From assembly GCA_029866325.1 (NCBI GenBank), contig JARWZO010000006.1, positions 1 to 64,000 on the forward strand: a stretch of DNA of 64,000 nucleotides, read 5' to 3'. The DNA comes from Fluviicola sp. Lineage in GTDB: Bacteria; Bacteroidota; Bacteroidia; Flavobacteriales_D; Crocinitomicaceae. Under the pieces are notes generated by a model that was given only the letters and a program-made list of their open reading frames with translations, made no database searches and was not told where the DNA came from. Below, one piece after another: positions 1 through 64,000 of the stretch; position 1 is the first letter of the stretch; every line of letters starts with the position of its first letter. The translations under genes were made by a program, and so were the position numbers.

Positions 1-1572
1 CAAGTGCTCCTCTTCAGCGCTCACTAAACTCAACTCATCAAGACTCAACTCCGAAGAACCCAACAAGGAAACCAATAATCGCTCGTAATGATCCAATAAT
101 CGCGAAATTGTCGCAGAACTGAATAAATCCGTTGAGTATTCTAATTTTACACTCAATTGATCTTCTATTTCGACAAAATCAAAGGTTAAATCAAACTTAC
201 TAATGACTTTGTTTCCCCCGGAAAACTCATTAATCGTAATATCACCAAGTGTTAATTGTTGTTCTTCCCGTGTAGTTATATCTGTGTTTTGCAGAACAAT
301 CAACACATCAAATAACGCATTTCTACTTAGATCACGAGTGAGTTTTAAACTGTCAACCAACTCATCAAAGGGATACATTTGATGCTCATAAGCACCAAGC
401 GTTAATTCCTTAACCCGTTGCAATAAATCGATAAATTTATCGCTTCCTTCAAACTGGGTCCGAAGCGCTAAAGTGTTAACATAAAACCCAATCTGATTGT
501 CTAATACTGCATGATTCCTGCCAGCAATAGGACTACCTACAGTAATATCGGATTGTTGAGTATACTTGTAAAGAAGCACATTCACACTTGCCAGCAAGGT
601 CATGAATAACGTAGCTTCCTGATCGTGACTTATTTTTTTAAGTTTTCCGGTGATGGTAGAATCTATCAGTTTGTGTACCACTTCACCACGATAGGTTTTC
701 ACTGCAGACCTTCGATAATCTGTAGGCAATTCCAACACCTGATAAGGAGTAGAAAAGCGTTCCAACCAATAGGCCTTTTGAGCCGATAAAGCCCCCTTTT
801 CTAACTGATTTTGTTGCCAAACCGAAAAATCCTTGTACTGTATTTCCAGTGGTTCTAATGGAGCCGCTTGATTCTTCACAAAAGAATTGTACAACAAGAG
901 CATTTCCTTAATCATCACTTTCATTGACCAACCATCGCTGATAATATGATGCATCACATAACTAAAAAGATAATTATCAGGTTCGGTTTTAATTAGCTTG
1001 ATTGTTATGAGTGGTCCAACCGATAAATCAAACGATGTTTCAATAGCATCCTGAACAATAGCGCTTAATTGGTCCATCCGGTTGGATTCATTCAAAATAC
1101 CGGAAAGATCATCATACGGGAGAGTGATATCCAGTGATTGAACGGGAAGAATAAATTGTCTTACTTCATCGCTGTCATCTTCCCTAAAAACGGTTCTTAA
1201 TATTTCATGACGAGCAATTAGCTCTTTGTATGCACGAGCGAGCGATTCAATGTCTAATTGACCCGAAAAATTATAAAACCCGGGCATATTATAGGCTATA
1301 TCCGCTTCCTGAAATTGGGAAAGAATCCATAATCTTTTTTGAGAGGATGATAAGGGATAACTAGCTAATAATGGTGCTTTTGTCACTATTGAATCATCAT
1401 CTTGCTGAGAAGTGTATTTACCCAAAAAATCAATAATAGCTTCTTTATGTACTTTAATCTCCTGAAGAAGTTCTTGATTTATAACTCCCTTGGGAGCTTG
1501 AATTTTAAGCTCACCATCGACAACAGCAATTTTTACCCCAAGATTCTTTAATTTGTTTAATAGTAGTTCCAT
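1..1572 (-). CDS. Non-ribosomal peptide synthetase, N-terminal part (TubC-type docking domain + condensation domain), truncated by the window edge
   Basis: Open frame from ATG at 1572 to base 1 (not in the ORF track because it has no stop). Translation starts MELLLNKLKNLGVKIAVVDGELKIQAPKG..., then C-domain motifs YPLSSSQKRLWILSQF and SYVMHHIISDGWSM. Start overlaps the stop of the upstream gene (TGATG). Confidence 0.9.
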   Translation of the reverse strand, partial: MELLLNKLKNLGVKIAVVDGELKIQAPKGVINQELLQEIKVHKEAIIDFLGKYTSQQDDDSIVTKAPLLASYPLSSSQKRLWILSQFQEADIAYNMPGFYNFSGQLDIESLARAYKELIARHEILRTVFREDDSDEVRQFILPVQSLDITLPYDDLSGILNESNRMDQLSAIVQDAIETSFDLSVGPLITIKLIKTEPDNYLFSYVMHHIISDGWSMKVMIKEMLLLYNSFVKNQAAPLEPLEIQYKDFSVWQQNQLEKGALSAQKAYWLERFSTPYQVLELPTDYRRSAVKTYRGEVVHKLIDSTITGKLKKISHDQEATLFMTLLASVNVLLYKYTQQSDITVGSPIAGRNHAVLDNQIGFYVNTLALRTQFEGSDKFIDLLQRVKELTLGAYEHQMYPFDELVDSLKLTRDLSRNALFDVLIVLQNTDITTREEQQLTLGDITINEFSGGNKVISKFDLTFDFVEIEDQLSVKLEYSTDLFSSATISRLLDHYERLLVSLLGSSELSLDELSLVSAEEEHL

Positions 1573-4500
1573 CAAATCGAAAAATTTTCTATGTCATCCA
1601 TTAAACTTGTCTCTTCATTTGAATTCGGATTCACCCAATGAATCATGTCAATCTCTTTAGCCAATTCAGCAATCGTTGTCTTTATGAAAACGGTTTTAAT
1701 GGTCATTTTCACATCAAATGTTTCTTTGATTTTCGCAATCAATCGCATCGCCTTCAAACTATGACCTCCCAATTCAAAGAAATCATCCTTGATGCCTATG
1801 CGATCCTGACCCAACAATTCCTGCCAAATCAATACCAATTTCTCCTCCGTCGAATTGCTCGCCGCCTCATACAATCGACCACCGGACAATCCCAGGCCCT
1901 CAGGAGAAGGAAGCGCCGATTTGTTAATCTTTCCATTGCTCGTAAGCACAAATTCACTCAACTCCACAAAGTGATCCGGAATCATGTAATCGGGTAAAAA
2001 TGCCTTTAAGTAATCTCGTAAATCCGATAATTGCAGCGTTTCCTCACATTGAAAATACGCCACCAAGCTCTGATCACCACTTGCGTTTAATCGAGACACT
2101 ACCACAGACTGCTTTATGCTCTCATGGGCCGATAATCGGTTTTCTATCTCGCCCAATTCGATCCGATATCCTCTGATTTTGACCTGATCATCCAAACGTC
2201 CTAAGTACTCCAATTCACCTGTATCTGATACCCGAACTTTATCGCCCGTTCGGTAGAGACGATCCCCAGATTTGTATGGATTCGGTAAAAAACGAGCAGA
2301 TGTCAACAATTCATTGCCCAAATAACCCCGGGAAACACCTAAGCCACCAACATACAGTTCTCCCGATACACCCAAGGGAACCAATTCACCCTGTTGATCC
2401 AATACATAGCAGCAAAGGCTCGAAACAGGCACTCCGATATTGCTTTTGTTACTTTCTATTTCCTTGGTAGTAATCTGTTTGTAAGTGACGTGAACCGTTG
2501 TTTCGGTAATACCGTACATGTTAATGAGTTCAACTGACGGATATCCTTGATGCCACAAAGCCAGTTTACTCGGTGAAAGTGCTTCACCCCCGAAAATAAC
2601 ATATCGAAGAGCGTGTGCAGCATTCTTTTCCAGTGCAACACTCTGAAGATTGTAAAACGAGGAAGGTGTCTGGTTCAAAACCGTAACGCCCTCCTGAATC
2701 AACAAATCAAAGTACGAATCAGGATCTTGGGAGACTACTTTTGGTACAATCACCAACTTGCCGCCAAACAACAAGGCTCCGAAAATTTCCCAAACCGAAA
2801 AATCAAATGAGTAAGAATGAAAAAGTGTCCACGTATCAGAAGGTCCGAAATCGAATAAAGATGAAGTACTGTCAAACAAACTAACAACATTCGCATGTTC
2901 CACAACAACCCCTTTCGGTTTGCCCGTTGTGCCTGAAGTATAGATCACATAAGCAGGATTTGAGGAAGGGAATTGTACATTCGGATTGCTAACAGATTGT
3001 GCAATCAGTATTCTGTTATCATACTGTCTTTTATGTTTTTTTCTTTCAACAACGCTGTTATTCTTATTCACGTTGAGGATAACATCATAACGGAATTTGG
3101 TAAGTTCATTTTCAATCGAATGAATTTTCGGTGATGCGTTTACCTCAATAAGGCCAGGTTGATCAATCAGCAGGTCCTCGAAAAAAGATTGAGAAACGAA
3201 TAAATCTGCAGAGAAATCGGTTTTGGTGACAAATCCTTTTCCTCGATTTTCAGCCTTAAATAATTCCAAATCTGCAATCAGCAATTCTTTTTTATCGCTA
3301 TCCATAACATCTCCGATAAAAATTCTCCCTGTATCTTTCATCAAAGAAATGGCATCATGGATCACTTTCCGTAGATAGTTGTGTCCATGAAAATGCTGAA
3401 TAACACTGTTGATGATAACGAGGTCAAATTCGTTTTCATCAATCATCCTAATCTGATCCGCAACAACATTTGCCAGTTTTACATTTGTCAACCCGAGTTC
3501 CTGTACCAGGCGACCGGTATTTTCAAGAATGACCGGAGATAAATCTGTTCCGTAAAAAAGGCTTACATGCGGAGCAATTTTACTTAAGGTTAGCCCGGAA
3601 GAGCACCCAATTTCCAATACCCGCATTTCTTTTGTGAGAGAATCAGAAAGTTTGCGGTAAGCATTGAGAGCGTATTCTTCCATTTCTGCGGCGGGAATCG
3701 CTACACCGGTATAACTGCTTAACCACCCTCCACCGGTGATGGAATCAATGGCTCTTTCACCAACATGATCCCACAATTCCTGGCTCATCATTATATTATG
3801 TTCCTGTTCTTCCTCCAGATAAACATCAGAACTGTCAACACACAAATAACTCTCAAGAGAAGGACAAGCCCATTGCAATCTGTTTACCGTTTCAAGACCT
3901 TTTTTTTCAATGAGCAGTACCCTGGCAGAGGTATCATTCACAGCAAATTTTAAGCGATCTTCAGGAAGATTTGTTTCTAAAGGAACATACATCCCTCCCG
4001 CCTTTAAGGTTCCAAGTATTGCAGCAATCGTTTCTATTTTTCGATCTATCAGAATCCCCACAGGTTCTCCCTTTAATAACTGGATTTCCGTTAGCAAAAA
4101 ATGACTGATTCTATTCGCAAGGGTATTTAATTCAGCGTAAGTGATAGAACTGTTTTCAACGACCAGGGCCATGGCATTTGGCGTATTGAGTGCTTGTCCT
4201 TCAAACAAATCAACCAGTGTCTTATCAATTGGCAAAGTGGTGTTACCCGATCCTAACGACTGAAGTATCTGTGCCTTTTCAGCCGCAGCTATGTAGTCAA
4301 TTTCAGCCAGTTTGACCTCGGGATTCTTTACTACTCCCCGCAACAAATTTTCTAAATGAATAAACAGTCGTTCGATGGTTGACCTTTTAAAAAGGGTTGT
4401 ATTGAACTCTATGTGAGCGTAAAGTTCTTCACCAACCTCTTTGAAATCAAATCGCAAATCAAACAAACTAACCTTTCGCTCCTGTTCTTCAAAATGACTA

Positions 4501-5828
4501 ATTTGAAGTCCATCCGGCAACGTTGCAACATCTTTTGGAGACAGCTCCGTATTTTGAAGCACAACAACAACGTCAAACAAAGGATTCCTGCTCGCATCAC
4601 CTATATGATATACTTCACTAACCAACTCATCAAACGGATAAAATTGATGTTCATACGCCTCTAACGTCAATGTTTTGACACGATCCATTAATTGAATGAA
4701 AGAATCGTCAGCATCAAATTCAGTTCTTAAAGCAAGCGTGTTAACGTAAAATCCGATTTGGTTTTCAAGTTCAACTTTGTCTCTTCCGGCAATCGGACTT
4801 CCGATCGTTATATCCGTTTGGTTCGTATATTTATAGAGGAGCGCATTAATACTTGAAAGGAGCCCCATAAACAAGGTTCCTCCCCCCATGTGAGCAAGTT
4901 TTCTGAGACCTTCAGTGATGTCTTTATCAAACACACCTGTTATTACCTCTCCGTCATATTTCTTAAACACCGGCCGTTCAAAATCATACGGAAGTTCAAG
5001 AATTGATGAATCACGCTCAAATTTATTGAGCCAATATTGTTTGTGTGATCTCAATTCGGGATTCATCAATTGCTGCTGCTGCCAGGATGCATAATCCTTG
5101 TATTGAATAGTGAGCGGGAGCAATGGTGATGGCATTTTATTGGAAAAAGCAATATAGAGCTGCATTAATTCTTTCATCAATATCTCCATCGACCAACCAT
5201 CACTGATTATGTGATGCATGACATAATTGAGAACAAATTCCTCGTCTTGCAACCGTATCAATTTCACTTGTAACAAATTTCCAACAGACAAATCGAAGGT
5301 GGCGTTGGCTTCTTTAAAAAGGATGGAATGCAGTCGTTTTTTTTGATCAGAGGTAGTACGAAGATCCTCATGGGTGAGTTTAAAATCAATTTCATCTACC
5401 GATCGAATAAACTGTCGGACTTCACCGCTTTCATTTTCTTTAAAACAGGTACGGAAAATCTCATGTCGCCTGAACATTTCTTTCACAGCTTTTTCAAGCA
5501 AAGAAACATCCAGTTTACCAGAAAAGACATACGTTCCGGGCATATTGTAAGCTATGTTTGCTGCATCAAACTGACACAAGGTCCATAACCTCCTTTGCGA
5601 TGATGACAATGGATAGTTTTCAGCCAACGGAACAGGCTGAATGGCAGCGTAACGGGAATTCAGATGAAGTGTCTTTAGATATAGAATCACTTGCTCTTTA
5701 TTCTCTTTTAATTCCTGAATTAAATTCTTATCAGGCCCGGCTCCATCAAATCGCAATAGCAGTTCAGTACCTGACAATGAGATATGAATGTTGTTCTCCT
5801 TAAGTTTATTCAGTAACTCTTTAACCAT
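1572..5828 (-). CDS. NRPS module TubC_N-C-A(interrupted by SAM methyltransferase)-PCP; predicted Thr-activating
   Basis: C motif MHHIISDGWS; A core YVIYTSGTTGKPKG; SAM-MT motif VLEIGCSSGLTL between A2 and A3; PCP DDFFELGGHSLKAM. Eye-read Stachelhaus code D-F-W-N-I-G-M-V-H-K, which is the canonical Thr code. Confidence 0.93.
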   Translation of the reverse strand: MVKELLNKLKENNIHISLSGTELLLRFDGAGPDKNLIQELKENKEQVILYLKTLHLNSRYAAIQPVPLAENYPLSSSQRRLWTLCQFDAANIAYNMPGTYVFSGKLDVSLLEKAVKEMFRRHEIFRTCFKENESGEVRQFIRSVDEIDFKLTHEDLRTTSDQKKRLHSILFKEANATFDLSVGNLLQVKLIRLQDEEFVLNYVMHHIISDGWSMEILMKELMQLYIAFSNKMPSPLLPLTIQYKDYASWQQQQLMNPELRSHKQYWLNKFERDSSILELPYDFERPVFKKYDGEVITGVFDKDITEGLRKLAHMGGGTLFMGLLSSINALLYKYTNQTDITIGSPIAGRDKVELENQIGFYVNTLALRTEFDADDSFIQLMDRVKTLTLEAYEHQFYPFDELVSEVYHIGDASRNPLFDVVVVLQNTELSPKDVATLPDGLQISHFEEQERKVSLFDLRFDFKEVGEELYAHIEFNTTLFKRSTIERLFIHLENLLRGVVKNPEVKLAEIDYIAAAEKAQILQSLGSGNTTLPIDKTLVDLFEGQALNTPNAMALVVENSSITYAELNTLANRISHFLLTEIQLLKGEPVGILIDRKIETIAAILGTLKAGGMYVPLETNLPEDRLKFAVNDTSARVLLIEKKGLETVNRLQWACPSLESYLCVDSSDVYLEEEQEHNIMMSQELWDHVGERAIDSITGGGWLSSYTGVAIPAAEMEEYALNAYRKLSDSLTKEMRVLEIGCSSGLTLSKIAPHVSLFYGTDLSPVILENTGRLVQELGLTNVKLANVVADQIRMIDENEFDLVIINSVIQHFHGHNYLRKVIHDAISLMKDTGRIFIGDVMDSDKKELLIADLELFKAENRGKGFVTKTDFSADLFVSQSFFEDLLIDQPGLIEVNASPKIHSIENELTKFRYDVILNVNKNNSVVERKKHKRQYDNRILIAQSVSNPNVQFPSSNPAYVIYTSGTTGKPKGVVVEHANVVSLFDSTSSLFDFGPSDTWTLFHSYSFDFSVWEIFGALLFGGKLVIVPKVVSQDPDSYFDLLIQEGVTVLNQTPSSFYNLQSVALEKNAAHALRYVIFGGEALSPSKLALWHQGYPSVELINMYGITETTVHVTYKQITTKEIESNKSNIGVPVSSLCCYVLDQQGELVPLGVSGELYVGGLGVSRGYLGNELLTSARFLPNPYKSGDRLYRTGDKVRVSDTGELEYLGRLDDQVKIRGYRIELGEIENRLSAHESIKQSVVVSRLNASGDQSLVAYFQCEETLQLSDLRDYLKAFLPDYMIPDHFVELSEFVLTSNGKINKSALPSPEGLGLSGGRLYEAASNSTEEKLVLIWQELLGQDRIGIKDDFFELGGHSLKAMRLIAKIKETFDVKMTIKTVFIKTTIAELAKEIDMIHWVNPNSNEETSLMDDIENFSI
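3054..3791 (-). other. SAM-dependent methyltransferase domain embedded in an A domain between cores A2 and A3
   Basis: Residues ~680-925 of the 1418-aa ORF: ELWDHVGERAIDSITGGGWLSSYTG...RVLEIGCSSGLTLSKIAPHVSLFYGTDLSPVI... The A domain resumes with NPAYVIYTSGTTGKPKG. Confidence 0.85.
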
Positions 5829-5856
5829 ATTAATATCTTTTCAGAACACTAATTCA

Positions 5857-8800
5857 TCAAATTCTCATTTCATTGTCAGCATCCACTTCTGTTTCGAGCC
5901 AAATAATACGTTCAACAAGCAAAGACATTTTTTCGACTGTAGAATTTTCAAATAAATCTGTCAATTCCAGTCGGACGTTGAATTTTTTAAACGTATTACT
6001 CAATAAGCGCATTGCTTTTAAACTATGCCCGCCCAACTCAAAGAAATCATGCAGTACGCCTATATTTTCTACACCCAGTACTTCTTCCCAAATAGCTATT
6101 AAAGTGCTTTCGGTTTCACTTCTTGGAGCCATGTATTCAACACCCGTCAAAATATCTGATCCTTCCGGATCGGGTAATGCTTTTCGGTCCAATTTCCCAT
6201 TGGGGTTAAGAGGAAATGATTCTCGTTCTATCAAGAAATCAGGAATCATATACTCTGGCAAACACGTTTTTAAATACTGCCTTAATTCTGCGATACTACA
6301 TTTTTCATTGCTGAGAAAATAGGCAACTAAATTACTTTCACCGTTAGTTTGTTGCTTGGCCAACACTACAGATGCTTTGATTTTTTTGTAGCGCAAAATG
6401 GCTGCTTCAATTTCTCCCAATTCAATTCGGAATCCTCTAATTTTAACCTGATGATCTTTTCTTCCGAGGTATTCTACCGTTCCATCAGAAAGCCATTTTC
6501 CAAAATCTCCGGTTTTATAAATGCGTTCATTTTCCAAAAACGGATTGTCAATAAACTGACTTTTGGTTAATTCGGGTTTATTTAAGTATCCTTTAGCCAG
6601 CCCTAGTCCGCCAATATATATCTCACCAACACAACCGATCGGTACAATTTGCAATTGCTCATTCAAAATATAAATTTGGGTATTGGCAATTGGCTTTCCG
6701 ATAGGAATTTTCCTGTCATTTTTGGAGGCAGTGAAATGGGTTACATCAATAGAAGCTTCAGTTGGTCCGTATAAATTATGAATAGGAATCGTTAAATGCT
6801 CATACCAATTAGAAACCGTTTCAGCCGACAATGCTTCTCCGCTAGTTATAACAAGTCTTAATTCCTTCATTTGTTCAGCACTCATTTCTTTTTCAAAGAG
6901 ATGAGACATGAAGGTAGTGAGCATACTAGGAACGAAATGTAAACAGGTAGCCCCATTTTTTTCGATTAATTGAAGAATCCTATCAGGCGAAGCTACATCT
7001 TCTTTTTCGCAGAGCACCATTTTTGTTCCCCAGCAAAGCGGCATGAAAATTTCCCATACCGAAACGTCGAATGTAAAAGTGGTTTTTTGAAAAATCACAT
7101 CTTTAGACGTAAAGTCATACTGTTCCCACATCCATTGAATACGATTTACAACACCATCATGCCGAAGCATACAACCCTTCGGATTACCAGTTGACCCGGA
7201 AGTATAAATAACATACGCCAAATCATCAGCTCCTATTAAGGATGCCGGATTTTTTGCGTCAAATTGATCCTGGATTTTCAGGAACTTATCTACATGTTCC
7301 TGGTCAATCGTTAAACCAAGCTGCGCATCTTCCTGAATGTAATTGATTCGATCTTGCGGATACGACGGGTCAATCGGGACATACGCATTTCCCGTCTTTA
7401 AAACAGCTAAAAGCACTATAATTAGCCATTGACTACGCTCTAACTTAACTCCAATGAAACCTTTTGGATTCACCTGATGGTATTCTTTCAAATAAGCCGA
7501 AAACTTATTCGCCAGTTGATTTACTTGCTCGAAACTTAATTCGAGTTGTCCAAATTTCAAGGCAATCGCATCCGGAGATCGTTGAACTTGCTCTTCAAAC
7601 AAATCAACCAGTGTTTTATTTTTATTCGGAAAAACCACCAGGGTATCATTGAAATCCTCCAAAATGAGCTTTTTCTCTTCACTGCATAACAGATTAAGCG
7701 TGCCAATAGGTTGTTGTGGATTCTTTACTACTTCCTTGAAAAGCTGTTCGAAATGTTCACCTAATTGAGCTATAAACGGCTGTTCATAAAGCATCTCATT
7801 GTACTCAAGGGTTAATTGCAGTTGATCCTCAAGTTCTTCAAATATGAACGAAATATCAAATTTGCTGATTTCATCATCCGTAATCGGATACTTACCAATC
7901 TCAATATTTACCAGATTACCCTTTTCTATGCCGCCACTTGCTATGGCTGTGTTTTGCAATACCACCAATACATCAAATAGCGCATTTCTACTTATGTCGC
8001 GTTTCAACGAAAGCTCATTTACCAGTTCATCAAACGGATAAATCTGATGTTGGTAAGCACCCAAAGTGACTTCCCGAACTTTAGCTAACAAATCAATAAA
8101 GCTATCTTCTTCAGAAAAGCGGGTTCGAAGGCAAAGTGTATTTAAGTATAAGCCAATCTGGTTTTCCAGATCAGGATGCTGACGCCCAGCAATGGGGCTT
8201 CCAAGAATAATATCCGTTTGGTTGCAATACTTGAATAAGAGCGCATTCACGCCAGCAATCAGGTTCATAAACAACGTGGCATTCTGATCGCCAGATAACT
8301 TTTTAAGCTGTTGAAACAATTGGTTTCCGATTACTTTTCGGTGTTTTTTTCCGTTGAATGTTTGAACAGCTGGCCGCGGATTCAACAGGGGCATATCCAA
8401 CAAGGGTAATTCACCTGAAAAACAATTTAACCAGTAATTTTTGTGTTCCGCCAATTGAATTCCCGACAACTGTTCTTGTTGCCAGGCTGCGTAATCTTTG
8501 TATTGGATCGTAAGGTTTGGCAGTGGGTTGTCTTTGCCCGAAACATAAGCATGGTACAATACAAATAGTTCTTTCATCAACAATTCCATTGACCAACCGT
8601 CGCTAATAATATGGTGCATGGTAAACAGCAGTACATATTGCTGATCTGCTGTTTGAACCAAATCAGCTCTTAATAACGGGCCGTTTGCCAAATCGAATGG
8701 AGTCTCTACTTGTTGTTTAAAAAGTGCCTGAATCGATTCATTTTGTTGAAGTGTTGATCTGATATCATGTAACGGAAAACTAAACTCGTAAGTGGTTACT

Positions 8801-9255
8801 TCCAGCACTTTTTGTCTAATTTCACCTGAATCATTCAGACGGAAAACCGTTCGCAATATTTCATGGCGATCAATAATCTTAGAGAAAGACCGTGTAAGTG
8901 CACCAACATCCAATTGACCACTTAACCCGAATGCTCCGTTCATGGTGTAGGCTAAATTAATGGCCGGGAATTGGCATAATATCCATAATCGTTCCTGAGA
9001 GCGGGATAATTGATAGCTTTCTTGTTCGGGAATTTTTCCGATGGATGAGAAAAACTCTTGCGAACCAACCTGTTTTTTCAAATAAGCAATAATCGCCGCT
9101 TTGTTCTCTTTGAGTAACTCGAGCAAATTGGCTGGTATTTCAGGTTCGTCTGAGCTAACCCGCAAGTTTTCTCCGTCCAAAGAAATATCAATTTGGCTAA
9201 TTCTTAGCGTACTTAAAAGATCACTTATACTCATAGATGCTTTTTTCAACTTCAA
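5857..9255 (-). CDS. NRPS module TubC_N-C-A-PCP; predicted Ser-activating
   Basis: TubC-like N-terminus; HHIISDGWS; YVIYTSGSTGNPKGC; FDVSVWE / CLHFVPS / VITSGEA / HNLYGPTEASID gives D-V-W-H-I-S-L-I-D-K (Ser type); DFFELGGHSLKAM. Confidence 0.93.
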   Translation of the reverse strand: MKLKKASMSISDLLSTLRISQIDISLDGENLRVSSDEPEIPANLLELLKENKAAIIAYLKKQVGSQEFFSSIGKIPEQESYQLSRSQERLWILCQFPAINLAYTMNGAFGLSGQLDVGALTRSFSKIIDRHEILRTVFRLNDSGEIRQKVLEVTTYEFSFPLHDIRSTLQQNESIQALFKQQVETPFDLANGPLLRADLVQTADQQYVLLFTMHHIISDGWSMELLMKELFVLYHAYVSGKDNPLPNLTIQYKDYAAWQQEQLSGIQLAEHKNYWLNCFSGELPLLDMPLLNPRPAVQTFNGKKHRKVIGNQLFQQLKKLSGDQNATLFMNLIAGVNALLFKYCNQTDIILGSPIAGRQHPDLENQIGLYLNTLCLRTRFSEEDSFIDLLAKVREVTLGAYQHQIYPFDELVNELSLKRDISRNALFDVLVVLQNTAIASGGIEKGNLVNIEIGKYPITDDEISKFDISFIFEELEDQLQLTLEYNEMLYEQPFIAQLGEHFEQLFKEVVKNPQQPIGTLNLLCSEEKKLILEDFNDTLVVFPNKNKTLVDLFEEQVQRSPDAIALKFGQLELSFEQVNQLANKFSAYLKEYHQVNPKGFIGVKLERSQWLIIVLLAVLKTGNAYVPIDPSYPQDRINYIQEDAQLGLTIDQEHVDKFLKIQDQFDAKNPASLIGADDLAYVIYTSGSTGNPKGCMLRHDGVVNRIQWMWEQYDFTSKDVIFQKTTFTFDVSVWEIFMPLCWGTKMVLCEKEDVASPDRILQLIEKNGATCLHFVPSMLTTFMSHLFEKEMSAEQMKELRLVITSGEALSAETVSNWYEHLTIPIHNLYGPTEASIDVTHFTASKNDRKIPIGKPIANTQIYILNEQLQIVPIGCVGEIYIGGLGLAKGYLNKPELTKSQFIDNPFLENERIYKTGDFGKWLSDGTVEYLGRKDHQVKIRGFRIELGEIEAAILRYKKIKASVVLAKQQTNGESNLVAYFLSNEKCSIAELRQYLKTCLPEYMIPDFLIERESFPLNPNGKLDRKALPDPEGSDILTGVEYMAPRSETESTLIAIWEEVLGVENIGVLHDFFELGGHSLKAMRLLSNTFKKFNVRLELTDLFENSTVEKMSLLVERIIWLETEVDADNEMRI

Positions 9256-9258
9256 GGA

Positions 9259-12200
9259 TTATATAATCGATTGGTATTTTTTTTCACTTTTTTTATTCAA
9301 CCAAATTGTTTCATCAATCAATTTCGCCACCGATTCGATGCTTGGGTGCTCAAAAAAATCATTCAGGCTTAATTCGATACCATACTGTTTTTGAATTCGT
9401 TTAAGAATGACCATTGCTTTTAATGAATCACCGCCCAATTCGAAAAAATCATCCTGAATTCCAATTTGGTCAATCCCAAAAAAATTAACGAATAACTCCT
9501 GAAGCGTTTTTTCACTCTCCGAAGTGGCTTCAACGAATGGTGTATTCAATGTGGGGCGCTCCATTTTAAGATTCGGAATATAGTCTTGTTCTAAACCCAG
9601 GTCGAATGCAGCCTCCATATTTTCGAAAAAAGCATCATACTCGCGTTTCGATTTCAGGAAATCTCTTGTGGAAATAATGGTCGTAGGAATTTTCATGTAC
9701 AAGGCACCAAGTAAAACACGTATTGCCTCAACATTTGTTATCCCATGAACAAGTTGATTTCTATGAATGGCATGATCGTGTGCTGAATTACTTGCCATTC
9801 CCGATTCTTTTAACGTATCCCATTCTATACTTATAATGGGATAAAAAACAGTCCCTGCTTCGGCAACCGCATCCTGAAAAAGATTTGCTCCGATATAGGC
9901 TACCTGCCCTAAGAAAGGTAAAGACGCATTTTGAGAAGAACAATTCACAAAAAAATCGAGTTGTCGGTTTCCAAGCAATCGAATTAAAACTTCCGTTCCT
10001 TTCACTTTAGGATTGAACACTGCCAAATCATCTTCCTGTTTACGCCGAAGAATTATACCGCCATAGTCGGCAACCCCAGCGGTATGAATGACACCATGTA
10101 TCGATCCGAAACGTTTTTCACCCAATAGAATTGCTTCGGATACAGCCACTTCATCTCCAATATCCATCTGGAAAAAAGCGACTTCAGCGCCTAGCTTTTC
10201 AAGTGTTTCTTTAACGGTTGCTGAGGCAGCACTTCTTCCTATCAGAATGAGTTTTGCATTGTATTCCGAAGCCAGATAAGTAGCAAAAATGTGCCCCATT
10301 CCACCAGATGCACCTGTGATGATATAACAGCCTCCTTTTCGAAGATCGGTAGTGATATCTGGCGTTGTTGTCTCTAGTTTTTCAAATGACTTAAGGTACT
10401 TGTTTTTTCCTCTCAGCGCAATTTCAGCGCAATCAGAATCGTAGTTCAACTCTTTCCACAATGAACTCATTGTGTTTTCAGAATCGTCTGAAATATCTAT
10501 TGCCCGACATTTTATGGTTGAAAACTCAAGCGGAATAGTTTTTATTGCCCCCAAATCAATTGCTTTTGAAGGATGAATAAAATCCAAATCATGTACTTTA
10601 TACCAGCCATTGGCAACCACCTCTAACTGCAATGTTTCCGATGGAAAATTCATTGAATAATGGCGGGCAAAATTCACTAGTGAATGATAAACCGATACTT
10701 CAAGCGCTTCTTTAGCAAACACCTGATTCGTAAAATCCCAAAGATGGATTGCAATTTGGGGAATTACTCCTGTGTGTTTGATTTCTTTTATTAATCGTTC
10801 AATATCTCCATCCTGTTTCGGATCTAATACATAAGAAAGAGCATCTTTTTTGTCAAAGGAATTTCCCCGATCCACTGTGATTACTTTGTTCTCGGCATCT
10901 GTTAATCGTTGAACCAGGTAAGCAGACAAAGGGGTGCCTTCTGAAAAAACAAGCACTGTTTTATCGTTGATCTCCTCCTTCTTACCTCTGTGCCAAAGCC
11001 CAGTTTTCCATGAAATTCGATAAAACCAATCGTCAATATTCGCTTGCTTTTCATTGTTGACCCCAGCTTCATTTCCATGAAGTAACTTATAAGAGTTTAC
11101 CTCAGACGGGTATTCAATTAATTCAAAAGAATAAGTTGGTAATGAGATTCTTCTTCGTGTTTCGTTTTGGTGATACATGTTCCAATCAATCACGACGCCG
11201 GCACTCCAAAGTCTCCCAATGCGATTGGTAAAGTATTTAGTATCATCTTCCTTTTCTTTGATCGTTCTTATAAGATTGATCACAGGGTAAGATGATTTAC
11301 CAAAGTGCTGTTTTACCAAACTACTCAAGGAGTGTCCAGCACCAACTTCAACAAAAACCAAGTCTTCCTCCAGGGACAATAATGTTTCAATTCCTTTTGA
11401 AAACTGAACCGTTTCCCGGAGGTGTCTTACCCAATAATCGGCAGATGTAGCCTCTGAAGCTTTGATAAAGTTGCCCGTAAGATTGGAAATAAACGGTTTC
11501 TTTAGTGCATTCAGCCTCACACTTTCAACCACTGTTCTATATGATTCAAGTATTGAATCTTGCATCGAAGAGTGAAAAGCGTGCGAGGTATGCAATTGAA
11601 CATACGGAATCGAGTTGTCCTTCAATTGTGTCGATAACAATTCTATCGCTTCCCGATCTCCCGAAAGAACCAATTGCTCAGGGCCATTGATTCCTGCCAG
11701 TGAAACACGATCATTCAAGTACTCTTTGATTTGAGAAACTGTGGCCGAAACGCTCAACATTACTCCAGGTGCCAATGAATACATTAATTCTCCCCGTTTC
11801 AAAACCAATCGAATCCCGTCTTCAAAACTGAAAACACCATCCAAACAAGCTGCTACATATTCACCGATACTATGACCAATCATGTATTGAGGGGTCACTC
11901 CGTAAGAAATCAGTAATTGAGAAAGCGAATACTCCGTCAAAAAGATCAATGCTTGAGCGTATCGTGTTTGGTTGATGGTCGAATCTGCTGATGTTTCAGA
12001 AAAAAGAATCGATTTGAAATCCTCTCCCGTTATAGAATGGATCAGCTCAAAGCCTTTGTCCATCTCTGACCGGAAAAAAAAATCCGAGTCATAAAGGCCT
12101 TTGCCCATGTTCAAATACTGCGAACCCTGGCCTGAAAACAAAAATACGACAGACTTCGTTCCCTCCTTGAACGGAGATGAATCAGTCGCTTGAGATGTGT

Positions 12201-13737
12201 CCAAAAGTGAAAGAAGTTCAGCACGATTCTCAAATACAAATGATTTGCGGTAACGGAAATGTTTGCGGCCAACATGATACGTATAGGCCATGTCGTCGAG
12301 TTGAATTTCTTCATTCGACTTCAAAAATCCTGAAAGTTTTTCCAAATAGCGTTCTAACGAAGCGTTCGTTTTTGCCGATAAAGTCACCAATTTATACTGT
12401 CTTTCTGACTTGGTGGCAACTTGTTTGGGTGCTTCTTCAAGAATGATGTGTGCATTGGTTCCACCAACACCAAACGAACTAACGCCTGCACGCAAAGGTT
12501 GTTCGTTTTCAGATTTCCAGTCACAAAGCGAAGCATTCACATGAAACGGTCCGCCCGAAAAATTAATTTCATCAGATGCAGTGTGATAATGCAGGCTTGC
12601 AGGAATCTTGCGATGTTTCAAACTCAATGTTGTCTTGATCAATCCTGCTACACCCGCCGCAATATCCAAATGGCCGATGTTTGATTTTACAGAACCGATC
12701 GCACAAGAATGGTCGACATTTCTTTTAAAAGCTATATTCAAGGCTTCAACCTCTATTGAATCACCTAGTTTTGTAGCTGTACCGTGGGTTTCGATATACG
12801 AAATAGATTCAGGTTCAACTTTGGCGAATTTCTGTGCCATTCGAATACAATCAACTTGGCCTTCAATACTTGGAGCCGTATAGCCTACCTTTCTCTTACC
12901 ATCGTTGTTTACGGCACTTCCTTTTATGACTGCATAAATATTGTCACCATCTTTGATTGCATCAGCCAATCGTTTTAGCACTACGATACCAACACCTTCT
13001 CCATCAACCGTTCCGGAAGAGGCCTGATCAAAGGGTCTACAATGACCATCTTGGGAAAAGATACTCCCAGGCTGATAAACATAACCCTTGCTTTGATAAG
13101 TTGAAAGAGCAATTCCACCTGCCAAGGCCATTTTTGTTTCTCCAAACACAAGCGCTTTACAGGCTGTATGAATGGCAACAAGTGAAGTTGAGCAAGCGGT
13201 ATTGATAGAAATTGAAGGGCCTTTTAAATCCAGTTTATACGAGATCAGACTCGTCAGATAATCCTTATCGTTGATCTTGGCAAGATAAAAATCATTGACA
13301 CTTTGCTGCACATTGGTTAGTTTGGAATAAACCTTCCAATTCAAATCATCATTGGCTCCGGCATAAACTCCAATTGGTAATTTTGTTTGATCCGGATCAT
13401 ATCCCGCATCTTCCAATGCTTCCCAGGCGCATTCATGGAAAATACGATGTACAGGGTTTAGTAAGTGCGCTTCACTTGGCGTATAATCGAAGAAATGAGA
13501 ATCAAACCGGTTTTTATGTTGTAAATCGTAAGCTATATTAACGTAATCAGGATCGGATAGAATAGCTTGAGGCATTCCGGCTTTCTGTAATTCTTCTACT
13601 GAAAGCGTGCGAGATGATTCAACTCCATTGATGAGGTTATTCCAATGACTTCTCCAATCATCAGCACCACCAACCCGACAAGCCACACCAATAATTGCAA
13701 CTTCAAAACCAGTATATGGTTGATTACTCATCTTCAT
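9259..13737 (-). CDS. Type I polyketide synthase KS-AT-KR-ACP
   Basis: KS TACSTSLVAI, ETHGTATKLGD, KSNIGHLDIAAG; AT GHSIGEYVAACLDG with HAFHS (malonyl type); KR GGCYIITGASGGMGHIFA with YIGAN; ACP DDFFELGGDSLKAM. Confidence 0.93.
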   Translation of the reverse strand: MKMSNQPYTGFEVAIIGVACRVGGADDWRSHWNNLINGVESSRTLSVEELQKAGMPQAILSDPDYVNIAYDLQHKNRFDSHFFDYTPSEAHLLNPVHRIFHECAWEALEDAGYDPDQTKLPIGVYAGANDDLNWKVYSKLTNVQQSVNDFYLAKINDKDYLTSLISYKLDLKGPSISINTACSTSLVAIHTACKALVFGETKMALAGGIALSTYQSKGYVYQPGSIFSQDGHCRPFDQASSGTVDGEGVGIVVLKRLADAIKDGDNIYAVIKGSAVNNDGKRKVGYTAPSIEGQVDCIRMAQKFAKVEPESISYIETHGTATKLGDSIEVEALNIAFKRNVDHSCAIGSVKSNIGHLDIAAGVAGLIKTTLSLKHRKIPASLHYHTASDEINFSGGPFHVNASLCDWKSENEQPLRAGVSSFGVGGTNAHIILEEAPKQVATKSERQYKLVTLSAKTNASLERYLEKLSGFLKSNEEIQLDDMAYTYHVGRKHFRYRKSFVFENRAELLSLLDTSQATDSSPFKEGTKSVVFLFSGQGSQYLNMGKGLYDSDFFFRSEMDKGFELIHSITGEDFKSILFSETSADSTINQTRYAQALIFLTEYSLSQLLISYGVTPQYMIGHSIGEYVAACLDGVFSFEDGIRLVLKRGELMYSLAPGVMLSVSATVSQIKEYLNDRVSLAGINGPEQLVLSGDREAIELLSTQLKDNSIPYVQLHTSHAFHSSMQDSILESYRTVVESVRLNALKKPFISNLTGNFIKASEATSADYWVRHLRETVQFSKGIETLLSLEEDLVFVEVGAGHSLSSLVKQHFGKSSYPVINLIRTIKEKEDDTKYFTNRIGRLWSAGVVIDWNMYHQNETRRRISLPTYSFELIEYPSEVNSYKLLHGNEAGVNNEKQANIDDWFYRISWKTGLWHRGKKEEINDKTVLVFSEGTPLSAYLVQRLTDAENKVITVDRGNSFDKKDALSYVLDPKQDGDIERLIKEIKHTGVIPQIAIHLWDFTNQVFAKEALEVSVYHSLVNFARHYSMNFPSETLQLEVVANGWYKVHDLDFIHPSKAIDLGAIKTIPLEFSTIKCRAIDISDDSENTMSSLWKELNYDSDCAEIALRGKNKYLKSFEKLETTTPDITTDLRKGGCYIITGASGGMGHIFATYLASEYNAKLILIGRSAASATVKETLEKLGAEVAFFQMDIGDEVAVSEAILLGEKRFGSIHGVIHTAGVADYGGIILRRKQEDDLAVFNPKVKGTEVLIRLLGNRQLDFFVNCSSQNASLPFLGQVAYIGANLFQDAVAEAGTVFYPIISIEWDTLKESGMASNSAHDHAIHRNQLVHGITNVEAIRVLLGALYMKIPTTIISTRDFLKSKREYDAFFENMEAAFDLGLEQDYIPNLKMERPTLNTPFVEATSESEKTLQELFVNFFGIDQIGIQDDFFELGGDSLKAMVILKRIQKQYGIELSLNDFFEHPSIESVAKLIDETIWLNKKSEKKYQSII

Positions 13738-16700
13738 CTGTGTTTAAAAGTGTAAAAGCACTTTCCATCGTGCTAAAAAGATCATTAATCGTTTCGTTCG
13801 GTTTTTCTTCTTCAGTTATGCTATCACTTCCAATGTATTCGGATAAAGCACTGATATTGGGGAGTCCGAAAGCCACCAATAGTGTAATCTCTTTTTCAAA
13901 CCCCTTATTGACCGCGTTCAGCATTTTGATAAGGGTAATGGAGTTGCCACCCAAATCAAAAAAGTTGTCTTTTACGCCAATTTTTTCCTTTGGAAAACCG
14001 AGTATTTGACTCCAAATTTTAGTTAATTCAGCTTCAACAGCATTATTAGGAGCGACATATTTTTCGACAGTCGCCGTTTCCGTTTCACCTTGCAGGAGAA
14101 GTGCCTTTTTATTGATTTTACCATTGGCTGTAAGCGGGATTTCATTCACAAGAATAACATGATTCGGAATCATATAATTCGGAAGTTTGGCAGCCAAATA
14201 TGTCCGCACGGTTGAAGCATCGAAAGCATCATCAGAAACAACAAGATATGCAATCAATTGTTGGTCATCAGATGCAGTGATTCTTACGGCAACAACAGCA
14301 TCATTAATTGCCGGATGTTGTTTCAAAATATGTTCAATCTCACCCAATTCGATGCGGTAGCCATTCACCTTGACCTGATCATCAATTCGTCCAATCAGAT
14401 CCAGCTCTCCGTTTGGAAGCCATTTTGCAATATCACCGGTTTTATATATCCTACTTTCAAATCCTGTTTCAAACGTATGGGTAACAAAACGTTCATTTGT
14501 CAATTCCGGATCATTAAAATAACCACGGGCCAGACCATTACCGCCAATATAAAGCTCTCCCGGAATGCCAATCGGGCAAAGGTTCTTGTTAGAATCAAGA
14601 ATATATACCTGAGTGTTAAGGATTGGTTTTCCAATGGTTAAATCAGCGTTTAGATCTATTGTTTTACTACACGACCAGATGGTTGTTTCCGTAGGTCCGT
14701 ACATATTGTAGAGTGTAGCATCTGTTTTAGAAGCCAATTTACCGATCAAACTTGCAGGTAATTTTTCGCCCCCGATCAGAAGGTGTTTTAATGATTTCAG
14801 CAGTAATTGAGAATTCGGATCTTCGATCAACGCACTCAAATAAGAAGGTGTAATCTGCAGCGCTGTAATATCAGGTGGGTTCGAATCGTTTTCAGTCGCT
14901 TTAACTGTAAATTGCTTTCTGAAATTATTCAATTCATTGAGTCCTTCAAAGACTGTATCATCCGGAATTCCAAAGTCAATCAAACAAGCAATCTCTGTGA
15001 CCCCAATGATATGTAATTTTTCAACCGTTTCCCGGCAACTTTCATGGGTCCCCATCAACGCAGAGGTTTCCCAATATCTGTCAAAAGCAAGTTCGAGCAA
15101 AGAATCAAGTTGTCCGGCACTCAAATCTTTCAAATCTAGTTTCGGATCGTTCGTCAGATTACTTAACAAACTTGCACTGGAACTTAAATACTCTTTGAAA
15201 GGTTCCCTAACAGTTTTTTTTACCACTTCCAAATCCGATCCGATGTATGTGTGTAGCATCAATGCGACTTTTGCTTTACTTACATCGTGTCCGTTTTCTA
15301 TTAATGCTGTTTTATAAAGCTTAATATTTTTCTCGAGCACCTCTATTTCCTGACCAAGTAGATGCGTTAGAATATTTGCACCGATTCTTCCTGCATTTAT
15401 AAATGTTTCCGGATGTCCACCTGCTGTAACACTTATTGAAAGTTCATCCTGAATCGGTTTGGGGTAGATTCGAGTTTCCTTTTCTTGTTTTGCCCCATTT
15501 AACCGAACAAGTCCTTCACCTTTCCAAAGGGCTTTGAGCTCTTCGATCTGTTGAAACATGATGCGTTGTCGTTCTACATAATTTTCGGGCATCAAAACAA
15601 AATCATCTACATGCCATCCCGATGCTATTGATAAAGCGACTCTGCCATTTGAAAGATTATCAACAACTGACCATTCTTCAGCCACACGTACTACATCATG
15701 CAATGGTAAAACCACACTTCCCGATCGAATTTCAAGTCGTTTTGTGGTGGCTGCCAACGCGGCTCCGATTACGGCAGGATTCGGAAATATCCCTCCAAAT
15801 TCGTGAAAATGACGTTCAGGAGTCCACACCGCAGTAAAATCATTGTTATCAGCAAACTCAACCGACTTTAACAATAACCCGTATTTGTTCTCACTATTAG
15901 TTGTCTGACTCGAAAAATAAAACAAGCTGAAATCCATGACAACAGGTTCACCATTCAAATTTCTATCAAAGCTTGTTAGTTGTTGTTCATTACGGATGGT
16001 AACAGCCACACCTTTAGATAAGGTCCAAAATAATTCAAGTATAGAAATATCAAAAGAGATGGAGGTAACGGCTAAAAAATGATCTTTTGGGGTTAACGGA
16101 ACAATTTCATCTAATGCATGAACAAAATTGAACAAACTACGATGTTCAATCATCACACCTTTAGGAGTTCCGGTTGACCCTGAAGTATAAATCATGTATG
16201 CCAGTTGACCGGGCAAAATCGGCGTTAAAACAGCATTCACTCCTTCGTTAAAAATCTCCGCCCGATCTTTTTCTAAACGGATATACCGAACAGGCTCATT
16301 GACGTTCATTTTGGTGAAACCAATTTCATCACAGACAACAAAAGAAGCTTTCGTGTTTTCTAAGATGAAGGCGATTCTTTCTTCCGGATAATCAGGATCA
16401 ATTGGCACATAAGCTGCTCCGGCTTTTAAGATGCCCATCAAACCTACTACCATATCAATACTTCGCCTAGTGCAAATCGGGATCAGCGTTTCCGGCTGAA
16501 CTCCTTGCTTTTTTAAATAGCAGGCAAGCCTGGTGCTTCGGTAATCCAGATCTTCGAAAGTCAGCTTTTCGCCTCTACACCTTACTGCAACAGCTTCCGG
16601 TGTTTGCAGCGTTTGATCTCTTAATAGGTCAATAATCGTTTTCTCCGGTAATGCAACAGCGGAAGGATTAAAGTCAATCATTAAGGTCTTTCGCTCGTCT

Positions 16701-18253
16701 TTAGTAAGAAAATCGGCGTCGCATAAACGAATTTCAGGATTTGCTATAATTTCCCGAAACAACTGTTCCAAATGACCTAACATTCGTCGGGCCCGATCTG
16801 TAGTATATTGATTGGTATCGTATTCCAAACTTACCTGTAAATCCCGGTCGCTTTCGGTAAACGTAAATGTCAGATCATATTTGCTAAATACGCCTTCTCC
16901 ATCCTGGTAGGGATGAATCACCAAATCATTCGGTAATTGAATCGAACCGGTGTTTGAAGTATGACCGGTATTTTGTAAAATGACACTAACATCAAACAAC
17001 GGATTTCTACTTATATCCCGTTTTAGAGGTAGATTTCCAATTAGTTCATCAAACGGATACGACTGATGTTCGTATGCAAAAAGCAGTTCTTTTTTGACCA
17101 GATCAAACAACTCGATAAAACTTGCATCTGCCTCAAACTGCGCCCTTATTGGCAAGAGATTGACATAAAATCCGATTTGCGGTTCTAAGTCTACAAGAGA
17201 TCTGCCTGCAACAGGAGTTCCGAGAATAATATCTGTCTGATTACTATATCGGAATAACAGCGCATTAACACCTGCCAAAAGCGACATAAACATCGTTCCG
17301 TTGCGTGCAAAAGCAATTTTTTTAAGCCCTTCCGAAACGGAGGAATCAATGACGATTGTCAGTATTTTGCCCGCATAATTTTTGATTGCCGGACGCATAA
17401 AATCAGTAGGCAGTTCCAAAACCGGCAGTTCCCCCCTAAAGCGGTTTAACCAATATTCTTTTGATTGAGCTAGTTTTCCGCTTTTCAATTGAGATTGTTG
17501 CCAATAGGCATAATCTTTGTACTGTATATTGAGTGGTTTCAGCGGATTTTCACCCTTCTTACAAAAGGAGGTATAAAGTGTGAATAATTCCTGGAACAAT
17601 CGTTCCATCGACCAACCATCACTAATGATATGGTGAATGACAAAGCAGAAAAAATGCTGATCCGGGGCCGTTTGAATTAACTTTATTCTTAATAAAGGAC
17701 CTTCAGACAAATCAAATGCTTGTGTGATCTGCTGGTAAATATGTTGGTGTAAAACTTCTTCACTATTTTCATCTTGAAGATTCAGATAATCTATGTCAAT
17801 TGAAAAAACCTCATCCTCCAATACATATTGAAAAATATCGTCAGAAGCATCTTGCCTGAAAACGGTTCTTAATATTTCATGCCTGCTCACTAAAACTTTA
17901 AATGATTTTTCAAGGGCTTTCAGATCCAACGTACCTTCAAACCGATAGAAAACCGGAATGTTGTATGCCAAATTCCCTTCTTCTATTCTGCTAATAATCC
18001 AAAGTCTTCGTTGGGAAGATGAAAGCTCATAACCATCTGAAACGGGAACAGGTTTTATCGTTCTTTCTTCCTGACCGGTGGTTTGCTCAAAGCTGTTTTG
18101 TTTCAAAAACTCCTCGAGCTCTGCCTTTTTCTCTCTGATTTCATTCAGTAATTCAGAATCAATTTCAGTTGTCGCTGCCATTACCTTCAGGCGACCGTCT
18201 ACAATCTCTAACAAGATATGGGCAGCGCTCACCCTTTTTAATAAGTTCAGCAT
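13724..18253 (-). CDS. NRPS module TubC_N-C-A(interrupted by luciferase-like monooxygenase)-PCP; predicted Gly-activating
   Basis: HHIISDGWS; MIYTSGSTGTPKG; FDISILE / LQITPSY / LLIGGE / NMYGPTETTIW gives D-I-L-Q-L-G-M-I-W-K (Gly type); PCP DNFFDLGGNSITL. Confidence 0.93.
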   Translation of the reverse strand: MLNLLKRVSAAHILLEIVDGRLKVMAATTEIDSELLNEIREKKAELEEFLKQNSFEQTTGQEERTIKPVPVSDGYELSSSQRRLWIISRIEEGNLAYNIPVFYRFEGTLDLKALEKSFKVLVSRHEILRTVFRQDASDDIFQYVLEDEVFSIDIDYLNLQDENSEEVLHQHIYQQITQAFDLSEGPLLRIKLIQTAPDQHFFCFVIHHIISDGWSMERLFQELFTLYTSFCKKGENPLKPLNIQYKDYAYWQQSQLKSGKLAQSKEYWLNRFRGELPVLELPTDFMRPAIKNYAGKILTIVIDSSVSEGLKKIAFARNGTMFMSLLAGVNALLFRYSNQTDIILGTPVAGRSLVDLEPQIGFYVNLLPIRAQFEADASFIELFDLVKKELLFAYEHQSYPFDELIGNLPLKRDISRNPLFDVSVILQNTGHTSNTGSIQLPNDLVIHPYQDGEGVFSKYDLTFTFTESDRDLQVSLEYDTNQYTTDRARRMLGHLEQLFREIIANPEIRLCDADFLTKDERKTLMIDFNPSAVALPEKTIIDLLRDQTLQTPEAVAVRCRGEKLTFEDLDYRSTRLACYLKKQGVQPETLIPICTRRSIDMVVGLMGILKAGAAYVPIDPDYPEERIAFILENTKASFVVCDEIGFTKMNVNEPVRYIRLEKDRAEIFNEGVNAVLTPILPGQLAYMIYTSGSTGTPKGVMIEHRSLFNFVHALDEIVPLTPKDHFLAVTSISFDISILELFWTLSKGVAVTIRNEQQLTSFDRNLNGEPVVMDFSLFYFSSQTTNSENKYGLLLKSVEFADNNDFTAVWTPERHFHEFGGIFPNPAVIGAALAATTKRLEIRSGSVVLPLHDVVRVAEEWSVVDNLSNGRVALSIASGWHVDDFVLMPENYVERQRIMFQQIEELKALWKGEGLVRLNGAKQEKETRIYPKPIQDELSISVTAGGHPETFINAGRIGANILTHLLGQEIEVLEKNIKLYKTALIENGHDVSKAKVALMLHTYIGSDLEVVKKTVREPFKEYLSSSASLLSNLTNDPKLDLKDLSAGQLDSLLELAFDRYWETSALMGTHESCRETVEKLHIIGVTEIACLIDFGIPDDTVFEGLNELNNFRKQFTVKATENDSNPPDITALQITPSYLSALIEDPNSQLLLKSLKHLLIGGEKLPASLIGKLASKTDATLYNMYGPTETTIWSCSKTIDLNADLTIGKPILNTQVYILDSNKNLCPIGIPGELYIGGNGLARGYFNDPELTNERFVTHTFETGFESRIYKTGDIAKWLPNGELDLIGRIDDQVKVNGYRIELGEIEHILKQHPAINDAVVAVRITASDDQQLIAYLVVSDDAFDASTVRTYLAAKLPNYMIPNHVILVNEIPLTANGKINKKALLLQGETETATVEKYVAPNNAVEAELTKIWSQILGFPKEKIGVKDNFFDLGGNSITLIKMLNAVNKGFEKEITLLVAFGLPNISALSEYIGSDSITEEEKPNETINDLFSTMESAFTLLNTDEDE
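14909..15940 (-). other. Luciferase-like FMN-dependent monooxygenase (MupA/Atu3671-type) domain embedded between A4 and A5 of the A domain
   Basis: Residues ~772-1115: MDFSLFYFSSQ...FADNNDFTAVWTPERHFHEFGGIFPNPAVIGAALAATTKRLEIRSGSVVLPLHDVVRVAEEWSVVDNLSNGRVALSIASGWH... A domain resumes DITALQITPSYLSAL. Confidence 0.88.
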
Positions 18254-18398
18254 GTTTTCTTATCAGTTTTAAAAAGGATAAAATTGATCAAAAAACGTTC
18301 GCAGGTTTTAACGGATTTATTTTGAGAGTAAGCAATTTTCGGTTGTTTCAAGAGTTTGTCTTTTTTACTTCAATGAATCGGTTATATTTTCAATCACT

Positions 18399-18428
18399 CA
18401 AAGGTAAAAAATTCTTAGATTCAATCAA
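18399..18428 (-). promoter_or_regulatory. Putative Bacteroidota-type promoter (TTG-N19-TAnnTTTG) for the NRPS starting at 18253
   Basis: On the + strand CAAAGGTA (18399-18406; reverse complement TACCTTTG) and CAA (18426-18428; reverse complement TTG), 19-bp spacing. Confidence 0.45.
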
Positions 18429-18608
18429 TAGTTAAGTCAAATTCAGATTTCACTTCAGGCCGTTATTAAATAATTAGCAATGGCTAAGAATCAACCCCCG
18501 TAAGCACTCATAAACATGCACTTACTATGGCAAAAATTAAACCGTCAATTGTAAGAGAGGACTAATTAATTCTTTTAATTTTGCCTCGGACTAAAACTAT
18601 TCCTGAAT

Positions 18609-20693
18609 ATGGACTATCAAAATAATACAGAACCACTTTTAGAACAAGTAGAGCAGGAATATGATAGTTATAATTTAGAAGATCATCAAACATGGGAAGT
18701 TCTTTGTCAAAACCAAATTGATTACATTCAAAAAAGTGCGTCTCAGGAATTTCTGGATGGCTTTTCAAAACTTGATCTTGATCGAACGAATATCGCAAAG
18801 ATTGAAGAGTTAAGCCGTAATTTGGAATCTGTTTCCGGCTGGACTTTGGTACCTGTAACAGGATTATTACCCAATAGGGATTTTTTCTATTTATTGATCA
18901 ACAAAAAATATCCTGTCACAATACATATTCGAAAACCTTATGAAATCAATTTCAGTGAACAACCTGATATTTTTCATGATGTTTGCGGGCATTTACCGTT
19001 ATTGACAAATGAAAAATTCACCCGTTTTCTCACAGCCTATTGTATTGTTGCGCTCAAGTATATTCACAATGAAAAGGCGCTTGATTTATTGGGGAAATTA
19101 TACTGGTATACCTATGAGACAGGGTTGATTAAAAAAGATGGGGCTTATTTCCCGTATGGAGGTGCCATTATTACTTCTTCAGAAGAAATAGAAAATTTCA
19201 ACCGTTCTGAAATACCGAAACATACGTTCGATCTTCAGCACATTTTTCGTTCGGAATTTAGCCCTTACAGTTTACAAAAAGAGTACTTTGTCATTGAATC
19301 GTTTGATGATCTTTTTAACTGTATTGACGAAATAGAACCTACGTTGATTAACTACCTGAGAATTGTCAATGATGAACTTTTGATTGACGATTATTCATTA
19401 AACGAAACAATCGGACCACAGTTTAGAGATGTCATCGGTTTCCTCAATGATATGCAATACAAGTATCCTGAAGCCATTTCTTTTGTTTCAGGCCAGCCGG
19501 ATGAAACATTTTTTCAAATAGATACACAGTTATCAAGTATTGAATATTATGTGGATTATCTTATGCGTTCAACCGGTAAATCGAGAGAAGCGGTTTTGAA
19601 TAAAATTGGCCAATACAGTAAAACCAAAGGTATTGTCAACGATATTCTTGCAAATCATCTGAGTAAGGAAGAAAACATTAAAATCAATGGTGAACAAATT
19701 TTGATTACAGTTGGCGCTCAGGAAGCATTTGCTGTTATTGTGACCACACTTTGTAATCGAGAAAACGATGAGATTCTAATTGAAGACCCAAGCTACATTG
19801 GTTTAAGTTCGTATGCTCACGTTTTTGGGTATTCTATCAATGGTGTACAAACAGATGATGAGGGAATTGAAACAGAGAAATTGGAAGACACCATTCTCGA
19901 GAGAGAAGCTTTAGGAAAAAAAGTAAAGCTGGTTTATGTTATTCCCGATTATCAAAATCCTTCGGGTTTTTCAATGTCCATACTTCGTCGTCAGAAATTA
20001 CTGGATTTGGCTAAGCAATACAACTTTTTCATCGTTGAAGACAGCGTTTATAATAGCTTTACTTACTTGCAAAAAAAGAATCCAACGCTGAAATCCTTAG
20101 ACCGGTTTAATCGTGTAATCTATGTCGGTTCTTTCTCAAAATCATTGTTCCCGGGCTTGCGAATAGGAATGATTGTTGCCAACCAACAGTTAAAAGGTGC
20201 AGATGGAAATACAATCGATCTCATTGACCAAATGGCTAAAGTCAAAGTACAACTAACCAACAATACTTCTACTATTAGTCAGGCTATTTTAGGCGGCGTT
20301 TTACTCAGCCATCAAGGCAGTCTCAACGAATGGAATCAACCCAAATTTGATAGCTATAAAAATAAACGAGATTGCATTTTAAATAACCTAGACAAACATA
20401 TTGGAAAATTTAAACATGAGTGGGCTAAAGATATTAGCTGGAACAAACCGGATGGAGGGTTTTTCATTAAAATGAATTTGCCCTTTGAGGTGGATGACAC
20501 CTCGGTGGCAGAATGTGCTTCGGGGTTCAATATTATTATTTGTCCCATGCGTTATTTTTATTTAAACGATGGTGGTGAAAAAGAAATCAGAATCACCTTT
20601 TCAAACCTTTCGATCGATAAGATTGATGAAGGTATAAAACAATTGGCCTTATACTTGAAATCCAACATTAATCACAACAATTATTCAGTATGA
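18609..20693 (+). CDS. Fusion protein: biopterin-dependent aromatic amino acid hydroxylase-like N-terminal half + PLP-dependent class I/II aminotransferase C-terminal half
   Basis: N-half: EQPDIFHDVCGHLPLL (Fe ligands HxxxxH) and YWYTYETGLI (Glu ligand). C-half: GAQEAFAVIVTTL, DPSYIGL, VIPDYQNPSGFSMS, GSFSKSLFPGLRIG (PLP Lys). Confidence 0.85.
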   Translation: MDYQNNTEPLLEQVEQEYDSYNLEDHQTWEVLCQNQIDYIQKSASQEFLDGFSKLDLDRTNIAKIEELSRNLESVSGWTLVPVTGLLPNRDFFYLLINKKYPVTIHIRKPYEINFSEQPDIFHDVCGHLPLLTNEKFTRFLTAYCIVALKYIHNEKALDLLGKLYWYTYETGLIKKDGAYFPYGGAIITSSEEIENFNRSEIPKHTFDLQHIFRSEFSPYSLQKEYFVIESFDDLFNCIDEIEPTLINYLRIVNDELLIDDYSLNETIGPQFRDVIGFLNDMQYKYPEAISFVSGQPDETFFQIDTQLSSIEYYVDYLMRSTGKSREAVLNKIGQYSKTKGIVNDILANHLSKEENIKINGEQILITVGAQEAFAVIVTTLCNRENDEILIEDPSYIGLSSYAHVFGYSINGVQTDDEGIETEKLEDTILEREALGKKVKLVYVIPDYQNPSGFSMSILRRQKLLDLAKQYNFFIVEDSVYNSFTYLQKKNPTLKSLDRFNRVIYVGSFSKSLFPGLRIGMIVANQQLKGADGNTIDLIDQMAKVKVQLTNNTSTISQAILGGVLLSHQGSLNEWNQPKFDSYKNKRDCILNNLDKHIGKFKHEWAKDISWNKPDGGFFIKMNLPFEVDDTSVAECASGFNIIICPMRYFYLNDGGEKEIRITFSNLSIDKIDEGIKQLALYLKSNINHNNYSV

Positions 20694-21526
20694 AACTTAG
20701 TGAAGATCAACTAAATGACTATAAAAAAAACGGTTTTCTTTTCATAGAGAATGTCTTCAGTGAAAAAGAAATATCGACTCTTTTAACTGAAATGGAACGC
20801 GTTATAGAAGAAGATTCTCCACGTAAGATTTTAGAAAAAAACGGACAAGTTCGTTCATTTTTTGCTCCGGAGTTGTCGAGCCCACTATTTGAAAATGTGG
20901 TGCGTCTCGACAGGTTGGTGAGCCCATCCCGGCAATTAATAGGAAGTTCTATCTATAAACACCAAACCAAACTCAATACAAAACACGCCATTGTTGGCGA
21001 TTGGTGGGATTGGCATCAGGATTATACTTATTGGAAAAAGGAAGATGGAATGCCGTCTTCGGATGTATTAACTGCAATGATTTATTTAAACGATGTAAAT
21101 GAGTTCAACGGGCCGCTTTTTGTAATTCCTGGTTCTCACACCATCGGTACGGTTGATGCAACATTTCGCGATAAACCTGAAGATAACGATGAATGGTTTG
21201 AAGAATATCAAACCAGTACTACCTATATGTCAGCACTTACTGCCGATTTAAAATACACCATTCCGGAAAACCTTCTTGCAGATTGGATTACGAAAAAGGG
21301 ATTGATTTCTATGAAAGGTAAAGCGGGATCTGTCTTGTTTTTTCATGGAAATTTATTTCATGCTTCAACCAACAACCTTTCTCCCTGGAACAGGCATACT
21401 TTTTTAATCACGTACAACAGTACCAATAATTCGCTCCCCGACACACCTAATCCAAGACCCGAATTTATTTCAAGTAGAGATTTTAGTGCGATTGAATGCA
21501 CTGAAAAAGATTTTATTCTTCCATAA
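20690..21526 (+). CDS. Phytanoyl-CoA dioxygenase (PhyH)-family Fe(II)/2-oxoglutarate oxygenase
   Basis: WDWHQDYTYW (HxD), PLFVIPGSHTIG, FFHGNLFHASTNNLSPWNRHTFLITYN (distal His and Arg). ATGA overlap with the upstream gene. Confidence 0.85.
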   Translation: MKLSEDQLNDYKKNGFLFIENVFSEKEISTLLTEMERVIEEDSPRKILEKNGQVRSFFAPELSSPLFENVVRLDRLVSPSRQLIGSSIYKHQTKLNTKHAIVGDWWDWHQDYTYWKKEDGMPSSDVLTAMIYLNDVNEFNGPLFVIPGSHTIGTVDATFRDKPEDNDEWFEEYQTSTTYMSALTADLKYTIPENLLADWITKKGLISMKGKAGSVLFFHGNLFHASTNNLSPWNRHTFLITYNSTNNSLPDTPNPRPEFISSRDFSAIECTEKDFILP

Positions 21527-21528
21527 GT

Positions 21529-21546
21529 CTTTATTTGGAAATAAAG
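21529..21546. terminator. Palindrome at convergent gene ends, possible bidirectional terminator
   Basis: CTTTATTT-GG-AAATAAAG; the PhyH stop (21524-21526) and the stop of the minus-strand gene (21531) sit at this palindrome. Confidence 0.35.
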
Positions 21547-22607
21547 CGCATTAACGATTCGAGTGGTCCTCTTTTGAAGAACCGGCTATATATTGTGCTG
21601 AAAGCAAGACAAATTGCATAAAACACTCCAACGTAAAGCATAATTTTTTCTGAAGAGATTGTTTTTCCAACAGGATAATAACCGGTGTACTGAATACCTG
21701 TTAAGAAGGATAACAAAAGCATCCCGACCGTTATATGAAAGATATACATCGAGAGTGTCATTTTGCCAAGTGAGGCCAATGATAAAATAATTTTGTTTGT
21801 TGGTAACCAATTGCCAACACTGTGACAAATACAAATTGCAATCACCCCGCAACTAGCCGTTATCAGCAAAAACGGTAAAACGATGGGATTATATTCCGTT
21901 AGCATGTATTCGTTAATCTCGGGTGAATAAAGACCGTAAGAAGCTCCCATTTTCACCGCTTTTGTGATCAGTAAAACAATGATTGCACTAATGAACAGCC
22001 ATCGCTTTTTCTTTTTATTCTTCCAATCCATACGGCCTAACCACATCCCCAGAAAAAAGAATGAAATCCAAGGAAAAAGAGAATTCCATCCGTTATAAAA
22101 AGTGCTTCTAAAAAAGCCTTCAACAGTCCAAAAATCAAGGTATTTTGACGTTGCAAAATCCCATCCTGTTCCAACCGGAATCACAAATAGACAGAGTTGG
22201 TAAATCACAATAGCACCCAGAGCAAACCAGAGGTAAACCGATTTTCTGACAAACAACAGAAAAGCAGCAACATGCATATAACCACCATAAAAATGCAAGA
22301 TATCTCCAGGCCACCAGTTATAAAAAATCAGACCTAAAGCAAAAAGAAACCAAGATCTCTTCAACACCTTTTTTCTGAGTGCTTTTTTTTCTTCCAGTGA
22401 GTTTTGAGCGGATGAAGCCAAAAAAGACAATCCCATTCCTGCAAGAATAATAAATACAGATGTGGCATTTCCGATAAACAAATGCTGAAACTTTCCTGTC
22501 CAGGAAACCGTTTCGAATGTTCCAAAACAAAACGAAAAATTTACAATCAACATTCCGAAAATGGCATACGCTCTTGCCAAATCGAAGCCACTAATACGTT
22601 CTTTCAT
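21531..22607 (-). CDS. Polytopic membrane protein, DUF418/DUF1624 (acyltransferase-3-like)-type
   Basis: Starts MKERISGFDLARAYAIFGMLIVNFSF and has multiple hydrophobic helices; typical of this family. Confidence 0.6.
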   Translation of the reverse strand: MKERISGFDLARAYAIFGMLIVNFSFCFGTFETVSWTGKFQHLFIGNATSVFIILAGMGLSFLASSAQNSLEEKKALRKKVLKRSWFLFALGLIFYNWWPGDILHFYGGYMHVAAFLLFVRKSVYLWFALGAIVIYQLCLFVIPVGTGWDFATSKYLDFWTVEGFFRSTFYNGWNSLFPWISFFFLGMWLGRMDWKNKKKKRWLFISAIIVLLITKAVKMGASYGLYSPEINEYMLTEYNPIVLPFLLITASCGVIAICICHSVGNWLPTNKIILSLASLGKMTLSMYIFHITVGMLLLSFLTGIQYTGYYPVGKTISSEKIMLYVGVFYAICLAFSTIYSRFFKRGPLESLMRFISK

Positions 22608-22656
22608 TTTTTTACGGAAAATCGTGTAATTGAAACTTTTATCATTTCTAAGAGCG

Positions 22657-22692
22657 AATAGCGCTAGCTTTTCAAAATTAACCAGCGCTATT
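22657..22692. terminator. Inverted repeat downstream of the PKS-NRPS gene (possible terminator/hairpin)
   Basis: AATAGCGCT (22657-22665) ... AGCGCTATT (22684-22692), perfect 9-bp arms; no strong T-run on the minus strand. Confidence 0.4.
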
Positions 22693-22707
22693 TCAATGTA
22701 GTGAATA

Positions 22708-25700
22708 TTACAAATCTATTTCTATAAAGCCTGTCTTATCGATCTTCAACTTATTCTGATCGCTCATGAAGCTTACATGCTCAGCCAATACTCCAATCGT
22801 AGGATACTTGAAAACGTTTTGAATATTTAATTGGAGATCGACCATTCCCTGCAATCTGGTAATTACCTGAATCACTTTCAAGCTATCACCGCCCAGTTCA
22901 AAGAAATTATCGGTAACCCCGATTTTTTCTCTCCCCAAAACTTCTTCCCAGATGTCTACAATTTTCTCCTCTAACTCATTTCTTGGAGCAACGTATTCAT
23001 TGCTGGTGTAGGCACCAAGCATATTCACATCAGGAAGCATCTTTCTATTGATTTTACCACTTGTTGTAAGCGGTATTGCATCCAATTGAATATACCTAAC
23101 TGGCAACATGTAAACCGGTAAGATCTCTCCTAAAAACAAGCGAATTTCCGATGTATTCAACACTGTTTTTCCGGTATAATACGCCATTAGCTGTTTCTCG
23201 TTGTGCAGATCTTCTTTTACAATTACTGCAACCGATTCAATGCCCGAATAGTGCAATAATGCATTCTCGATTTCTCCAATTTCAATTCGGTAACCTCTTA
23301 TTTTTACCTGGTCGTCTTTTCTACCCACATATTCGATGTTGCCATCAGGTAACCATCGGCCTAAATCACCGGTTTTATACAACGTTGAACCTGCTTCAAA
23401 AGGATGCCCCACAAATTGTTTATCAGTCAATTCAGGATTGTTTAAATACCCTCTAGAAAGTCCAACGCCTGAGATGCAAATATCCCCGATTATTCCAATT
23501 GGGGTTAACTCCAGTGATTCACTCAAAATATACATGTGGGTATTCCAAATTGGTTTACCAATTGGAATTCGCTCGTCATCTTTTGCCGTTTTATACCAGG
23601 TAACATCAATTGTGGCTTCAGTAGGACCGTAAAGATTATGCAAAACAACATCCGTATTAGCGTACCATTTATTTACAATTTCAGCAGACAATGCCTCTCC
23701 ACTTGTAATCACTTTGTTTAATCCTCGAACTGTTTTCAAATAGTGATCATCTGCAACAACAACTGCAACAAAGGCATTGAGCATACTCGGAACAAAATGC
23801 AGGCAACTTACTTGATGCTCGGCTATCAGCGAAACAATTTTTTCAGGTATCCCGGCATCCTCTTTTGGACAAATTACCATCTGTGCACCGTAGCATAGCG
23901 GCATCAACAATTCCCAAACAGATACGTCGAAGGTATAATTGGTTTTCTGCAAGATGACATCATTCGTATTGAAATTCAACTCATTCCACATCCAATCCAA
24001 ACGATTGACAAGACTTTTATGCTCAATTAAACATCCCTTCGGATTGCCTGTAGAACCTGAAGTATAAATTACATAAGCAGAATCATTTGGACTCGTTGAA
24101 TGGATCAAATTGCTATTGGAATAGTTATTCGATGCATTGAATTTTTCAAGTTCCGCTTCATCAATTACAACTTTGCATTGGCTATCATTAACGATAAAAT
24201 CGATTCGGTTTTGTGGAAATTCGGGATCTATTGGTGTATAAGCCCCCCCCGATTTAAGAATGGCTAAAATGGTTATTACCATCCATTCACTTCGTTCCAA
24301 CTTAATACCAACAACGTCATTAGGCCCAACATTGTATTGTTCTCGCAAGTAACTCGCAAGTTGATTGGCCTTTTCATTGAGTAAGTTGTAGGAATAGAAT
24401 TTTCCACTGGCAATCAACGCCACTTTGTCATTACAATGATCAACTTGTTCCTCAAACAACTCAACTATGGTTTTGTCTGACCTAAAAGATTTTTCGGTTG
24501 CATTAAACGAAGTCAATAACTGAGTCTTTTCAGATTCGCTGATGAGGTTAATGGATGCTATTTTCTTCCGTGGTTCTGCAACCAATTCAAATGCAATGGT
24601 TTCAAAGGCAGTAGCCATTCTTTCAATTGTTTCAGCCTTAAATAGCTTCGTACAATATTCAAATTCGAAAGCCATTTTGTCACCTTCGGTGCACATGAGG
24701 TTAAAATCGTTTTTAGCTGTCGTATTTAGAAATTTTTCGATAGCAGTTGTCGATGTATTCGTTGGCCGTTCGGGTGAACTACCATCGTTAAAGAAGCTCA
24801 TGTAGGAGAACGTTACATCAAAAATGGCATTTCTACTCACCGTTCTTTCCAATTTCAAATTATCCACCAAATCATCGTATTGGTAGTCCATGTTTTCAAA
24901 AGACTCTATCGCACTTTGTTTTACTTCGTTTAAGAAATCCAACCCGGTTTTCTCATCCGACGGATAGTTTCTGATCGGAAGCGTATTGATGAACATACCT
25001 ATCATATTTTGAAGGTCTGCATGGTTTCGTCCGAGAACAAATGATCCTATAACGATATCATCTTGTCCTGAGTACTTATGAAGCATGATATAGTATACCG
25101 ACAAGAAAAACATATACATTGTTATATTGTTTTCCTGTGTAAATCCCTTAATTTGTTGATATAGATCATCGTTAAGGTTCATGTTGTAAGTGGCTCCTTC
25201 GAAACTAAGAACATCTGGTCTGGTATAATCAAGTGGTAATTCCAATACCGGAATTTCATTCTCAAATTTACTCAACCAGTATTTTTTCTGATTTTCGATG
25301 ATTCCAGATTTAAATGCTTCATTTTGCCATGCTGCAAAATCCTTGTATTGTATTGTCAATTCAGGAAGATCGGCGCCTGAATATAAATCGAATAATTCTT
25401 TTCGAATAATCTCTAAAGACATTGCATCAGCAATGATATGGTGTAAGTCAACCAGTAAGATCGATGCACCACCTGCAACCTGCAACAACTCCATTCTGAA
25501 AAGTGGTGCTGTGCTTAAATCGAATGGTCGAAGGAATCGGTTAAATTCCTTTTCAACCCGATCTTTTGTAGTGTCGGTAACAATTAGCTTCACTACAAGA
25601 TCTTCATAATTATGAATCACTTGTACCACTCCTTCTTCTGTCAATTTGAAAGATGTACGCAATGATTCATGTCGCATGATCAATTTTGAAAAAGCTTCCT

Positions 25701-28700
25701 CTAATCGTAGCACATCCATTTGATCCGAAAGTTCAATAAAGAACGGGAAATTATAGTTGGTTGACTGAAGTGCCATTTGATTCATTACAAACATGCGCTT
25801 TTGTGCTGCAGAAACAGGATAATATTCCCGTTTTTCAACTGGAACTATCTCTGAAGTTGTTTGATTTTCATCACTATTATCCAGGTATTCAGCTAATTCT
25901 TTAATAGTTGGGTAGGAGAAAAACTGATTTACCTGCAACGAAACATTTAGCTTTTTTTGAATCAGCGAAGTTACCGACATTACTTTTAAAGAATCTCCTC
26001 CCAGTTCAAAGAAATCATCATGAACCCCGATCTTATCATAACTAAAGAACGATTTCCATACTTCAGCAAGCACTTGCTCGGTTTTGGTAACGGGAGCCTC
26101 ATAGTTCACACTCAATTCAGGTCGTTCAAACGAGAACCCATCTGAACTTGATTGTTCATGATTCATTACATTGGACTCTTTCTTTGCAAGTTCTATTTGT
26201 TGCTTGAGCTCATTATTTAAGTCTCTTACCCAAATAAACACCTGTGAATAACGCTCATCCATCAATCGGGCAAAAATCTCCTTACCTTCTTCGTCGGAAA
26301 TACCTTCAATTTTACCTTGAGCAAGAATTTGAGCTTCATTGTCCATGCTATACGCACGTACTCCTCCTTTTTTTGTTCTTACCGCTCTTTCAGGAATCCG
26401 CATCAATGTAAATTTTTCGATATCCACCAATACGGTACCATCTTCTCCCAAAACGGAGATGTCGTACCATACTTCACTTTCTTCAAAATTATTGTTTGGA
26501 TACGATCGGATGTAACTGTATACCTTGCCCGGGAACTCGCCCAATATCGTCAGTTTTTTGTACGCAAATGGCAAAAATGGTTCATCATCTTTCTTTCGGG
26601 GATCATCGTATTGCGTACACATGTCAAAAATGGCAGGGTGTAATTTGTAGTTTAGCAAATCAGACAAAAATTCATCCTTCAACGCAATTTCAGTTAACTG
26701 AAAATCTTTCCCGCAAAGAACCGATTTTCTATTTTCCCATCTTGGACCATAGAGCGAATTGTCGTAAAGAATGATATTATTTTGTGCAACCTTTGTCAAC
26801 TCGTCGTTACCCATTTGTCTAATTTCATCCAAATTCATTTGGCGCTTTTGGGTATCCTTTGCAATCAGCTCTACTTCTACTTCAATATGTGTAATCCATT
26901 CATAACTTTGAGAACGATCACGACTTCTAATCAGCGTTTTCAAGCGCCCCTTTTCGCGTTTAATGAGTGTTTGAACCTCTCTGTCTTTGCCATCCTCAGC
27001 AATCATTGGCATTTTGAATACCAGGTTATGGAAGGCCATCTGATTGCTCTTTTCAAGAAGTTCAACCGCAGAACGAATCAATTCAATATACCCTGTACCA
27101 GGCATTACAGCATTTCCTTCATAAATTCTATGCTCATTTAGGAACCAGCTCTTTTCAGGATTAAAATAAGAGAGAAATGCTATTTCGTCATTGGTAATGT
27201 CTACTCTTTTCTTATAGATCGGATGTTCATAAATTCGACTTTCTTTTACTTCGAATCGGTTGTAGTCGTATTGGTTCAACGTAGCGTTTACAGCCAAACC
27301 TGAATCTTGCCAAACATTCCAGTTGATGGCAATTGTATTGAAGCCGTTGGCGGTATTATCGTGCGTAAATGCATCTAAAAAATTGTTTCCGGCAATGTAT
27401 CCCACTTGGCCTGGACTGCTTAGCACCGAGTTGATCGATGAACAAACAATCATAAAAGAGGCGTCTCCAAAGTGTTTCTTTAGCAAAATAGCACCTTTAA
27501 TTTTGGAAGCGAAAATTTTATCTGTAAGCTCTTTGTTGGTAAACTGAATTACTTTTCCATCAGGAACACCAGCAGAATGGATTATACCATCAACCTTACC
27601 GTATGTAGCATGTATTTTATCAGACAATTCTTTCATGGCCTGATCATCTGAAACATCTGCACGCATATAGATTATTTCGGTGCCCGCATCTTCAAGCGCG
27701 GTTAATCGTGTAAGTGTTTTACGGAAAATATCATACTCAGGCAAACCTTCAATTTCATTCGCCCACGTATCTTTGGAAGGGAAATGAGAACGGCCAACCA
27801 AAATCAATTTCGCTTTTGCACCTTTTGAAATGGTTTCAGCCAACGCTAGTCCAATACCTCCTGTTCCTCCGGTGATTACATATATTCCATCATCTTTAAA
27901 TCGTTGAATGCTATTGGTGCTTTCTTCAATATGAACTGGTTCGAATGTCCGAATCCAGCGCTGACTTTTGCGAAAAGAGATGATTCTTTCGGTTGATTCA
28001 CTAAGCAATTCATTAAAAATATCAGTTGCAATAAGAGTTGCTTCCGCTTTGGTAGAATAGTATTCAATATCAATATTCTGGGTATATACATTCGGATATT
28101 CATGAGGAATAACATATATAGGACCAGTTCCAATAGCACTTTTGGTATTAACCTTTTCACCAGCAAGTACATTGAATAAGCTACTGGTAATTGATTTTAA
28201 AATTACTTTGCCAATGATGCTAGTATCACCTATCGATTTAGCAATATTGATTAGACCATAAAAACACAAATCGTGTGCCTCGTCAAAACTTTTGACTGTT
28301 AATGGTTCCGAACTGTAGGCAGAGATTCCCCATAAATAAACAATCGATAATACAGAATCTTCCCCTTTGTAAATCGCTTCGAAGAGTTGGTTGAAATCTT
28401 CATTATTCAACGGATTAACCTCAAATGAATTTTCAGATTCTTTCTTAAACGATGTTCCCGGAATAACTTTAATCACGGGCCATCCATGTTCAATATATTT
28501 TTGCTCTAATGCTTCGCCAATGCCTGAATTTTCTGTGAACATGACCAAAGTAGGCGGAGTTTCGAATACTGTGCGCGATTTATGCGACAATGAACTGCTT
28601 TTCCACGAGGGAAGATAAAACCAATCTGATAGTTCTTTATCCGGTTGGTTGTTCATGTTTACATTCATCCCAGCTCCAAAATCGTATGGATCTACCTCAG

Positions 28701-31329
28701 ACAAATACTTGATTCGCTCAAACGCGTAAGTTGGCAATGAGATTCTTCTTCGTGTTTCGTTTTGGTGATAATTGTTCCAATCGATGGCAACTCCAGCGCT
28801 CCAAAGTCTTCCAATTCGGTTTGTAACGTATTTACTATCGTCTTCTTTTTCTTTGACCGTTCTTAAGAGATTGACCACCGGATAGGACGTTTTCCCTAAA
28901 TGTTGTTTTACCAAACTACTTAGCGAGTGACCTGCTCCAACTTCAACAAAAACCAACTCTTCTTCCAATGACAGTAATGTCTCTATCCCTTTTGAAAACT
29001 GAACCGTTTCTCGCAAATGTCTCACCCAATATTCGGCAGACGTAGCCTCGGATTCTTTGATGAATTCACCTGTCAAATTAGAAATAAATGGCTTTTTGAG
29101 TGGATTGCGCGTCACGCTTTCAACCGTTGTTCTGTATGCGTCAAGTATTGAATCTTGCATTGAAGAGTGAAACGCATGCGAGGTATGCAATCGAACAAAT
29201 GGAACACCCTTTTCGTTCAATTGGGCTGATAACATTTCCATTGCTTCCGAATCGCCGGATAACACCAACTGTTCAGGACCGTTGATTCCTGCAAGAGAAA
29301 CCCGATCGTTTAAATACTGGTTGATTTGAGTTTTAGTTGCTGAAACGCTGAACATCACACCTGGTGCCAGTGAATACATTAATTCTCCGCGTTTGAGAAC
29401 CAAGCGGATTGCGTCTTCAAAACTGAAAACACCATCCAAACATGCAGCAACATACTCGCCGATACTATGGCCAATCATGTAGTTAGGTGTTACTCCATAA
29501 GATAGCAACAATTGTGCTAACGAATGCTCTAACAAAAAGATTAAGCCTTGCGCGTAACGGGTTTGGTTGATTGTCAAATCATCCTGCGAATCTGAAAAAA
29601 GTATCGCTTTGAAGTCCTGTCCGCTAATAGATTGAATCAGCTCAAAGCCTTTGTCCATCTCCGAACGGAAAAAAGGATCCGTATCATAAAGACCTTTACC
29701 CATGTTCAAATACTGCGAACCTTGACCCGAAAACAAGAACACAACAGATTTAGATCCTTCTTTTATTTTGGATTGATCCGTAGCTTGAGAAGTCTCCAAA
29801 AGAGAAAGCAATTCAGAACGATCTTCAAACACAAATGACTTACGGTATCGGAAATGTTTTCTACCCACGTGATATGTATAAGCCATATCGTCGAGGTCCA
29901 AATCTGGATTTTCTTCTACAAAGGTCTTAAGACTTTCCAAATAATTATTAAATGATTTTTCTGTCTTAGCCGACAGCGTCATTATTTTATGACTTGGCAC
30001 TTCTTCCACTTTTTCCAAAGCAGGAGCTTCTTCTAAAATAACATGTGCATTTGTGCCTCCAACTCCAAAAGAGCTCACACCAGCACGAAGTGGCAAATCG
30101 CCTTTATTTTCCCAATCACGCAATTCTGTATTGACATAAAAAGGACCTGCTTCAAAATCAATTTCTTCGTTGGCTTCAGTATAATTTAAACTGGCCGGAA
30201 TTTGTTTGTATTTCAGGCATAAACTTGCTTTAATCAACCCGGCTACTCCAGCTGCCGCATCAGAGTGACCGATATTTGTTTTCACAGACCCGATCGCACA
30301 CGAATGATCTTTGTTCCAGTTAAAAGCAATATTAAGGGCTTCTACTTCAATTGGATCACCCAACTTAGTTGCTGTTCCGTGTGTTTCGATATATGAAATG
30401 GATTCGGGTTCAACCTTAGCAAATTTTTGGGCTTTTCGGATACACTCTACTTGCCCCTCAACACTTGGAGCGGTGAATCCAACCTTTCTATTACCATCAT
30501 TATTAATGGCGCTTCCCTTAATCACCGAATAAATCTGGTCACCATCCTTGATCGCATCAGTTAATCTTTTTAGCACCACTGCTCCTGCTCCTTCGCTCCA
30601 AACAGTACCACTTGCATTTTTATCAAAAGCCCGACAATGTCCGTCCATAGAAACAATCGATCCTTCTTCATACATATAACCTTTGCGTTTACGGGTATCG
30701 ATAGACACTCCTCCTGCCACGGCCATTTTCGATTCTCCTAACAATAAACTTTTACAGGCAAGATTGATGGCTACCAACGAAGTAGAACACGCGGTATTCA
30801 TCGTAAATGTAGGGCCCTTCAGGTTGAGTTTGTATGCCAAAAGCGAACCTAAATAATCCTTGTTATTCAAGTGACTCAGGGTTAATTCGTCAACCATTGG
30901 AGGATTGTTCTTGAGACTGGAAAAAACCTTCCAATTCAAATCTTCACCGCCTCCGGCAAACAATCCGATAGAACCTTTCATTTCATCAGGATTATACCCC
31001 GAATCTTCCAATGCTTCCCACATACATTCGTGGTAAATCCTGTGCATCGGATTCATGAACGTTGCATCCATCGGACGGTAATCAAAAAACTTTGAATCAA
31101 AACAATCTTTATTGTTGATGAAGATATTTGACTTTACGAAATTGGGGTTCTTTAATGTCCGCTCATCTACACCTTGCGCGAGTAATTCTTCATCTGACAA
31201 AAACTGAACAGATTCGACACCATTTACAAGATTATTCCAATATTCTCTCCAGTTATTTGCCCCGGGATAACGGCATGCCATACCGATTACAGCAATTTCT
31301 AAGCCTGTATATTTTTGATTATTCTTCAT
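22708..31329 (-). CDS. Hybrid PKS-NRPS: KS-AT-KR-DH-ACP-C-A-PCP; predicted malonyl extender and Ser
   Basis: KS NTACSTSLVAI, ETHGTATKLGDPIE; AT GHSIGEYVAACLDG / HAFHS; KR VITGGTGGIGLALAE and YIAGN; DH NEHRIYEGNAVMPGTGYIELI and LHPAIFDMCTQ; ACP DDFFELGGDSLKVM; C DLHHIIADAMS; A code D-V-W-H-I-S-L-I-D-K; PCP DNFFELGGDSLKVI. Confidence 0.92.
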   Translation of the reverse strand: MKNNQKYTGLEIAVIGMACRYPGANNWREYWNNLVNGVESVQFLSDEELLAQGVDERTLKNPNFVKSNIFINNKDCFDSKFFDYRPMDATFMNPMHRIYHECMWEALEDSGYNPDEMKGSIGLFAGGGEDLNWKVFSSLKNNPPMVDELTLSHLNNKDYLGSLLAYKLNLKGPTFTMNTACSTSLVAINLACKSLLLGESKMAVAGGVSIDTRKRKGYMYEEGSIVSMDGHCRAFDKNASGTVWSEGAGAVVLKRLTDAIKDGDQIYSVIKGSAINNDGNRKVGFTAPSVEGQVECIRKAQKFAKVEPESISYIETHGTATKLGDPIEVEALNIAFNWNKDHSCAIGSVKTNIGHSDAAAGVAGLIKASLCLKYKQIPASLNYTEANEEIDFEAGPFYVNTELRDWENKGDLPLRAGVSSFGVGGTNAHVILEEAPALEKVEEVPSHKIMTLSAKTEKSFNNYLESLKTFVEENPDLDLDDMAYTYHVGRKHFRYRKSFVFEDRSELLSLLETSQATDQSKIKEGSKSVVFLFSGQGSQYLNMGKGLYDTDPFFRSEMDKGFELIQSISGQDFKAILFSDSQDDLTINQTRYAQGLIFLLEHSLAQLLLSYGVTPNYMIGHSIGEYVAACLDGVFSFEDAIRLVLKRGELMYSLAPGVMFSVSATKTQINQYLNDRVSLAGINGPEQLVLSGDSEAMEMLSAQLNEKGVPFVRLHTSHAFHSSMQDSILDAYRTTVESVTRNPLKKPFISNLTGEFIKESEATSAEYWVRHLRETVQFSKGIETLLSLEEELVFVEVGAGHSLSSLVKQHLGKTSYPVVNLLRTVKEKEDDSKYVTNRIGRLWSAGVAIDWNNYHQNETRRRISLPTYAFERIKYLSEVDPYDFGAGMNVNMNNQPDKELSDWFYLPSWKSSSLSHKSRTVFETPPTLVMFTENSGIGEALEQKYIEHGWPVIKVIPGTSFKKESENSFEVNPLNNEDFNQLFEAIYKGEDSVLSIVYLWGISAYSSEPLTVKSFDEAHDLCFYGLINIAKSIGDTSIIGKVILKSITSSLFNVLAGEKVNTKSAIGTGPIYVIPHEYPNVYTQNIDIEYYSTKAEATLIATDIFNELLSESTERIISFRKSQRWIRTFEPVHIEESTNSIQRFKDDGIYVITGGTGGIGLALAETISKGAKAKLILVGRSHFPSKDTWANEIEGLPEYDIFRKTLTRLTALEDAGTEIIYMRADVSDDQAMKELSDKIHATYGKVDGIIHSAGVPDGKVIQFTNKELTDKIFASKIKGAILLKKHFGDASFMIVCSSINSVLSSPGQVGYIAGNNFLDAFTHDNTANGFNTIAINWNVWQDSGLAVNATLNQYDYNRFEVKESRIYEHPIYKKRVDITNDEIAFLSYFNPEKSWFLNEHRIYEGNAVMPGTGYIELIRSAVELLEKSNQMAFHNLVFKMPMIAEDGKDREVQTLIKREKGRLKTLIRSRDRSQSYEWITHIEVEVELIAKDTQKRQMNLDEIRQMGNDELTKVAQNNIILYDNSLYGPRWENRKSVLCGKDFQLTEIALKDEFLSDLLNYKLHPAIFDMCTQYDDPRKKDDEPFLPFAYKKLTILGEFPGKVYSYIRSYPNNNFEESEVWYDISVLGEDGTVLVDIEKFTLMRIPERAVRTKKGGVRAYSMDNEAQILAQGKIEGISDEEGKEIFARLMDERYSQVFIWVRDLNNELKQQIELAKKESNVMNHEQSSSDGFSFERPELSVNYEAPVTKTEQVLAEVWKSFFSYDKIGVHDDFFELGGDSLKVMSVTSLIQKKLNVSLQVNQFFSYPTIKELAEYLDNSDENQTTSEIVPVEKREYYPVSAAQKRMFVMNQMALQSTNYNFPFFIELSDQMDVLRLEEAFSKLIMRHESLRTSFKLTEEGVVQVIHNYEDLVVKLIVTDTTKDRVEKEFNRFLRPFDLSTAPLFRMELLQVAGGASILLVDLHHIIADAMSLEIIRKELFDLYSGADLPELTIQYKDFAAWQNEAFKSGIIENQKKYWLSKFENEIPVLELPLDYTRPDVLSFEGATYNMNLNDDLYQQIKGFTQENNITMYMFFLSVYYIMLHKYSGQDDIVIGSFVLGRNHADLQNMIGMFINTLPIRNYPSDEKTGLDFLNEVKQSAIESFENMDYQYDDLVDNLKLERTVSRNAIFDVTFSYMSFFNDGSSPERPTNTSTTAIEKFLNTTAKNDFNLMCTEGDKMAFEFEYCTKLFKAETIERMATAFETIAFELVAEPRKKIASINLISESEKTQLLTSFNATEKSFRSDKTIVELFEEQVDHCNDKVALIASGKFYSYNLLNEKANQLASYLREQYNVGPNDVVGIKLERSEWMVITILAILKSGGAYTPIDPEFPQNRIDFIVNDSQCKVVIDEAELEKFNASNNYSNSNLIHSTSPNDSAYVIYTSGSTGNPKGCLIEHKSLVNRLDWMWNELNFNTNDVILQKTNYTFDVSVWELLMPLCYGAQMVICPKEDAGIPEKIVSLIAEHQVSCLHFVPSMLNAFVAVVVADDHYLKTVRGLNKVITSGEALSAEIVNKWYANTDVVLHNLYGPTEATIDVTWYKTAKDDERIPIGKPIWNTHMYILSESLELTPIGIIGDICISGVGLSRGYLNNPELTDKQFVGHPFEAGSTLYKTGDLGRWLPDGNIEYVGRKDDQVKIRGYRIEIGEIENALLHYSGIESVAVIVKEDLHNEKQLMAYYTGKTVLNTSEIRLFLGEILPVYMLPVRYIQLDAIPLTTSGKINRKMLPDVNMLGAYTSNEYVAPRNELEEKIVDIWEEVLGREKIGVTDNFFELGGDSLKVIQVITRLQGMVDLQLNIQNVFKYPTIGVLAEHVSFMSDQNKLKIDKTGFIEIDL

Positions 31330-34300
31330 CTTCGATTTGATTTAACAGATTCATTGTTTCTTCCATAATTGTAACCGTCTCCTTCATTTCCTCATCCACA
31401 ATTTCAACATCTATGATGTCTAAATTTTCATCCGATTCTATGTATTCTGATAATCCTTGAATATTAGGAAATTTGAATGCGGTTAATACAGTTATTTTCT
31501 TATTCGAGATTTTATTTAATAAGCCTACCATTTTTACTATCTTAATGGAGTTACCACCAAGATCAAAAAAGTTGTCACTCATTCCAATTTTCTCAACTTC
31601 TAGTACATCTTTCCATATTTGTACTATTTTTTCTTCAATTTCATTTCTAGGAGCTATGTAGTCCATGTTATTCGTCAGACTATACTCCTGGATGGAAAGC
31701 AAAGCCTTGCGGTCAATTTTTCCATTGGCGTTTAAAGGTATACTTTTCACTGGTACAAATTGTGCCGGAATCATATAATCCGGCAACTTGTTTTTCAAGT
31801 AGATTTTGAGTTGTTCCTTTAACTTATTGACCCCAAACCATGGTTCATATTCACGTGAAACACTACTTTCCACCTTCGTGTTGTTTGGGTTTCGCGCTTG
31901 ATTTTGATCTGAGATTGCATACACATCATACAGCGATGTCCCTTCCAAATCAGCACTTTGTTCCACTATTACATGGAATCCTCTGGAGATTAGCATTTGC
32001 TCTATAATCTCTAAACGACTCTCCTCATCATGAATTTCAAGAACAATTTGTCTGATTTTTTTCCAATCCTTTTCATCTATTCCATTCAATACATCCATCT
32101 CCGCCTTTTCAACATCGATCTTAAGCAGGTCAATTTGTTGAATTTCGTTTTCGTGAATAACTTGAGAAAGCGTCTTGAGTTGGCATTTATACGATTCGGA
32201 AATTAATCTGTCATTCAACAATTGGCCTATTTCTTCTTCGGAAATTTGATTGGTCTCGTTTCGCTCGGTATTTTGAATAAATTTCTCAACGGTATCCCTC
32301 ACTTCATGTTCTTCGGCATATCTTCCCGAAAGGATTGTTGCGTTGCGATAATAGGTAAAAGTGGCTTCTTCTTCCTTATCGGATAATCCAATATTGAAAA
32401 CATGAAAATTCTCTTTATAAAGTGAGGTATTGCGTTCCAATAAATCAAAAATAGGAGGAACAGGTTCAAATGCGAACACAGTTACATTTTCGGCTATTGT
32501 AGTTGAGTGAATAGAAAACATTCCAAGGTTGGCTCCCACATCTACTATACAAGCATTGTCAGGAATAGTGATTCCATGTTTAAGATAAACTCTGTCCTCT
32601 ACAATTTCTTCATATAGAAATTGCAATTCAGATTTATTATTGGCGTAAATGCTTAATCCATTTGCCAACTCATAAAGTTCGATTTCATCATTAAAATCAT
32701 CTTTGGGGGCTTTGACAATGGTGTTTGCGGTAAAGGCGATGTGTTCATCGGGAACATAATAAACAACCAGTTCTTTATTGTTTTCTCTGGTTTCTTTAAC
32801 CAGAACCACGCTAGAATTTATCGCAGGATGTTCGTGTAACGCGGCTTCAATTTCCCCCAATTCTATGCGGTATCCTCTGATCTTTACCTGATCATCCATT
32901 CTTCCCAAATACTCAACATTTCCATCAGGTAACCAGCGACCTACATCACCGGTTTTGTACATCTGCTTACCGCTATCGAATGGATTCCGCACAAATTTTT
33001 CTGCCGTTTGCTCAGGTTTATTGAGATAACCTCTTGCGAGACCATCTCCGGCAATCATAATTTCTCCGGCAACTCCAATGGGGAGAAGTAGATTCTGCGA
33101 ATCCAAAATATAGATTTCAGTGTTTGAAATCGGTTTCCCGATAGGAATTTTTCGATCATCTTTGGAAGTCGTGAAATGGGTTACATCTATAGAGGCTTCT
33201 GTAGGACCGTACAAATTGTGAATCGGGATATCTACTTTTTCATACCACCTTCTTACCAAATCAGGAGCTAATGCTTCTCCGCTAGTAATCAATTTGGTAA
33301 GGCCAGACATTCTTTCGGTCAAATCTCTATAGGTAAAAATTGAAGAGATAAAAACATCCAACATGCTCGGAACAAAATGCAAGCAGGTAACCTGGTGTTT
33401 TTGAATTAATTCCAATATTCTATCCGGTGATGCAATGTCATTTTTATGACATAAAACCATTTTTGTTCCCCAACAAAGTGGCATGAAAATTTCCCATACC
33501 GACACATCAAAAGTAAACGTGGTTTTTTGAAGAATAACGTCTTTAGAAGTGAAGCCATATTGTTCCCACATCCATTGGATACGATTTACTACTCCACGAT
33601 GCTCCAGCATACATCCTTTCGGATTTCCGGTTGATCCTGAAGTGTAAAGTACATAGGCCAAATTGGAGGACGTTGTATCAAGAGCAGGGTTTTCACTTGA
33701 AAACTGATCGCTTTTTTTCTTGAAGCGACCTAATTCCAGTTCGTCAATCACAACTTTTGCCTTACTATCTTCTAAGATATAATTCAATCTGAGGGTAGGA
33801 TATTCCGGGTCAATGGGCATATAAGCGGCTCCGGATTTCAAAATCCCAAGAATGGAAATAATCATCCACTCACTTCTGTCAAGCATTACTCCGATTAACT
33901 CGTCTGGCAAAATAGCGTATTCCTTTCTCAGGTAATCACCCAGTTGATTTGCCTTTTCATTTAACTCACGATAGGTGTATGATCGATTTTCAATCACCAA
34001 TGCAACACTTTCAGGCGTTTTGTCCACTTGTTCTTCAAACAATTGTACCAGAGTTGCTTCGGTACGGTATGCCATTTTTGAATTATTGAATCCATGAATC
34101 AAGCGTTGTTGTTCCGATTCCGTCAAAAAGACCAATTGATTAAGCGATTCTTGAGGAGACGAAATAACTTTTTCTGATAATTGGACAAAATGAGTTGCCA
34201 GTTGAAAAACGGTTTCCTGCTTGTATATATCACTATTGAAAACCATTGTAAGCTCCAATGCATCATCAACTTCCTCAAAATTGAAAACCAAATCGAATCG

Positions 34301-37300
34301 GCTCATTGCATTATCAACACCTTGGTATTCTGATAATACAAAATCAGTATTTGCAGTAGTTTCGGCATTCAATTTGGTGTTTTGAAGTACGAGCATTACT
34401 TCAAATAATGCGTTTCTGCTTAAATCTCTTTTTAGATTTAGCGAATCGACCAATTCATCGAATTGAAATGCTTGATTTTCGTATGCCTTTAATGTAAGTT
34501 CTTTGCACTGCGCCAATAGTTGATGAAAACTATCTTGCTCATTAAATGTAGTTCTGAAAGCTAAGGTATTTAGGTAGAGGCCTATTTGATTCTCTAGTTC
34601 TACATGACCTCTACTAGCTATCGGACTTCCAATAATGATGTCTGTCTGCTTGGTGTATTTGTAAAGAAGCGCATTTAAAATTGTTAGCAAACTCATGAAC
34701 AAGGTGGTTCCTGTTTCCTGAGAAGCATTTTTCAGATCTTGACTTAATTTTTTATTGAACACCGTTTTAAACGATTTTCCGCGATACGTTTTTATGGCTG
34801 GTCTCACCCAATCTCCTTGTAACTCTAACACCGGAATTTCACCTTCAAACTGTTTGAGCCAATAAGCTTTTTGTAATTGGAGCTCTGGTTTTTTTAATTG
34901 TTCGTGTTGCCAATTGGCAAAGTCTTTGTAATGAATCCGCAATGGCGTCAATGTATTGACTTCATTATTCTGATGCAGATTGTAAAAAAGAAGTAATTCT
35001 TTTATCACAATCTGCATAGACCAGCCATCGCTGATAATATGGTGCATCACATAACTAAAGATCCATTCGTTCTCTTCAATCTGAAGCAAAGTTGCTCTGA
35101 TGAGAGGTCCTTTCTCCAAATCGAATGATGCATTAAATTCTGATTGAATCAGGTCATGAAGGAGCATTTGTTGAGATACCATCCCTCTTAAATCTTGCTT
35201 CACAATTTTAAAACCTATTGCCTCCTCAGCTAAAATAAATTGCTTTACTTCTCCTTGATTGTCTTCTTTAAAGACAGTTCTTAAGCTTTCGTGACGTGAA
35301 AAAAGTGCGTGAAATGCAAAATCTAACGAGTCTTCATTAATTGAACCGGAAAACCGGAAAACTCCTGGCATGTTGTAGGCCACATTAGCTTCAGTGATTT
35401 GACTAAGTATCCATAACCTTTTTTGCGAAGCTGTTAGTTCATAGTTGGGTGCCAATTCCAACCCTGGGATAATAAGAAAAGCCGTTTTACCCGTCTGCTG
35501 AATTAATGTTGCCTGCTGTTCTATTGTGGTATGGGTAAAAAGATCCGCCAATGGTATTTTTACATCAAAAACCTTGTGAATTTTAGTACTTAAACGGGTT
35601 ACACTTAAGCTATGTCCACCGATTTCAAAAAACCCCTGATGAATCCCAGAAACTTTCTTGTGCAATAATTCTTCCCAGATATTGGCTAATTTAATTTCTG
35701 TTTCGGTACAAGGGGCAACATCATTCGCCGCTCTTAAATCAATCGAATTATCCAATAAATTGACCAATTTATTTCGATCAGCTTTACCATTTGATGTAAG
35801 CGGGATGCTATCCACTACTACAAAATGGCCAGGAATCATATATGCAGGAAGCTGATGGGATAAATACGATCGTATTTCATTCGAAGAAAGTTGAACATCG
35901 CTTACAACAAATGCTACCAATTCCTTCCTATTCTCTTCATCAGCTTTTGCAAGTACAAGTGCCGCAGTAATTGCCGAATGGTTTTGCAGTACAGATTCAA
36001 TTTCGCCCAATTCGATTCGATATCCTCTAATCTTTACCTGATCATCAATTCTACCAAGAAACTCTATATTTCCATTAGAAAGCCATTTACCCAGATCACC
36101 CGTTTTGTATAACAATTGATCGTTGAAATAAGGGTGTTTGATAAATTTCGCATTCGTTAATTCCGGTTGATTGAAATATCCTCTTGCCAAGCTTTTTCCT
36201 GAAACACAAATTTCTCCCTGAATACCAATAGGAACCAAATTCAACTTATCATCAAGGATATAAACTGAATTATTTGCTATTGGTTTTCCAATAGGAATTG
36301 AAGATTCTGAATCGGTAACAGTAAAGCTGGTGGTTACAACCGTATTTTCAGTTGGTCCATAATTATTCACTACCTGATAGTTGGTTTTGGTAACGCGATG
36401 AAGCTGATCACCACCCAACAATAAGTAACGCAATGATTGATTATCGATTTCTTGAAACTGTTCGGCAAATTGTGTTGGTAAAAAGCTAATACTAATTTTA
36501 TTGTTCTCGTAAAAAGCATTGAGTGAAACCGTGTCCAAACGAATGTCTTCCGGTACAATGTATACCGATGCTCCGCTCAATAAATAAGGGAATAGTTCCC
36601 AAACACTGGCATCAAATGCAACTCCTGCGTATAGAGTAGCGCGGTCATTTTCACTAATTGAAAAATGAGATTGATGCCAAAACACCAGGTTTACAACATT
36701 CGCATGTTCCACAATAACCCCCTTCGGTTTGCCCGTTGTGCCTGAAGTATAGATCACATAAGCAGCATCGTTTGGATCGTTGATCAGATCTATCGCAGCA
36801 TTCGAATAATTGTGCTCCAGAGATTCAAAACGTTCCAGTTCATCTGTATCAATCAATAATTTGCAACCGCTGTCAGATTTGATATAAGCAATCCGTTCTG
36901 CCGGCGATTCAGGGTCGATTGGTACATAAGCCGCTCCCGATTTCAATATTCCCAACAACGCTATTACCTGCCATTCACTTCTATCCAAAACAATACCAAC
37001 CAAATCTTCACGCTGAATCCCATACATCGTTCGCAGGTACAAACCAAAACGCGTAGAGAGGAGATCCAACTCTGCATAACTCAACTGCTCGCCTTTGTGA
37101 ACTAGGGCAATGTTGGTAGGGTGGTTGAGCACCGCATGAGCAAAAAGTTCCGTAATAGTCCCTGCAGGATAAGATACCTCTGTGGCATTAAAATCATTCA
37201 ATAAAACCGATTTCTCACCCGTACTTATGTAGTCGATCTTGTTTAGAGACAATGTCGGGTCAGCACAAACTCCACCGATAACACCCTCGAAGTGCGTTAG

Positions 37301-40300
37301 CATCCGACCGATTGTCTCCGGTTCAAACAAATCCGAGTTGTATTCTATACTCAGTAATAATCCTTCAGGTAATTCACTAAAATGAAAGGTTAGGTCAAAC
37401 TTCGTTACAACCTGATCCGATTCCTCATAAGGTAAAATCGTAACATCACCCAATGATCTGGAAACAACCTCCTGATCGTTCAGGTTTTGAAGTACCATCA
37501 TCACATCAAAAAGTGCATTACGACTCAGGTCCCGTTGCACCGAAAGGGCTTCAACCAATTCATCAAACGGATACGATTGATGGGCATACGCTTCAAGGGC
37601 AACCGAAACCGACTCTTGAAGCACATCCAAAAAGGTAGCTTGTTGCGAAAAACGACTTCGGAAGACCAGTGTGTTTACATAATAACCTATCTGATTTTCC
37701 AAATCAATGTGATCACGGCCTGCAACCGGACTACCGATCAGGATATCATGCTGACCTGTATATCGGTAAAAAAGAGTGTTTAATGCAGCCAACAAACTCA
37801 TGTATAACGTCGCACCGTGTGATGCACCAAGTTCATGAAAATCTGCTACCAACGAAGGCTCCAAAAGAAGCGATAACTTCGAACCGTTATAGGTCTTCAA
37901 CGCAGGACGAAGATGATCAAAAGGTAGATCCAGGATCGGTAGATCGCCTCCCAATTGATTCATCCAATACGATTTACTTGATGAGAAAGCCTCAGTCTTA
38001 AGCTTCGATTGTTGCCAGTAAGAGTAGTCTTTGTAGTGCACACGAAGTGAAGCCTTTTCCGGTGCAATACCTGCTATCAAACCGGAGTAATTCTCAACTA
38101 ATTCATCTATCAGTACATTCATCGACCAGCCGTCACTAATGATATGGTGCATTGAAAAACTGAAAACATAACTTTGATCGGAGACTTGATAAATCCGGGC
38201 CCGTAACAAAGGTCCCTTTGATAAATCAAATGGTGTAACAAACTCAGAAGCGATGCCCTCACGAACAAGCTCTAAGTTGTTGGCAGAATCCCTCAGATCT
38301 TCGTAATCCATTACGAAGTTGGGCTCCGGTTGAATAATCTGAAAAAGCGCTCCTTCCGGATTCTCATAAATAACTGTTCTCAAGATCTCATGACGCTCTT
38401 GAAGCAGCTCAAACGACGCATTCAATTTATCACGGTCCAAAACACCCTCGAACCGGTATGCACCAGACATATTATAAGCAATGTTCCCTTGCGAAAACTG
38501 ACTTAAAACCCACAATCGACGCTGTGACGATGACAGCGGATAGAATTCCAGCTTTGGTGCCGTTTCAAAAAACGCATAATCGCTCCTCTCAGATTCAACA
38601 AGCAAACGCCCCAAAGACTCAATCGTGGTATGTGTAAACAACAACTTGAGGTCCACTACAACACCAAATGATTGATAAATACTATTCTTTAGGCGAAGTG
38701 CCTTCAAACTATGACCTCCCAATTCAAAGAAATCATCCTTGATACCAATACGATCCTGACCTAACAATTCCTGCCAAATCAATACCAATTTCTCCTCCTC
38801 CTTAGTTTTAGGCTCACTATATTCAACCGATCTCAGAATGTTTTTACTTGTTGGAACAGGTAATTTCTTTTTATCAATTTTTCCATTATTGGTCAACGGA
38901 AAATCTGCTATCGAAATAAAATATTCCGGCAGCATATACTCTGGCAAAAAGGTTTTTAGGTGATTTCTGACTTCAGTTATATTGACTTTCTGTTCTTCTG
39001 ATTTAATATAGGCAACAAGATAATTTTCGCCCTTTTCATTTTTAAACGACAGAGCTATCGCATTCCGAATAGGTTTGTAACTTGTTAACGCGTTTTCAAT
39101 TTCACCTAATTCTATGCGATGACCCCTTATCTTAATTTGTTCGTCTTTTCTACCGGCAAAATGAAGCTGTTGATTCTCCCATTTTCCAAAATCTCCCGTT
39201 CGATAAAGTCGAACTCCATCTAAAACAGGTACATGGATAAATTTTTCATCTGTTAGTTCTGAATTATTTCTATACCCTTTTGCAACCCCTGCACCACCTA
39301 TACAAATTTCGCCTATAAACCCATCCGGCACCTCTTGACCTTGTCCATTCAGCAAATAGATTTTTGTATTGGCGATTGGTATACCGATAGTTCCTATATC
39401 TTCTTTGGAAGATATACGATTGCATGTAGACCAAATGGTTGTTTCGGTTGGACCATACATATTCCAAAATTCCGAAGACGCACTCAATAAGCGTTCAGCA
39501 AGTGAACGATTCAGCAGTTCACCTCCGCAAAGTATTTTTAATCCCTGATTTCCACTCCAGCCGCTATCAAACAACATTTGCCAGGCAGATGGGGTTGCTT
39601 GCATGAACGATATATCGCTATCCGATAATACGTTCTTCAATGATTCTGCGTCTTTGACCATCTCTGAAGATGCAAGCACAACAGTTGCGCCTGTTATTAG
39701 AGGTAAGAACAGCTCCAATACCGAGATATCAAAAGAGTAAGTTGTTGTGGCAAGAAACCTGTCAGAAGCGGAAATAGCTATCCGTTCTTGCAAATCTATC
39801 AATAGATTCAACACATTTCCATGCGTAATTTCAACTCCTTTTGGAGCGCCAGTTGAACCGGAAGTGTAGATTACATAACATAAATCATTCGCTGATAAAG
39901 AAGAATCGATCGGTTCAAAATATACAGCTGTTTTTATCGGTTCAATTTCTTCAAGAAAAACAACATTTTCGTCAAATGGTTGTAGTCTTTCTTGAAATAA
40001 CTCTTGTGAAAGAATCAATTTTAACGAACTATCATTGACATAATGGGCAATTCTGCTTTCCGGTAAATCCGGGTCAATTGGTAAATAGGCTCCTCCTGAT
40101 TTCAAAATACCGATCAAAGCAGGTAATAGTTGTTCGGATCGTTTCAGGAATACACCAACCAAATCACCTTGCTTTAATTTACAGTCATTTCTCAAATAGT
40201 GAGCTATCCGATTACTTTGTCTGTCAAGCTCAGAATAAGAAATAATGTTCTCTTCAAACTCGAAAGCTGTATTATCAGGATTTTCAGTTACCTGTGCTTC

Positions 40301-41686
40301 AAAGTATCCAAGTAAATTTTCAGTGGAACTGAATGTACGGGAAACCCCAACATGCGTATCATTTTTCTTGAGGTGTACCTTTTTCAGCGGAAGCAAGGTA
40401 TTTCCAACAGCATTTTCAAGCAAGTGTTGGAACTGCTCTGTTAGGTTGCCTATCTGCTCTTCTGAAAAAAGATGAATTTTATAATCAAAGATAATTCGAA
40501 CATCCCAGCTATCATTATAATCCAAGATGTGTACAGAGAGGTCTTCTAACTGTTCATTTCTGGGCATGTGATGGATAGAAACCGGATTCCCATCGAAGTC
40601 AGATAAATAGCTGTTTCTTTCAAAAGAAAACAACGTATTATAGACTGTTTTTCCATTATCAAGTTCCTCCATCAGGTCAATCATAGGAAACTTGGAGTGC
40701 CGGTAACAACCACTTATTTCTTCCTTAGTTTTACGAGAAATACGAAGAATATCATCTTCGGAAGTTCCCGATAATGTAATCGGTAAGATGTTGAGAAACG
40801 CACCCACCGTGTTTTTTGATATCCGGCCATTTCGATTTAAAAGGGGGATTCCGACCACAAAATTTTCCTGGTCAAAAACCTTATTAATCAATGTATAAAA
40901 CAATGAAAGGAAATAGTGAAAATCAGCAATACCATGTGACTCGGCCAAAGCACAAATTTCATTGTAGACAGGGCGCTTCAGAATAATTTCTTTCCTTGCA
41001 GAAAAGAAGGAGGTATCAATTCCTGGTATTTTTTCATATTGAATGACATCTGGAGCATTCTTAAATTTTTCTATCCAAAATGCTTTATCATTTTCATACT
41101 TCACCGAATCCGTATAGGATTGATCTTCGAGGAGGTGTTTTGTAAAGTCGTGAAAAGGTTCGGAAGTATCGAAATAGGTGTTCTTTAGTTGCGAATAAAT
41201 TTCGGTTACTTGATTAAAAATCAATGACAAAGAGAAGCCATCCGCGATTAAATGATGTACTTTGACGTACCAGTAAAATGTATTCTCCGCTGACTTGAGT
41301 AGTACCGTTGTAAAAAATTCCGTCTCGATATTGGCACTGATTTTAAAATTTTCGTTGATCCAATTCTCACAATCCAAAACGGCATTTTCTGATGCTGAAA
41401 AATCGTAAAACGGTACTTCCAGCGAATAATTTTCATCGAAATAAAGTGCATCTTTTCCGTCTAAAGAAGTCATTCTTATACGCAACGCATTGTTTTGTCT
41501 TAACAACGCATCGATTGCCTGTTGAAAAACATCACGATCTACCTCTCCCTGAATGACAGCGTATCCTCCAATGTTGAACAATGCCGACATAGGATGCAAC
41601 CGTTGGGAAATCCAAATGGCATGTTGCACCTTGGTGAGAGGAAACAAGTTGCGGTCATTTTTTTCTTCTTCAGATAGCAGTTGCAT
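31319..41686 (-). CDS. Trimodular NRPS C-A-PCP-C-A-PCP-C-A(interrupted by FkbM methyltransferase)-PCP; predicted Gly-Leu-Ser
   Basis: Three C domains (VHHLIADGFS, MHHIISDGWS, MHHIISDGWS) and three A domains. Eye-read codes: A1 D-I-L-Q-L-G-M-I-W-K (Gly), A2 D-A-W-F-L-G-N-V-V-K (Leu), A3 D-V-W-H-I-S-L-I-D-K (Ser). Last PCP DNFFDLGGNSIKIV. Confidence 0.93.
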   Translation of the reverse strand: MQLLSEEEKNDRNLFPLTKVQHAIWISQRLHPMSALFNIGGYAVIQGEVDRDVFQQAIDALLRQNNALRIRMTSLDGKDALYFDENYSLEVPFYDFSASENAVLDCENWINENFKISANIETEFFTTVLLKSAENTFYWYVKVHHLIADGFSLSLIFNQVTEIYSQLKNTYFDTSEPFHDFTKHLLEDQSYTDSVKYENDKAFWIEKFKNAPDVIQYEKIPGIDTSFFSARKEIILKRPVYNEICALAESHGIADFHYFLSLFYTLINKVFDQENFVVGIPLLNRNGRISKNTVGAFLNILPITLSGTSEDDILRISRKTKEEISGCYRHSKFPMIDLMEELDNGKTVYNTLFSFERNSYLSDFDGNPVSIHHMPRNEQLEDLSVHILDYNDSWDVRIIFDYKIHLFSEEQIGNLTEQFQHLLENAVGNTLLPLKKVHLKKNDTHVGVSRTFSSTENLLGYFEAQVTENPDNTAFEFEENIISYSELDRQSNRIAHYLRNDCKLKQGDLVGVFLKRSEQLLPALIGILKSGGAYLPIDPDLPESRIAHYVNDSSLKLILSQELFQERLQPFDENVVFLEEIEPIKTAVYFEPIDSSLSANDLCYVIYTSGSTGAPKGVEITHGNVLNLLIDLQERIAISASDRFLATTTYSFDISVLELFLPLITGATVVLASSEMVKDAESLKNVLSDSDISFMQATPSAWQMLFDSGWSGNQGLKILCGGELLNRSLAERLLSASSEFWNMYGPTETTIWSTCNRISSKEDIGTIGIPIANTKIYLLNGQGQEVPDGFIGEICIGGAGVAKGYRNNSELTDEKFIHVPVLDGVRLYRTGDFGKWENQQLHFAGRKDEQIKIRGHRIELGEIENALTSYKPIRNAIALSFKNEKGENYLVAYIKSEEQKVNITEVRNHLKTFLPEYMLPEYFISIADFPLTNNGKIDKKKLPVPTSKNILRSVEYSEPKTKEEEKLVLIWQELLGQDRIGIKDDFFELGGHSLKALRLKNSIYQSFGVVVDLKLLFTHTTIESLGRLLVESERSDYAFFETAPKLEFYPLSSSQRRLWVLSQFSQGNIAYNMSGAYRFEGVLDRDKLNASFELLQERHEILRTVIYENPEGALFQIIQPEPNFVMDYEDLRDSANNLELVREGIASEFVTPFDLSKGPLLRARIYQVSDQSYVFSFSMHHIISDGWSMNVLIDELVENYSGLIAGIAPEKASLRVHYKDYSYWQQSKLKTEAFSSSKSYWMNQLGGDLPILDLPFDHLRPALKTYNGSKLSLLLEPSLVADFHELGASHGATLYMSLLAALNTLFYRYTGQHDILIGSPVAGRDHIDLENQIGYYVNTLVFRSRFSQQATFLDVLQESVSVALEAYAHQSYPFDELVEALSVQRDLSRNALFDVMMVLQNLNDQEVVSRSLGDVTILPYEESDQVVTKFDLTFHFSELPEGLLLSIEYNSDLFEPETIGRMLTHFEGVIGGVCADPTLSLNKIDYISTGEKSVLLNDFNATEVSYPAGTITELFAHAVLNHPTNIALVHKGEQLSYAELDLLSTRFGLYLRTMYGIQREDLVGIVLDRSEWQVIALLGILKSGAAYVPIDPESPAERIAYIKSDSGCKLLIDTDELERFESLEHNYSNAAIDLINDPNDAAYVIYTSGTTGKPKGVIVEHANVVNLVFWHQSHFSISENDRATLYAGVAFDASVWELFPYLLSGASVYIVPEDIRLDTVSLNAFYENNKISISFLPTQFAEQFQEIDNQSLRYLLLGGDQLHRVTKTNYQVVNNYGPTENTVVTTSFTVTDSESSIPIGKPIANNSVYILDDKLNLVPIGIQGEICVSGKSLARGYFNQPELTNAKFIKHPYFNDQLLYKTGDLGKWLSNGNIEFLGRIDDQVKIRGYRIELGEIESVLQNHSAITAALVLAKADEENRKELVAFVVSDVQLSSNEIRSYLSHQLPAYMIPGHFVVVDSIPLTSNGKADRNKLVNLLDNSIDLRAANDVAPCTETEIKLANIWEELLHKKVSGIHQGFFEIGGHSLSVTRLSTKIHKVFDVKIPLADLFTHTTIEQQATLIQQTGKTAFLIIPGLELAPNYELTASQKRLWILSQITEANVAYNMPGVFRFSGSINEDSLDFAFHALFSRHESLRTVFKEDNQGEVKQFILAEEAIGFKIVKQDLRGMVSQQMLLHDLIQSEFNASFDLEKGPLIRATLLQIEENEWIFSYVMHHIISDGWSMQIVIKELLLFYNLHQNNEVNTLTPLRIHYKDFANWQHEQLKKPELQLQKAYWLKQFEGEIPVLELQGDWVRPAIKTYRGKSFKTVFNKKLSQDLKNASQETGTTLFMSLLTILNALLYKYTKQTDIIIGSPIASRGHVELENQIGLYLNTLAFRTTFNEQDSFHQLLAQCKELTLKAYENQAFQFDELVDSLNLKRDLSRNALFEVMLVLQNTKLNAETTANTDFVLSEYQGVDNAMSRFDLVFNFEEVDDALELTMVFNSDIYKQETVFQLATHFVQLSEKVISSPQESLNQLVFLTESEQQRLIHGFNNSKMAYRTEATLVQLFEEQVDKTPESVALVIENRSYTYRELNEKANQLGDYLRKEYAILPDELIGVMLDRSEWMIISILGILKSGAAYMPIDPEYPTLRLNYILEDSKAKVVIDELELGRFKKKSDQFSSENPALDTTSSNLAYVLYTSGSTGNPKGCMLEHRGVVNRIQWMWEQYGFTSKDVILQKTTFTFDVSVWEIFMPLCWGTKMVLCHKNDIASPDRILELIQKHQVTCLHFVPSMLDVFISSIFTYRDLTERMSGLTKLITSGEALAPDLVRRWYEKVDIPIHNLYGPTEASIDVTHFTTSKDDRKIPIGKPISNTEIYILDSQNLLLPIGVAGEIMIAGDGLARGYLNKPEQTAEKFVRNPFDSGKQMYKTGDVGRWLPDGNVEYLGRMDDQVKIRGYRIELGEIEAALHEHPAINSSVVLVKETRENNKELVVYYVPDEHIAFTANTIVKAPKDDFNDEIELYELANGLSIYANNKSELQFLYEEIVEDRVYLKHGITIPDNACIVDVGANLGMFSIHSTTIAENVTVFAFEPVPPIFDLLERNTSLYKENFHVFNIGLSDKEEEATFTYYRNATILSGRYAEEHEVRDTVEKFIQNTERNETNQISEEEIGQLLNDRLISESYKCQLKTLSQVIHENEIQQIDLLKIDVEKAEMDVLNGIDEKDWKKIRQIVLEIHDEESRLEIIEQMLISRGFHVIVEQSADLEGTSLYDVYAISDQNQARNPNNTKVESSVSREYEPWFGVNKLKEQLKIYLKNKLPDYMIPAQFVPVKSIPLNANGKIDRKALLSIQEYSLTNNMDYIAPRNEIEEKIVQIWKDVLEVEKIGMSDNFFDLGGNSIKIVKMVGLLNKISNKKITVLTAFKFPNIQGLSEYIESDENLDIIDVEIVDEEMKETVTIMEETMNLLNQIEDEE
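31900..32710 (-). other. FkbM-family methyltransferase domain embedded between A8 and A9 of the third A domain
   Basis: YLKHGITIPDNACIVDVGANLGMFSIHSTTIAENVTVFAFEPVPPIFDLLERNTSLY...IDLLKIDVEKAEMDVLNGI, located after VKIRGYRIELGEIE and before KLPDYMIPAQF. Confidence 0.88.
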
Positions 41687-41716
41687 AATGTATTCTAGTT
41701 GTTTAGAGAACAGTGG

Positions 41717-43339
41717 TCAGATAATAAACACTTCATCTTTTTCGTATGCATAAAACAATTCCTTTTCACCGAATAATCGCTCTCCAATTATTCCTCTTTG
41801 GTTGCAGGAGTCAACAAGCATGTTCGATTGCACAATAGGATTCGATTCATCAGTGTATTTAATGCTACTAATAAATTCCAACCACGGTTCTTGCCCCATA
41901 GCATAGACATATACTTCGCGCGGGTGAAAAATATTGATGAGATGCATTCCTTTCTCAAAATTAGATCCAGAAAGCCTTCTGGAATTGTCCTTGTCGCGCG
42001 CCAAATTTTCGCTTAACAGCGGTCCGTATAACCAGGACAATGGCGCTCCATCGCATTCCATTCCAAGGAAAATGACATCAATATCGCCCACAAAACGGTG
42101 AACATGTTGGTAGAGTTTCGGTTCAATAATTTTTGAATCGGCTACAAATAACAATGTAAATTGCTCAATAGCAATATGAAAACACGATTTGGATTTTACA
42201 TTCAAATCACTGTGCTCCCCGGTAAATGGAATACCCGTTATCGTACAATTTTTGAAACAGATCTCTTCCATTTCATTGATTTCAATCACATTATCAAAAC
42301 CAATGTGCTTGAACATTAATTTCAAATTAGGGTCTTGCAGAGATCCATTTGTGGTTGATGGAACAATAATGTTTTTGATTTTATGGCGAAGAGGTAATAA
42401 GGTTTCGAGTAAAATATGGTCTTGATGATTGTGCGTTATGAGTACATAATCAATTGTATCCGGAAGATCAATATCCGAAAAATGAGCGATATCCGAATCA
42501 TATCCATAATAGCTAATGAGCGGATCAACCAATATGGAAACATCCTTTGTTTCAATGAGAATACAAGCGTGGCCGAAATAGCGCATTCTTACTTTATCAC
42601 CATCATATTTGTTATAAACAGTTGGTTTTTCCTCCGTAAAAAACGTATCAAACAGTGTGCGTTTCTCACTGGGAATATTTAGCTTCTTCGCAATTTCTTC
42701 AATTGATCCAGGGGTTCTTTTCATTTTGCTCAATGCATCTATTCCATCAAAAGAAAATGGAATAGACAAATGGAGTACATGCGGCTCATCTAACTTAGGT
42801 GTACTCAAACAAAATGGGCGTTGGTCATTCTCAGTAATCCAAAGCGCAATACTTTGGGAAGAGGTATTGTAGAATTCACTTTTATACAATAGCGGTTCAA
42901 AAAAACGAAACGACGGATGGTTATTTAAATCGTAAACCAACTCAACATACCCTTTCAGTAAATCGGGAACTTTACCGTATAGTTCTTCCATTGAATAACC
43001 TGTAGCATTTGCCTTCAGCATCTTATCCAAGTCAACAATTGCTACTGACAATTCAATGAGCTTCGATTGATTTTGAAGCGTTTCTTCCCGCAGTTTCTTT
43101 ATTTCATCCAGGCGTTGAACTTTAAAATCCATAAATGGCCCTCCAAGCATTTTCGGGTTTTTTACGGCCGATTCATGAATATCAGGAGCCAAAAGATATG
43201 ATTCCATGATTTTCAAATGCCGATTTATGATGTTCATGGCTGCAGTTGCAGGCGATACAAGATGCGACCATGCATACCATTTTTCAATCAACGGTTCAAT
43301 AACCAGGTTCGGTTTTAAGTAAAATTCTTTATCGCTCAT
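41717..43339 (-). CDS. CmlA-type diiron, metallo-beta-lactamase-fold aminoacyl-PCP beta-hydroxylase
   Basis: Characteristic N-terminus NLVIEPLIEKWYAWSHLVSPATAAMNIINRHLKIMESYL and MLGGPFM; MBL motif VLITHNHQDHILLETLLPLRH (HxHxDH) after YFGHACILIET; downstream GEHSDL, VADSK. Confidence 0.82.
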   Translation of the reverse strand: MSDKEFYLKPNLVIEPLIEKWYAWSHLVSPATAAMNIINRHLKIMESYLLAPDIHESAVKNPKMLGGPFMDFKVQRLDEIKKLREETLQNQSKLIELSVAIVDLDKMLKANATGYSMEELYGKVPDLLKGYVELVYDLNNHPSFRFFEPLLYKSEFYNTSSQSIALWITENDQRPFCLSTPKLDEPHVLHLSIPFSFDGIDALSKMKRTPGSIEEIAKKLNIPSEKRTLFDTFFTEEKPTVYNKYDGDKVRMRYFGHACILIETKDVSILVDPLISYYGYDSDIAHFSDIDLPDTIDYVLITHNHQDHILLETLLPLRHKIKNIIVPSTTNGSLQDPNLKLMFKHIGFDNVIEINEMEEICFKNCTITGIPFTGEHSDLNVKSKSCFHIAIEQFTLLFVADSKIIEPKLYQHVHRFVGDIDVIFLGMECDGAPLSWLYGPLLSENLARDKDNSRRLSGSNFEKGMHLINIFHPREVYVYAMGQEPWLEFISSIKYTDESNPIVQSNMLVDSCNQRGIIGERLFGEKELFYAYEKDEVFII

Positions 43340-43362
43340 TACAATTCGTTAAAGGTTAACTT

Positions 43363-43761
43363 TCAGTTTTGAATCAATTCTTCCAGGTCTTTATCTGCCC
43401 GTTTCCCAAATACTTTTGTTCCTGTATATAATGCGAGTCCTGCCAAAATCCCTCCAATACAACCTGAGATTAGTACCAATACCATTTTATCAACAGACAT
43501 GACCTCACCGATTTTCTTTAAGATCGTGCTATCATATTTTTGTTCAAAAAAGATCATTGCACCCCCCCAGGTAAAAAACCCAGCCAATCCCCCTGTCCAA
43601 AACGTTTTGATATCCCATTGACGATGATCAATGAACACCCCTAGCAGAAACAATGGAACGGTAAAACTCCACCAGGGAAGAGTGGCAATCAAACCAGACG
43701 TTACAATCAATGCAATTGCAACAAGAAATACCAAAAATTTGATGAATCGACTTATTTTCAT
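43363..43761 (-). CDS. Small hypothetical membrane protein
   Basis: Hydrophobic segments (FIKFLVFLVAIALIVTSGLIATLPWW; MVLVLISGCIGGILAGLALYTG). The track ORF extends to 43812; the internal ATG at 43761 avoids overlap with the upstream gene. Confidence 0.6.
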   Translation of the reverse strand: MKISRFIKFLVFLVAIALIVTSGLIATLPWWSFTVPLFLLGVFIDHRQWDIKTFWTGGLAGFFTWGGAMIFFEQKYDSTILKKIGEVMSVDKMVLVLISGCIGGILAGLALYTGTKVFGKRADKDLEELIQN

Positions 43762-43768
43762 TTCGAGA

Positions 43769-46192
43769 TTACTTAAGTATCCATTGACTCTTTGACAGCT
43801 TTTTTGCTTCACCTTTTGTCATATAGAAATTCAGCGAATAATATTTTCCTTTGTTCCAGGGAGCGATAAAGTTATCATAATATTTACTTCCTGCGTTACC
43901 TGATTGTCCGCCCGCATATATGCCATAACCCCGGGGTCTGTCACCCAATTCCACGATCATTCTCCAGGAGGGCCCCCACGAAGTTGAGGTGGCATTAATT
44001 GCGGATGGATGCCCGGATGATTTCATGTCGGTTATGCTGAATGCTTTTTTGCTGGTAGGATGCAAAATCATGAGTTTGTTATTGTTCCCCCATTCTACAC
44101 CAGCATTGTCACCCTTTTGAAGGTACTCAACGTACGCTTTAAAAAATGCCTTACGAACAATAAGATTCGAGTGCTCTGTTTTTGAAGTCCCTAGTCTGTC
44201 GAAATAAGCATTCTCCGGTTCATTTTTCAGAAGATCCAGAAGTACATAATTTTCAGGAAGGACGGAATAAAATGAATAATTCGAGATTTCATCCCAGGTA
44301 AGCGTTTCAGTATTCTTCCACCACAGTTCAAAAAACAAGGCCATTTGACCCGATCTGTTATAGTCGAAGGACCAACTTTTCAATCTCTTTATCAAGCTTA
44401 TTTGTTTCTCATTCAATCCTTTAACAGAAAGATGATTTAACAATTCAGGAAGTGCCTGCGAAGCAAAATCATTTGTATTGTCTGTTTGCAATCGCTGCAT
44501 TTTTCGTTGATCAAAATGCTGCTCATTTTTCAACAATTTATTGATCCTGTTTGCCCGCGTTTCGAAGAAATAACCATAATAATAATACGGGTAGTTATCT
44601 GTTGTAGGGTGCTGATTTGCCGAGAGTAAATAATGTGATGACGGGTTCTTACTTGCCGGAAGGCTATCAATCGGGATATATTTCTTATACAAATGAGTGC
44701 TTTTTGACCCGTCTAGTATAAACATTCCCTGACCTTCCCATCTTACAGGAATATTCCCTTGGTGGTTAATGGAGATCGTATTGTCTTTACATGCAAATGT
44801 GAAATTTTGAATCGGACATTTATAGTGCTTTATTGCATCAACATAGTCGTTGTAATTCTTCGCTTTGTTGAGCTTTATAAACGTCAAAAACTCATTTGAG
44901 GGTTCTAATAATTCCCACCTGAGTGCATGATTCCCCAATCCCTCATTGATATTTGGAAATGATTTATCAAACACAATCGGACCATGAACAGAAGAATAAA
45001 TCGTATCGACAAACGGTTTTTTTCCTTTTCGATTGATCGTTTCGAAATGACGTTTCAACTTCACCTGTTTACCATCCATTTGATAGGTAGAATAATCCTC
45101 GGATATTTTCATTTTGTACCAATCTTTCACGTCATCAGCTCCGTTGGTTATTCCCCAGGCAATATTTTCGTTATACCCAATAATGACCGAGGGTGTACCT
45201 GGAATGGCAACACCGTAAACATTCATTTCGGGACAGTTAAGTTGCACTTCTAACCAAATGGAAGGCAACGATAATGTTAAGTGAGGGTCATTGCACAGGA
45301 TGGGAAATCCTGAAGTTGTTTTTTGACCGTCAACCACCCAGCTATTACTTCCTAGCTGTGGATTATAGTTGCTCTTATAGGTGGTTTTTGAAGAAATAAA
45401 GGAGTAATTCAAATAATCAGGTTGAATGATTTCTTTAAGCGAGGGATTAAGCTCGCCCACTAATTCTTGCATTACAGGTGTTGTATGCCCATTGGATTGA
45501 GGAAATAACTTATTGAAGTTAACCGTTCCTAAAGCAAGCATAAGGTTGGTCATATTGAGATCTTCCTCATAACCCGATAGGTTATTCCCCATGTGTTTGA
45601 GTAAAAGTATTGATTTCAGGTTCGACCATTCTTCCGGTTCGTAATTCAATAACTTGTATTCCAAAGGTAGTTCAGCATAATTTAATCCTTTAATGTAGGC
45701 GTTTACACCTTTTGTATAGTTCGATAGCGCCTTTAACGTTATAGGATCCCTTTCAATAAGCGTTAAAGATTTTTTAGCCGCCAACAATAACCCGAGCCTT
45801 CTTTGACTTCTATCGTAATTCAGGTAAGCATCATCGGTAAAAATTTCGGATAGCCTGCCTGCTGCAACATAACTGATAAAATCCATTTGCCAAAGTCTAA
45901 GAGAGGCCGTTACATAACCCTGAGCGAAATAAAGATCGTCTTCACTATCCGCAAAAATGTGGGGAACTTTTCGTTCGTCGAAGTAGATCGTTGCTGAGTT
46001 ATTTATTCCGGTGTCAGAAATTTTTCTTTCCAAATTGTCTATATCAACATCTGAACCGTTTTGAATAAACCCAAGAAATGGATTCATAAATTTACCCAGT
46101 GGTGGAAGGTCGAACATTGCTGTAGAAAACCCCCATATAAGAAGAACCAGGATCGAAAACGGAAACAAAAATGATGGATTTATTCTTTTCAT
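43769..46192 (-). CDS. Penicillin acylase/amidase-family Ntn-hydrolase
   Basis: DERKVPHIFADSEDDLYFAQGYVTASLRLWQMDF, NPQLGSNSWVVDGQKTTSGFPILCNDPHL (Ser nucleophile context), IAWGITNGADDVKDWY. Confidence 0.88.
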   Translation of the reverse strand: MKRINPSFLFPFSILVLLIWGFSTAMFDLPPLGKFMNPFLGFIQNGSDVDIDNLERKISDTGINNSATIYFDERKVPHIFADSEDDLYFAQGYVTASLRLWQMDFISYVAAGRLSEIFTDDAYLNYDRSQRRLGLLLAAKKSLTLIERDPITLKALSNYTKGVNAYIKGLNYAELPLEYKLLNYEPEEWSNLKSILLLKHMGNNLSGYEEDLNMTNLMLALGTVNFNKLFPQSNGHTTPVMQELVGELNPSLKEIIQPDYLNYSFISSKTTYKSNYNPQLGSNSWVVDGQKTTSGFPILCNDPHLTLSLPSIWLEVQLNCPEMNVYGVAIPGTPSVIIGYNENIAWGITNGADDVKDWYKMKISEDYSTYQMDGKQVKLKRHFETINRKGKKPFVDTIYSSVHGPIVFDKSFPNINEGLGNHALRWELLEPSNEFLTFIKLNKAKNYNDYVDAIKHYKCPIQNFTFACKDNTISINHQGNIPVRWEGQGMFILDGSKSTHLYKKYIPIDSLPASKNPSSHYLLSANQHPTTDNYPYYYYGYFFETRANRINKLLKNEQHFDQRKMQRLQTDNTNDFASQALPELLNHLSVKGLNEKQISLIKRLKSWSFDYNRSGQMALFFELWWKNTETLTWDEISNYSFYSVLPENYVLLDLLKNEPENAYFDRLGTSKTEHSNLIVRKAFFKAYVEYLQKGDNAGVEWGNNNKLMILHPTSKKAFSITDMKSSGHPSAINATSTSWGPSWRMIVELGDRPRGYGIYAGGQSGNAGSKYYDNFIAPWNKGKYYSLNFYMTKGEAKKLSKSQWILK

Positions 46193-46830
46193 TGTACTTC
46201 CATTTTTAACGGTTTATATTCCGTAATAACGAGTTTTTCGATGGTATTTTTAACACAGATACAACTGGCATAATCATGATGAATTTCAATCGGATGAAGA
46301 ATCCATTTTCCCAATTGATCATGGTAGACAGTGTCTATTGCGCAATAACGATCTCCACTTGTTATCCCAATTCCCATTGCTTTCATCAACGCTTCTTTTC
46401 GCACCCAAATGTCATAGAACGTTTGATGAGGGTTGTCCGACGAAACAATAGCCTGTTGCTCTTTTGAATGAAGGCAACCCATGATATCCTGGTAGTTAAG
46501 CTCGTTCTTTTGTTCTATATCAACTCCCAATTCCTGTTCTCCATAAGCAAACAACACCAGATTGCCGGAATGGGAAATATTGAACTCCATCCATTCTTTG
46601 ATAAACGGTTTTTTATACTTGTGAATATCCCATTTAGTGATGAGTTCCTCTTTTCCAAACTGCTTCAACGTATCTAAAAGCATCAGTCTGGCCAAAAGCC
46701 TTCCTTTTCTATCGGAATCGTTTTTGTATCTCATTACCTCGACTTGCATGGATACAGGCAGTTGCATCAGGTAAAAACTAAATTCCTGATCCGCAATGAT
46801 TTTAGTATCGCTATAAAGTAACGTGATCAT
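46189..46830 (-). CDS. Sfp-type 4'-phosphopantetheinyl transferase
   Basis: KKPFIKEWMEFNISHSGNLVLFA, LGVDIEQ, FYDIWVRKEALMKAMGIGI motifs. ATGA-type overlap with the penicillin acylase gene. Confidence 0.88.
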   Translation of the reverse strand: MITLLYSDTKIIADQEFSFYLMQLPVSMQVEVMRYKNDSDRKGRLLARLMLLDTLKQFGKEELITKWDIHKYKKPFIKEWMEFNISHSGNLVLFAYGEQELGVDIEQKNELNYQDIMGCLHSKEQQAIVSSDNPHQTFYDIWVRKEALMKAMGIGITSGDRYCAIDTVYHDQLGKWILHPIEIHHDYASCICVKNTIEKLVITEYKPLKMEVQ

Positions 46831-47506
46831 AGCGTGTTTTTATAATGTTCGCAATTTTGGCCGCGTGGTTGTTGATGAAAAAGTGATCTCCTTCTATAAT
46901 CTCGTAATCAAAATCTGAACGGGTGTATCGCGACCAATCCGTGATTTCATCAATACGACCTTCATCACTTCCCATCATTGCATAAATAGGTGTCGCTATT
47001 GGCTGATCTTCAGCTAACTCATTGCGTTCGGCGATTTCAAAATCAGCTCGTAATATAGGTTCGAAGAAATCAAAAAGCTCCTGGTTATTAAGAAGTTCAT
47101 CCGACACACCTCCCAATTTTTTAAGCTCATTCACAAAATCTTCGTGATTCATCAAGTATCGGTTTCTTGAATCCTGAACACCTGGACCGGGATTTCCACT
47201 AACAAAAATACTCTGAGGTGCATCTTGTTTTTGTTCCATAAGTCCTGCAACCCGAAGGGCCAGACTTGCCCCCATACTATGTCCAAAAATGATGTAGTTG
47301 GATTTATTTCTTTTGAAACGCAGCTGGTCATACACATCAAGCGCAGCGGCATCAAAATCACTGATGAGCTTCTCGTTAATACGCTTTCCTCTTCCAGGGA
47401 GTTCAAGCGAAATAATGTCAAACTCTTTTAGAAAAGAGTACATAAAACGAAAGGAATAAGTATTTCCTCCTGCAAAGTGTATAAAAAACAACTGTGTCTT
47501 TTCCAT
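46811..47506 (-). CDS. Type II thioesterase (alpha/beta hydrolase)
   Basis: FFIHFAGGNTYSFRFM, LELPGRGKRINE, YIIFGHSMGASLALRVA (GHSMG), C-terminal EGDHFFIN. Confidence 0.88.
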   Translation of the reverse strand: MEKTQLFFIHFAGGNTYSFRFMYSFLKEFDIISLELPGRGKRINEKLISDFDAAALDVYDQLRFKRNKSNYIIFGHSMGASLALRVAGLMEQKQDAPQSIFVSGNPGPGVQDSRNRYLMNHEDFVNELKKLGGVSDELLNNQELFDFFEPILRADFEIAERNELAEDQPIATPIYAMMGSDEGRIDEITDWSRYTRSDFDYEIIEGDHFFINNHAAKIANIIKTRYDHVTL

Positions 47507-47525
47507 TTTCTCGTTTTATCTCTTG

Positions 47526-49169
47526 TTAAGAATTTTTTCTGAAGAACGAAATTTCTGATGTTTCTTCCGATAATTTTCCTTCACACATCTTAAACAACCT
47601 ATCGGCACATTCATAATAGTGATCATCGTGTGTAACGGCTAACACCGTAAACCCCCGTTCCTTGAGCAATGGTAAAATCACTCTGTAAAATTTATTCCTG
47701 AAGTTTGGATCCTGATCGGCAGCCCACTCGTCTAAAACGATAATGGGTTTTTCTTCTACTATTGCTAAAATAAGAGCCAAACGCTTTCGCTGTCCGGTTG
47801 AAAGATCCGTCGTACTGAGTTTATTTCCATTTAGTTCTACCTTACCATCCAGTTCAAATAAAGTAAGATAGCTGTTCCAACTTTCCTTATCCGGCGTTTT
47901 GTAGAGTTCATCGAATAAATAAAAATCATTGAACACGACTGAAAAGGCGGTTCTATAAAAATTATAATTCGTTTCATCAATAACTTCGTTGTTGAGCTTC
48001 AAAACCCCCGAGGAGTGTTTATACAACCCCAATAATGTATTAATGAATGTTGTTTTACCGCTACCATTCCCTCCATAAATGAAAACAATTTCCCCTTTTT
48101 TCAATTCAAAATCAATCTCCTTTATCCCAAAAGTCTCAGACTCCTTAGTATAGAAAAAATCAATTTTTTCAGCAGAAACTCTTTCAAACTCAGACATGCT
48201 TATTGCTTTTTCAGCTGGGTCATTGGAGTATCGGGCATTTTTGAGATCGTTTTGAAGAACAATGAGTTTGGAAGATGCAACCATTGCTTTTGAGATAGTT
48301 GGCAAAATGGCCATTATAGACTGAATGGATGCTAAAAAGTAAAGGAGTGTAAAAACAAAATTAATGATTCGGGTATTCTGAATTTCAAGTAAAACACTGA
48401 ATATCAATACAGTAACACTCATCAGGACATAAAAAAGAATATGTCCTATAACCTGACTGTTAATAAACCGGGTATAGGCAGTCAGGTTGCTTTTAATTGC
48501 TTGATTAGCAATTTCATTGATTTGGTTTTCATAGATATGTTGTCCTTTCGAGGGCTCCATATGAATCTCTTTAAAACCATTCAAAATATCATTTATCTTT
48601 CCTTGAAACTTGACTTCTAAATTGAGTGATGTTTCAAAATTTCGCTCAATTTTCCTGGAACCAAGTTGATAAATGGTTATGCCGACAATTGCAAAACCAA
48701 TCGTTATAAAGCAAAGAGAAGGTGAGATTACAGCCATGAATATCAGACAGGCCACCGCCAGAACGGTTTCTGTTGTAAAATTAATCACTTGCATTGAAGC
48801 TTCGGTGATCGCATAAACGTTGTTTGTAATAGCTGTTAATATCTTGGACTTTTGTCCATAGAACTGCTGATAATCGGATTTTAACACCGTTGAAATAACA
48901 TCTTTTCTTAGTTTCCAAAGCAAAACCTGAGTATACTTAATGATGATCGTTGATAAGATCTTTCGACTCCAAACAAACAGTAAAATGACAAAGGCAAAAA
49001 TGACGATGTATTCCTGACTGATATCAGTATAAGCACCTTTCATTAGTAGATCCATCACCCCGGTTAAAAGAGTGATGAACAAAAAGCTGCATAGTCCGGA
49101 AAATATTCCGAGTGCAACATATTTGATTAGTCCCCACCTGCCTATTAACGAAAGTATTACTCTTAACAT
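47526..49169 (-). CDS. Cyclic-peptide-type ABC exporter (SyrD/PvdE-like fused permease-ATPase)
   Basis: N-terminal TM helices; Walker A FIYGGNGSGKTTFINTLLGLY, signature LSTGQRKRLALILAI, Walker B PIIVLDEWAADQDP, VTHDDHYYECADR. Confidence 0.85.
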   Translation of the reverse strand: MLRVILSLIGRWGLIKYVALGIFSGLCSFLFITLLTGVMDLLMKGAYTDISQEYIVIFAFVILLFVWSRKILSTIIIKYTQVLLWKLRKDVISTVLKSDYQQFYGQKSKILTAITNNVYAITEASMQVINFTTETVLAVACLIFMAVISPSLCFITIGFAIVGITIYQLGSRKIERNFETSLNLEVKFQGKINDILNGFKEIHMEPSKGQHIYENQINEIANQAIKSNLTAYTRFINSQVIGHILFYVLMSVTVLIFSVLLEIQNTRIINFVFTLLYFLASIQSIMAILPTISKAMVASSKLIVLQNDLKNARYSNDPAEKAISMSEFERVSAEKIDFFYTKESETFGIKEIDFELKKGEIVFIYGGNGSGKTTFINTLLGLYKHSSGVLKLNNEVIDETNYNFYRTAFSVVFNDFYLFDELYKTPDKESWNSYLTLFELDGKVELNGNKLSTTDLSTGQRKRLALILAIVEEKPIIVLDEWAADQDPNFRNKFYRVILPLLKERGFTVLAVTHDDHYYECADRLFKMCEGKLSEETSEISFFRKNS

Positions 49170-49222
49170 TTTTTTTCGTGTTTCTGATATACTGTAATCA
49201 GTGTCTATGTATGATTTACCCT

Positions 49223-50146
49223 TTATTTTCTTACATCCAACTTTAATACATGGGTTGCATTTTTATAAAAAACAGCTTCTTTCTCCGCACTGGTGATTGA
49301 GGTTAAACCGGCAATTTTTTGAACCAATTGCTTCTGTGTTGCGCTCAATAAAAACATGGGGAAATCTGTGCCGAATAGAATTCTATCTGGGCAACTATCA
49401 CAAAACTCCCTAAATTGAGTATTCAATTCCTCTTCCGTCGTAATGAAACGCTGGAAAGTTGAAATATCGAAGAAAATATTTGTCCGTTGCTTTACGGTAT
49501 CTATGGTCGTTTTACAATCTCTTGCTCCACCATGGCCAAGAACAAATTTTATTTTTTTAAACTCATTCGCCACTTTTAAAATGCTTGACGGGTAGTTTTT
49601 TTCAACCCCTAAAAGCCTTAGTGAAGGCCCTGTATGTGTTAAAACGGGCAATTCAAATTCATTGCAAATTTCGTAAAGTGGATAAAGTCCGGGATCATCT
49701 AATTCGAAACCGCACGGGGGATACAATTTTAATCCCTTAAAACCATACTCTTTGATCGATTTTTCAAATAGTTCGACACCTTTAAGCCCTCTTCGCGGAT
49801 CCATACCGCCAAAGACAATAAATCTATCCGGGTTAGCATCTAGCACTTCTTTATGCAATTCGAAGATCGATTCAAGTGCCAATTCAGGTTCTCCGAGCGC
49901 TACTCCAAAGTCAGCAATGAGTAAAACAGATAAATCAATCGAAGCCTGATCCATTTTTTCCAAAAATCCCGATCCTAAATGATCGGATAATCCGGCATTC
50001 AGAAGGTGCTGAACAACTTTCTTTTCGCTTTCACTTTTAGTCTCAAAAGAATCAATTACCTCATTGGTAAAGCTAGGGGGAAAGATCTTTTTGCTTGCTA
50101 AATGACTATGAAAATCTATGACCATTCTTTCTGAATTTATACCCAA
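49223..50146 (-). CDS. Amidohydrolase-2 family metal-dependent hydrolase/decarboxylase (ACMSD-like TIM barrel)
   Basis: MVIDFHSHLA, GGMDPRRGLKGVELFEKSIKEYGFKGLKLYPP, LTHTGPS, FVLGHGGARD, RILFGTDFPMF. Start may be the internal ATG at 50125. Confidence 0.8.
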   Translation of the reverse strand: MGINSERMVIDFHSHLASKKIFPPSFTNEVIDSFETKSESEKKVVQHLLNAGLSDHLGSGFLEKMDQASIDLSVLLIADFGVALGEPELALESIFELHKEVLDANPDRFIVFGGMDPRRGLKGVELFEKSIKEYGFKGLKLYPPCGFELDDPGLYPLYEICNEFELPVLTHTGPSLRLLGVEKNYPSSILKVANEFKKIKFVLGHGGARDCKTTIDTVKQRTNIFFDISTFQRFITTEEELNTQFREFCDSCPDRILFGTDFPMFLLSATQKQLVQKIAGLTSITSAEKEAVFYKNATHVLKLDVRK

Positions 50147-50586
50147 TTATCTAGTTGATCTAACCTGTATGCTTCAATATCCAACAGCGCTCCGTCTAAC
50201 AGGTATTGAATCAATGCTTCTTTTTCATAAAACACAACACTCAAGTCCCAAATACATAAACCGGAGGCCGTATTGAGATCAACGGGGAGTAGTAAATGAC
50301 TTTCAGAAGGAAGAGATTTATAGACCTTCGTCATTAATTCATTTTTATTCACCCAGTAACCAAAAACAACAAAGTTCACATCTAATCCCGCATGTATTAT
50401 GATAAAGCCAGTATTGTACATTGGTTTAGCTTCGCCAGAAAAGAGAAGGTCATTCGTTAAGCTTTCAGCACTTTTTATTAACTCATTTAATTGTACATTT
50501 TCATTCGCAGAAATGGTGTATCGCTTCCAAAAAAAATCTCCTTTCTGTATCGGAGCATAGGGGGATATTTTGCGTTGTTGATACAT
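50137..50586 (-). CDS. Hypothetical protein (149 aa)
   Basis: Tightly packed between neighbours (10-bp overlap with the downstream gene, 3 bp after the upstream gene); no family recognised. Confidence 0.6.
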   Translation of the reverse strand: MYQQRKISPYAPIQKGDFFWKRYTISANENVQLNELIKSAESLTNDLLFSGEAKPMYNTGFIIIHAGLDVNFVVFGYWVNKNELMTKVYKSLPSESHLLLPVDLNTASGLCIWDLSVVFYEKEALIQYLLDGALLDIEAYRLDQLDNWV

Positions 50587-50589
50587 GTT

Positions 50590-51960
50590 TCAATTGAAAG
50601 CGTACATGTTTTCCATTTTTCGGTGCAGATTTTTTTTCAACGACTCAATATCTTTATACATATAAACACCTTTATAATGCTTATCTCCCACACTCGAATA
50701 GCACGGTAGTTCACCAAAAGTTTCAAACCCTAAATGCTTCCAAAGCAACTCTACTTTACTCCCTGACCTTACCGTAAGCGTAAGATGCTTTATTCCTAAT
50801 TCATCACATTTTTCAAACAAATGCTCTATTACTTTTATCGAAACTTCTTTTCCCCTAATTGACGGATTAATCATTAATGTAGAAACTTCGGCTCTAAGTT
50901 TATAGGTCTCAACATACGAGTGATACAAAATAAACTGACCTAAATATTCACCGTTACTTTCAATGACCAATAAATGCTTTGTTCCAAAATCAATATCGTT
51001 CTTAAGTACCTTCATATAAGGATGGTCTGTTCTCATAAGACTTAAGAAACCATTGTTATTATCGCTTTTGATAATCACATTCATCATATGAGTCAATTTA
51101 TCAATTTCAGTATCATCAATAGTTGATAACCATTTGAAATTCAATTTGTCAGTTACGATCGTTTTATTGATTAGAAATAAGGTCGAGATTGTAAAACCTT
51201 TATCAGCGATTTGAGTTCCAAGTTGAATAAATCCCGTTGTTACATTATTGGGCGTTGGCTCGTATACCAGCTTTCTTAATCCATAAGATGTTCTGCAGAG
51301 CAGGCGTGCATTCTTATTTGTTTTGCGAATATTCTGCAAAATGCCCACTTTAGGTTTTGCCAAAAGTGCATTCAAAATTACATCGTAATGGCTTAAATCA
51401 AAGGTACAACCATTGCCTACGTGAATACGAATCTTATCCTGCAATCCGATTTTTTCTAAAATAGTATTTGAAATATCGGCTGCATCCTTATCAATTTCAA
51501 GACAATCAATTACCTTTCCGGTATAAAGGTGCAAGAAAATGGCCGTAATCGGAAAAGGGCCACTTCCAATGAACAATACGGATTCGAATGAATGTTCTTC
51601 CATCAATTCCAATTCATTCTTTACTAAGTCTTTAAAACGATCGTACAATAAATAATCTTCCACTTTTGCTTCGTCTCTTAGCAATGCTTCTGCAAAGCGC
51701 GATTCATGAATGGTTTCCCACCTGCAATAATTATCATTGATCTGCTTTACAACGTCGCTATCAAGACTTTCGAAGTAGTTAATACATTCTTGTTGGTTAT
51801 GATCATCAAACTCAAAAATCAACTGTTCAAGTTGTTGAATATTGTGATCAAGCAATTCGAAAGGCAAATCTTCAGCGACAGTGCTTTTAACAAGAGAATC
51901 GATAGTAGCTAAGTCCATTGAATTTTCAGTGCTGTTAGATGAGTTAGTTAAATCTCTCAT
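50590..51960 (-). CDS. Nicotianamine-synthase-like SAM enzyme fused to a C-terminal GNAT acetyltransferase domain
   Basis: FESVLFIGSGPFPITAIFL (NAS SGPxPxT), CLEIDKDAADISNTILEKIGLQDKIRIHVGNG, YDVILNALLAKPKVG, ARLLCRTSYGLRKLVYEPT resemble plant/bacterial NAS. C-term LRAEVSTLMINPSIRGKEVSIKVIEHLFEKCDELGIKHLTLTV is GNAT-like. Confidence 0.68.
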   Translation of the reverse strand: MRDLTNSSNSTENSMDLATIDSLVKSTVAEDLPFELLDHNIQQLEQLIFEFDDHNQQECINYFESLDSDVVKQINDNYCRWETIHESRFAEALLRDEAKVEDYLLYDRFKDLVKNELELMEEHSFESVLFIGSGPFPITAIFLHLYTGKVIDCLEIDKDAADISNTILEKIGLQDKIRIHVGNGCTFDLSHYDVILNALLAKPKVGILQNIRKTNKNARLLCRTSYGLRKLVYEPTPNNVTTGFIQLGTQIADKGFTISTLFLINKTIVTDKLNFKWLSTIDDTEIDKLTHMMNVIIKSDNNNGFLSLMRTDHPYMKVLKNDIDFGTKHLLVIESNGEYLGQFILYHSYVETYKLRAEVSTLMINPSIRGKEVSIKVIEHLFEKCDELGIKHLTLTVRSGSKVELLWKHLGFETFGELPCYSSVGDKHYKGVYMYKDIESLKKNLHRKMENMYAFN

Positions 51961-52019
51961 AAATTTCTAGGCATTTTTTAAACAACCAACCCCCTCATTT
52001 CACGCAGAAACAAGGGGTT

Positions 52020-52053
52020 AAAAAGGCAATCAATCAATGGTTAACATTGATTG
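52020..52053 (-). terminator. Hairpin + T-run downstream of the diiron-oxidase gene (terminator or attenuator)
   Basis: Minus strand: CAATCAATG-TTAAC-CATTGATTG followed by ATTGCCTTTTT, within the gap between the 52077 stop and the 51960 start. Confidence 0.5.
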
Positions 52054-52076
52054 GTAGTAAGAAAATGGCTGTATTA

Positions 52077-52799
52077 TTAAAGTACGGCTTCTTTTTGCTT
52101 TTTCAATTCACGGTAACTTCTCAAGACACCATCGTAGTGGTCATTAAAACGATCACATGTGTCATGAATCGCCTGAATAGCTTCATCTTGCATTTGTTTC
52201 GTGGTGCAAACATCAGCAACGCAATTTAATCCGTCTTTTACGTGGTGAACATCTTCCTCGGCATGAACTTTGAAGAAAATCATATCATCTACACTAATTC
52301 CAAAACCGTTTGCGATTGCCTCACGACGCATAGCCCCGGCTCTATCTTCAAGATTTTGACCTTCACTGGCAATCATCACAGCGGCACAAGCCCGGTGGAA
52401 TTGAGTCGGATCTTCAATAAGTCGGAAACGGAAATCAATTAACTCTTTAGTCTCAGGATTAACTTCAACCGAATTAAGTTCCTCCAATGAAATTCCTAAC
52501 GCTCCTGTAAAACGATGCAATAGCTCCAGATGGCCATCTGTTTTACTCATAGCACCGGTTTCTTCTTCGAATACGTTGTAAGCAAATTTCTTTCTTGAGT
52601 CAGCCAGAGGACATCTGTAATATAAACCACCTACATAAATTGCGAAAACTTTTGTAAGCTGATATCCTTGTTTTACCATGATGCGCAAAAGATCAGGATC
52701 TTTTTCTTCAAAAAGAGCATTTACAATTGGATGATCTTCTTTAATTCTTTGGTGTAAATTACTTTCTAATAGGTCGTAAAAAGCCTGTCTTTCTAACAT
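52077..52799 (-). CDS. Heme-oxygenase-like diiron oxidase/oxygenase (HDO; PqqC/TenA fold)
   Basis: All-helical 240-aa protein; ligand-like motifs FEEETGAMSKTDGHLELLHRF, MIASEGQ, FFKVHAEEDVHHVKDG typical of HDO/iron-containing redox enzymes. Confidence 0.75.
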   Translation of the reverse strand: MLERQAFYDLLESNLHQRIKEDHPIVNALFEEKDPDLLRIMVKQGYQLTKVFAIYVGGLYYRCPLADSRKKFAYNVFEEETGAMSKTDGHLELLHRFTGALGISLEELNSVEVNPETKELIDFRFRLIEDPTQFHRACAAVMIASEGQNLEDRAGAMRREAIANGFGISVDDMIFFKVHAEEDVHHVKDGLNCVADVCTTKQMQDEAIQAIHDTCDRFNDHYDGVLRSYRELKKQKEAVL

Positions 52800-52841
52800 G
52801 GTAAATAGTTTTTAGATTAAATTTGTTCGTTTATTTACTGG

Positions 52842-52870
52842 CAAATATATCATTTTCTTTCATATTCCAA
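52842..52870 (-). promoter_or_regulatory. Putative Bacteroidota promoter TTG-N18-TATATTTG for the HDO gene
   Basis: + strand CAAATATA (52842-52849) and CAA (52868-52870) give TTG-N18-TATATTTG on the minus strand. Confidence 0.5.
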
Positions 52871-52964
52871 TTAAAAGAAGAGAAATTATAGAGAGCATCA
52901 AAAAAGTTGAAATAATGCTGATCATTGATCCTATTTAAATTGGTTCAATTTGTTTATAAACAAC

Positions 52965-53216
52965 TTATTTTGAATATTTTGAGTAAAGAGCTGTTTTCAA
53001 ATCAAGTACTGATCGAATTTCTGTCAATTCCGTATCGCTAAACTCAATTATGCTAACTTTTAGCTCATCTATGACATTGGTGAAAAAAGAAATTAGCAAC
53101 ATCGAATTCATCCCCAAATCTTCAAGAAATAATGCGTTATCAGCAATCTTATGCGCGTTTTTTTTACCGATAGCAGTAATCAAATGTTTTTGGAGAATTT
53201 TGTCTACAGTTTTCAT
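52965..53216 (-). CDS. Stand-alone acyl carrier protein
   Basis: 83 aa, acidic, helical; LFLEDLGMNSMLLISFFTNVID with Ser in the phosphopantetheine position. Confidence 0.75.
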   Translation of the reverse strand: MKTVDKILQKHLITAIGKKNAHKIADNALFLEDLGMNSMLLISFFTNVIDELKVSIIEFSDTELTEIRSVLDLKTALYSKYSK

Positions 53217-53251
53217 GATTTTATGTTTTGATCCAATCGAATTTTTGATTT

Positions 53252-54826
53252 TTAGTACAACGCCTCAATTTCGTTTTGAAGTTGTTCAACGACGCTTTTT
53301 CTATTCAATTTTAATGAATTTGTAAGCATTTTGTTTTGAATAGTGAAGGGTTGATCGTAAAAATATATGTTGAGAATACGTTCGTCGACACTTAACTTTT
53401 CATTGATTTTTTTAAGTGTAACCCGAATCTCTTCTTGTGTTATATCGGGTGTTTTTGGAACAACAACCGCAACCAAATTGGGTTTGTTATCACCATATAC
53501 AAGTGCGTTGGCAACCAGTCCGGTCTCAATTAATAATTCTTCCAATCCGCCTGGATGAATTTTCTTGCCCGAGGAAAGAACAATTAGGTCCTTTATTCGT
53601 CCGTTAATAAAGAGAAAACCGTCTTGATCGAAATAACCTATATCTCCGGTGGCAACACAATTTGGTTCAATATATGTTTTATCACTTTCTTCTTTCGGCA
53701 TTTTGTAATAATGCTGGTTTGCGATCTTATCACTTTTTACCAAAATCTCTCCAATATCTGAAATAATTACCTCCTTTCCCGGAAAAGGCTTCCCCACACT
53801 ACCTAATTTAACTATGTCGGGACTGTTCAATGTAATCATACCACCTATTTCGCTCATTCCGTAACCCTCATAGAGTGTGATTCCCATTTTCTCATAGAAC
53901 AATAGTGTTCCTTTTGTAATCGGCGCAGAGCCAGTCAGCAAATACCGAATATTCCCCCCCCAAGCTTTTACAAATGGCGCAAATTTATGGCCGAACAAAA
54001 ATCCGAGACCCAGTGACTTTAGTAATAGATAGCTCTTAAAAACAACTGAATAAAGTACTTTTGATTTGATCTTTTCCAAAAATTTATTTCTGAACGTTTC
54101 AAAGAAATAAGGCACTCCAATGATGATGGATGGCTTGTCGTTTTGGATAGAATGAAACACCAGCTCTAATGGGGTAATAATGACGCTGAAATCCAATAAG
54201 ATTGCAGAATAAACATATACCCTTTCTAAATAAATAGGAAGTGGTAAAAACACCAAGAAACGATCTTCATTTCTGAAGTTGAACAATCCTTGCGATTCGT
54301 TTATGAGATGATCAAAACTTTTCTTTTTGACCTCAATGAACTTGGATTTTCCCAGTGTTCCGGATGTGAAAATAAATGTAAACACATCTTCGGGCTGATA
54401 CTGATAAGGAACAAATTCATCATTCGCGAGATTTTGTTGATTTGATAAGTGAATTACCTCATGAAACGGTAGTACTTTCTCATGACCCAATTCTGCTATT
54501 TCAGGCAAGTTTGTGAGCAACAAATCCGATTCAAAATAATCAAAAAGTTCCTCGAGGTCGTACGTTTTTCCAACTTCCAGTGGAATTGTTATGATCCCGC
54601 TAATTATGCACGCCAAATCAATTACTACCCAGTCGTAACTGTTTTTCCCTAAGACAATCACCCTTGATCGCGGGGCGACATTTTTGGATTTAAGAAAGTT
54701 AGCGACTTTTATCACGTCATGGTAAACCTCTTTAAATGGAACAATGTGCTTTTTTCCTTCTTTGTAATATTCCAATAAATTAGAATGGGAATTGCTGAGT
54801 TTTTCCGCTAGATTTACTAAGTCCAT
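53252..54826 (-). CDS. AMP-dependent acyl-CoA/acyl-ACP ligase
   Basis: FTFIFTSGTLGKSKFIEV, YEGYGMSEIGGMITLN, ATGDIGYFDQDGFLFINGRIKDLIVLSSGKKIHP. Start chosen at the ATG at 54826 (MDLVNLAEKLS); the track start at 54874 overlaps the upstream gene. Confidence 0.85.
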   Translation of the reverse strand: MDLVNLAEKLSNSHSNLLEYYKEGKKHIVPFKEVYHDVIKVANFLKSKNVAPRSRVIVLGKNSYDWVVIDLACIISGIITIPLEVGKTYDLEELFDYFESDLLLTNLPEIAELGHEKVLPFHEVIHLSNQQNLANDEFVPYQYQPEDVFTFIFTSGTLGKSKFIEVKKKSFDHLINESQGLFNFRNEDRFLVFLPLPIYLERVYVYSAILLDFSVIITPLELVFHSIQNDKPSIIIGVPYFFETFRNKFLEKIKSKVLYSVVFKSYLLLKSLGLGFLFGHKFAPFVKAWGGNIRYLLTGSAPITKGTLLFYEKMGITLYEGYGMSEIGGMITLNSPDIVKLGSVGKPFPGKEVIISDIGEILVKSDKIANQHYYKMPKEESDKTYIEPNCVATGDIGYFDQDGFLFINGRIKDLIVLSSGKKIHPGGLEELLIETGLVANALVYGDNKPNLVAVVVPKTPDITQEEIRVTLKKINEKLSVDERILNIYFYDQPFTIQNKMLTNSLKLNRKSVVEQLQNEIEALY

Positions 54827-54831
54827 AATTG

Positions 54832-55770
54832 TTAATTGACTGTTATTAACGAGGAAACATAAGAACCGGCCCACCCCATATTCAGCGCGAGCATCGTTTC
54901 TCCGGATTTTAATTTCCCTTCATCTAAAATGTCTTTCAGATTAATAATAAAATCAACACTATCTACATGTCCTGATCTTGAAATGTTTTGTGTAAATATT
55001 TTACGGGTATCGATCCCCATTCCCATCGCCACTTTAGACAATAGCATGATATTGGCATTTTGTGGAATGACACATACCAAAGAATCAACAGGCACACTAT
55101 TGTTCTCTAAAAGTCTTTTCACTCCGGCAGTCATATACTTATAGTGCAGCAACGAATTATCCTTATTCATATCCACTTTGTAAAGCGAGCCATTGGATAA
55201 TTTTACCTGACTTTGAATCGAACAGATTCCCGGATTTCCAGACAATAGGACAATTCCGGCTCCGTCGCTTAGAATTCCATAAGCTCCAAGGACCCTGTCG
55301 TTTGGATTTTCTGTTTTGTTAACTGCTACAATGAGGATGTTGCGCATTGAGCTTTGCATTGAATTAATAAAATCCCAGATAACAGGAACATTCGCACAAT
55401 GATTTCCGGATATGTTCATCACATTGGCGTTTGTCATTTTATGTTCCTGTTGCAAACACTTTACAAAGCTCTCACTCGTATTCTGATTTCCTTCCTGACA
55501 AGTAACAATTAAATCAATATCAGCCGGTTTTATTTCGGTTTCATTGAACATTTTAGTCAGCAATCCATTAAGCATTTCTACCTCCGAAACACCTGTTTCC
55601 ACCAACACCTTTTCCTGTTCTAAAATATCTTTTGTGAACATCAAATAATCCGCTTTGGTTTCAAAAACGGGTGGTATAACATGTTCATCGACTTGATCAA
55701 CTAATTCTTTTACCGAAAGAATCGTTTCGGGCAAATAGTAGTCTACGTATTGTAAATTGAAGTTATTCAT
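54832..55770 (-). CDS. KAS III (FabH)-like ketosynthase/acyltransferase with altered triad
   Basis: NISGNHCANVPVIWDF (Cys), LGAYGILSDGAGIVLLS, VIPQNANIMLLSKVAMGMGI (His of PHQAN replaced), SRSGHVDSVDFIINL (Asn of GNTS replaced), MLALNMGWAGSYVSSLI. Confidence 0.8.
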   Translation of the reverse strand: MNNFNLQYVDYYLPETILSVKELVDQVDEHVIPPVFETKADYLMFTKDILEQEKVLVETGVSEVEMLNGLLTKMFNETEIKPADIDLIVTCQEGNQNTSESFVKCLQQEHKMTNANVMNISGNHCANVPVIWDFINSMQSSMRNILIVAVNKTENPNDRVLGAYGILSDGAGIVLLSGNPGICSIQSQVKLSNGSLYKVDMNKDNSLLHYKYMTAGVKRLLENNSVPVDSLVCVIPQNANIMLLSKVAMGMGIDTRKIFTQNISRSGHVDSVDFIINLKDILDEGKLKSGETMLALNMGWAGSYVSSLITVN

Positions 55771-55798
55771 TAGATCGTTTTAATATTCCAAACATTGA

Positions 55799-58225
55799 TT
55801 ATTTACCCTCTACTTCTGCATCGCGATATTTTGATTGCCAGTGCTCGATGGAGACATTGCGATTTCCGAAACGATAGGTGAAATTGAGGACGAAGTTGCG
55901 GTTGTCCCATCTGTATTGACCGTTACCGGTAAGATTTGAGTTGCTGAATTTAGAATTCAGTCGATAAAGATTGGCCGGATCTTGAAAGTTCAGTTTAAGC
56001 GTACCTCTCTTTTTGAGAATTGATTTACTCATTGCCACATCAATCGCTCCCATAGCTTGATTTGTTTGAAAACCACTTGTTTCCGAAGATGAAATCCAGC
56101 CCGAAACCTCCAGTGAAAACCCTTCACCAAGTGAAATTGTGTTTTGAATTGAAAGTCCCCAGTAGAATTGTTGAGTGTTCACGTAAGCATTACGGATGCT
56201 GTAATTATATAAATTCAGGCCGGTCCAAAATTGAGCATTTGCGCTCCAACGTTCATGAAATTTGATTGGAATATAGCCATTCAAAACAACCCAATTAATA
56301 TTTCCGGTGACATTGCCAAACGAACTTCTCACTAAAGAATAACCGGGTAAACTAGTTGAGTCATAGTCAAAATATTCAGCAAAATAATGGCCTCTGTTTA
56401 CATAAGACACTTCAAAATAATACATGTCTTTATAGGTCATTGATGCAGAAATGGTGTTGTTGAGTGCTGCAACAAGTGTTGGGTTTCCTTCTGAATAGTT
56501 TAGTGCAGAAGTAAATTGCTTGAATGTATTGAATTTTGCAGACTCCGGTCGCCCGATTCTCCGGCTATAACCTAATGAAATAACATGGTTCGCAGTAAAT
56601 CTTCTATTGATTGAAAAGGAAGGGAATAGATTGGTATAATTCTGTTTTGATAGCTGATTACCCGCCTCATCTTTACCCAATGTATTGGTTTGTTCTACAC
56701 GCACTCCGGCCTCCAGCTGCGTAAGACTATCAATTTGACATCCGTAAACAATATAACCTGCATTAATGTTTTCATAAAAGTTGAAAACAGATCTCGAAAG
56801 CGCATTTGACGGGGTGAAATCACTGGAAAAGGTGTTGTTGATGAAGGAAAATTTACTTTTATAACCTATGGTTATCATTCCCCTTTTACCGAATCTTCGC
56901 TCAAAATTAGCTCTAGCAATATAGGTGTCTCTATTGCCAATATTGCTTACACTATTGTAGTTTAACACTTCTGAGCTTCCAGATGCTGTACGGCGATCAA
57001 ATTGATTATTCGAATTCATATCGTGTATGATATAATCAAGATCGATAGATAATTCAGTGCCCAATGTGTCAAATATATGCTTGAAGTGGGCATTCGCAAA
57101 CATGTAAATCATTTCATCGGATGTTCGCTTATCCGTTTTCATATCATACAGTACAGAATCAATAGAATTGAAGCCAAGTTGCGTTAAATTAGCTTTTTTA
57201 TGTCCGCCAAAATACGAGCCCATTACTGACAATCCTAAGGATGAACGTGGATTGAATTTATAATCTAGGTTAAACTTACTACTATAGTAATTATTTGCCC
57301 CTTTGTCTAATTCGGTATTTACCTGTTTTTGAAAAACACTTCCGCTGTCAGTCAAAAAATTCCTTGTTTCATCAGACCAATTTAAATCGGTGCCGTAACT
57401 GTGGTTTACATTCCAATAAAGGGTTAGTTTTTCACGTTTCATATTAACCGAAAGACCTTGATTGTGCTTTGGATAACTTCCGAATTGCTTATAATAACTG
57501 TATCCTCCACCAAGATTCAGAACGTATTTAGTCCCGTACATTTTACTGGTTTTCGTCACCAAATTAATAATACCACTCGTTCCTTCGGCATCGTAACGGG
57601 ATGAAGGGTTGGAAATCACTTCTACTTTTTCGAAATCCTCGCTTCTCATTGATTTCAACATTCCAGCCAATTCTGCACCCGAAAGATTTGTAGGTCTTCC
57701 ATCAATCATAATAATAACACCGGGTTTACCTGCAAGTTGTATTGTTTGCGTTTGAGAGTTGGTGCTGACCCCAGGAACTTTTGAGAGCATTTCAAAGGCA
57801 TTTAACCCTCCGGTAACCGGACTTGCCGACAAGTTCATTACCATTTTGTCACCCTTAAATTCAATCAGCTTTACGGTATTTTTAATGACTACTTCATCCA
57901 ATTGCGATGGATTGGTCTTCAATAGGATGCTGTCAATGTGAAGATTTTTTTCTTCTACACTAAACTCTTCAAAATAAGGTAAGTAACGATCACTCTTTAT
58001 ATAAACGAAAATTCGTTGGTTAGCTGCTAGCTCTATTGAAAACAATCCATTGTCGTCGGTAATACAACCATTGATTGTGGTGGAATCTTTTGCGCTTAAA
58101 AATAAAACGGTTGTGAAGGGTGATTTTTCATTTTTATCTGTCAATACTTCTCCTGTTATCTTTACTTGTCCGTATAAATGGAGAAGGCTTGCAGTGCAAG
58201 TGAATAGTGTTAAAAAAAATTTCAT
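55799..58225 (-). CDS. Outer-membrane beta-barrel receptor (CarboxypepD_reg + plug + OMP_b-brl_3 type, TonB-receptor-like)
   Basis: Signal peptide; GEVLTDKNEKSPFTTVLFL; MLSKVPGVSTNSQTQTIQLAGKPGVIIMIDGRPTNLSGAELAGMLKSMRSEDFEKVEVISNPSSRYDAEGTSGIINLVTK. Confidence 0.88.
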   Translation of the reverse strand: MKFFLTLFTCTASLLHLYGQVKITGEVLTDKNEKSPFTTVLFLSAKDSTTINGCITDDNGLFSIELAANQRIFVYIKSDRYLPYFEEFSVEEKNLHIDSILLKTNPSQLDEVVIKNTVKLIEFKGDKMVMNLSASPVTGGLNAFEMLSKVPGVSTNSQTQTIQLAGKPGVIIMIDGRPTNLSGAELAGMLKSMRSEDFEKVEVISNPSSRYDAEGTSGIINLVTKTSKMYGTKYVLNLGGGYSYYKQFGSYPKHNQGLSVNMKREKLTLYWNVNHSYGTDLNWSDETRNFLTDSGSVFQKQVNTELDKGANNYYSSKFNLDYKFNPRSSLGLSVMGSYFGGHKKANLTQLGFNSIDSVLYDMKTDKRTSDEMIYMFANAHFKHIFDTLGTELSIDLDYIIHDMNSNNQFDRRTASGSSEVLNYNSVSNIGNRDTYIARANFERRFGKRGMITIGYKSKFSFINNTFSSDFTPSNALSRSVFNFYENINAGYIVYGCQIDSLTQLEAGVRVEQTNTLGKDEAGNQLSKQNYTNLFPSFSINRRFTANHVISLGYSRRIGRPESAKFNTFKQFTSALNYSEGNPTLVAALNNTISASMTYKDMYYFEVSYVNRGHYFAEYFDYDSTSLPGYSLVRSSFGNVTGNINWVVLNGYIPIKFHERWSANAQFWTGLNLYNYSIRNAYVNTQQFYWGLSIQNTISLGEGFSLEVSGWISSSETSGFQTNQAMGAIDVAMSKSILKKRGTLKLNFQDPANLYRLNSKFSNSNLTGNGQYRWDNRNFVLNFTYRFGNRNVSIEHWQSKYRDAEVEGK

Positions 58226-58470
58226 ATTCAGAATTATAATTTGATAAACCCTTTATAAAAAAGGCTAAAGATAGTTTTTATTGGAGAAATGATAGATCTA
58301 AGTGAAATATAAGTAAACGGATGTTTATGAGTCACTAACATTAGTAAAAAAGTTACATTATTTCAAAAATAAAAAACGTAGGCACAAGCATTAATGACTA
58401 ACCAGAGCTGTTTTTGAACTTAATTTAGAGGATATGTAGACTAAATCTCGAGCTGAAAGAAAAATAATTC

Positions 58471-58550
58471 CTATTCGATGTCAGAAAGGTCATTCCAACC
58501 CTCTGAAACCCAATAAAAAGGCAATTTTGGTTCGATAATCTGTCAGAAAG
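58471..58550 (+). repeat. Gene-end repeat, copy A
   Basis: GGTCATTCCAACCCTCTGAAACC...TTTTGGTTCGATAATCTGTCAGAAAG, matches copy B at 59799-59870 and is followed by a hairpin + T-run. Confidence 0.6.
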
Positions 58551-58567
58551 AAGAGCGAAAAGAAAAG

Positions 58568-58596
58568 AGCGTATCATATCATGATAGCGCTTTTTT
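58568..58596 (+). terminator. Intrinsic terminator-like hairpin
   Basis: AGCGTATCAT-ATC-ATGATAGCGCT followed by a T-run; one bulge. Confidence 0.55.
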
Positions 58597-58759
58597 CTTT
58601 TTCCCTCGGGACTCGCACTCAAACTCACACCTTTGTAATTTGCTCTTTTCTTTCAGTGTGAGTGTGCAGAATGAGTCTTTGAAAGACTTGATTCTAATTA
58701 TACCAAAATTTTTAAGACTTTGGAGTAATTCAAATTCCAGTAATCCCTTTCTTTGTAGA

Positions 58760-59776
58760 ATGAAATGTTATCTGATTTTATTCGTCCTAATAATTGTCTC
58801 CTCAACAGCAAATTCACAGAATTACAGCGAATTACTTGTTCAAGCACAAGAATTTCAATTAAAAAATCAATCTACAAAAGCCATTTCCATTTACAATGAG
58901 GCTATTCAAATGAAGCCTACAGATCCGGAGGGCTACTTTTTCAGAGGAATTGCATTGTATGAATCAAACAATATTCCTGATGCTTTGAGCGATTTTAATA
59001 AAACGATATTGCTTGATAGTACGTATGCGGATTCCTACCATTTTAGAGCACAATGCAAACGACAGTTAAACGATTCTATCGGTGCTATTACCGACTGGAA
59101 TTACGCAATCAAACTCCAGCCGGAAAATCCTATTTATTTAAATAATAGAGCCATGTTACGTTTCTATCTAAAAGATATTGACGGGGCAAAAGAAGATATT
59201 GAAAAAACAATAGCGCTTGACCCTACTTATGGTGCTGCTTTGATGAATAAAGTAATTATTCTATTCGACACGAATGAAGATCGCGAAGTCTATTCAACAA
59301 TCATGAAGATAATCGAAATAGATTCAAGCAATGCGATGGCTTATTATTATTTGGGTATTCTAAAAGGTTCCAAACTCGGTGATTTTAAAGGGGCTATTAA
59401 GGCATTTGATGCAGGAATAAGTTATGATCCGAAACAAACCGAGCTTTTTCAGAAAAGAGGGTACGCCAAATCACTTCTTGAGGACTACCAAGGTGCCTCA
59501 GAAGATTATCTCAGCGCAATTGCACTATCTCCGAATGACTATATTATCTACAATGACCTGGCATTGCTACAATTTAAGATGTATGCTTATGAGGACGCAG
59601 AAAAATCTCTTTCAAAAGCAATCGCATTAAATCCGGAATTCAATGAAGCTTGGCACAACCATGGATTAATACTGATCATGCTGAATCAAAAAGAATCAGG
59701 TTGCAAAGAACTTAGGAAAGCAATGTCAATGGGGTATCCAAAATCTGAAGCGGCAATCAACTACTATTGTAAGTAA
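58760..59776 (+). CDS. Secreted TPR-repeat protein
   Basis: Signal peptide MKCYLILFVLIIVSSTANSQ from the ATG at 58760 (track ORF begins 58640); repeated TPR units such as PTDPEGYFFRGIALYESNNIPDALSDFNKTILLDSTYADSY. Confidence 0.85.
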   Translation: MKCYLILFVLIIVSSTANSQNYSELLVQAQEFQLKNQSTKAISIYNEAIQMKPTDPEGYFFRGIALYESNNIPDALSDFNKTILLDSTYADSYHFRAQCKRQLNDSIGAITDWNYAIKLQPENPIYLNNRAMLRFYLKDIDGAKEDIEKTIALDPTYGAALMNKVIILFDTNEDREVYSTIMKIIEIDSSNAMAYYYLGILKGSKLGDFKGAIKAFDAGISYDPKQTELFQKRGYAKSLLEDYQGASEDYLSAIALSPNDYIIYNDLALLQFKMYAYEDAEKSLSKAIALNPEFNEAWHNHGLILIMLNQKESGCKELRKAMSMGYPKSEAAINYYCK

Positions 59777-59798
59777 TGAAATATTCTTGAAATAGATA

Positions 59799-59870
59799 CC
59801 CGGTTCGATCCCAATAAGGTCATTTCTCTCCTCTAAAACCGCACTTTTGGTTCGATAATGTGTCAGAAGG
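59799..59870 (+). repeat. Gene-end repeat, copy B
   Basis: CCGGTTCGATCCCAATAAGGTCATTTCTCTCCTCTAAAACC...TTTTGGTTCGATAATGTGTCAGAAGG; similar to copy A. Confidence 0.6.
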
Positions 59871-59879
59871 GTGAGCTCT

Positions 59880-59912
59880 AGCGTGATAAGAGAAATTTTA
59901 TCACGCTTTTTT
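59880..59912 (+). terminator. Intrinsic terminator of the TPR gene
   Basis: AGCGTGATAA-GAGAAATT-TTATCACGCT followed by TTTTT; perfect 10-bp stem. Confidence 0.8.
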
Positions 59913-60147
59913 ATGCAATAAAATATTGGTTTTAAGGTGATTAAAAGTTGAAAATAGCGGTTCGATAAAAATAATTAGTTGAAACGATTTTTGAAGAATT
60001 TGAGATAATTGTCACCAAAAGTGATTCTTTAAACCACGGTTGATATGAAGAATCAGTTGTTTTGAGATGGTTCGAGACCAAGATACACATAGTCCATTAA
60101 TGAAAAATCTATTTATGTCAGTATATTTGGAATGTCAATAACCAAAT

Positions 60148-63100
60148 ATGAAAACTTCCAAGTCGTTAACTTCTCTACTTTTTATTTTTTGCTCATTCAA
60201 TTTTTTTGCTCAGCTGGGTAGAGTTGATTCAACCTTTAATGTTCAGGATACCTCTTCATTTACTCGATACTTTTCAGGTCTTCCAAGTAATGGAAATACC
60301 AAATTTCATGCTCATGTTTACCCAGATGGCAGTTCACTAATTGCGGGAGGTTTCACGTCTTATGTAGATCAAATTCATAATAGAATAGTCAAAACAGATG
60401 TTAATGGCAATGTTGATCTATCCTTTAATGTTGGAACTGGTGCCGATAGTACAATTACGTGCATGGTGGTTTTAGAAAATGGTAAAGTGTTTTTAGCAGG
60501 TCAGTTCTCAACTTTCAATGGTGTCAATACGAACGGCAGTATTTTATTGCTGGCAAATGGAGCTGTTGATCCTCTTTATTTACCCAGCGTTTGGTCATCA
60601 GATCTAATAATTGATGCCTGCGAACAAAATGGAAAATTAGTATTAGTTGGCTATCAAGATGCAACACCTGGTCCAGCTGGAAACAGTTTTTTTCGAATCC
60701 TTCAAAACGGTTCTATTGACAATTCATTTCTCGGAATGGAAATACCACAAGGAAATCTTAGACATGTTTCTGCATTGCCATCTGGTAAGATTTATCTTAG
60801 CGGACAATTCAATCAATTAGGTGGAATTCCTAGTCATGGTATTGCACGATTATTACCAAATGGAGAATTGGATATGACATTCTTGGCTGACTCAGCTTCG
60901 ACTTACATAAACAGTGGTTTAGGGTATTTTGTGACATCACACACTATAGATAGTGATGAGAACATAATGGTTTCTGTGCCTACTGGCCTGTCGAAAATAA
61001 GCAGATTATTTAATAATGGGGATGTCGATACTAGCTTTACACAACCTTTCAGTATTGGATATTTATTGTATAAATTGGTTGCTATCGAGTCAGGAAAGTA
61101 CTTGGCGTCAGGAAGTAACTTTGTGGTCCAATTAAATCATGATGGGAGTATCGATCCTACTTTTGACAAATTCAATGGATCATCTATAAATAGTCAAATT
61201 GACGTCGATTTGAGACCAGACGGAAAAATACTATTTGCTAGGGGAGCTCCGTTCGTTCTAAACGAAGATGGAACATTATTCGGCGGATACAATACTACAA
61301 CTGGAGCAAACAATCTGATTAACGCTGTTCAAACACTGCCAGACGGCAAAATTTTAATTGCCGGTAGTTTCTCTAGTTACAATCACCAATCTATAAATGG
61401 GATAGCACGGTTGTTACCAGACGGGACATTGGACCCTTCTTTTAATCCTGGAAAAGGATTTAATTACCATGAGTTTACTCAAGCAACCAATAGTACAGTT
61501 CATGATCTAGAAGTCCAACCTGATGGAAAAATAATTCTGTGTGGATCTTTTACGCAATTCAATGATCAACCTCGAAATCGAATTTTACGATTGCACCCTA
61601 ATGGAGAATTAGATACCACCTTCGCGTCTTCATCTATTTGGGCTCAATCGGCGATTATTGAAGTTAAACTTCAACCTAATGGACAAATATTATTCTTAGC
61701 TGGCGGCGCTATGGCTCGCGTGAACAATGATGGCACAGATGATAATTCCTTTAATGGGCAGGTTGGCGTAGGTCAATCAATCGGAGAAGTAGTTGTTCTA
61801 TCAAGTGGAAAAACAATTGTTGGGGGTTCATTCAATTTGTTTGAGGGGCTATCCGCATCAAATTTAGGACAATTGAATTTAGACGGGTCTGTTGATAACA
61901 CATTTTCTACCGGGGCAGGGTTTAACAGTGGTGTTGTTCATGATATAGATGAACAGACTGATGGAAAATTAATTATTACAACAACATCCACGACCTATAA
62001 TGGCGATACTATTGGGAAACTATTTCGTATTTTTCCTAATGGCGACTTGGACACCACTTTTCAATTTGAAGAGCCATTCCCTTTGACTCAATGTTATAAA
62101 ACGTTGATAATGAATTCGGGGAAAATAATAACCGTTGGTTATAGATTGGGACTTCAAGACAGCTCCTATGTTCTGAAAATCAACGAGAATGGAAGTGTAG
62201 ATACCGCGTTCGTTTCGACACCTTTCGAAGACTACTACAACGGTCAAATGATTCTTTCCGCAGACGTACAACCGAATGGAAGAATTATTCTTGGTGGGTC
62301 TTTCTACTATCTTAATCAGCAATACACTAAGAACAGATTGTTTGCATTGGTAGGAGATACGATGTCAACTAGCTGTCAATTTTTCAATGGTCATTTTGTA
62401 AGTATTGAAAATCTTATTTGTGGAGATTCAGCCGGGGTTAATTTCGTTGGGGTTAATGGTACAGAACCCTATCTCTATTCTTGGGACAATGGAGCTTATT
62501 CTTTGGATGACACATTACATCTTACAGAAAATGGTGGCGTTCATTATGTTAGTATTATAGATTCCAACGGATGTTTTTTTTCAACCGGATTTCTAATAAA
62601 CGGGCCTACAACCCAAACCGAATTTGATGTTACATCACAATTGGTAGGAGGCAATTTTAGACCCGGATTTAATTCCACTGTAACGTTAAATGCCTACAAT
62701 GACGGCTGCGTTCCAACTTCTGGTCAAGTTACCTTGATACTTGATACACTACTCACGTTTAATTCGTCAACGCCTGCACCTGATTTTATCTCAGGCGATA
62801 CCTTGAGATGGAATTTTACGGATCTCACATTTGATTCAACTCACTTCTCGGCTTTACTTCAACTGGCAACCCCAACGTCGGCGGAATTTGGTGATCCTAT
62901 TCATTTAAGATTAAAAATTGATCCACTTTCTGGCGATGCAGATACAACGAATAATGTCAATGACTATCATTATACTGTTATAAATGGCTATGATCCAAAT
63001 GATAAACAAGTTTATCCAATCGGAGAGTGTATACCGCACTATATCAAAAATGAACAGGAGTTGACCTATACCGTGCGGTTTCAAAATACCGGTAATGCCG

Positions 63101-63975
63101 AAGCGATTAATATTGCCATTGTAGACTCATTAAGTGATTATTTGGATATAAACACGCTTCGGGTTGTAGCAACTTCTCATTCAATGTATACAGAAGTTTT
63201 ACAAGGAAATGTGTTAAAGTTTCACTTTGATCAGATAAACCTCCCAGATAGTCTTTCCGATGAAGAAGGAAGTCAAGGATACGTAATTTACCAAATTAGT
63301 CCATATAACTCTCTTTTTGAAAACACGCGTATCAACAATAAAGCCCATATTTATTTTGATTTTAATCCACCAATCACGACCAACGGCGTTTTTAATACTG
63401 TTTCGGATAGTTATGTGGCAAATACTTTTGATACAGTAACATTGAGCTCATGCGATCAATACTTTTGGGGTGGCCAGAATTACACTGAATCAGGTATCTA
63501 CACTCAAAATTTCGCAAATAATTATGGTTGCGACAGCACTTCTACAATTCAATTGGAAGTTCAGATGAGTTCTTCATCGGAGTTAACCGTTGAGGCGATC
63601 GATAGTTTTACATTAAACAACCAATTGTATACTACTTCGGGACAATATCAACAAATACTATTCAATGAGGTAGGTTGCGATAGTACAATCAATCTTAATC
63701 TAAATTTGAATTATACATCTACCACCTCACAGGAAAAAACAGCATACAACTGTTATCCAAATCCGGCAAATGACTATTTAGTAATAGAATTTTCACAAAA
63801 ACCAATCTCTCAACAGATCAGTTTTACAACTCTAAGTGGTCAAGCAATCAAATTACAATCAACGTTTGAAAATAACCTGATTAAAGTTGATCTATCTGGA
63901 TTACCACAAGGAATGTATCTAATGAAAATTATTATTGAATCAGAAGAACAAGTAATTCCAATCATGAAAATCTAA
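60148..63975 (+). CDS. Secreted delta-60 repeat protein with DUF7619-like and T9SS type A C-terminal sorting domain
   Basis: Signal peptide; many repeats like LLPDGTLDPSFNPGKGF and VQPDGKIILCGSFTQFNDQPRNRILRLHPNGELDTTF; YDPNDKQVYPIGE...LTYTVRFQNTGNAEAINIAIVDSL; C-term NCYPNPANDYLVIEFSQ...LPQGMYLMKI. Confidence 0.9.
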   Translation: MKTSKSLTSLLFIFCSFNFFAQLGRVDSTFNVQDTSSFTRYFSGLPSNGNTKFHAHVYPDGSSLIAGGFTSYVDQIHNRIVKTDVNGNVDLSFNVGTGADSTITCMVVLENGKVFLAGQFSTFNGVNTNGSILLLANGAVDPLYLPSVWSSDLIIDACEQNGKLVLVGYQDATPGPAGNSFFRILQNGSIDNSFLGMEIPQGNLRHVSALPSGKIYLSGQFNQLGGIPSHGIARLLPNGELDMTFLADSASTYINSGLGYFVTSHTIDSDENIMVSVPTGLSKISRLFNNGDVDTSFTQPFSIGYLLYKLVAIESGKYLASGSNFVVQLNHDGSIDPTFDKFNGSSINSQIDVDLRPDGKILFARGAPFVLNEDGTLFGGYNTTTGANNLINAVQTLPDGKILIAGSFSSYNHQSINGIARLLPDGTLDPSFNPGKGFNYHEFTQATNSTVHDLEVQPDGKIILCGSFTQFNDQPRNRILRLHPNGELDTTFASSSIWAQSAIIEVKLQPNGQILFLAGGAMARVNNDGTDDNSFNGQVGVGQSIGEVVVLSSGKTIVGGSFNLFEGLSASNLGQLNLDGSVDNTFSTGAGFNSGVVHDIDEQTDGKLIITTTSTTYNGDTIGKLFRIFPNGDLDTTFQFEEPFPLTQCYKTLIMNSGKIITVGYRLGLQDSSYVLKINENGSVDTAFVSTPFEDYYNGQMILSADVQPNGRIILGGSFYYLNQQYTKNRLFALVGDTMSTSCQFFNGHFVSIENLICGDSAGVNFVGVNGTEPYLYSWDNGAYSLDDTLHLTENGGVHYVSIIDSNGCFFSTGFLINGPTTQTEFDVTSQLVGGNFRPGFNSTVTLNAYNDGCVPTSGQVTLILDTLLTFNSSTPAPDFISGDTLRWNFTDLTFDSTHFSALLQLATPTSAEFGDPIHLRLKIDPLSGDADTTNNVNDYHYTVINGYDPNDKQVYPIGECIPHYIKNEQELTYTVRFQNTGNAEAINIAIVDSLSDYLDINTLRVVATSHSMYTEVLQGNVLKFHFDQINLPDSLSDEEGSQGYVIYQISPYNSLFENTRINNKAHIYFDFNPPITTNGVFNTVSDSYVANTFDTVTLSSCDQYFWGGQNYTESGIYTQNFANNYGCDSTSTIQLEVQMSSSSELTVEAIDSFTLNNQLYTTSGQYQQILFNEVGCDSTINLNLNLNYTSTTSQEKTAYNCYPNPANDYLVIEFSQKPISQQISFTTLSGQAIKLQSTFENNLIKVDLSGLPQGMYLMKIIIESEEQVIPIMKI

Positions 63976-63977
63976 AT

Positions 63978-64000
63978 CCGGTTCGACCCCAAAAAGCTCA
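63978..64000 (+). repeat. Gene-end repeat, start of copy C (cut by the window edge)
   Basis: CCGGTTCGACCCCAAAAAGCTCA immediately after the stop at 63975; matches the start of copy B. Confidence 0.45.

Follow-up and report, generated by a model that had tools for sequence, protein, structure and literature searches.

The closest described precursor route is the 4-hydroxyphenylglycine pathway of actinobacterial nonribosomal peptide synthetases (NRPSs), which comprises HmaS, Hmo, and HpgT. The aminotransferase HpgT uses tyrosine as amino donor and is known in a fused form from enduracidin (HpgT/HmaO) (PMC9321520), and it also aminates 3,5-dihydroxyphenylglyoxylate (PMC11727664). Pterin-dependent aromatic amino acid hydroxylases (AAAHs) that act on phenylalanine include the bacterial phenylalanine 4-hydroxylases (PhhA and C. 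violaceum PheH, 1LTU) and the NRPS-linked PacX of the pacidamycin group. PacX is a phenylalanine meta-hydroxylase (3-hydroxylase) that carries Cys187 for Phe and Thr202 for Gly; its C187A variant is still fully meta-selective, and its T202A variant is two-thirds meta (PMC7027792). Here we analyzed a 64,000-nucleotide stretch of Fluviicola sp. DNA (hereafter the window), in which an AAAH and an aminotransferase are joined in a single gene within an NRPS/PKS cluster.

The fused gene (18609-20693, + strand) is an uninterrupted ATG-to-stop reading frame of 694 aa. It matches the Pfam domains Biopterin_H (PF00351; residues 20-241, E 6e-33) and Aminotran_1_2 (residues 346-678, E 1.3e-30), both far beyond chance level, which confirms the original prediction of a continuous frame encoding a hydroxylase followed by a fold-type-I aminotransferase. 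We looked for a frameshift or stop that would split the frame into two genes and found none. A search for the same domain architecture returned seven further full-length fusions, all within NRPS loci of other Bacteroidota, which rule out a frameshift artefact. Six of these (L007-L011 and L015) came from a homologue scan of 84,980 species with one genome per species, and the seventh (L031) was met at a second HmaS place in one of the same genomes (G399). The relatives span 693-696 aa and share 54-61% identity with the window's protein. The AAAH-aminotransferase fusion is a genuine and conserved architecture. The window's genome contains it once, alongside a separate AAAH on contig C13, and 13 other genomes of the same genus gave no match at E 1e-50. 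The branching order of the window's gene, L007, and the remaining fusions is not resolved by the tree. Open-access literature searches returned no report of an AAAH-aminotransferase fusion and none of 3-hydroxyphenylglycine in NRPS products, neither of which is proof of absence. Two carriers, Chitinophaga eiseniae DSM 22224 and Pedobacter steynii DSM 19110, are held in culture collections, so the product can be sought. For C. eiseniae, the fused locus coincides with the sbnAB genes, which are mentioned only as part of an NRPS-type cluster other than that of chitinopeptin (PMC9248904), and chitinopeptin is thereby ruled out as the product.

The AAAH domain (residues 20-241; 18666-19331, + strand) was aligned to 1ltu and 20 other AAAHs. 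H123, H128, and E170 align with H138, H143, and E184 of C. violaceum PheH, forming the 2-His-1-Glu iron site of pterin-dependent AAAHs. Loss of the pterin-binding residues was looked for as well; L101, F107, and Y179 keep the positions that we take to form the pterin pocket. The substrate residues R123, P134, and W180 (C. violaceum numbering) are likewise conserved, so that fold, iron ligands, substrate residues, and pterin-pocket positions are all shared with the bacterial 4-hydroxylases. The domain nevertheless differs from these enzymes in being fused, in its phylogenetic position, and in its pocket. Sixteen NRPS-linked AAAHs (8 fused and 8 stand-alone) form one clade with 100/100 support on a long stem, in which F185 is replaced by Met (Thr in the window), G200 by Ala, and S203 by Thr (C. 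violaceum numbering); every other AAAH compared retains Phe, Gly, and Ser, C. violaceum PheH and the copy in the window's own genome included. In the window's protein, these changes place T171 directly after the iron-ligand Glu, where Phe is usual, and A186 at the usual Gly of the YGAG motif, with Met and Ala in the 15 relatives. Both PacX positions are thus altered in all 16 NRPS-linked AAAHs, although they hold Met or Thr plus Ala rather than the Cys plus Thr of PacX, and the clade members differ further from PacX in being fused to an aminotransferase or located beside CmlA. Scores against the NCBIfam phenylalanine 4-monooxygenase models (TIGR01267 and NF008877) fall below the curated cut-offs, at 206.1 of 264.75 and 225.4 of 247 bits. 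The pocket changes suggest that the AAAH half is probably meta-selective on phenylalanine and would yield m-tyrosine. The product may also be a building block in itself, as suggested by the stand-alone clade members in NRPS loci (L012-L014 and L016-L020), of which seven out of eight lie near a gene for a CmlA-type beta-hydroxylase.

The aminotransferase half (residues ~266-694; 19404-20690, + strand) has an intact fold-type-I PLP site: N450, D478, Y481, the PLP lysine K511, R518, and R661 are invariant across the eight fusions. Although none of its PDB matches is named HpgT, the gene context in relatives argues strongly for an HpgT-like enzyme. In six relatives (L008-L011, L015, and L031), the gene after the fused one is HPPD/HmaS-like, and a gene for an FAD-oxidase-like protein lies just upstream (L008-L011 and L015) or downstream (L031). 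The identity of the two partners was assigned by Pfam and NCBIfam in L008 and by likeness of sequence, length, and place in the other loci. Stand-alone aminotransferases that are 46-48% identical adjoin an HmaS-type gene in G245 and G506, and homologues on Streptomyces plasmids lie in clusters with 'hppD'/HmaS genes, accompanied by an FAD-linked oxidase in S. finlayi and by an alpha-hydroxy acid oxidase and a prephenate dehydrogenase in S. angustmyceticus. Some of these plasmid homologues adjoin a type III PKS, an arrangement also seen in dihydroxyphenylglycine pathways. The linkage of HpgT to HmaS and a hydroxymandelate oxidase is found in the six fused relatives and in stand-alone homologues, and it is absent in the window and L007. 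Compared with the actinobacterial pathway, the relatives have an AAAH as fusion partner, a GlcD-type FAD oxidase instead of Hmo, and an altered HmaS pocket. The proposal that one protein hydroxylates and transaminates an aromatic amino acid is well supported by the two domains and their intact catalytic residues; the original prediction had missed the HpgT-like character of the aminotransferase half, the PacX-like and probably meta-directing pocket of the AAAH half, and the HmaS and FAD-oxidase partners in relatives.

We examined the HmaS-type proteins for changes in their own pocket. Their iron ligands are retained, and all carry Ile where human HPPD has Phe364, a position that is still Phe in the HPPD of the window's own genome; the matching F337I change in Streptomyces HPPD leads to some hydroxymandelate, and human HPPD has been modelled with Gln251 and Gln265 binding the 4-hydroxyl (PMC3739788). 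This Gln pair is replaced by Lys and His in all six HmaS proteins of fused loci, whereas HmaS proteins from clusters without an AAAH keep Gln265 in five out of five cases and Gln251 in four out of five. Proteins at least 40% identical to the HmaS of L008 occur in the five genomes that carry both fused genes and HmaS (G396, G397, G398, G399, and G403) and in G245. None was found in the window's genome (G000), the L007 genome (G395), or the eight genomes with stand-alone AAAHs, which have only HPPD-like proteins at 30-34%.

The adenylation (A) domains follow the same pattern. To read their codes, we aligned them to a GrsA fragment and took the residues at the GrsA positions. All five fused-plus-HmaS genomes contain DIFDFGTIF or DIFDFGTVF (partly read in G403). 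G398 and G399 (contig C3) have it in one cluster with the fused gene. The fused loci of G396, G397, and G403 are close to contig ends, and for this reason the DIFDFGTIF domain of these genomes is on a different contig. DIFDFGT[IV]F is absent among the codes read in G000, G395, and the stand-alone-AAAH genomes, where a subset of A domains was read, so its exclusivity is provisional. The published codes for 4-hydroxyphenylglycine and dihydroxyphenylglycine are DIFHLGLLC and DPYHGGTLC, respectively. G245, which has HmaS and the aminotransferase without an AAAH, has DIFHFGLIF, close to the 4-hydroxyphenylglycine code, and the Thr at position 7 of the fused genomes' code is shared with the dihydroxyphenylglycine code. 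Three pockets (AAAH, HmaS, and A domain) thus shift jointly where the AAAH is present, and therefore the simplest reading is the formation of 3-hydroxyphenylglycine from phenylalanine via m-tyrosine, with the meta position inferred from these co-varying pockets.

Reading the directly observed architecture, catalytic residues, gene partners, and co-varying pocket residues together, we propose the following pathway. With Fe(II), O2, and tetrahydropterin, the AAAH half would hydroxylate L-phenylalanine, most likely at the meta position, to give m-tyrosine, and the HpgT-like half would swap amino groups between m-tyrosine and an aromatic 2-oxo acid. In the relatives, m-tyrosine would become 3-hydroxyphenylpyruvate, which the HmaS-type dioxygenase would convert to 3-hydroxymandelate and the GlcD-type FAD oxidase to 3-hydroxyphenylglyoxylate. 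The same aminotransferase, with m-tyrosine as donor, would then form 3-hydroxyphenylglycine and close the cycle, and the DIFDFGTIF A domains would load the product. Overall, a bifunctional protein that supplies such a precursor to an NRPS/PKS cluster, with a PhyH variant of the route in the window, is a reading to which we give an even chance. If true, it would add, for the products of a little-explored phylum, a precursor pathway as well as an A-domain code that can be read, and it would provide a testable link between three enzyme pockets and one ring position.

The most serious competitor, which we nevertheless consider unlikely, is that the AAAH is a conventional para-hydroxylase supplying extra tyrosine to the transaminase; the relatives would then make 4-hydroxyphenylglycine, and DIFDFGTIF would be a lineage variant of the corresponding code. 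The conserved W180, P134, and R123 fit such an enzyme, as does the fact that phenylalanine 4-monooxygenase models are the top NCBIfam matches, and HpgT is known to take p-tyrosine as donor (PMC9321520). However, these matches stay under the cut-offs, both PacX positions have changed throughout the clade, the 4-hydroxyl-binding pair of HmaS is lost only where the AAAH is fused, and DIFDFGTIF differs from the A code of G245. Moreover, clusters without an AAAH run the pathway from cellular tyrosine.

The meta-hydroxylation route drawn for the relatives does not apply directly to the window, because HmaS, the oxidase, and the DIFDFGTIF domain are all absent there. When we searched the window's genome assembly for an HmaS-type gene, the sole candidate was a housekeeping HPPD, which retains Phe at position F364, beside a homogentisate-dioxygenase-like gene, so that the hydroxyphenylglycine pathway is incomplete, and the only full GlcD-like gene lies on contig C23, outside the cluster. 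Instead, the fused gene overlaps by ATGA with a gene for a PhyH-family Fe(II)/2-oxoglutarate dioxygenase (20690-21526, + strand; PF05721, E 3e-36), and L007 has a 61% PhyH homologue in the same place. The nearest solved relatives of this PhyH include the leucine hydroxylase and the ectoine hydroxylase EctD, so that its substrate is plausibly a free amino acid or a closely related compound; unlike these GriE/EctD-type enzymes (leucine 5-hydroxylase and ectoine hydroxylase), it is coupled to an AAAH-aminotransferase gene. It would probably hydroxylate m-tyrosine or its oxo acid once more, for example at the beta carbon, before loading. Because HmaS is absent in the window and L007 and PhyH adjoins the fused gene instead, their product is expected to differ from that of the relatives. 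We therefore propose, at slightly less than even confidence, that the fused family is a Bacteroidota route from phenylalanine to meta-hydroxylated NRPS units, in which the relatives make 3-hydroxyphenylglycine and the window represents a second branch, with PhyH replacing HmaS and the oxidase to give another m-tyrosine-derived unit.

The surrounding cluster bears on where such a unit could be used. Downstream of PhyH lie a DUF418/HGSNAT-like membrane protein (21531-22607, - strand), which has a 49% homologue in the L007 cluster, and, identified by Pfam and A-domain codes, NRPS and NRPS/PKS genes (22708-41686, - strand; 31319-41686 and 22708-31329). Further NRPS and PKS genes occupy 1-18253 (- strand), the first of which is truncated where the contig ends at window position 1. 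A CmlA-type diiron beta-hydroxylase (41717-43339, - strand; PF18456, E 3e-92) has homologues near most of the stand-alone clade AAAHs. The order of the cluster is A(Gly), A(DAWSLGNVVK), A(Ser) carrying an FkbM methyltransferase, PKS and A(Ser), an A domain interrupted by a luciferase-like insert, PKS, A(Ser), and A(Thr) with a methyltransferase. The FkbM domain lies within the Ser-coding module (residues 3049-3238 of the 31319-41686 protein), and the module at 13724-18253 contains the A domain with the inserted luciferase-like monooxygenase (PF00296), the readable part of whose code is Gly-like. Among the readable codes (Gly, the unassigned DAWSLGNVVK, three Ser, Thr, and Gly-like), none is clearly aromatic, as had been noted originally. 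The cluster breaks at window position 1 (contig C16), and contigs C10 and C18 apparently carry its continuation. C10 (L029) holds an NRPS fragment that is incomplete at either end and has a Val-like code; C18 (L030) starts inside a condensation domain and has a DAKNIGASNK code, followed by a thioesterase that ends the NRPS. The C16-C10-C18 assembly gaps have cost the cluster about two A domains, and the product may feed such missing modules, as had been suggested. The suggested starter role is unsupported, since a condensation domain stands at the start of the first NRPS gene (C16:40367-41647).

These gaps also allow for the improbable case that the window makes 3-hydroxyphenylglycine like its relatives, with HmaS, the oxidase, and a DIFDFGTIF module hidden in the missing sequence and PhyH acting as an unrelated tailoring enzyme. 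A 44% PhyH homologue on a G399 contig (C50) that also carries DIFDFGTIF domains would fit this case. However, NRPS reading frames flank the gaps on both sides, so that module-sized inserts suffice, and the independent genome of L007 is arranged alike, with PhyH adjoining the fused gene and no HmaS anywhere.

Still less probable is a reversed order of steps, in which the aminotransferase half deaminates phenylalanine, HmaS and the oxidase produce phenylglyoxylate, the aminotransferase forms phenylglycine, and the AAAH hydroxylates it last. An HmaS without the 4-hydroxyl-binding Gln pair could accept phenylpyruvate, and an engineered HmaS-Hmo-HpgT route converts phenylpyruvate to phenylglycine (PMC7214760). 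Against this, eight clade AAAHs with the same pocket stand alone and must use an ordinary substrate such as phenylalanine, because their genomes lack an HmaS-type gene, and the window and L007 retain the AAAH without HmaS. Finally, the chance that a sequencing error joined two genes, or that a MocR-type regulator was taken for an enzyme, is negligible: MocR-type models are among the top NCBIfam matches of the aminotransferase half, but they fall far short of the cut-offs, the protein has only the AAAH and aminotransferase Pfam domains and no N-terminal GntR winged helix, and the catalytic residues of both halves are invariant in a fusion found seven more times.

Several other genes in and around these loci deserve mention. 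In the window, a nicotianamine-synthase-like protein with a C-terminal GNAT region (50590-51960) adjoins a CADD/haem-oxygenase-like iron enzyme (52077-52799), possibly another unusual precursor pair. A penicillin-acylase-family protein (43769-46192; E 3e-185), encoded between the NRPS genes and a phosphopantetheinyl transferase, could strip the peptide of an N-terminal acyl group. On S. angustmyceticus plasmid p1 (L089), a PhyH gene joins the hppD/HmaS-like, alpha-hydroxy acid oxidase, HpgT-like aminotransferase, and prephenate dehydrogenase genes; this PhyH has no BLAST match to that of the window. An NRPS locus on Vibrio europaeus plasmid pVeu-CECT8426 (L044) encodes an aminotransferase 40% identical to the window's aminotransferase half. 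Its neighbours are TauD, a PhyH not close to that of the window, a short VOC protein with weak similarity to HPPD, and an Ldh-type oxidoreductase; together they may form another phenylglycine-like route.

What the first reader, a model, noticed from the sequence alone, without database searches (positions are those of the whole stretch)
50590..51960. Nicotianamine-synthase-like domain fused to GNAT inside an NRPS/PKS cluster
SGPFPIT, the YDVILNALLAKP and CRTSYGLRKLVYEP segments match NAS signatures. NAS enzymes transfer aminobutyrate from SAM. The GNAT fusion and the NRPS/PKS context are unfamiliar to me; it may supply a SAM-derived non-proteinogenic unit (opine/metallophore type, or another SAM-cyclising reaction).
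Basis: partly seen in the sequence, partly recalled or inferred. Interest (0 to 1): 0.75.

Follow-up and report, generated by a model that had tools for sequence, protein, structure and literature searches.

The report
NAS–GNAT fusion in conserved peptide-antibiotic gene module
This bacterium carries a two-part enzyme that probably builds an unusual amino acid from the cell's methyl donor (SAM) and then caps it; the enzyme belongs to an undescribed seven-to-eight-gene set that recurs in distantly related bacteria next to peptide/polyketide assembly lines, so it may be the source of a new building block.

Summary
In detail: window 50590-51960 (-) encodes one 456-residue protein with a nicotianamine-synthase (NAS) domain (PF03059, 51.8 bits, cut-off 27.1) and a C-terminal GNAT domain, inside an NRPS/PKS operon. 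Its predicted structure matches MtNAS best (TM 0.85), then CntL; the GNAT half matches tabtoxin-resistance protein. The fusion is real: it recurs in Chitinophagales, Fulvivirga and Acidobacteriaceae. NAS and GNAT are adjacent separate genes in a planctomycete and separate genes of one cluster in gammaproteobacteria. Where contigs are long enough the module also holds a haem-oxygenase-like di-iron oxidase (HDO), amidohydrolase, FadD-like AMP ligase, carrier protein and degenerate KASIII, often a small orphan protein. These NAS domains form their own clade (100/96), apart from opine-type and archaeal NAS. They keep the catalytic Glu (E86 = MtNAS E81) but replace the catalytic Tyr by Phe (F109 = Y107). 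The opine-metallophore reading is unsupported. [quoted passage not shown] Only the anatomy is shown; substrate and product are unknown.

The parts
50590..51960 (-). NAS-GNAT fusion protein, 456 aa
   Evidence: full-length homologues L017 55%, L018 49%, L019 30% identity
51157..51861 (-). NAS domain, residues about 34-268 (N-terminal helical part plus Rossmann SAM-binding part)
   Evidence: PF03059; MtNAS TMt up to 0.85; tree clade 100/96
51703..51705 (-). E86, equivalent of catalytic MtNAS Glu81
   Evidence: 82 of 83 aligned NAS, the other a gap; role of Glu81 from PMC10491745
51634..51636 (-). F109, at the place of catalytic MtNAS Tyr107 (Tyr to Phe in 9 of 10 of this clade, Leu in X. albilineans)
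   Evidence: AtNAS1 Y106F is inactive (PMC10248798)
50626..51153 (-). GNAT domain, residues about 270-445; a separate gene in gammaproteobacterial and planctomycete clusters
   Evidence: L021:13469-14002, L025:6102-6626; L020, L126, L130, L134
54832..55770 (-). Degenerate KASIII-like protein: Cys kept, catalytic His replaced (Gln/Thr), catalytic Asn replaced by a conserved His
   Evidence: PF08541; alignments
53252..54874 (-). FadD-like AMP ligase (AMP-binding plus AMP-binding_C_3)
   Evidence: same domains in L021 and L025 ligases
52965..53216 (-). Stand-alone acyl carrier protein (LEDLGMNS motif)
   Evidence: (weak), NCBIfam ACP, equivalents in the other clusters
52077..52799 (-). HDO, haem-oxygenase-like di-iron oxidase; EEETG/H90/E146/H179/D183/H186 metal-ligand pattern invariant
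   Evidence: PF14518 62.9 bits; alignment A7; nearest solved relatives are CADD/4-aminobenzoate synthases
50137..50586 (-). P149, small conserved orphan protein, no Pfam or NCBIfam match
   Evidence: homologues in L017, L021, L130, L134
49223..50146 (-). AmdH, PF04909 amidohydrolase_2
   Evidence: 96.1 bits; present in every cluster except the contig-end L020 and X. albilineans
47526..49169 (-). Cyclic-peptide-type export ABC transporter
   Evidence: TIGR01194 301.6 bits, over cut-off
46811..47506 (-). Type II thioesterase
   Evidence: PF00975
46189..46830 (-). 4'-phosphopantetheinyl transferase
   Evidence: PF01648
43769..46192 (-). Penicillin-acylase-family Ntn hydrolase, possible product deacylase
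   Evidence: PF01804 618 bits; closest solved D-succinylase, penicillin/cephalosporin acylases, PvdQ weakly
41717..43339 (-). CmlA-like di-iron beta-hydroxylase
   Evidence: PF18456 308.6 bits
22708..41686 (-). NRPS (3 C, 3 A, 3 PCP) and PKS-NRPS; downstream NRPS/PKS genes continue to position 1

Best explanation
The protein performs the first two steps of a conserved pathway that makes a non-proteinogenic amino-acid building block for NRPS/PKS assembly lines. Step 1 (inferred from family, fold and retained catalytic Glu): the NAS domain transfers the 3-amino-3-carboxypropyl (2-aminobutyrate) group of SAM to an amine, releasing MTA, with a changed active site (Tyr107 to Phe) that suggests an acceptor different from the Glu or D-His used by MtNAS and CntL. 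Step 2 (inferred): the GNAT domain N-acylates the product, a masking or self-protection step in the manner of tabtoxin or phosphinothricin acetyltransferases. Step 3 (inferred): the FadD-like ligase loads the masked acid on the stand-alone ACP, the HDO oxidises it, the KASIII-like Cys protein transfers it to the assembly line, and the amidohydrolase and/or the outer hydrolase (penicillin acylase here; M28 peptidase or S12-peptidase-ABC in relatives) remove the mask. Shown: the anatomy, the fusion, the co-conservation and the residue changes. Not shown: any substrate, product or activity.
For: NAS over cut-off and MtNAS/CntL best by sequence and fold; catalytic Glu invariant. NAS and GNAT are fused in 4 loci from two phyla, adjacent separate genes in a planctomycete (L020), and separate genes of one cluster in gammaproteobacteria (L021, L025, L133/L134). 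The module NAS-GNAT-HDO-amidohydrolase-AMP ligase-ACP-KASIII (with P149 in 5 clusters) recurs next to NRPS/PKS genes in Bacteroidota and Pseudomonadota, and its core (HDO, plus amidohydrolase in one) in Acidobacteriota and Planctomycetota, where contigs are short. HDO metal-ligand pattern is invariant. KASIII keeps Cys but has lost the His/Asn decarboxylation pair, which suggests acyl transfer. The AMP ligases are of long-chain acyl type (AMP-binding_C_3), consistent with an amino-masked acid. X. albilineans places two NAS genes next to an L-amino-acid ligase, again as if the NAS product were an amino acid to be ligated.
Against: The Tyr107 equivalent is Phe, and Y106F kills plant AtNAS1 (PMC10248798), so classical activity cannot be assumed, although S. 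aureus CntL appears to have Ile there in the alignments used and is active. The GNAT acetyl-CoA loop is degenerate in Bacteroidota (RGKEVS in place of Q/RxxGxG/A), so it may not use acetyl-CoA. The order of steps and the role of each enzyme are inference. The A-domain codes extracted show no shared unusual specificity. The AMP ligase, ACP and KASIII could instead supply a fatty-acyl starter unrelated to the NAS product.
Confidence: 0.55

Rival explanations
1. Azetidine-2-carboxylate (AZE) unit: the NAS domain cyclises SAM intramolecularly to AZE with MTA release, and the GNAT domain is an AZE N-acetyltransferase that protects the producer.
For: Plant NAS itself forms an azetidine ring (PMC10491745); AZE synthase clusters with NRPSs often carry N-acetyltransferases proposed to detoxify AZE, and some carry ATP-grasp or class I tRNA ligases (PMC11794875), which parallels GNAT here, the L-amino-acid ligase in X. 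albilineans and the LeuRS-like gene in L020. Loss of the Tyr that deprotonates an external amine would fit an intramolecular reaction.
Against: No AZE synthase appears among the sequence hits in the PDB. The NAS-type helical N-terminal domain and the catalytic Glu are retained. It does not explain HDO, ligase, ACP and KASIII. No Pro-like A-domain code was recognised among those extracted.
Confidence: 0.15
2. Different SAM chemistry, or loss of NAS catalysis: Phe109 and the altered pocket make the domain use another nucleophile (for example a thioester-bound or oxidised amine) or only bind SAM.
For: Clade-wide Tyr to Phe/Leu, separate branch.
Against: Catalytic Glu and SAM-binding GSGPxP motif conserved; CntL lacks Tyr at the aligned place yet is an aminobutyrate transferase.
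Confidence: 0.13
3. Opine-type metallophore enzyme (CntL-like) in a siderophore or zincophore pathway.
For: NAS family; weak CntL match.
Against: NCBIfam CntL score 31.9 against a cut-off of 350; no CntM-like opine dehydrogenase or CntA-F importer in the Pfam scans of the window operon, both present beside the Paenibacillus opine NAS; separate clade.
Confidence: 0.04
4. Ordinary SAM methyltransferase.
For: Class I Rossmann fold.
Against: MtNAS and CntL are the top structural matches of this half and no methyltransferase family passes its cut-off.
Confidence: 0.03

Closest known systems
Archaeal thermonicotianamine synthase MtNAS (PDB 3FPE-3FPJ)
   Same: Two-part fold (TMt 0.82-0.85), SAM-binding motif, catalytic Glu81 equivalent
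   Different: About 30% identity; Tyr107 replaced by Phe; fused to GNAT; in an NRPS/PKS module
CntL / opine-metallophore NAS-like enzymes
   Same: NAS family, bacterial, catalytic Glu
   Different: Fails the CntL equivalog cut-off, separate clade from Paenibacillus opine-type NAS, no opine dehydrogenase or importer
AzeJ / VioH azetidine-2-carboxylate synthases
   Same: SAM-derived amino acid for NRPS, N-acetyltransferases often nearby (PMC11794875)
   Different: No sequence match found; NAS-type helical domain is present here
Tabtoxin-resistance and phosphinothricin N-acetyltransferases
   Same: Best fold and sequence match of the GNAT half
   Different: Fused to NAS and encoded in a biosynthetic operon; acetyl-CoA loop degenerate in Bacteroidota
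ACP-tethered amino-acid tailoring (coronamic acid CmaD/CmaE type, from memory)
   Same: Stand-alone activation, carrier protein, oxygenase and acyl transferase logic
   Different: Here the oxidase is an HDO and the transferase KASIII-like; not tested

Membership tests
Nicotianamine synthase superfamily (PF03059) | Score over the curated Pfam cut-off | tested here: met
   51.8 bits vs 27.1
Nicotianamine synthase superfamily (PF03059) | NAS two-part fold | tested here: met
   MtNAS TMt up to 0.85, rmsd 2.3 A
Nicotianamine synthase superfamily (PF03059) | Catalytic Glu (MtNAS E81) | tested here: met
   E86, 82 of 83 aligned sequences, the other a gap
Nicotianamine synthase superfamily (PF03059) | Catalytic Tyr (MtNAS Y107, AtNAS1 Y106) | tested here: not met
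   Phe109; whole clade Phe or Leu. Not universal in the superfamily: CntL has Ile at the aligned place
Nicotianamine synthase superfamily (PF03059) | Aminobutyrate transfer from SAM with MTA release | not testable with these tools
   needs protein assay
CntL / opine metallophore synthase | CntL equivalog score | tested here: not met
   31.9 bits vs 350
CntL / opine metallophore synthase | Adjacent opine dehydrogenase (CntM) and importer | tested here: not met
   none in the Pfam scans of the window genes; present in the Paenibacillus control
AZE synthase (AzeJ/VioH) | Sequence similarity to AzeJ/VioH | tested here: inconclusive
   no such entry among PDB sequence hits, but AzeJ and VioH sequences were not compared directly
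AZE synthase (AzeJ/VioH) | SAM cyclisation to AZE | not testable with these tools
   needs assay
GNAT N-acetyltransferase | GNAT fold / Pfam cut-off | tested here: met
   PF00583 24.5 vs 20.7; 1ghe TMt 0.82
GNAT N-acetyltransferase | Q/RxxGxG/A acetyl-CoA loop | tested here: inconclusive
   window RGKEVS, Acidobacteriaceae RGGGLA
HDO (gene 52077-52799) | Three His / three carboxylate metal ligands | tested here: met
   EEETG (E78-E80), H90, E146, H179, D183, H186 invariant in 7 homologues; assigned to ligands by pattern, not by structure

The most novel reading that the evidence does not exclude
A third biochemical class of NAS enzymes, with the catalytic Tyr replaced by Phe, that together with a GNAT, an HDO, a ligase/ACP/KASIII-like set and an amidohydrolase makes a previously undescribed, oxidised, SAM-derived amino acid; the module has spread between phyla among NRPS/PKS clusters, several of which also carry different hydrolases that may release the active product.
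Probability: 0.5. Interest if true: 0.8.

Novelty: new variant of a known kind. Interest (0 to 1): 0.62.

Why it matters
NAS enzymes are known for metal chelators. A conserved NAS-containing module in peptide/polyketide clusters of two phyla, with core pieces in two more, points to an unknown building block and a new use of SAM's aminobutyrate group. It gives a searchable signature (NAS+GNAT+HDO+PF04909) for finding the compounds, and a natural Tyr-to-Phe experiment on the NAS mechanism.

Tried and rejected
Close-protein scan of genome contigs found nothing; an alignment query was needed. Searches of the window's family and of sampled order and phylum genomes found no other full NAS of this kind, so the module looks sporadic there, perhaps horizontally acquired (not tested further). 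P149 fold prediction failed (pLDDT 44). A-domain codes gave mostly Gly/Ser/Thr/Asn/Ala-like codes by my own reading and no shared unusual one (home-made motif extraction, several codes incomplete). A second, diverged LeuRS next to NAS-GNAT-HDO in the planctomycete suggested a LeuRS target, but the other ten genomes with a clade member show no second full LeuRS gene, so this was not adopted. Literature searches for NAS with HDO, GNAT fusion or NRPS found no description. Methyltransferase and opine readings rejected as above.

Full report
Check of the observation. The ORF 50590-51960 (-) is a single 456-residue protein. Pfam gives NAS (PF03059) at 51.8 bits over a cut-off of 27.1, and GNAT just over its cut-off. 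By sequence the closest solved structures are the archaeal MtNAS entries (3e-22), then CntL (0.0025), and for the C-terminal half the tabtoxin-resistance acetyltransferase. The AlphaFold2 model is confident (pLDDT 88.7), and Foldseek ranks MtNAS first (TMt up to 0.85), then CntL, and 1ghe for the GNAT part.

Surroundings. The gene lies in a same-strand run: KASIII-like, AMP ligase, ACP, HDO, NAS-GNAT, P149, amidohydrolase, peptide-export ABC, thioesterase, PPTase, penicillin acylase, CmlA-type hydroxylase, then NRPS and PKS-NRPS genes, with further NRPS/PKS genes to the left edge of the contig. Gaps between neighbours are mostly short or overlapping, so an operon is likely.

Relatives. A close-protein scan found nothing; an alignment-based scan of 85,462 genomes found full-length fusions in a Chitinophagales MAG (55%), Fulvivirga kasyanovii (49%) and an Acidobacteriaceae MAG (30%), a NAS/GNAT pair in a Planctomycetota MAG, and NAS-only relatives in Rhodanobacter, Lysobacter, Tahibacter, Steroidobacter and Xanthomonas albilineans. 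The Chitinophagales and Fulvivirga loci keep the same gene order from KASIII to the amidohydrolase (HDO 87% and 75% identical; P149 not found in Fulvivirga). In Rhodanobacter and Steroidobacter the GNAT is a separate gene of the same cluster. In another genome of the Rhodanobacter family (L133/L134) the order is NRPS, NAS, AMP ligase, ACP, amidohydrolase, GNAT, HDO, KASIII, P149, then an M28 peptidase. In Tahibacter the module lies on the same contig as NAS, 67 kb away across NRPS genes, and in Lysobacter on another contig, so there the link to NAS is not proven. In L020 GNAT is a separate ORF about 40 bases after NAS, followed directly by HDO. An ACP was found between the ligase and the amidohydrolase in the five gammaproteobacterial clusters read. 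X. albilineans lacks this HDO by search; there two NAS genes sit beside an L-amino-acid ligase and efflux genes.

Clade and catalytic residues. In a tree of 83 NAS domains the ten sequences above (window included, L134 not) form one clade (100/96), sister to a mixed group from candidate phyla and uncultured bacteria, apart from Paenibacillus opine-type and methanogen NAS. Glu86 aligns with MtNAS Glu81: in methanogen NAS the spacing between this Glu and the Tyr is 26 residues, as between 81 and 107. It is present in 82 of 83. MtNAS Tyr107 aligns without a gap to Phe109; nine of the ten clade members have Phe and X. albilineans Leu. Glu81 and Tyr107 are proposed to deprotonate the acceptor amine (PMC10491745), and AtNAS1 E77Q and Y106F are inactive (PMC10248798). 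S. aureus CntL appears to have Ile at that place, so the change does not by itself mean inactivity, but it suggests a different acceptor.

Other parts. HDO homologues share an invariant ligand pattern and are nearest to CADD/4-aminobenzoate synthases; HDOs do N-oxygenation, C-C cleavage, desaturation and azetidine formation (PMC13108848), so its reaction cannot be guessed. The KASIII keeps Cys but replaces His by Gln/Thr and Asn by an invariant His. The AMP ligases carry the AMP-binding_C_3 domain. Different hydrolases accompany different clusters: penicillin acylase here, a class-C-beta-lactamase-type peptidase fused to an ABC exporter in Fulvivirga, and M28 peptidases in Lysobacter, Tahibacter and L134. 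From memory, peptidase-ABC fusions of the ZmaM type activate acylated prodrugs; the Fulvivirga A domain nearby has an Asn-like code, in keeping with that.

Interpretation and limits. The module most likely makes and handles an unusual amino acid for the assembly line, beginning with SAM aminobutyrate transfer and N-acylation. The steps after that are a proposal. No product of any of these clusters was found in the papers searched; that library lacks most subscription journals, so an existing description cannot be excluded. Membership: it is a NAS-superfamily protein by score, fold and Glu, with one catalytic residue not met; it is not a CntL-type metallophore enzyme by the tests made; whether it cyclises SAM like an AZE synthase is open.

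Noticed in passing
L020:3172-5400 (planctomycete): Diverged second leucyl-tRNA-synthetase-like gene directly after NAS, GNAT and HDO; a housekeeping LeuRS exists elsewhere in that genome.
   Followed up: partly
L026:9770-12941 (X. albilineans): Two tandem NAS genes beside an L-amino-acid ligase (LAL), outer-membrane efflux, MFS and HlyD genes: a possible small NAS-derived dipeptide pathway.
   Followed up: partly
window 18609-20693 (+): Biopterin-dependent aromatic amino-acid hydroxylase fused to a class I/II aminotransferase, next to a PhyH-type dioxygenase.
   Followed up: no
window 13724-18253 (-): NRPS A domain interrupted by a luciferase-like monooxygenase.
   Followed up: no
L018:6845-9910 (Fulvivirga): Class-C-beta-lactamase-type peptidase fused to a peptide-export ABC transporter, like prodrug-activating peptidases.
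   Followed up: partly
L015:12001-12618 (P. phymatum pBPHY02): Stand-alone GNAT related to this GNAT domain, the next listed gene after ectB (diaminobutyrate transaminase) in a hydrogenase region.
   Followed up: partly
window 50137-50586 (-): P149 family has no known domain and a failed fold prediction but is conserved in 5 clusters.
   Followed up: partly
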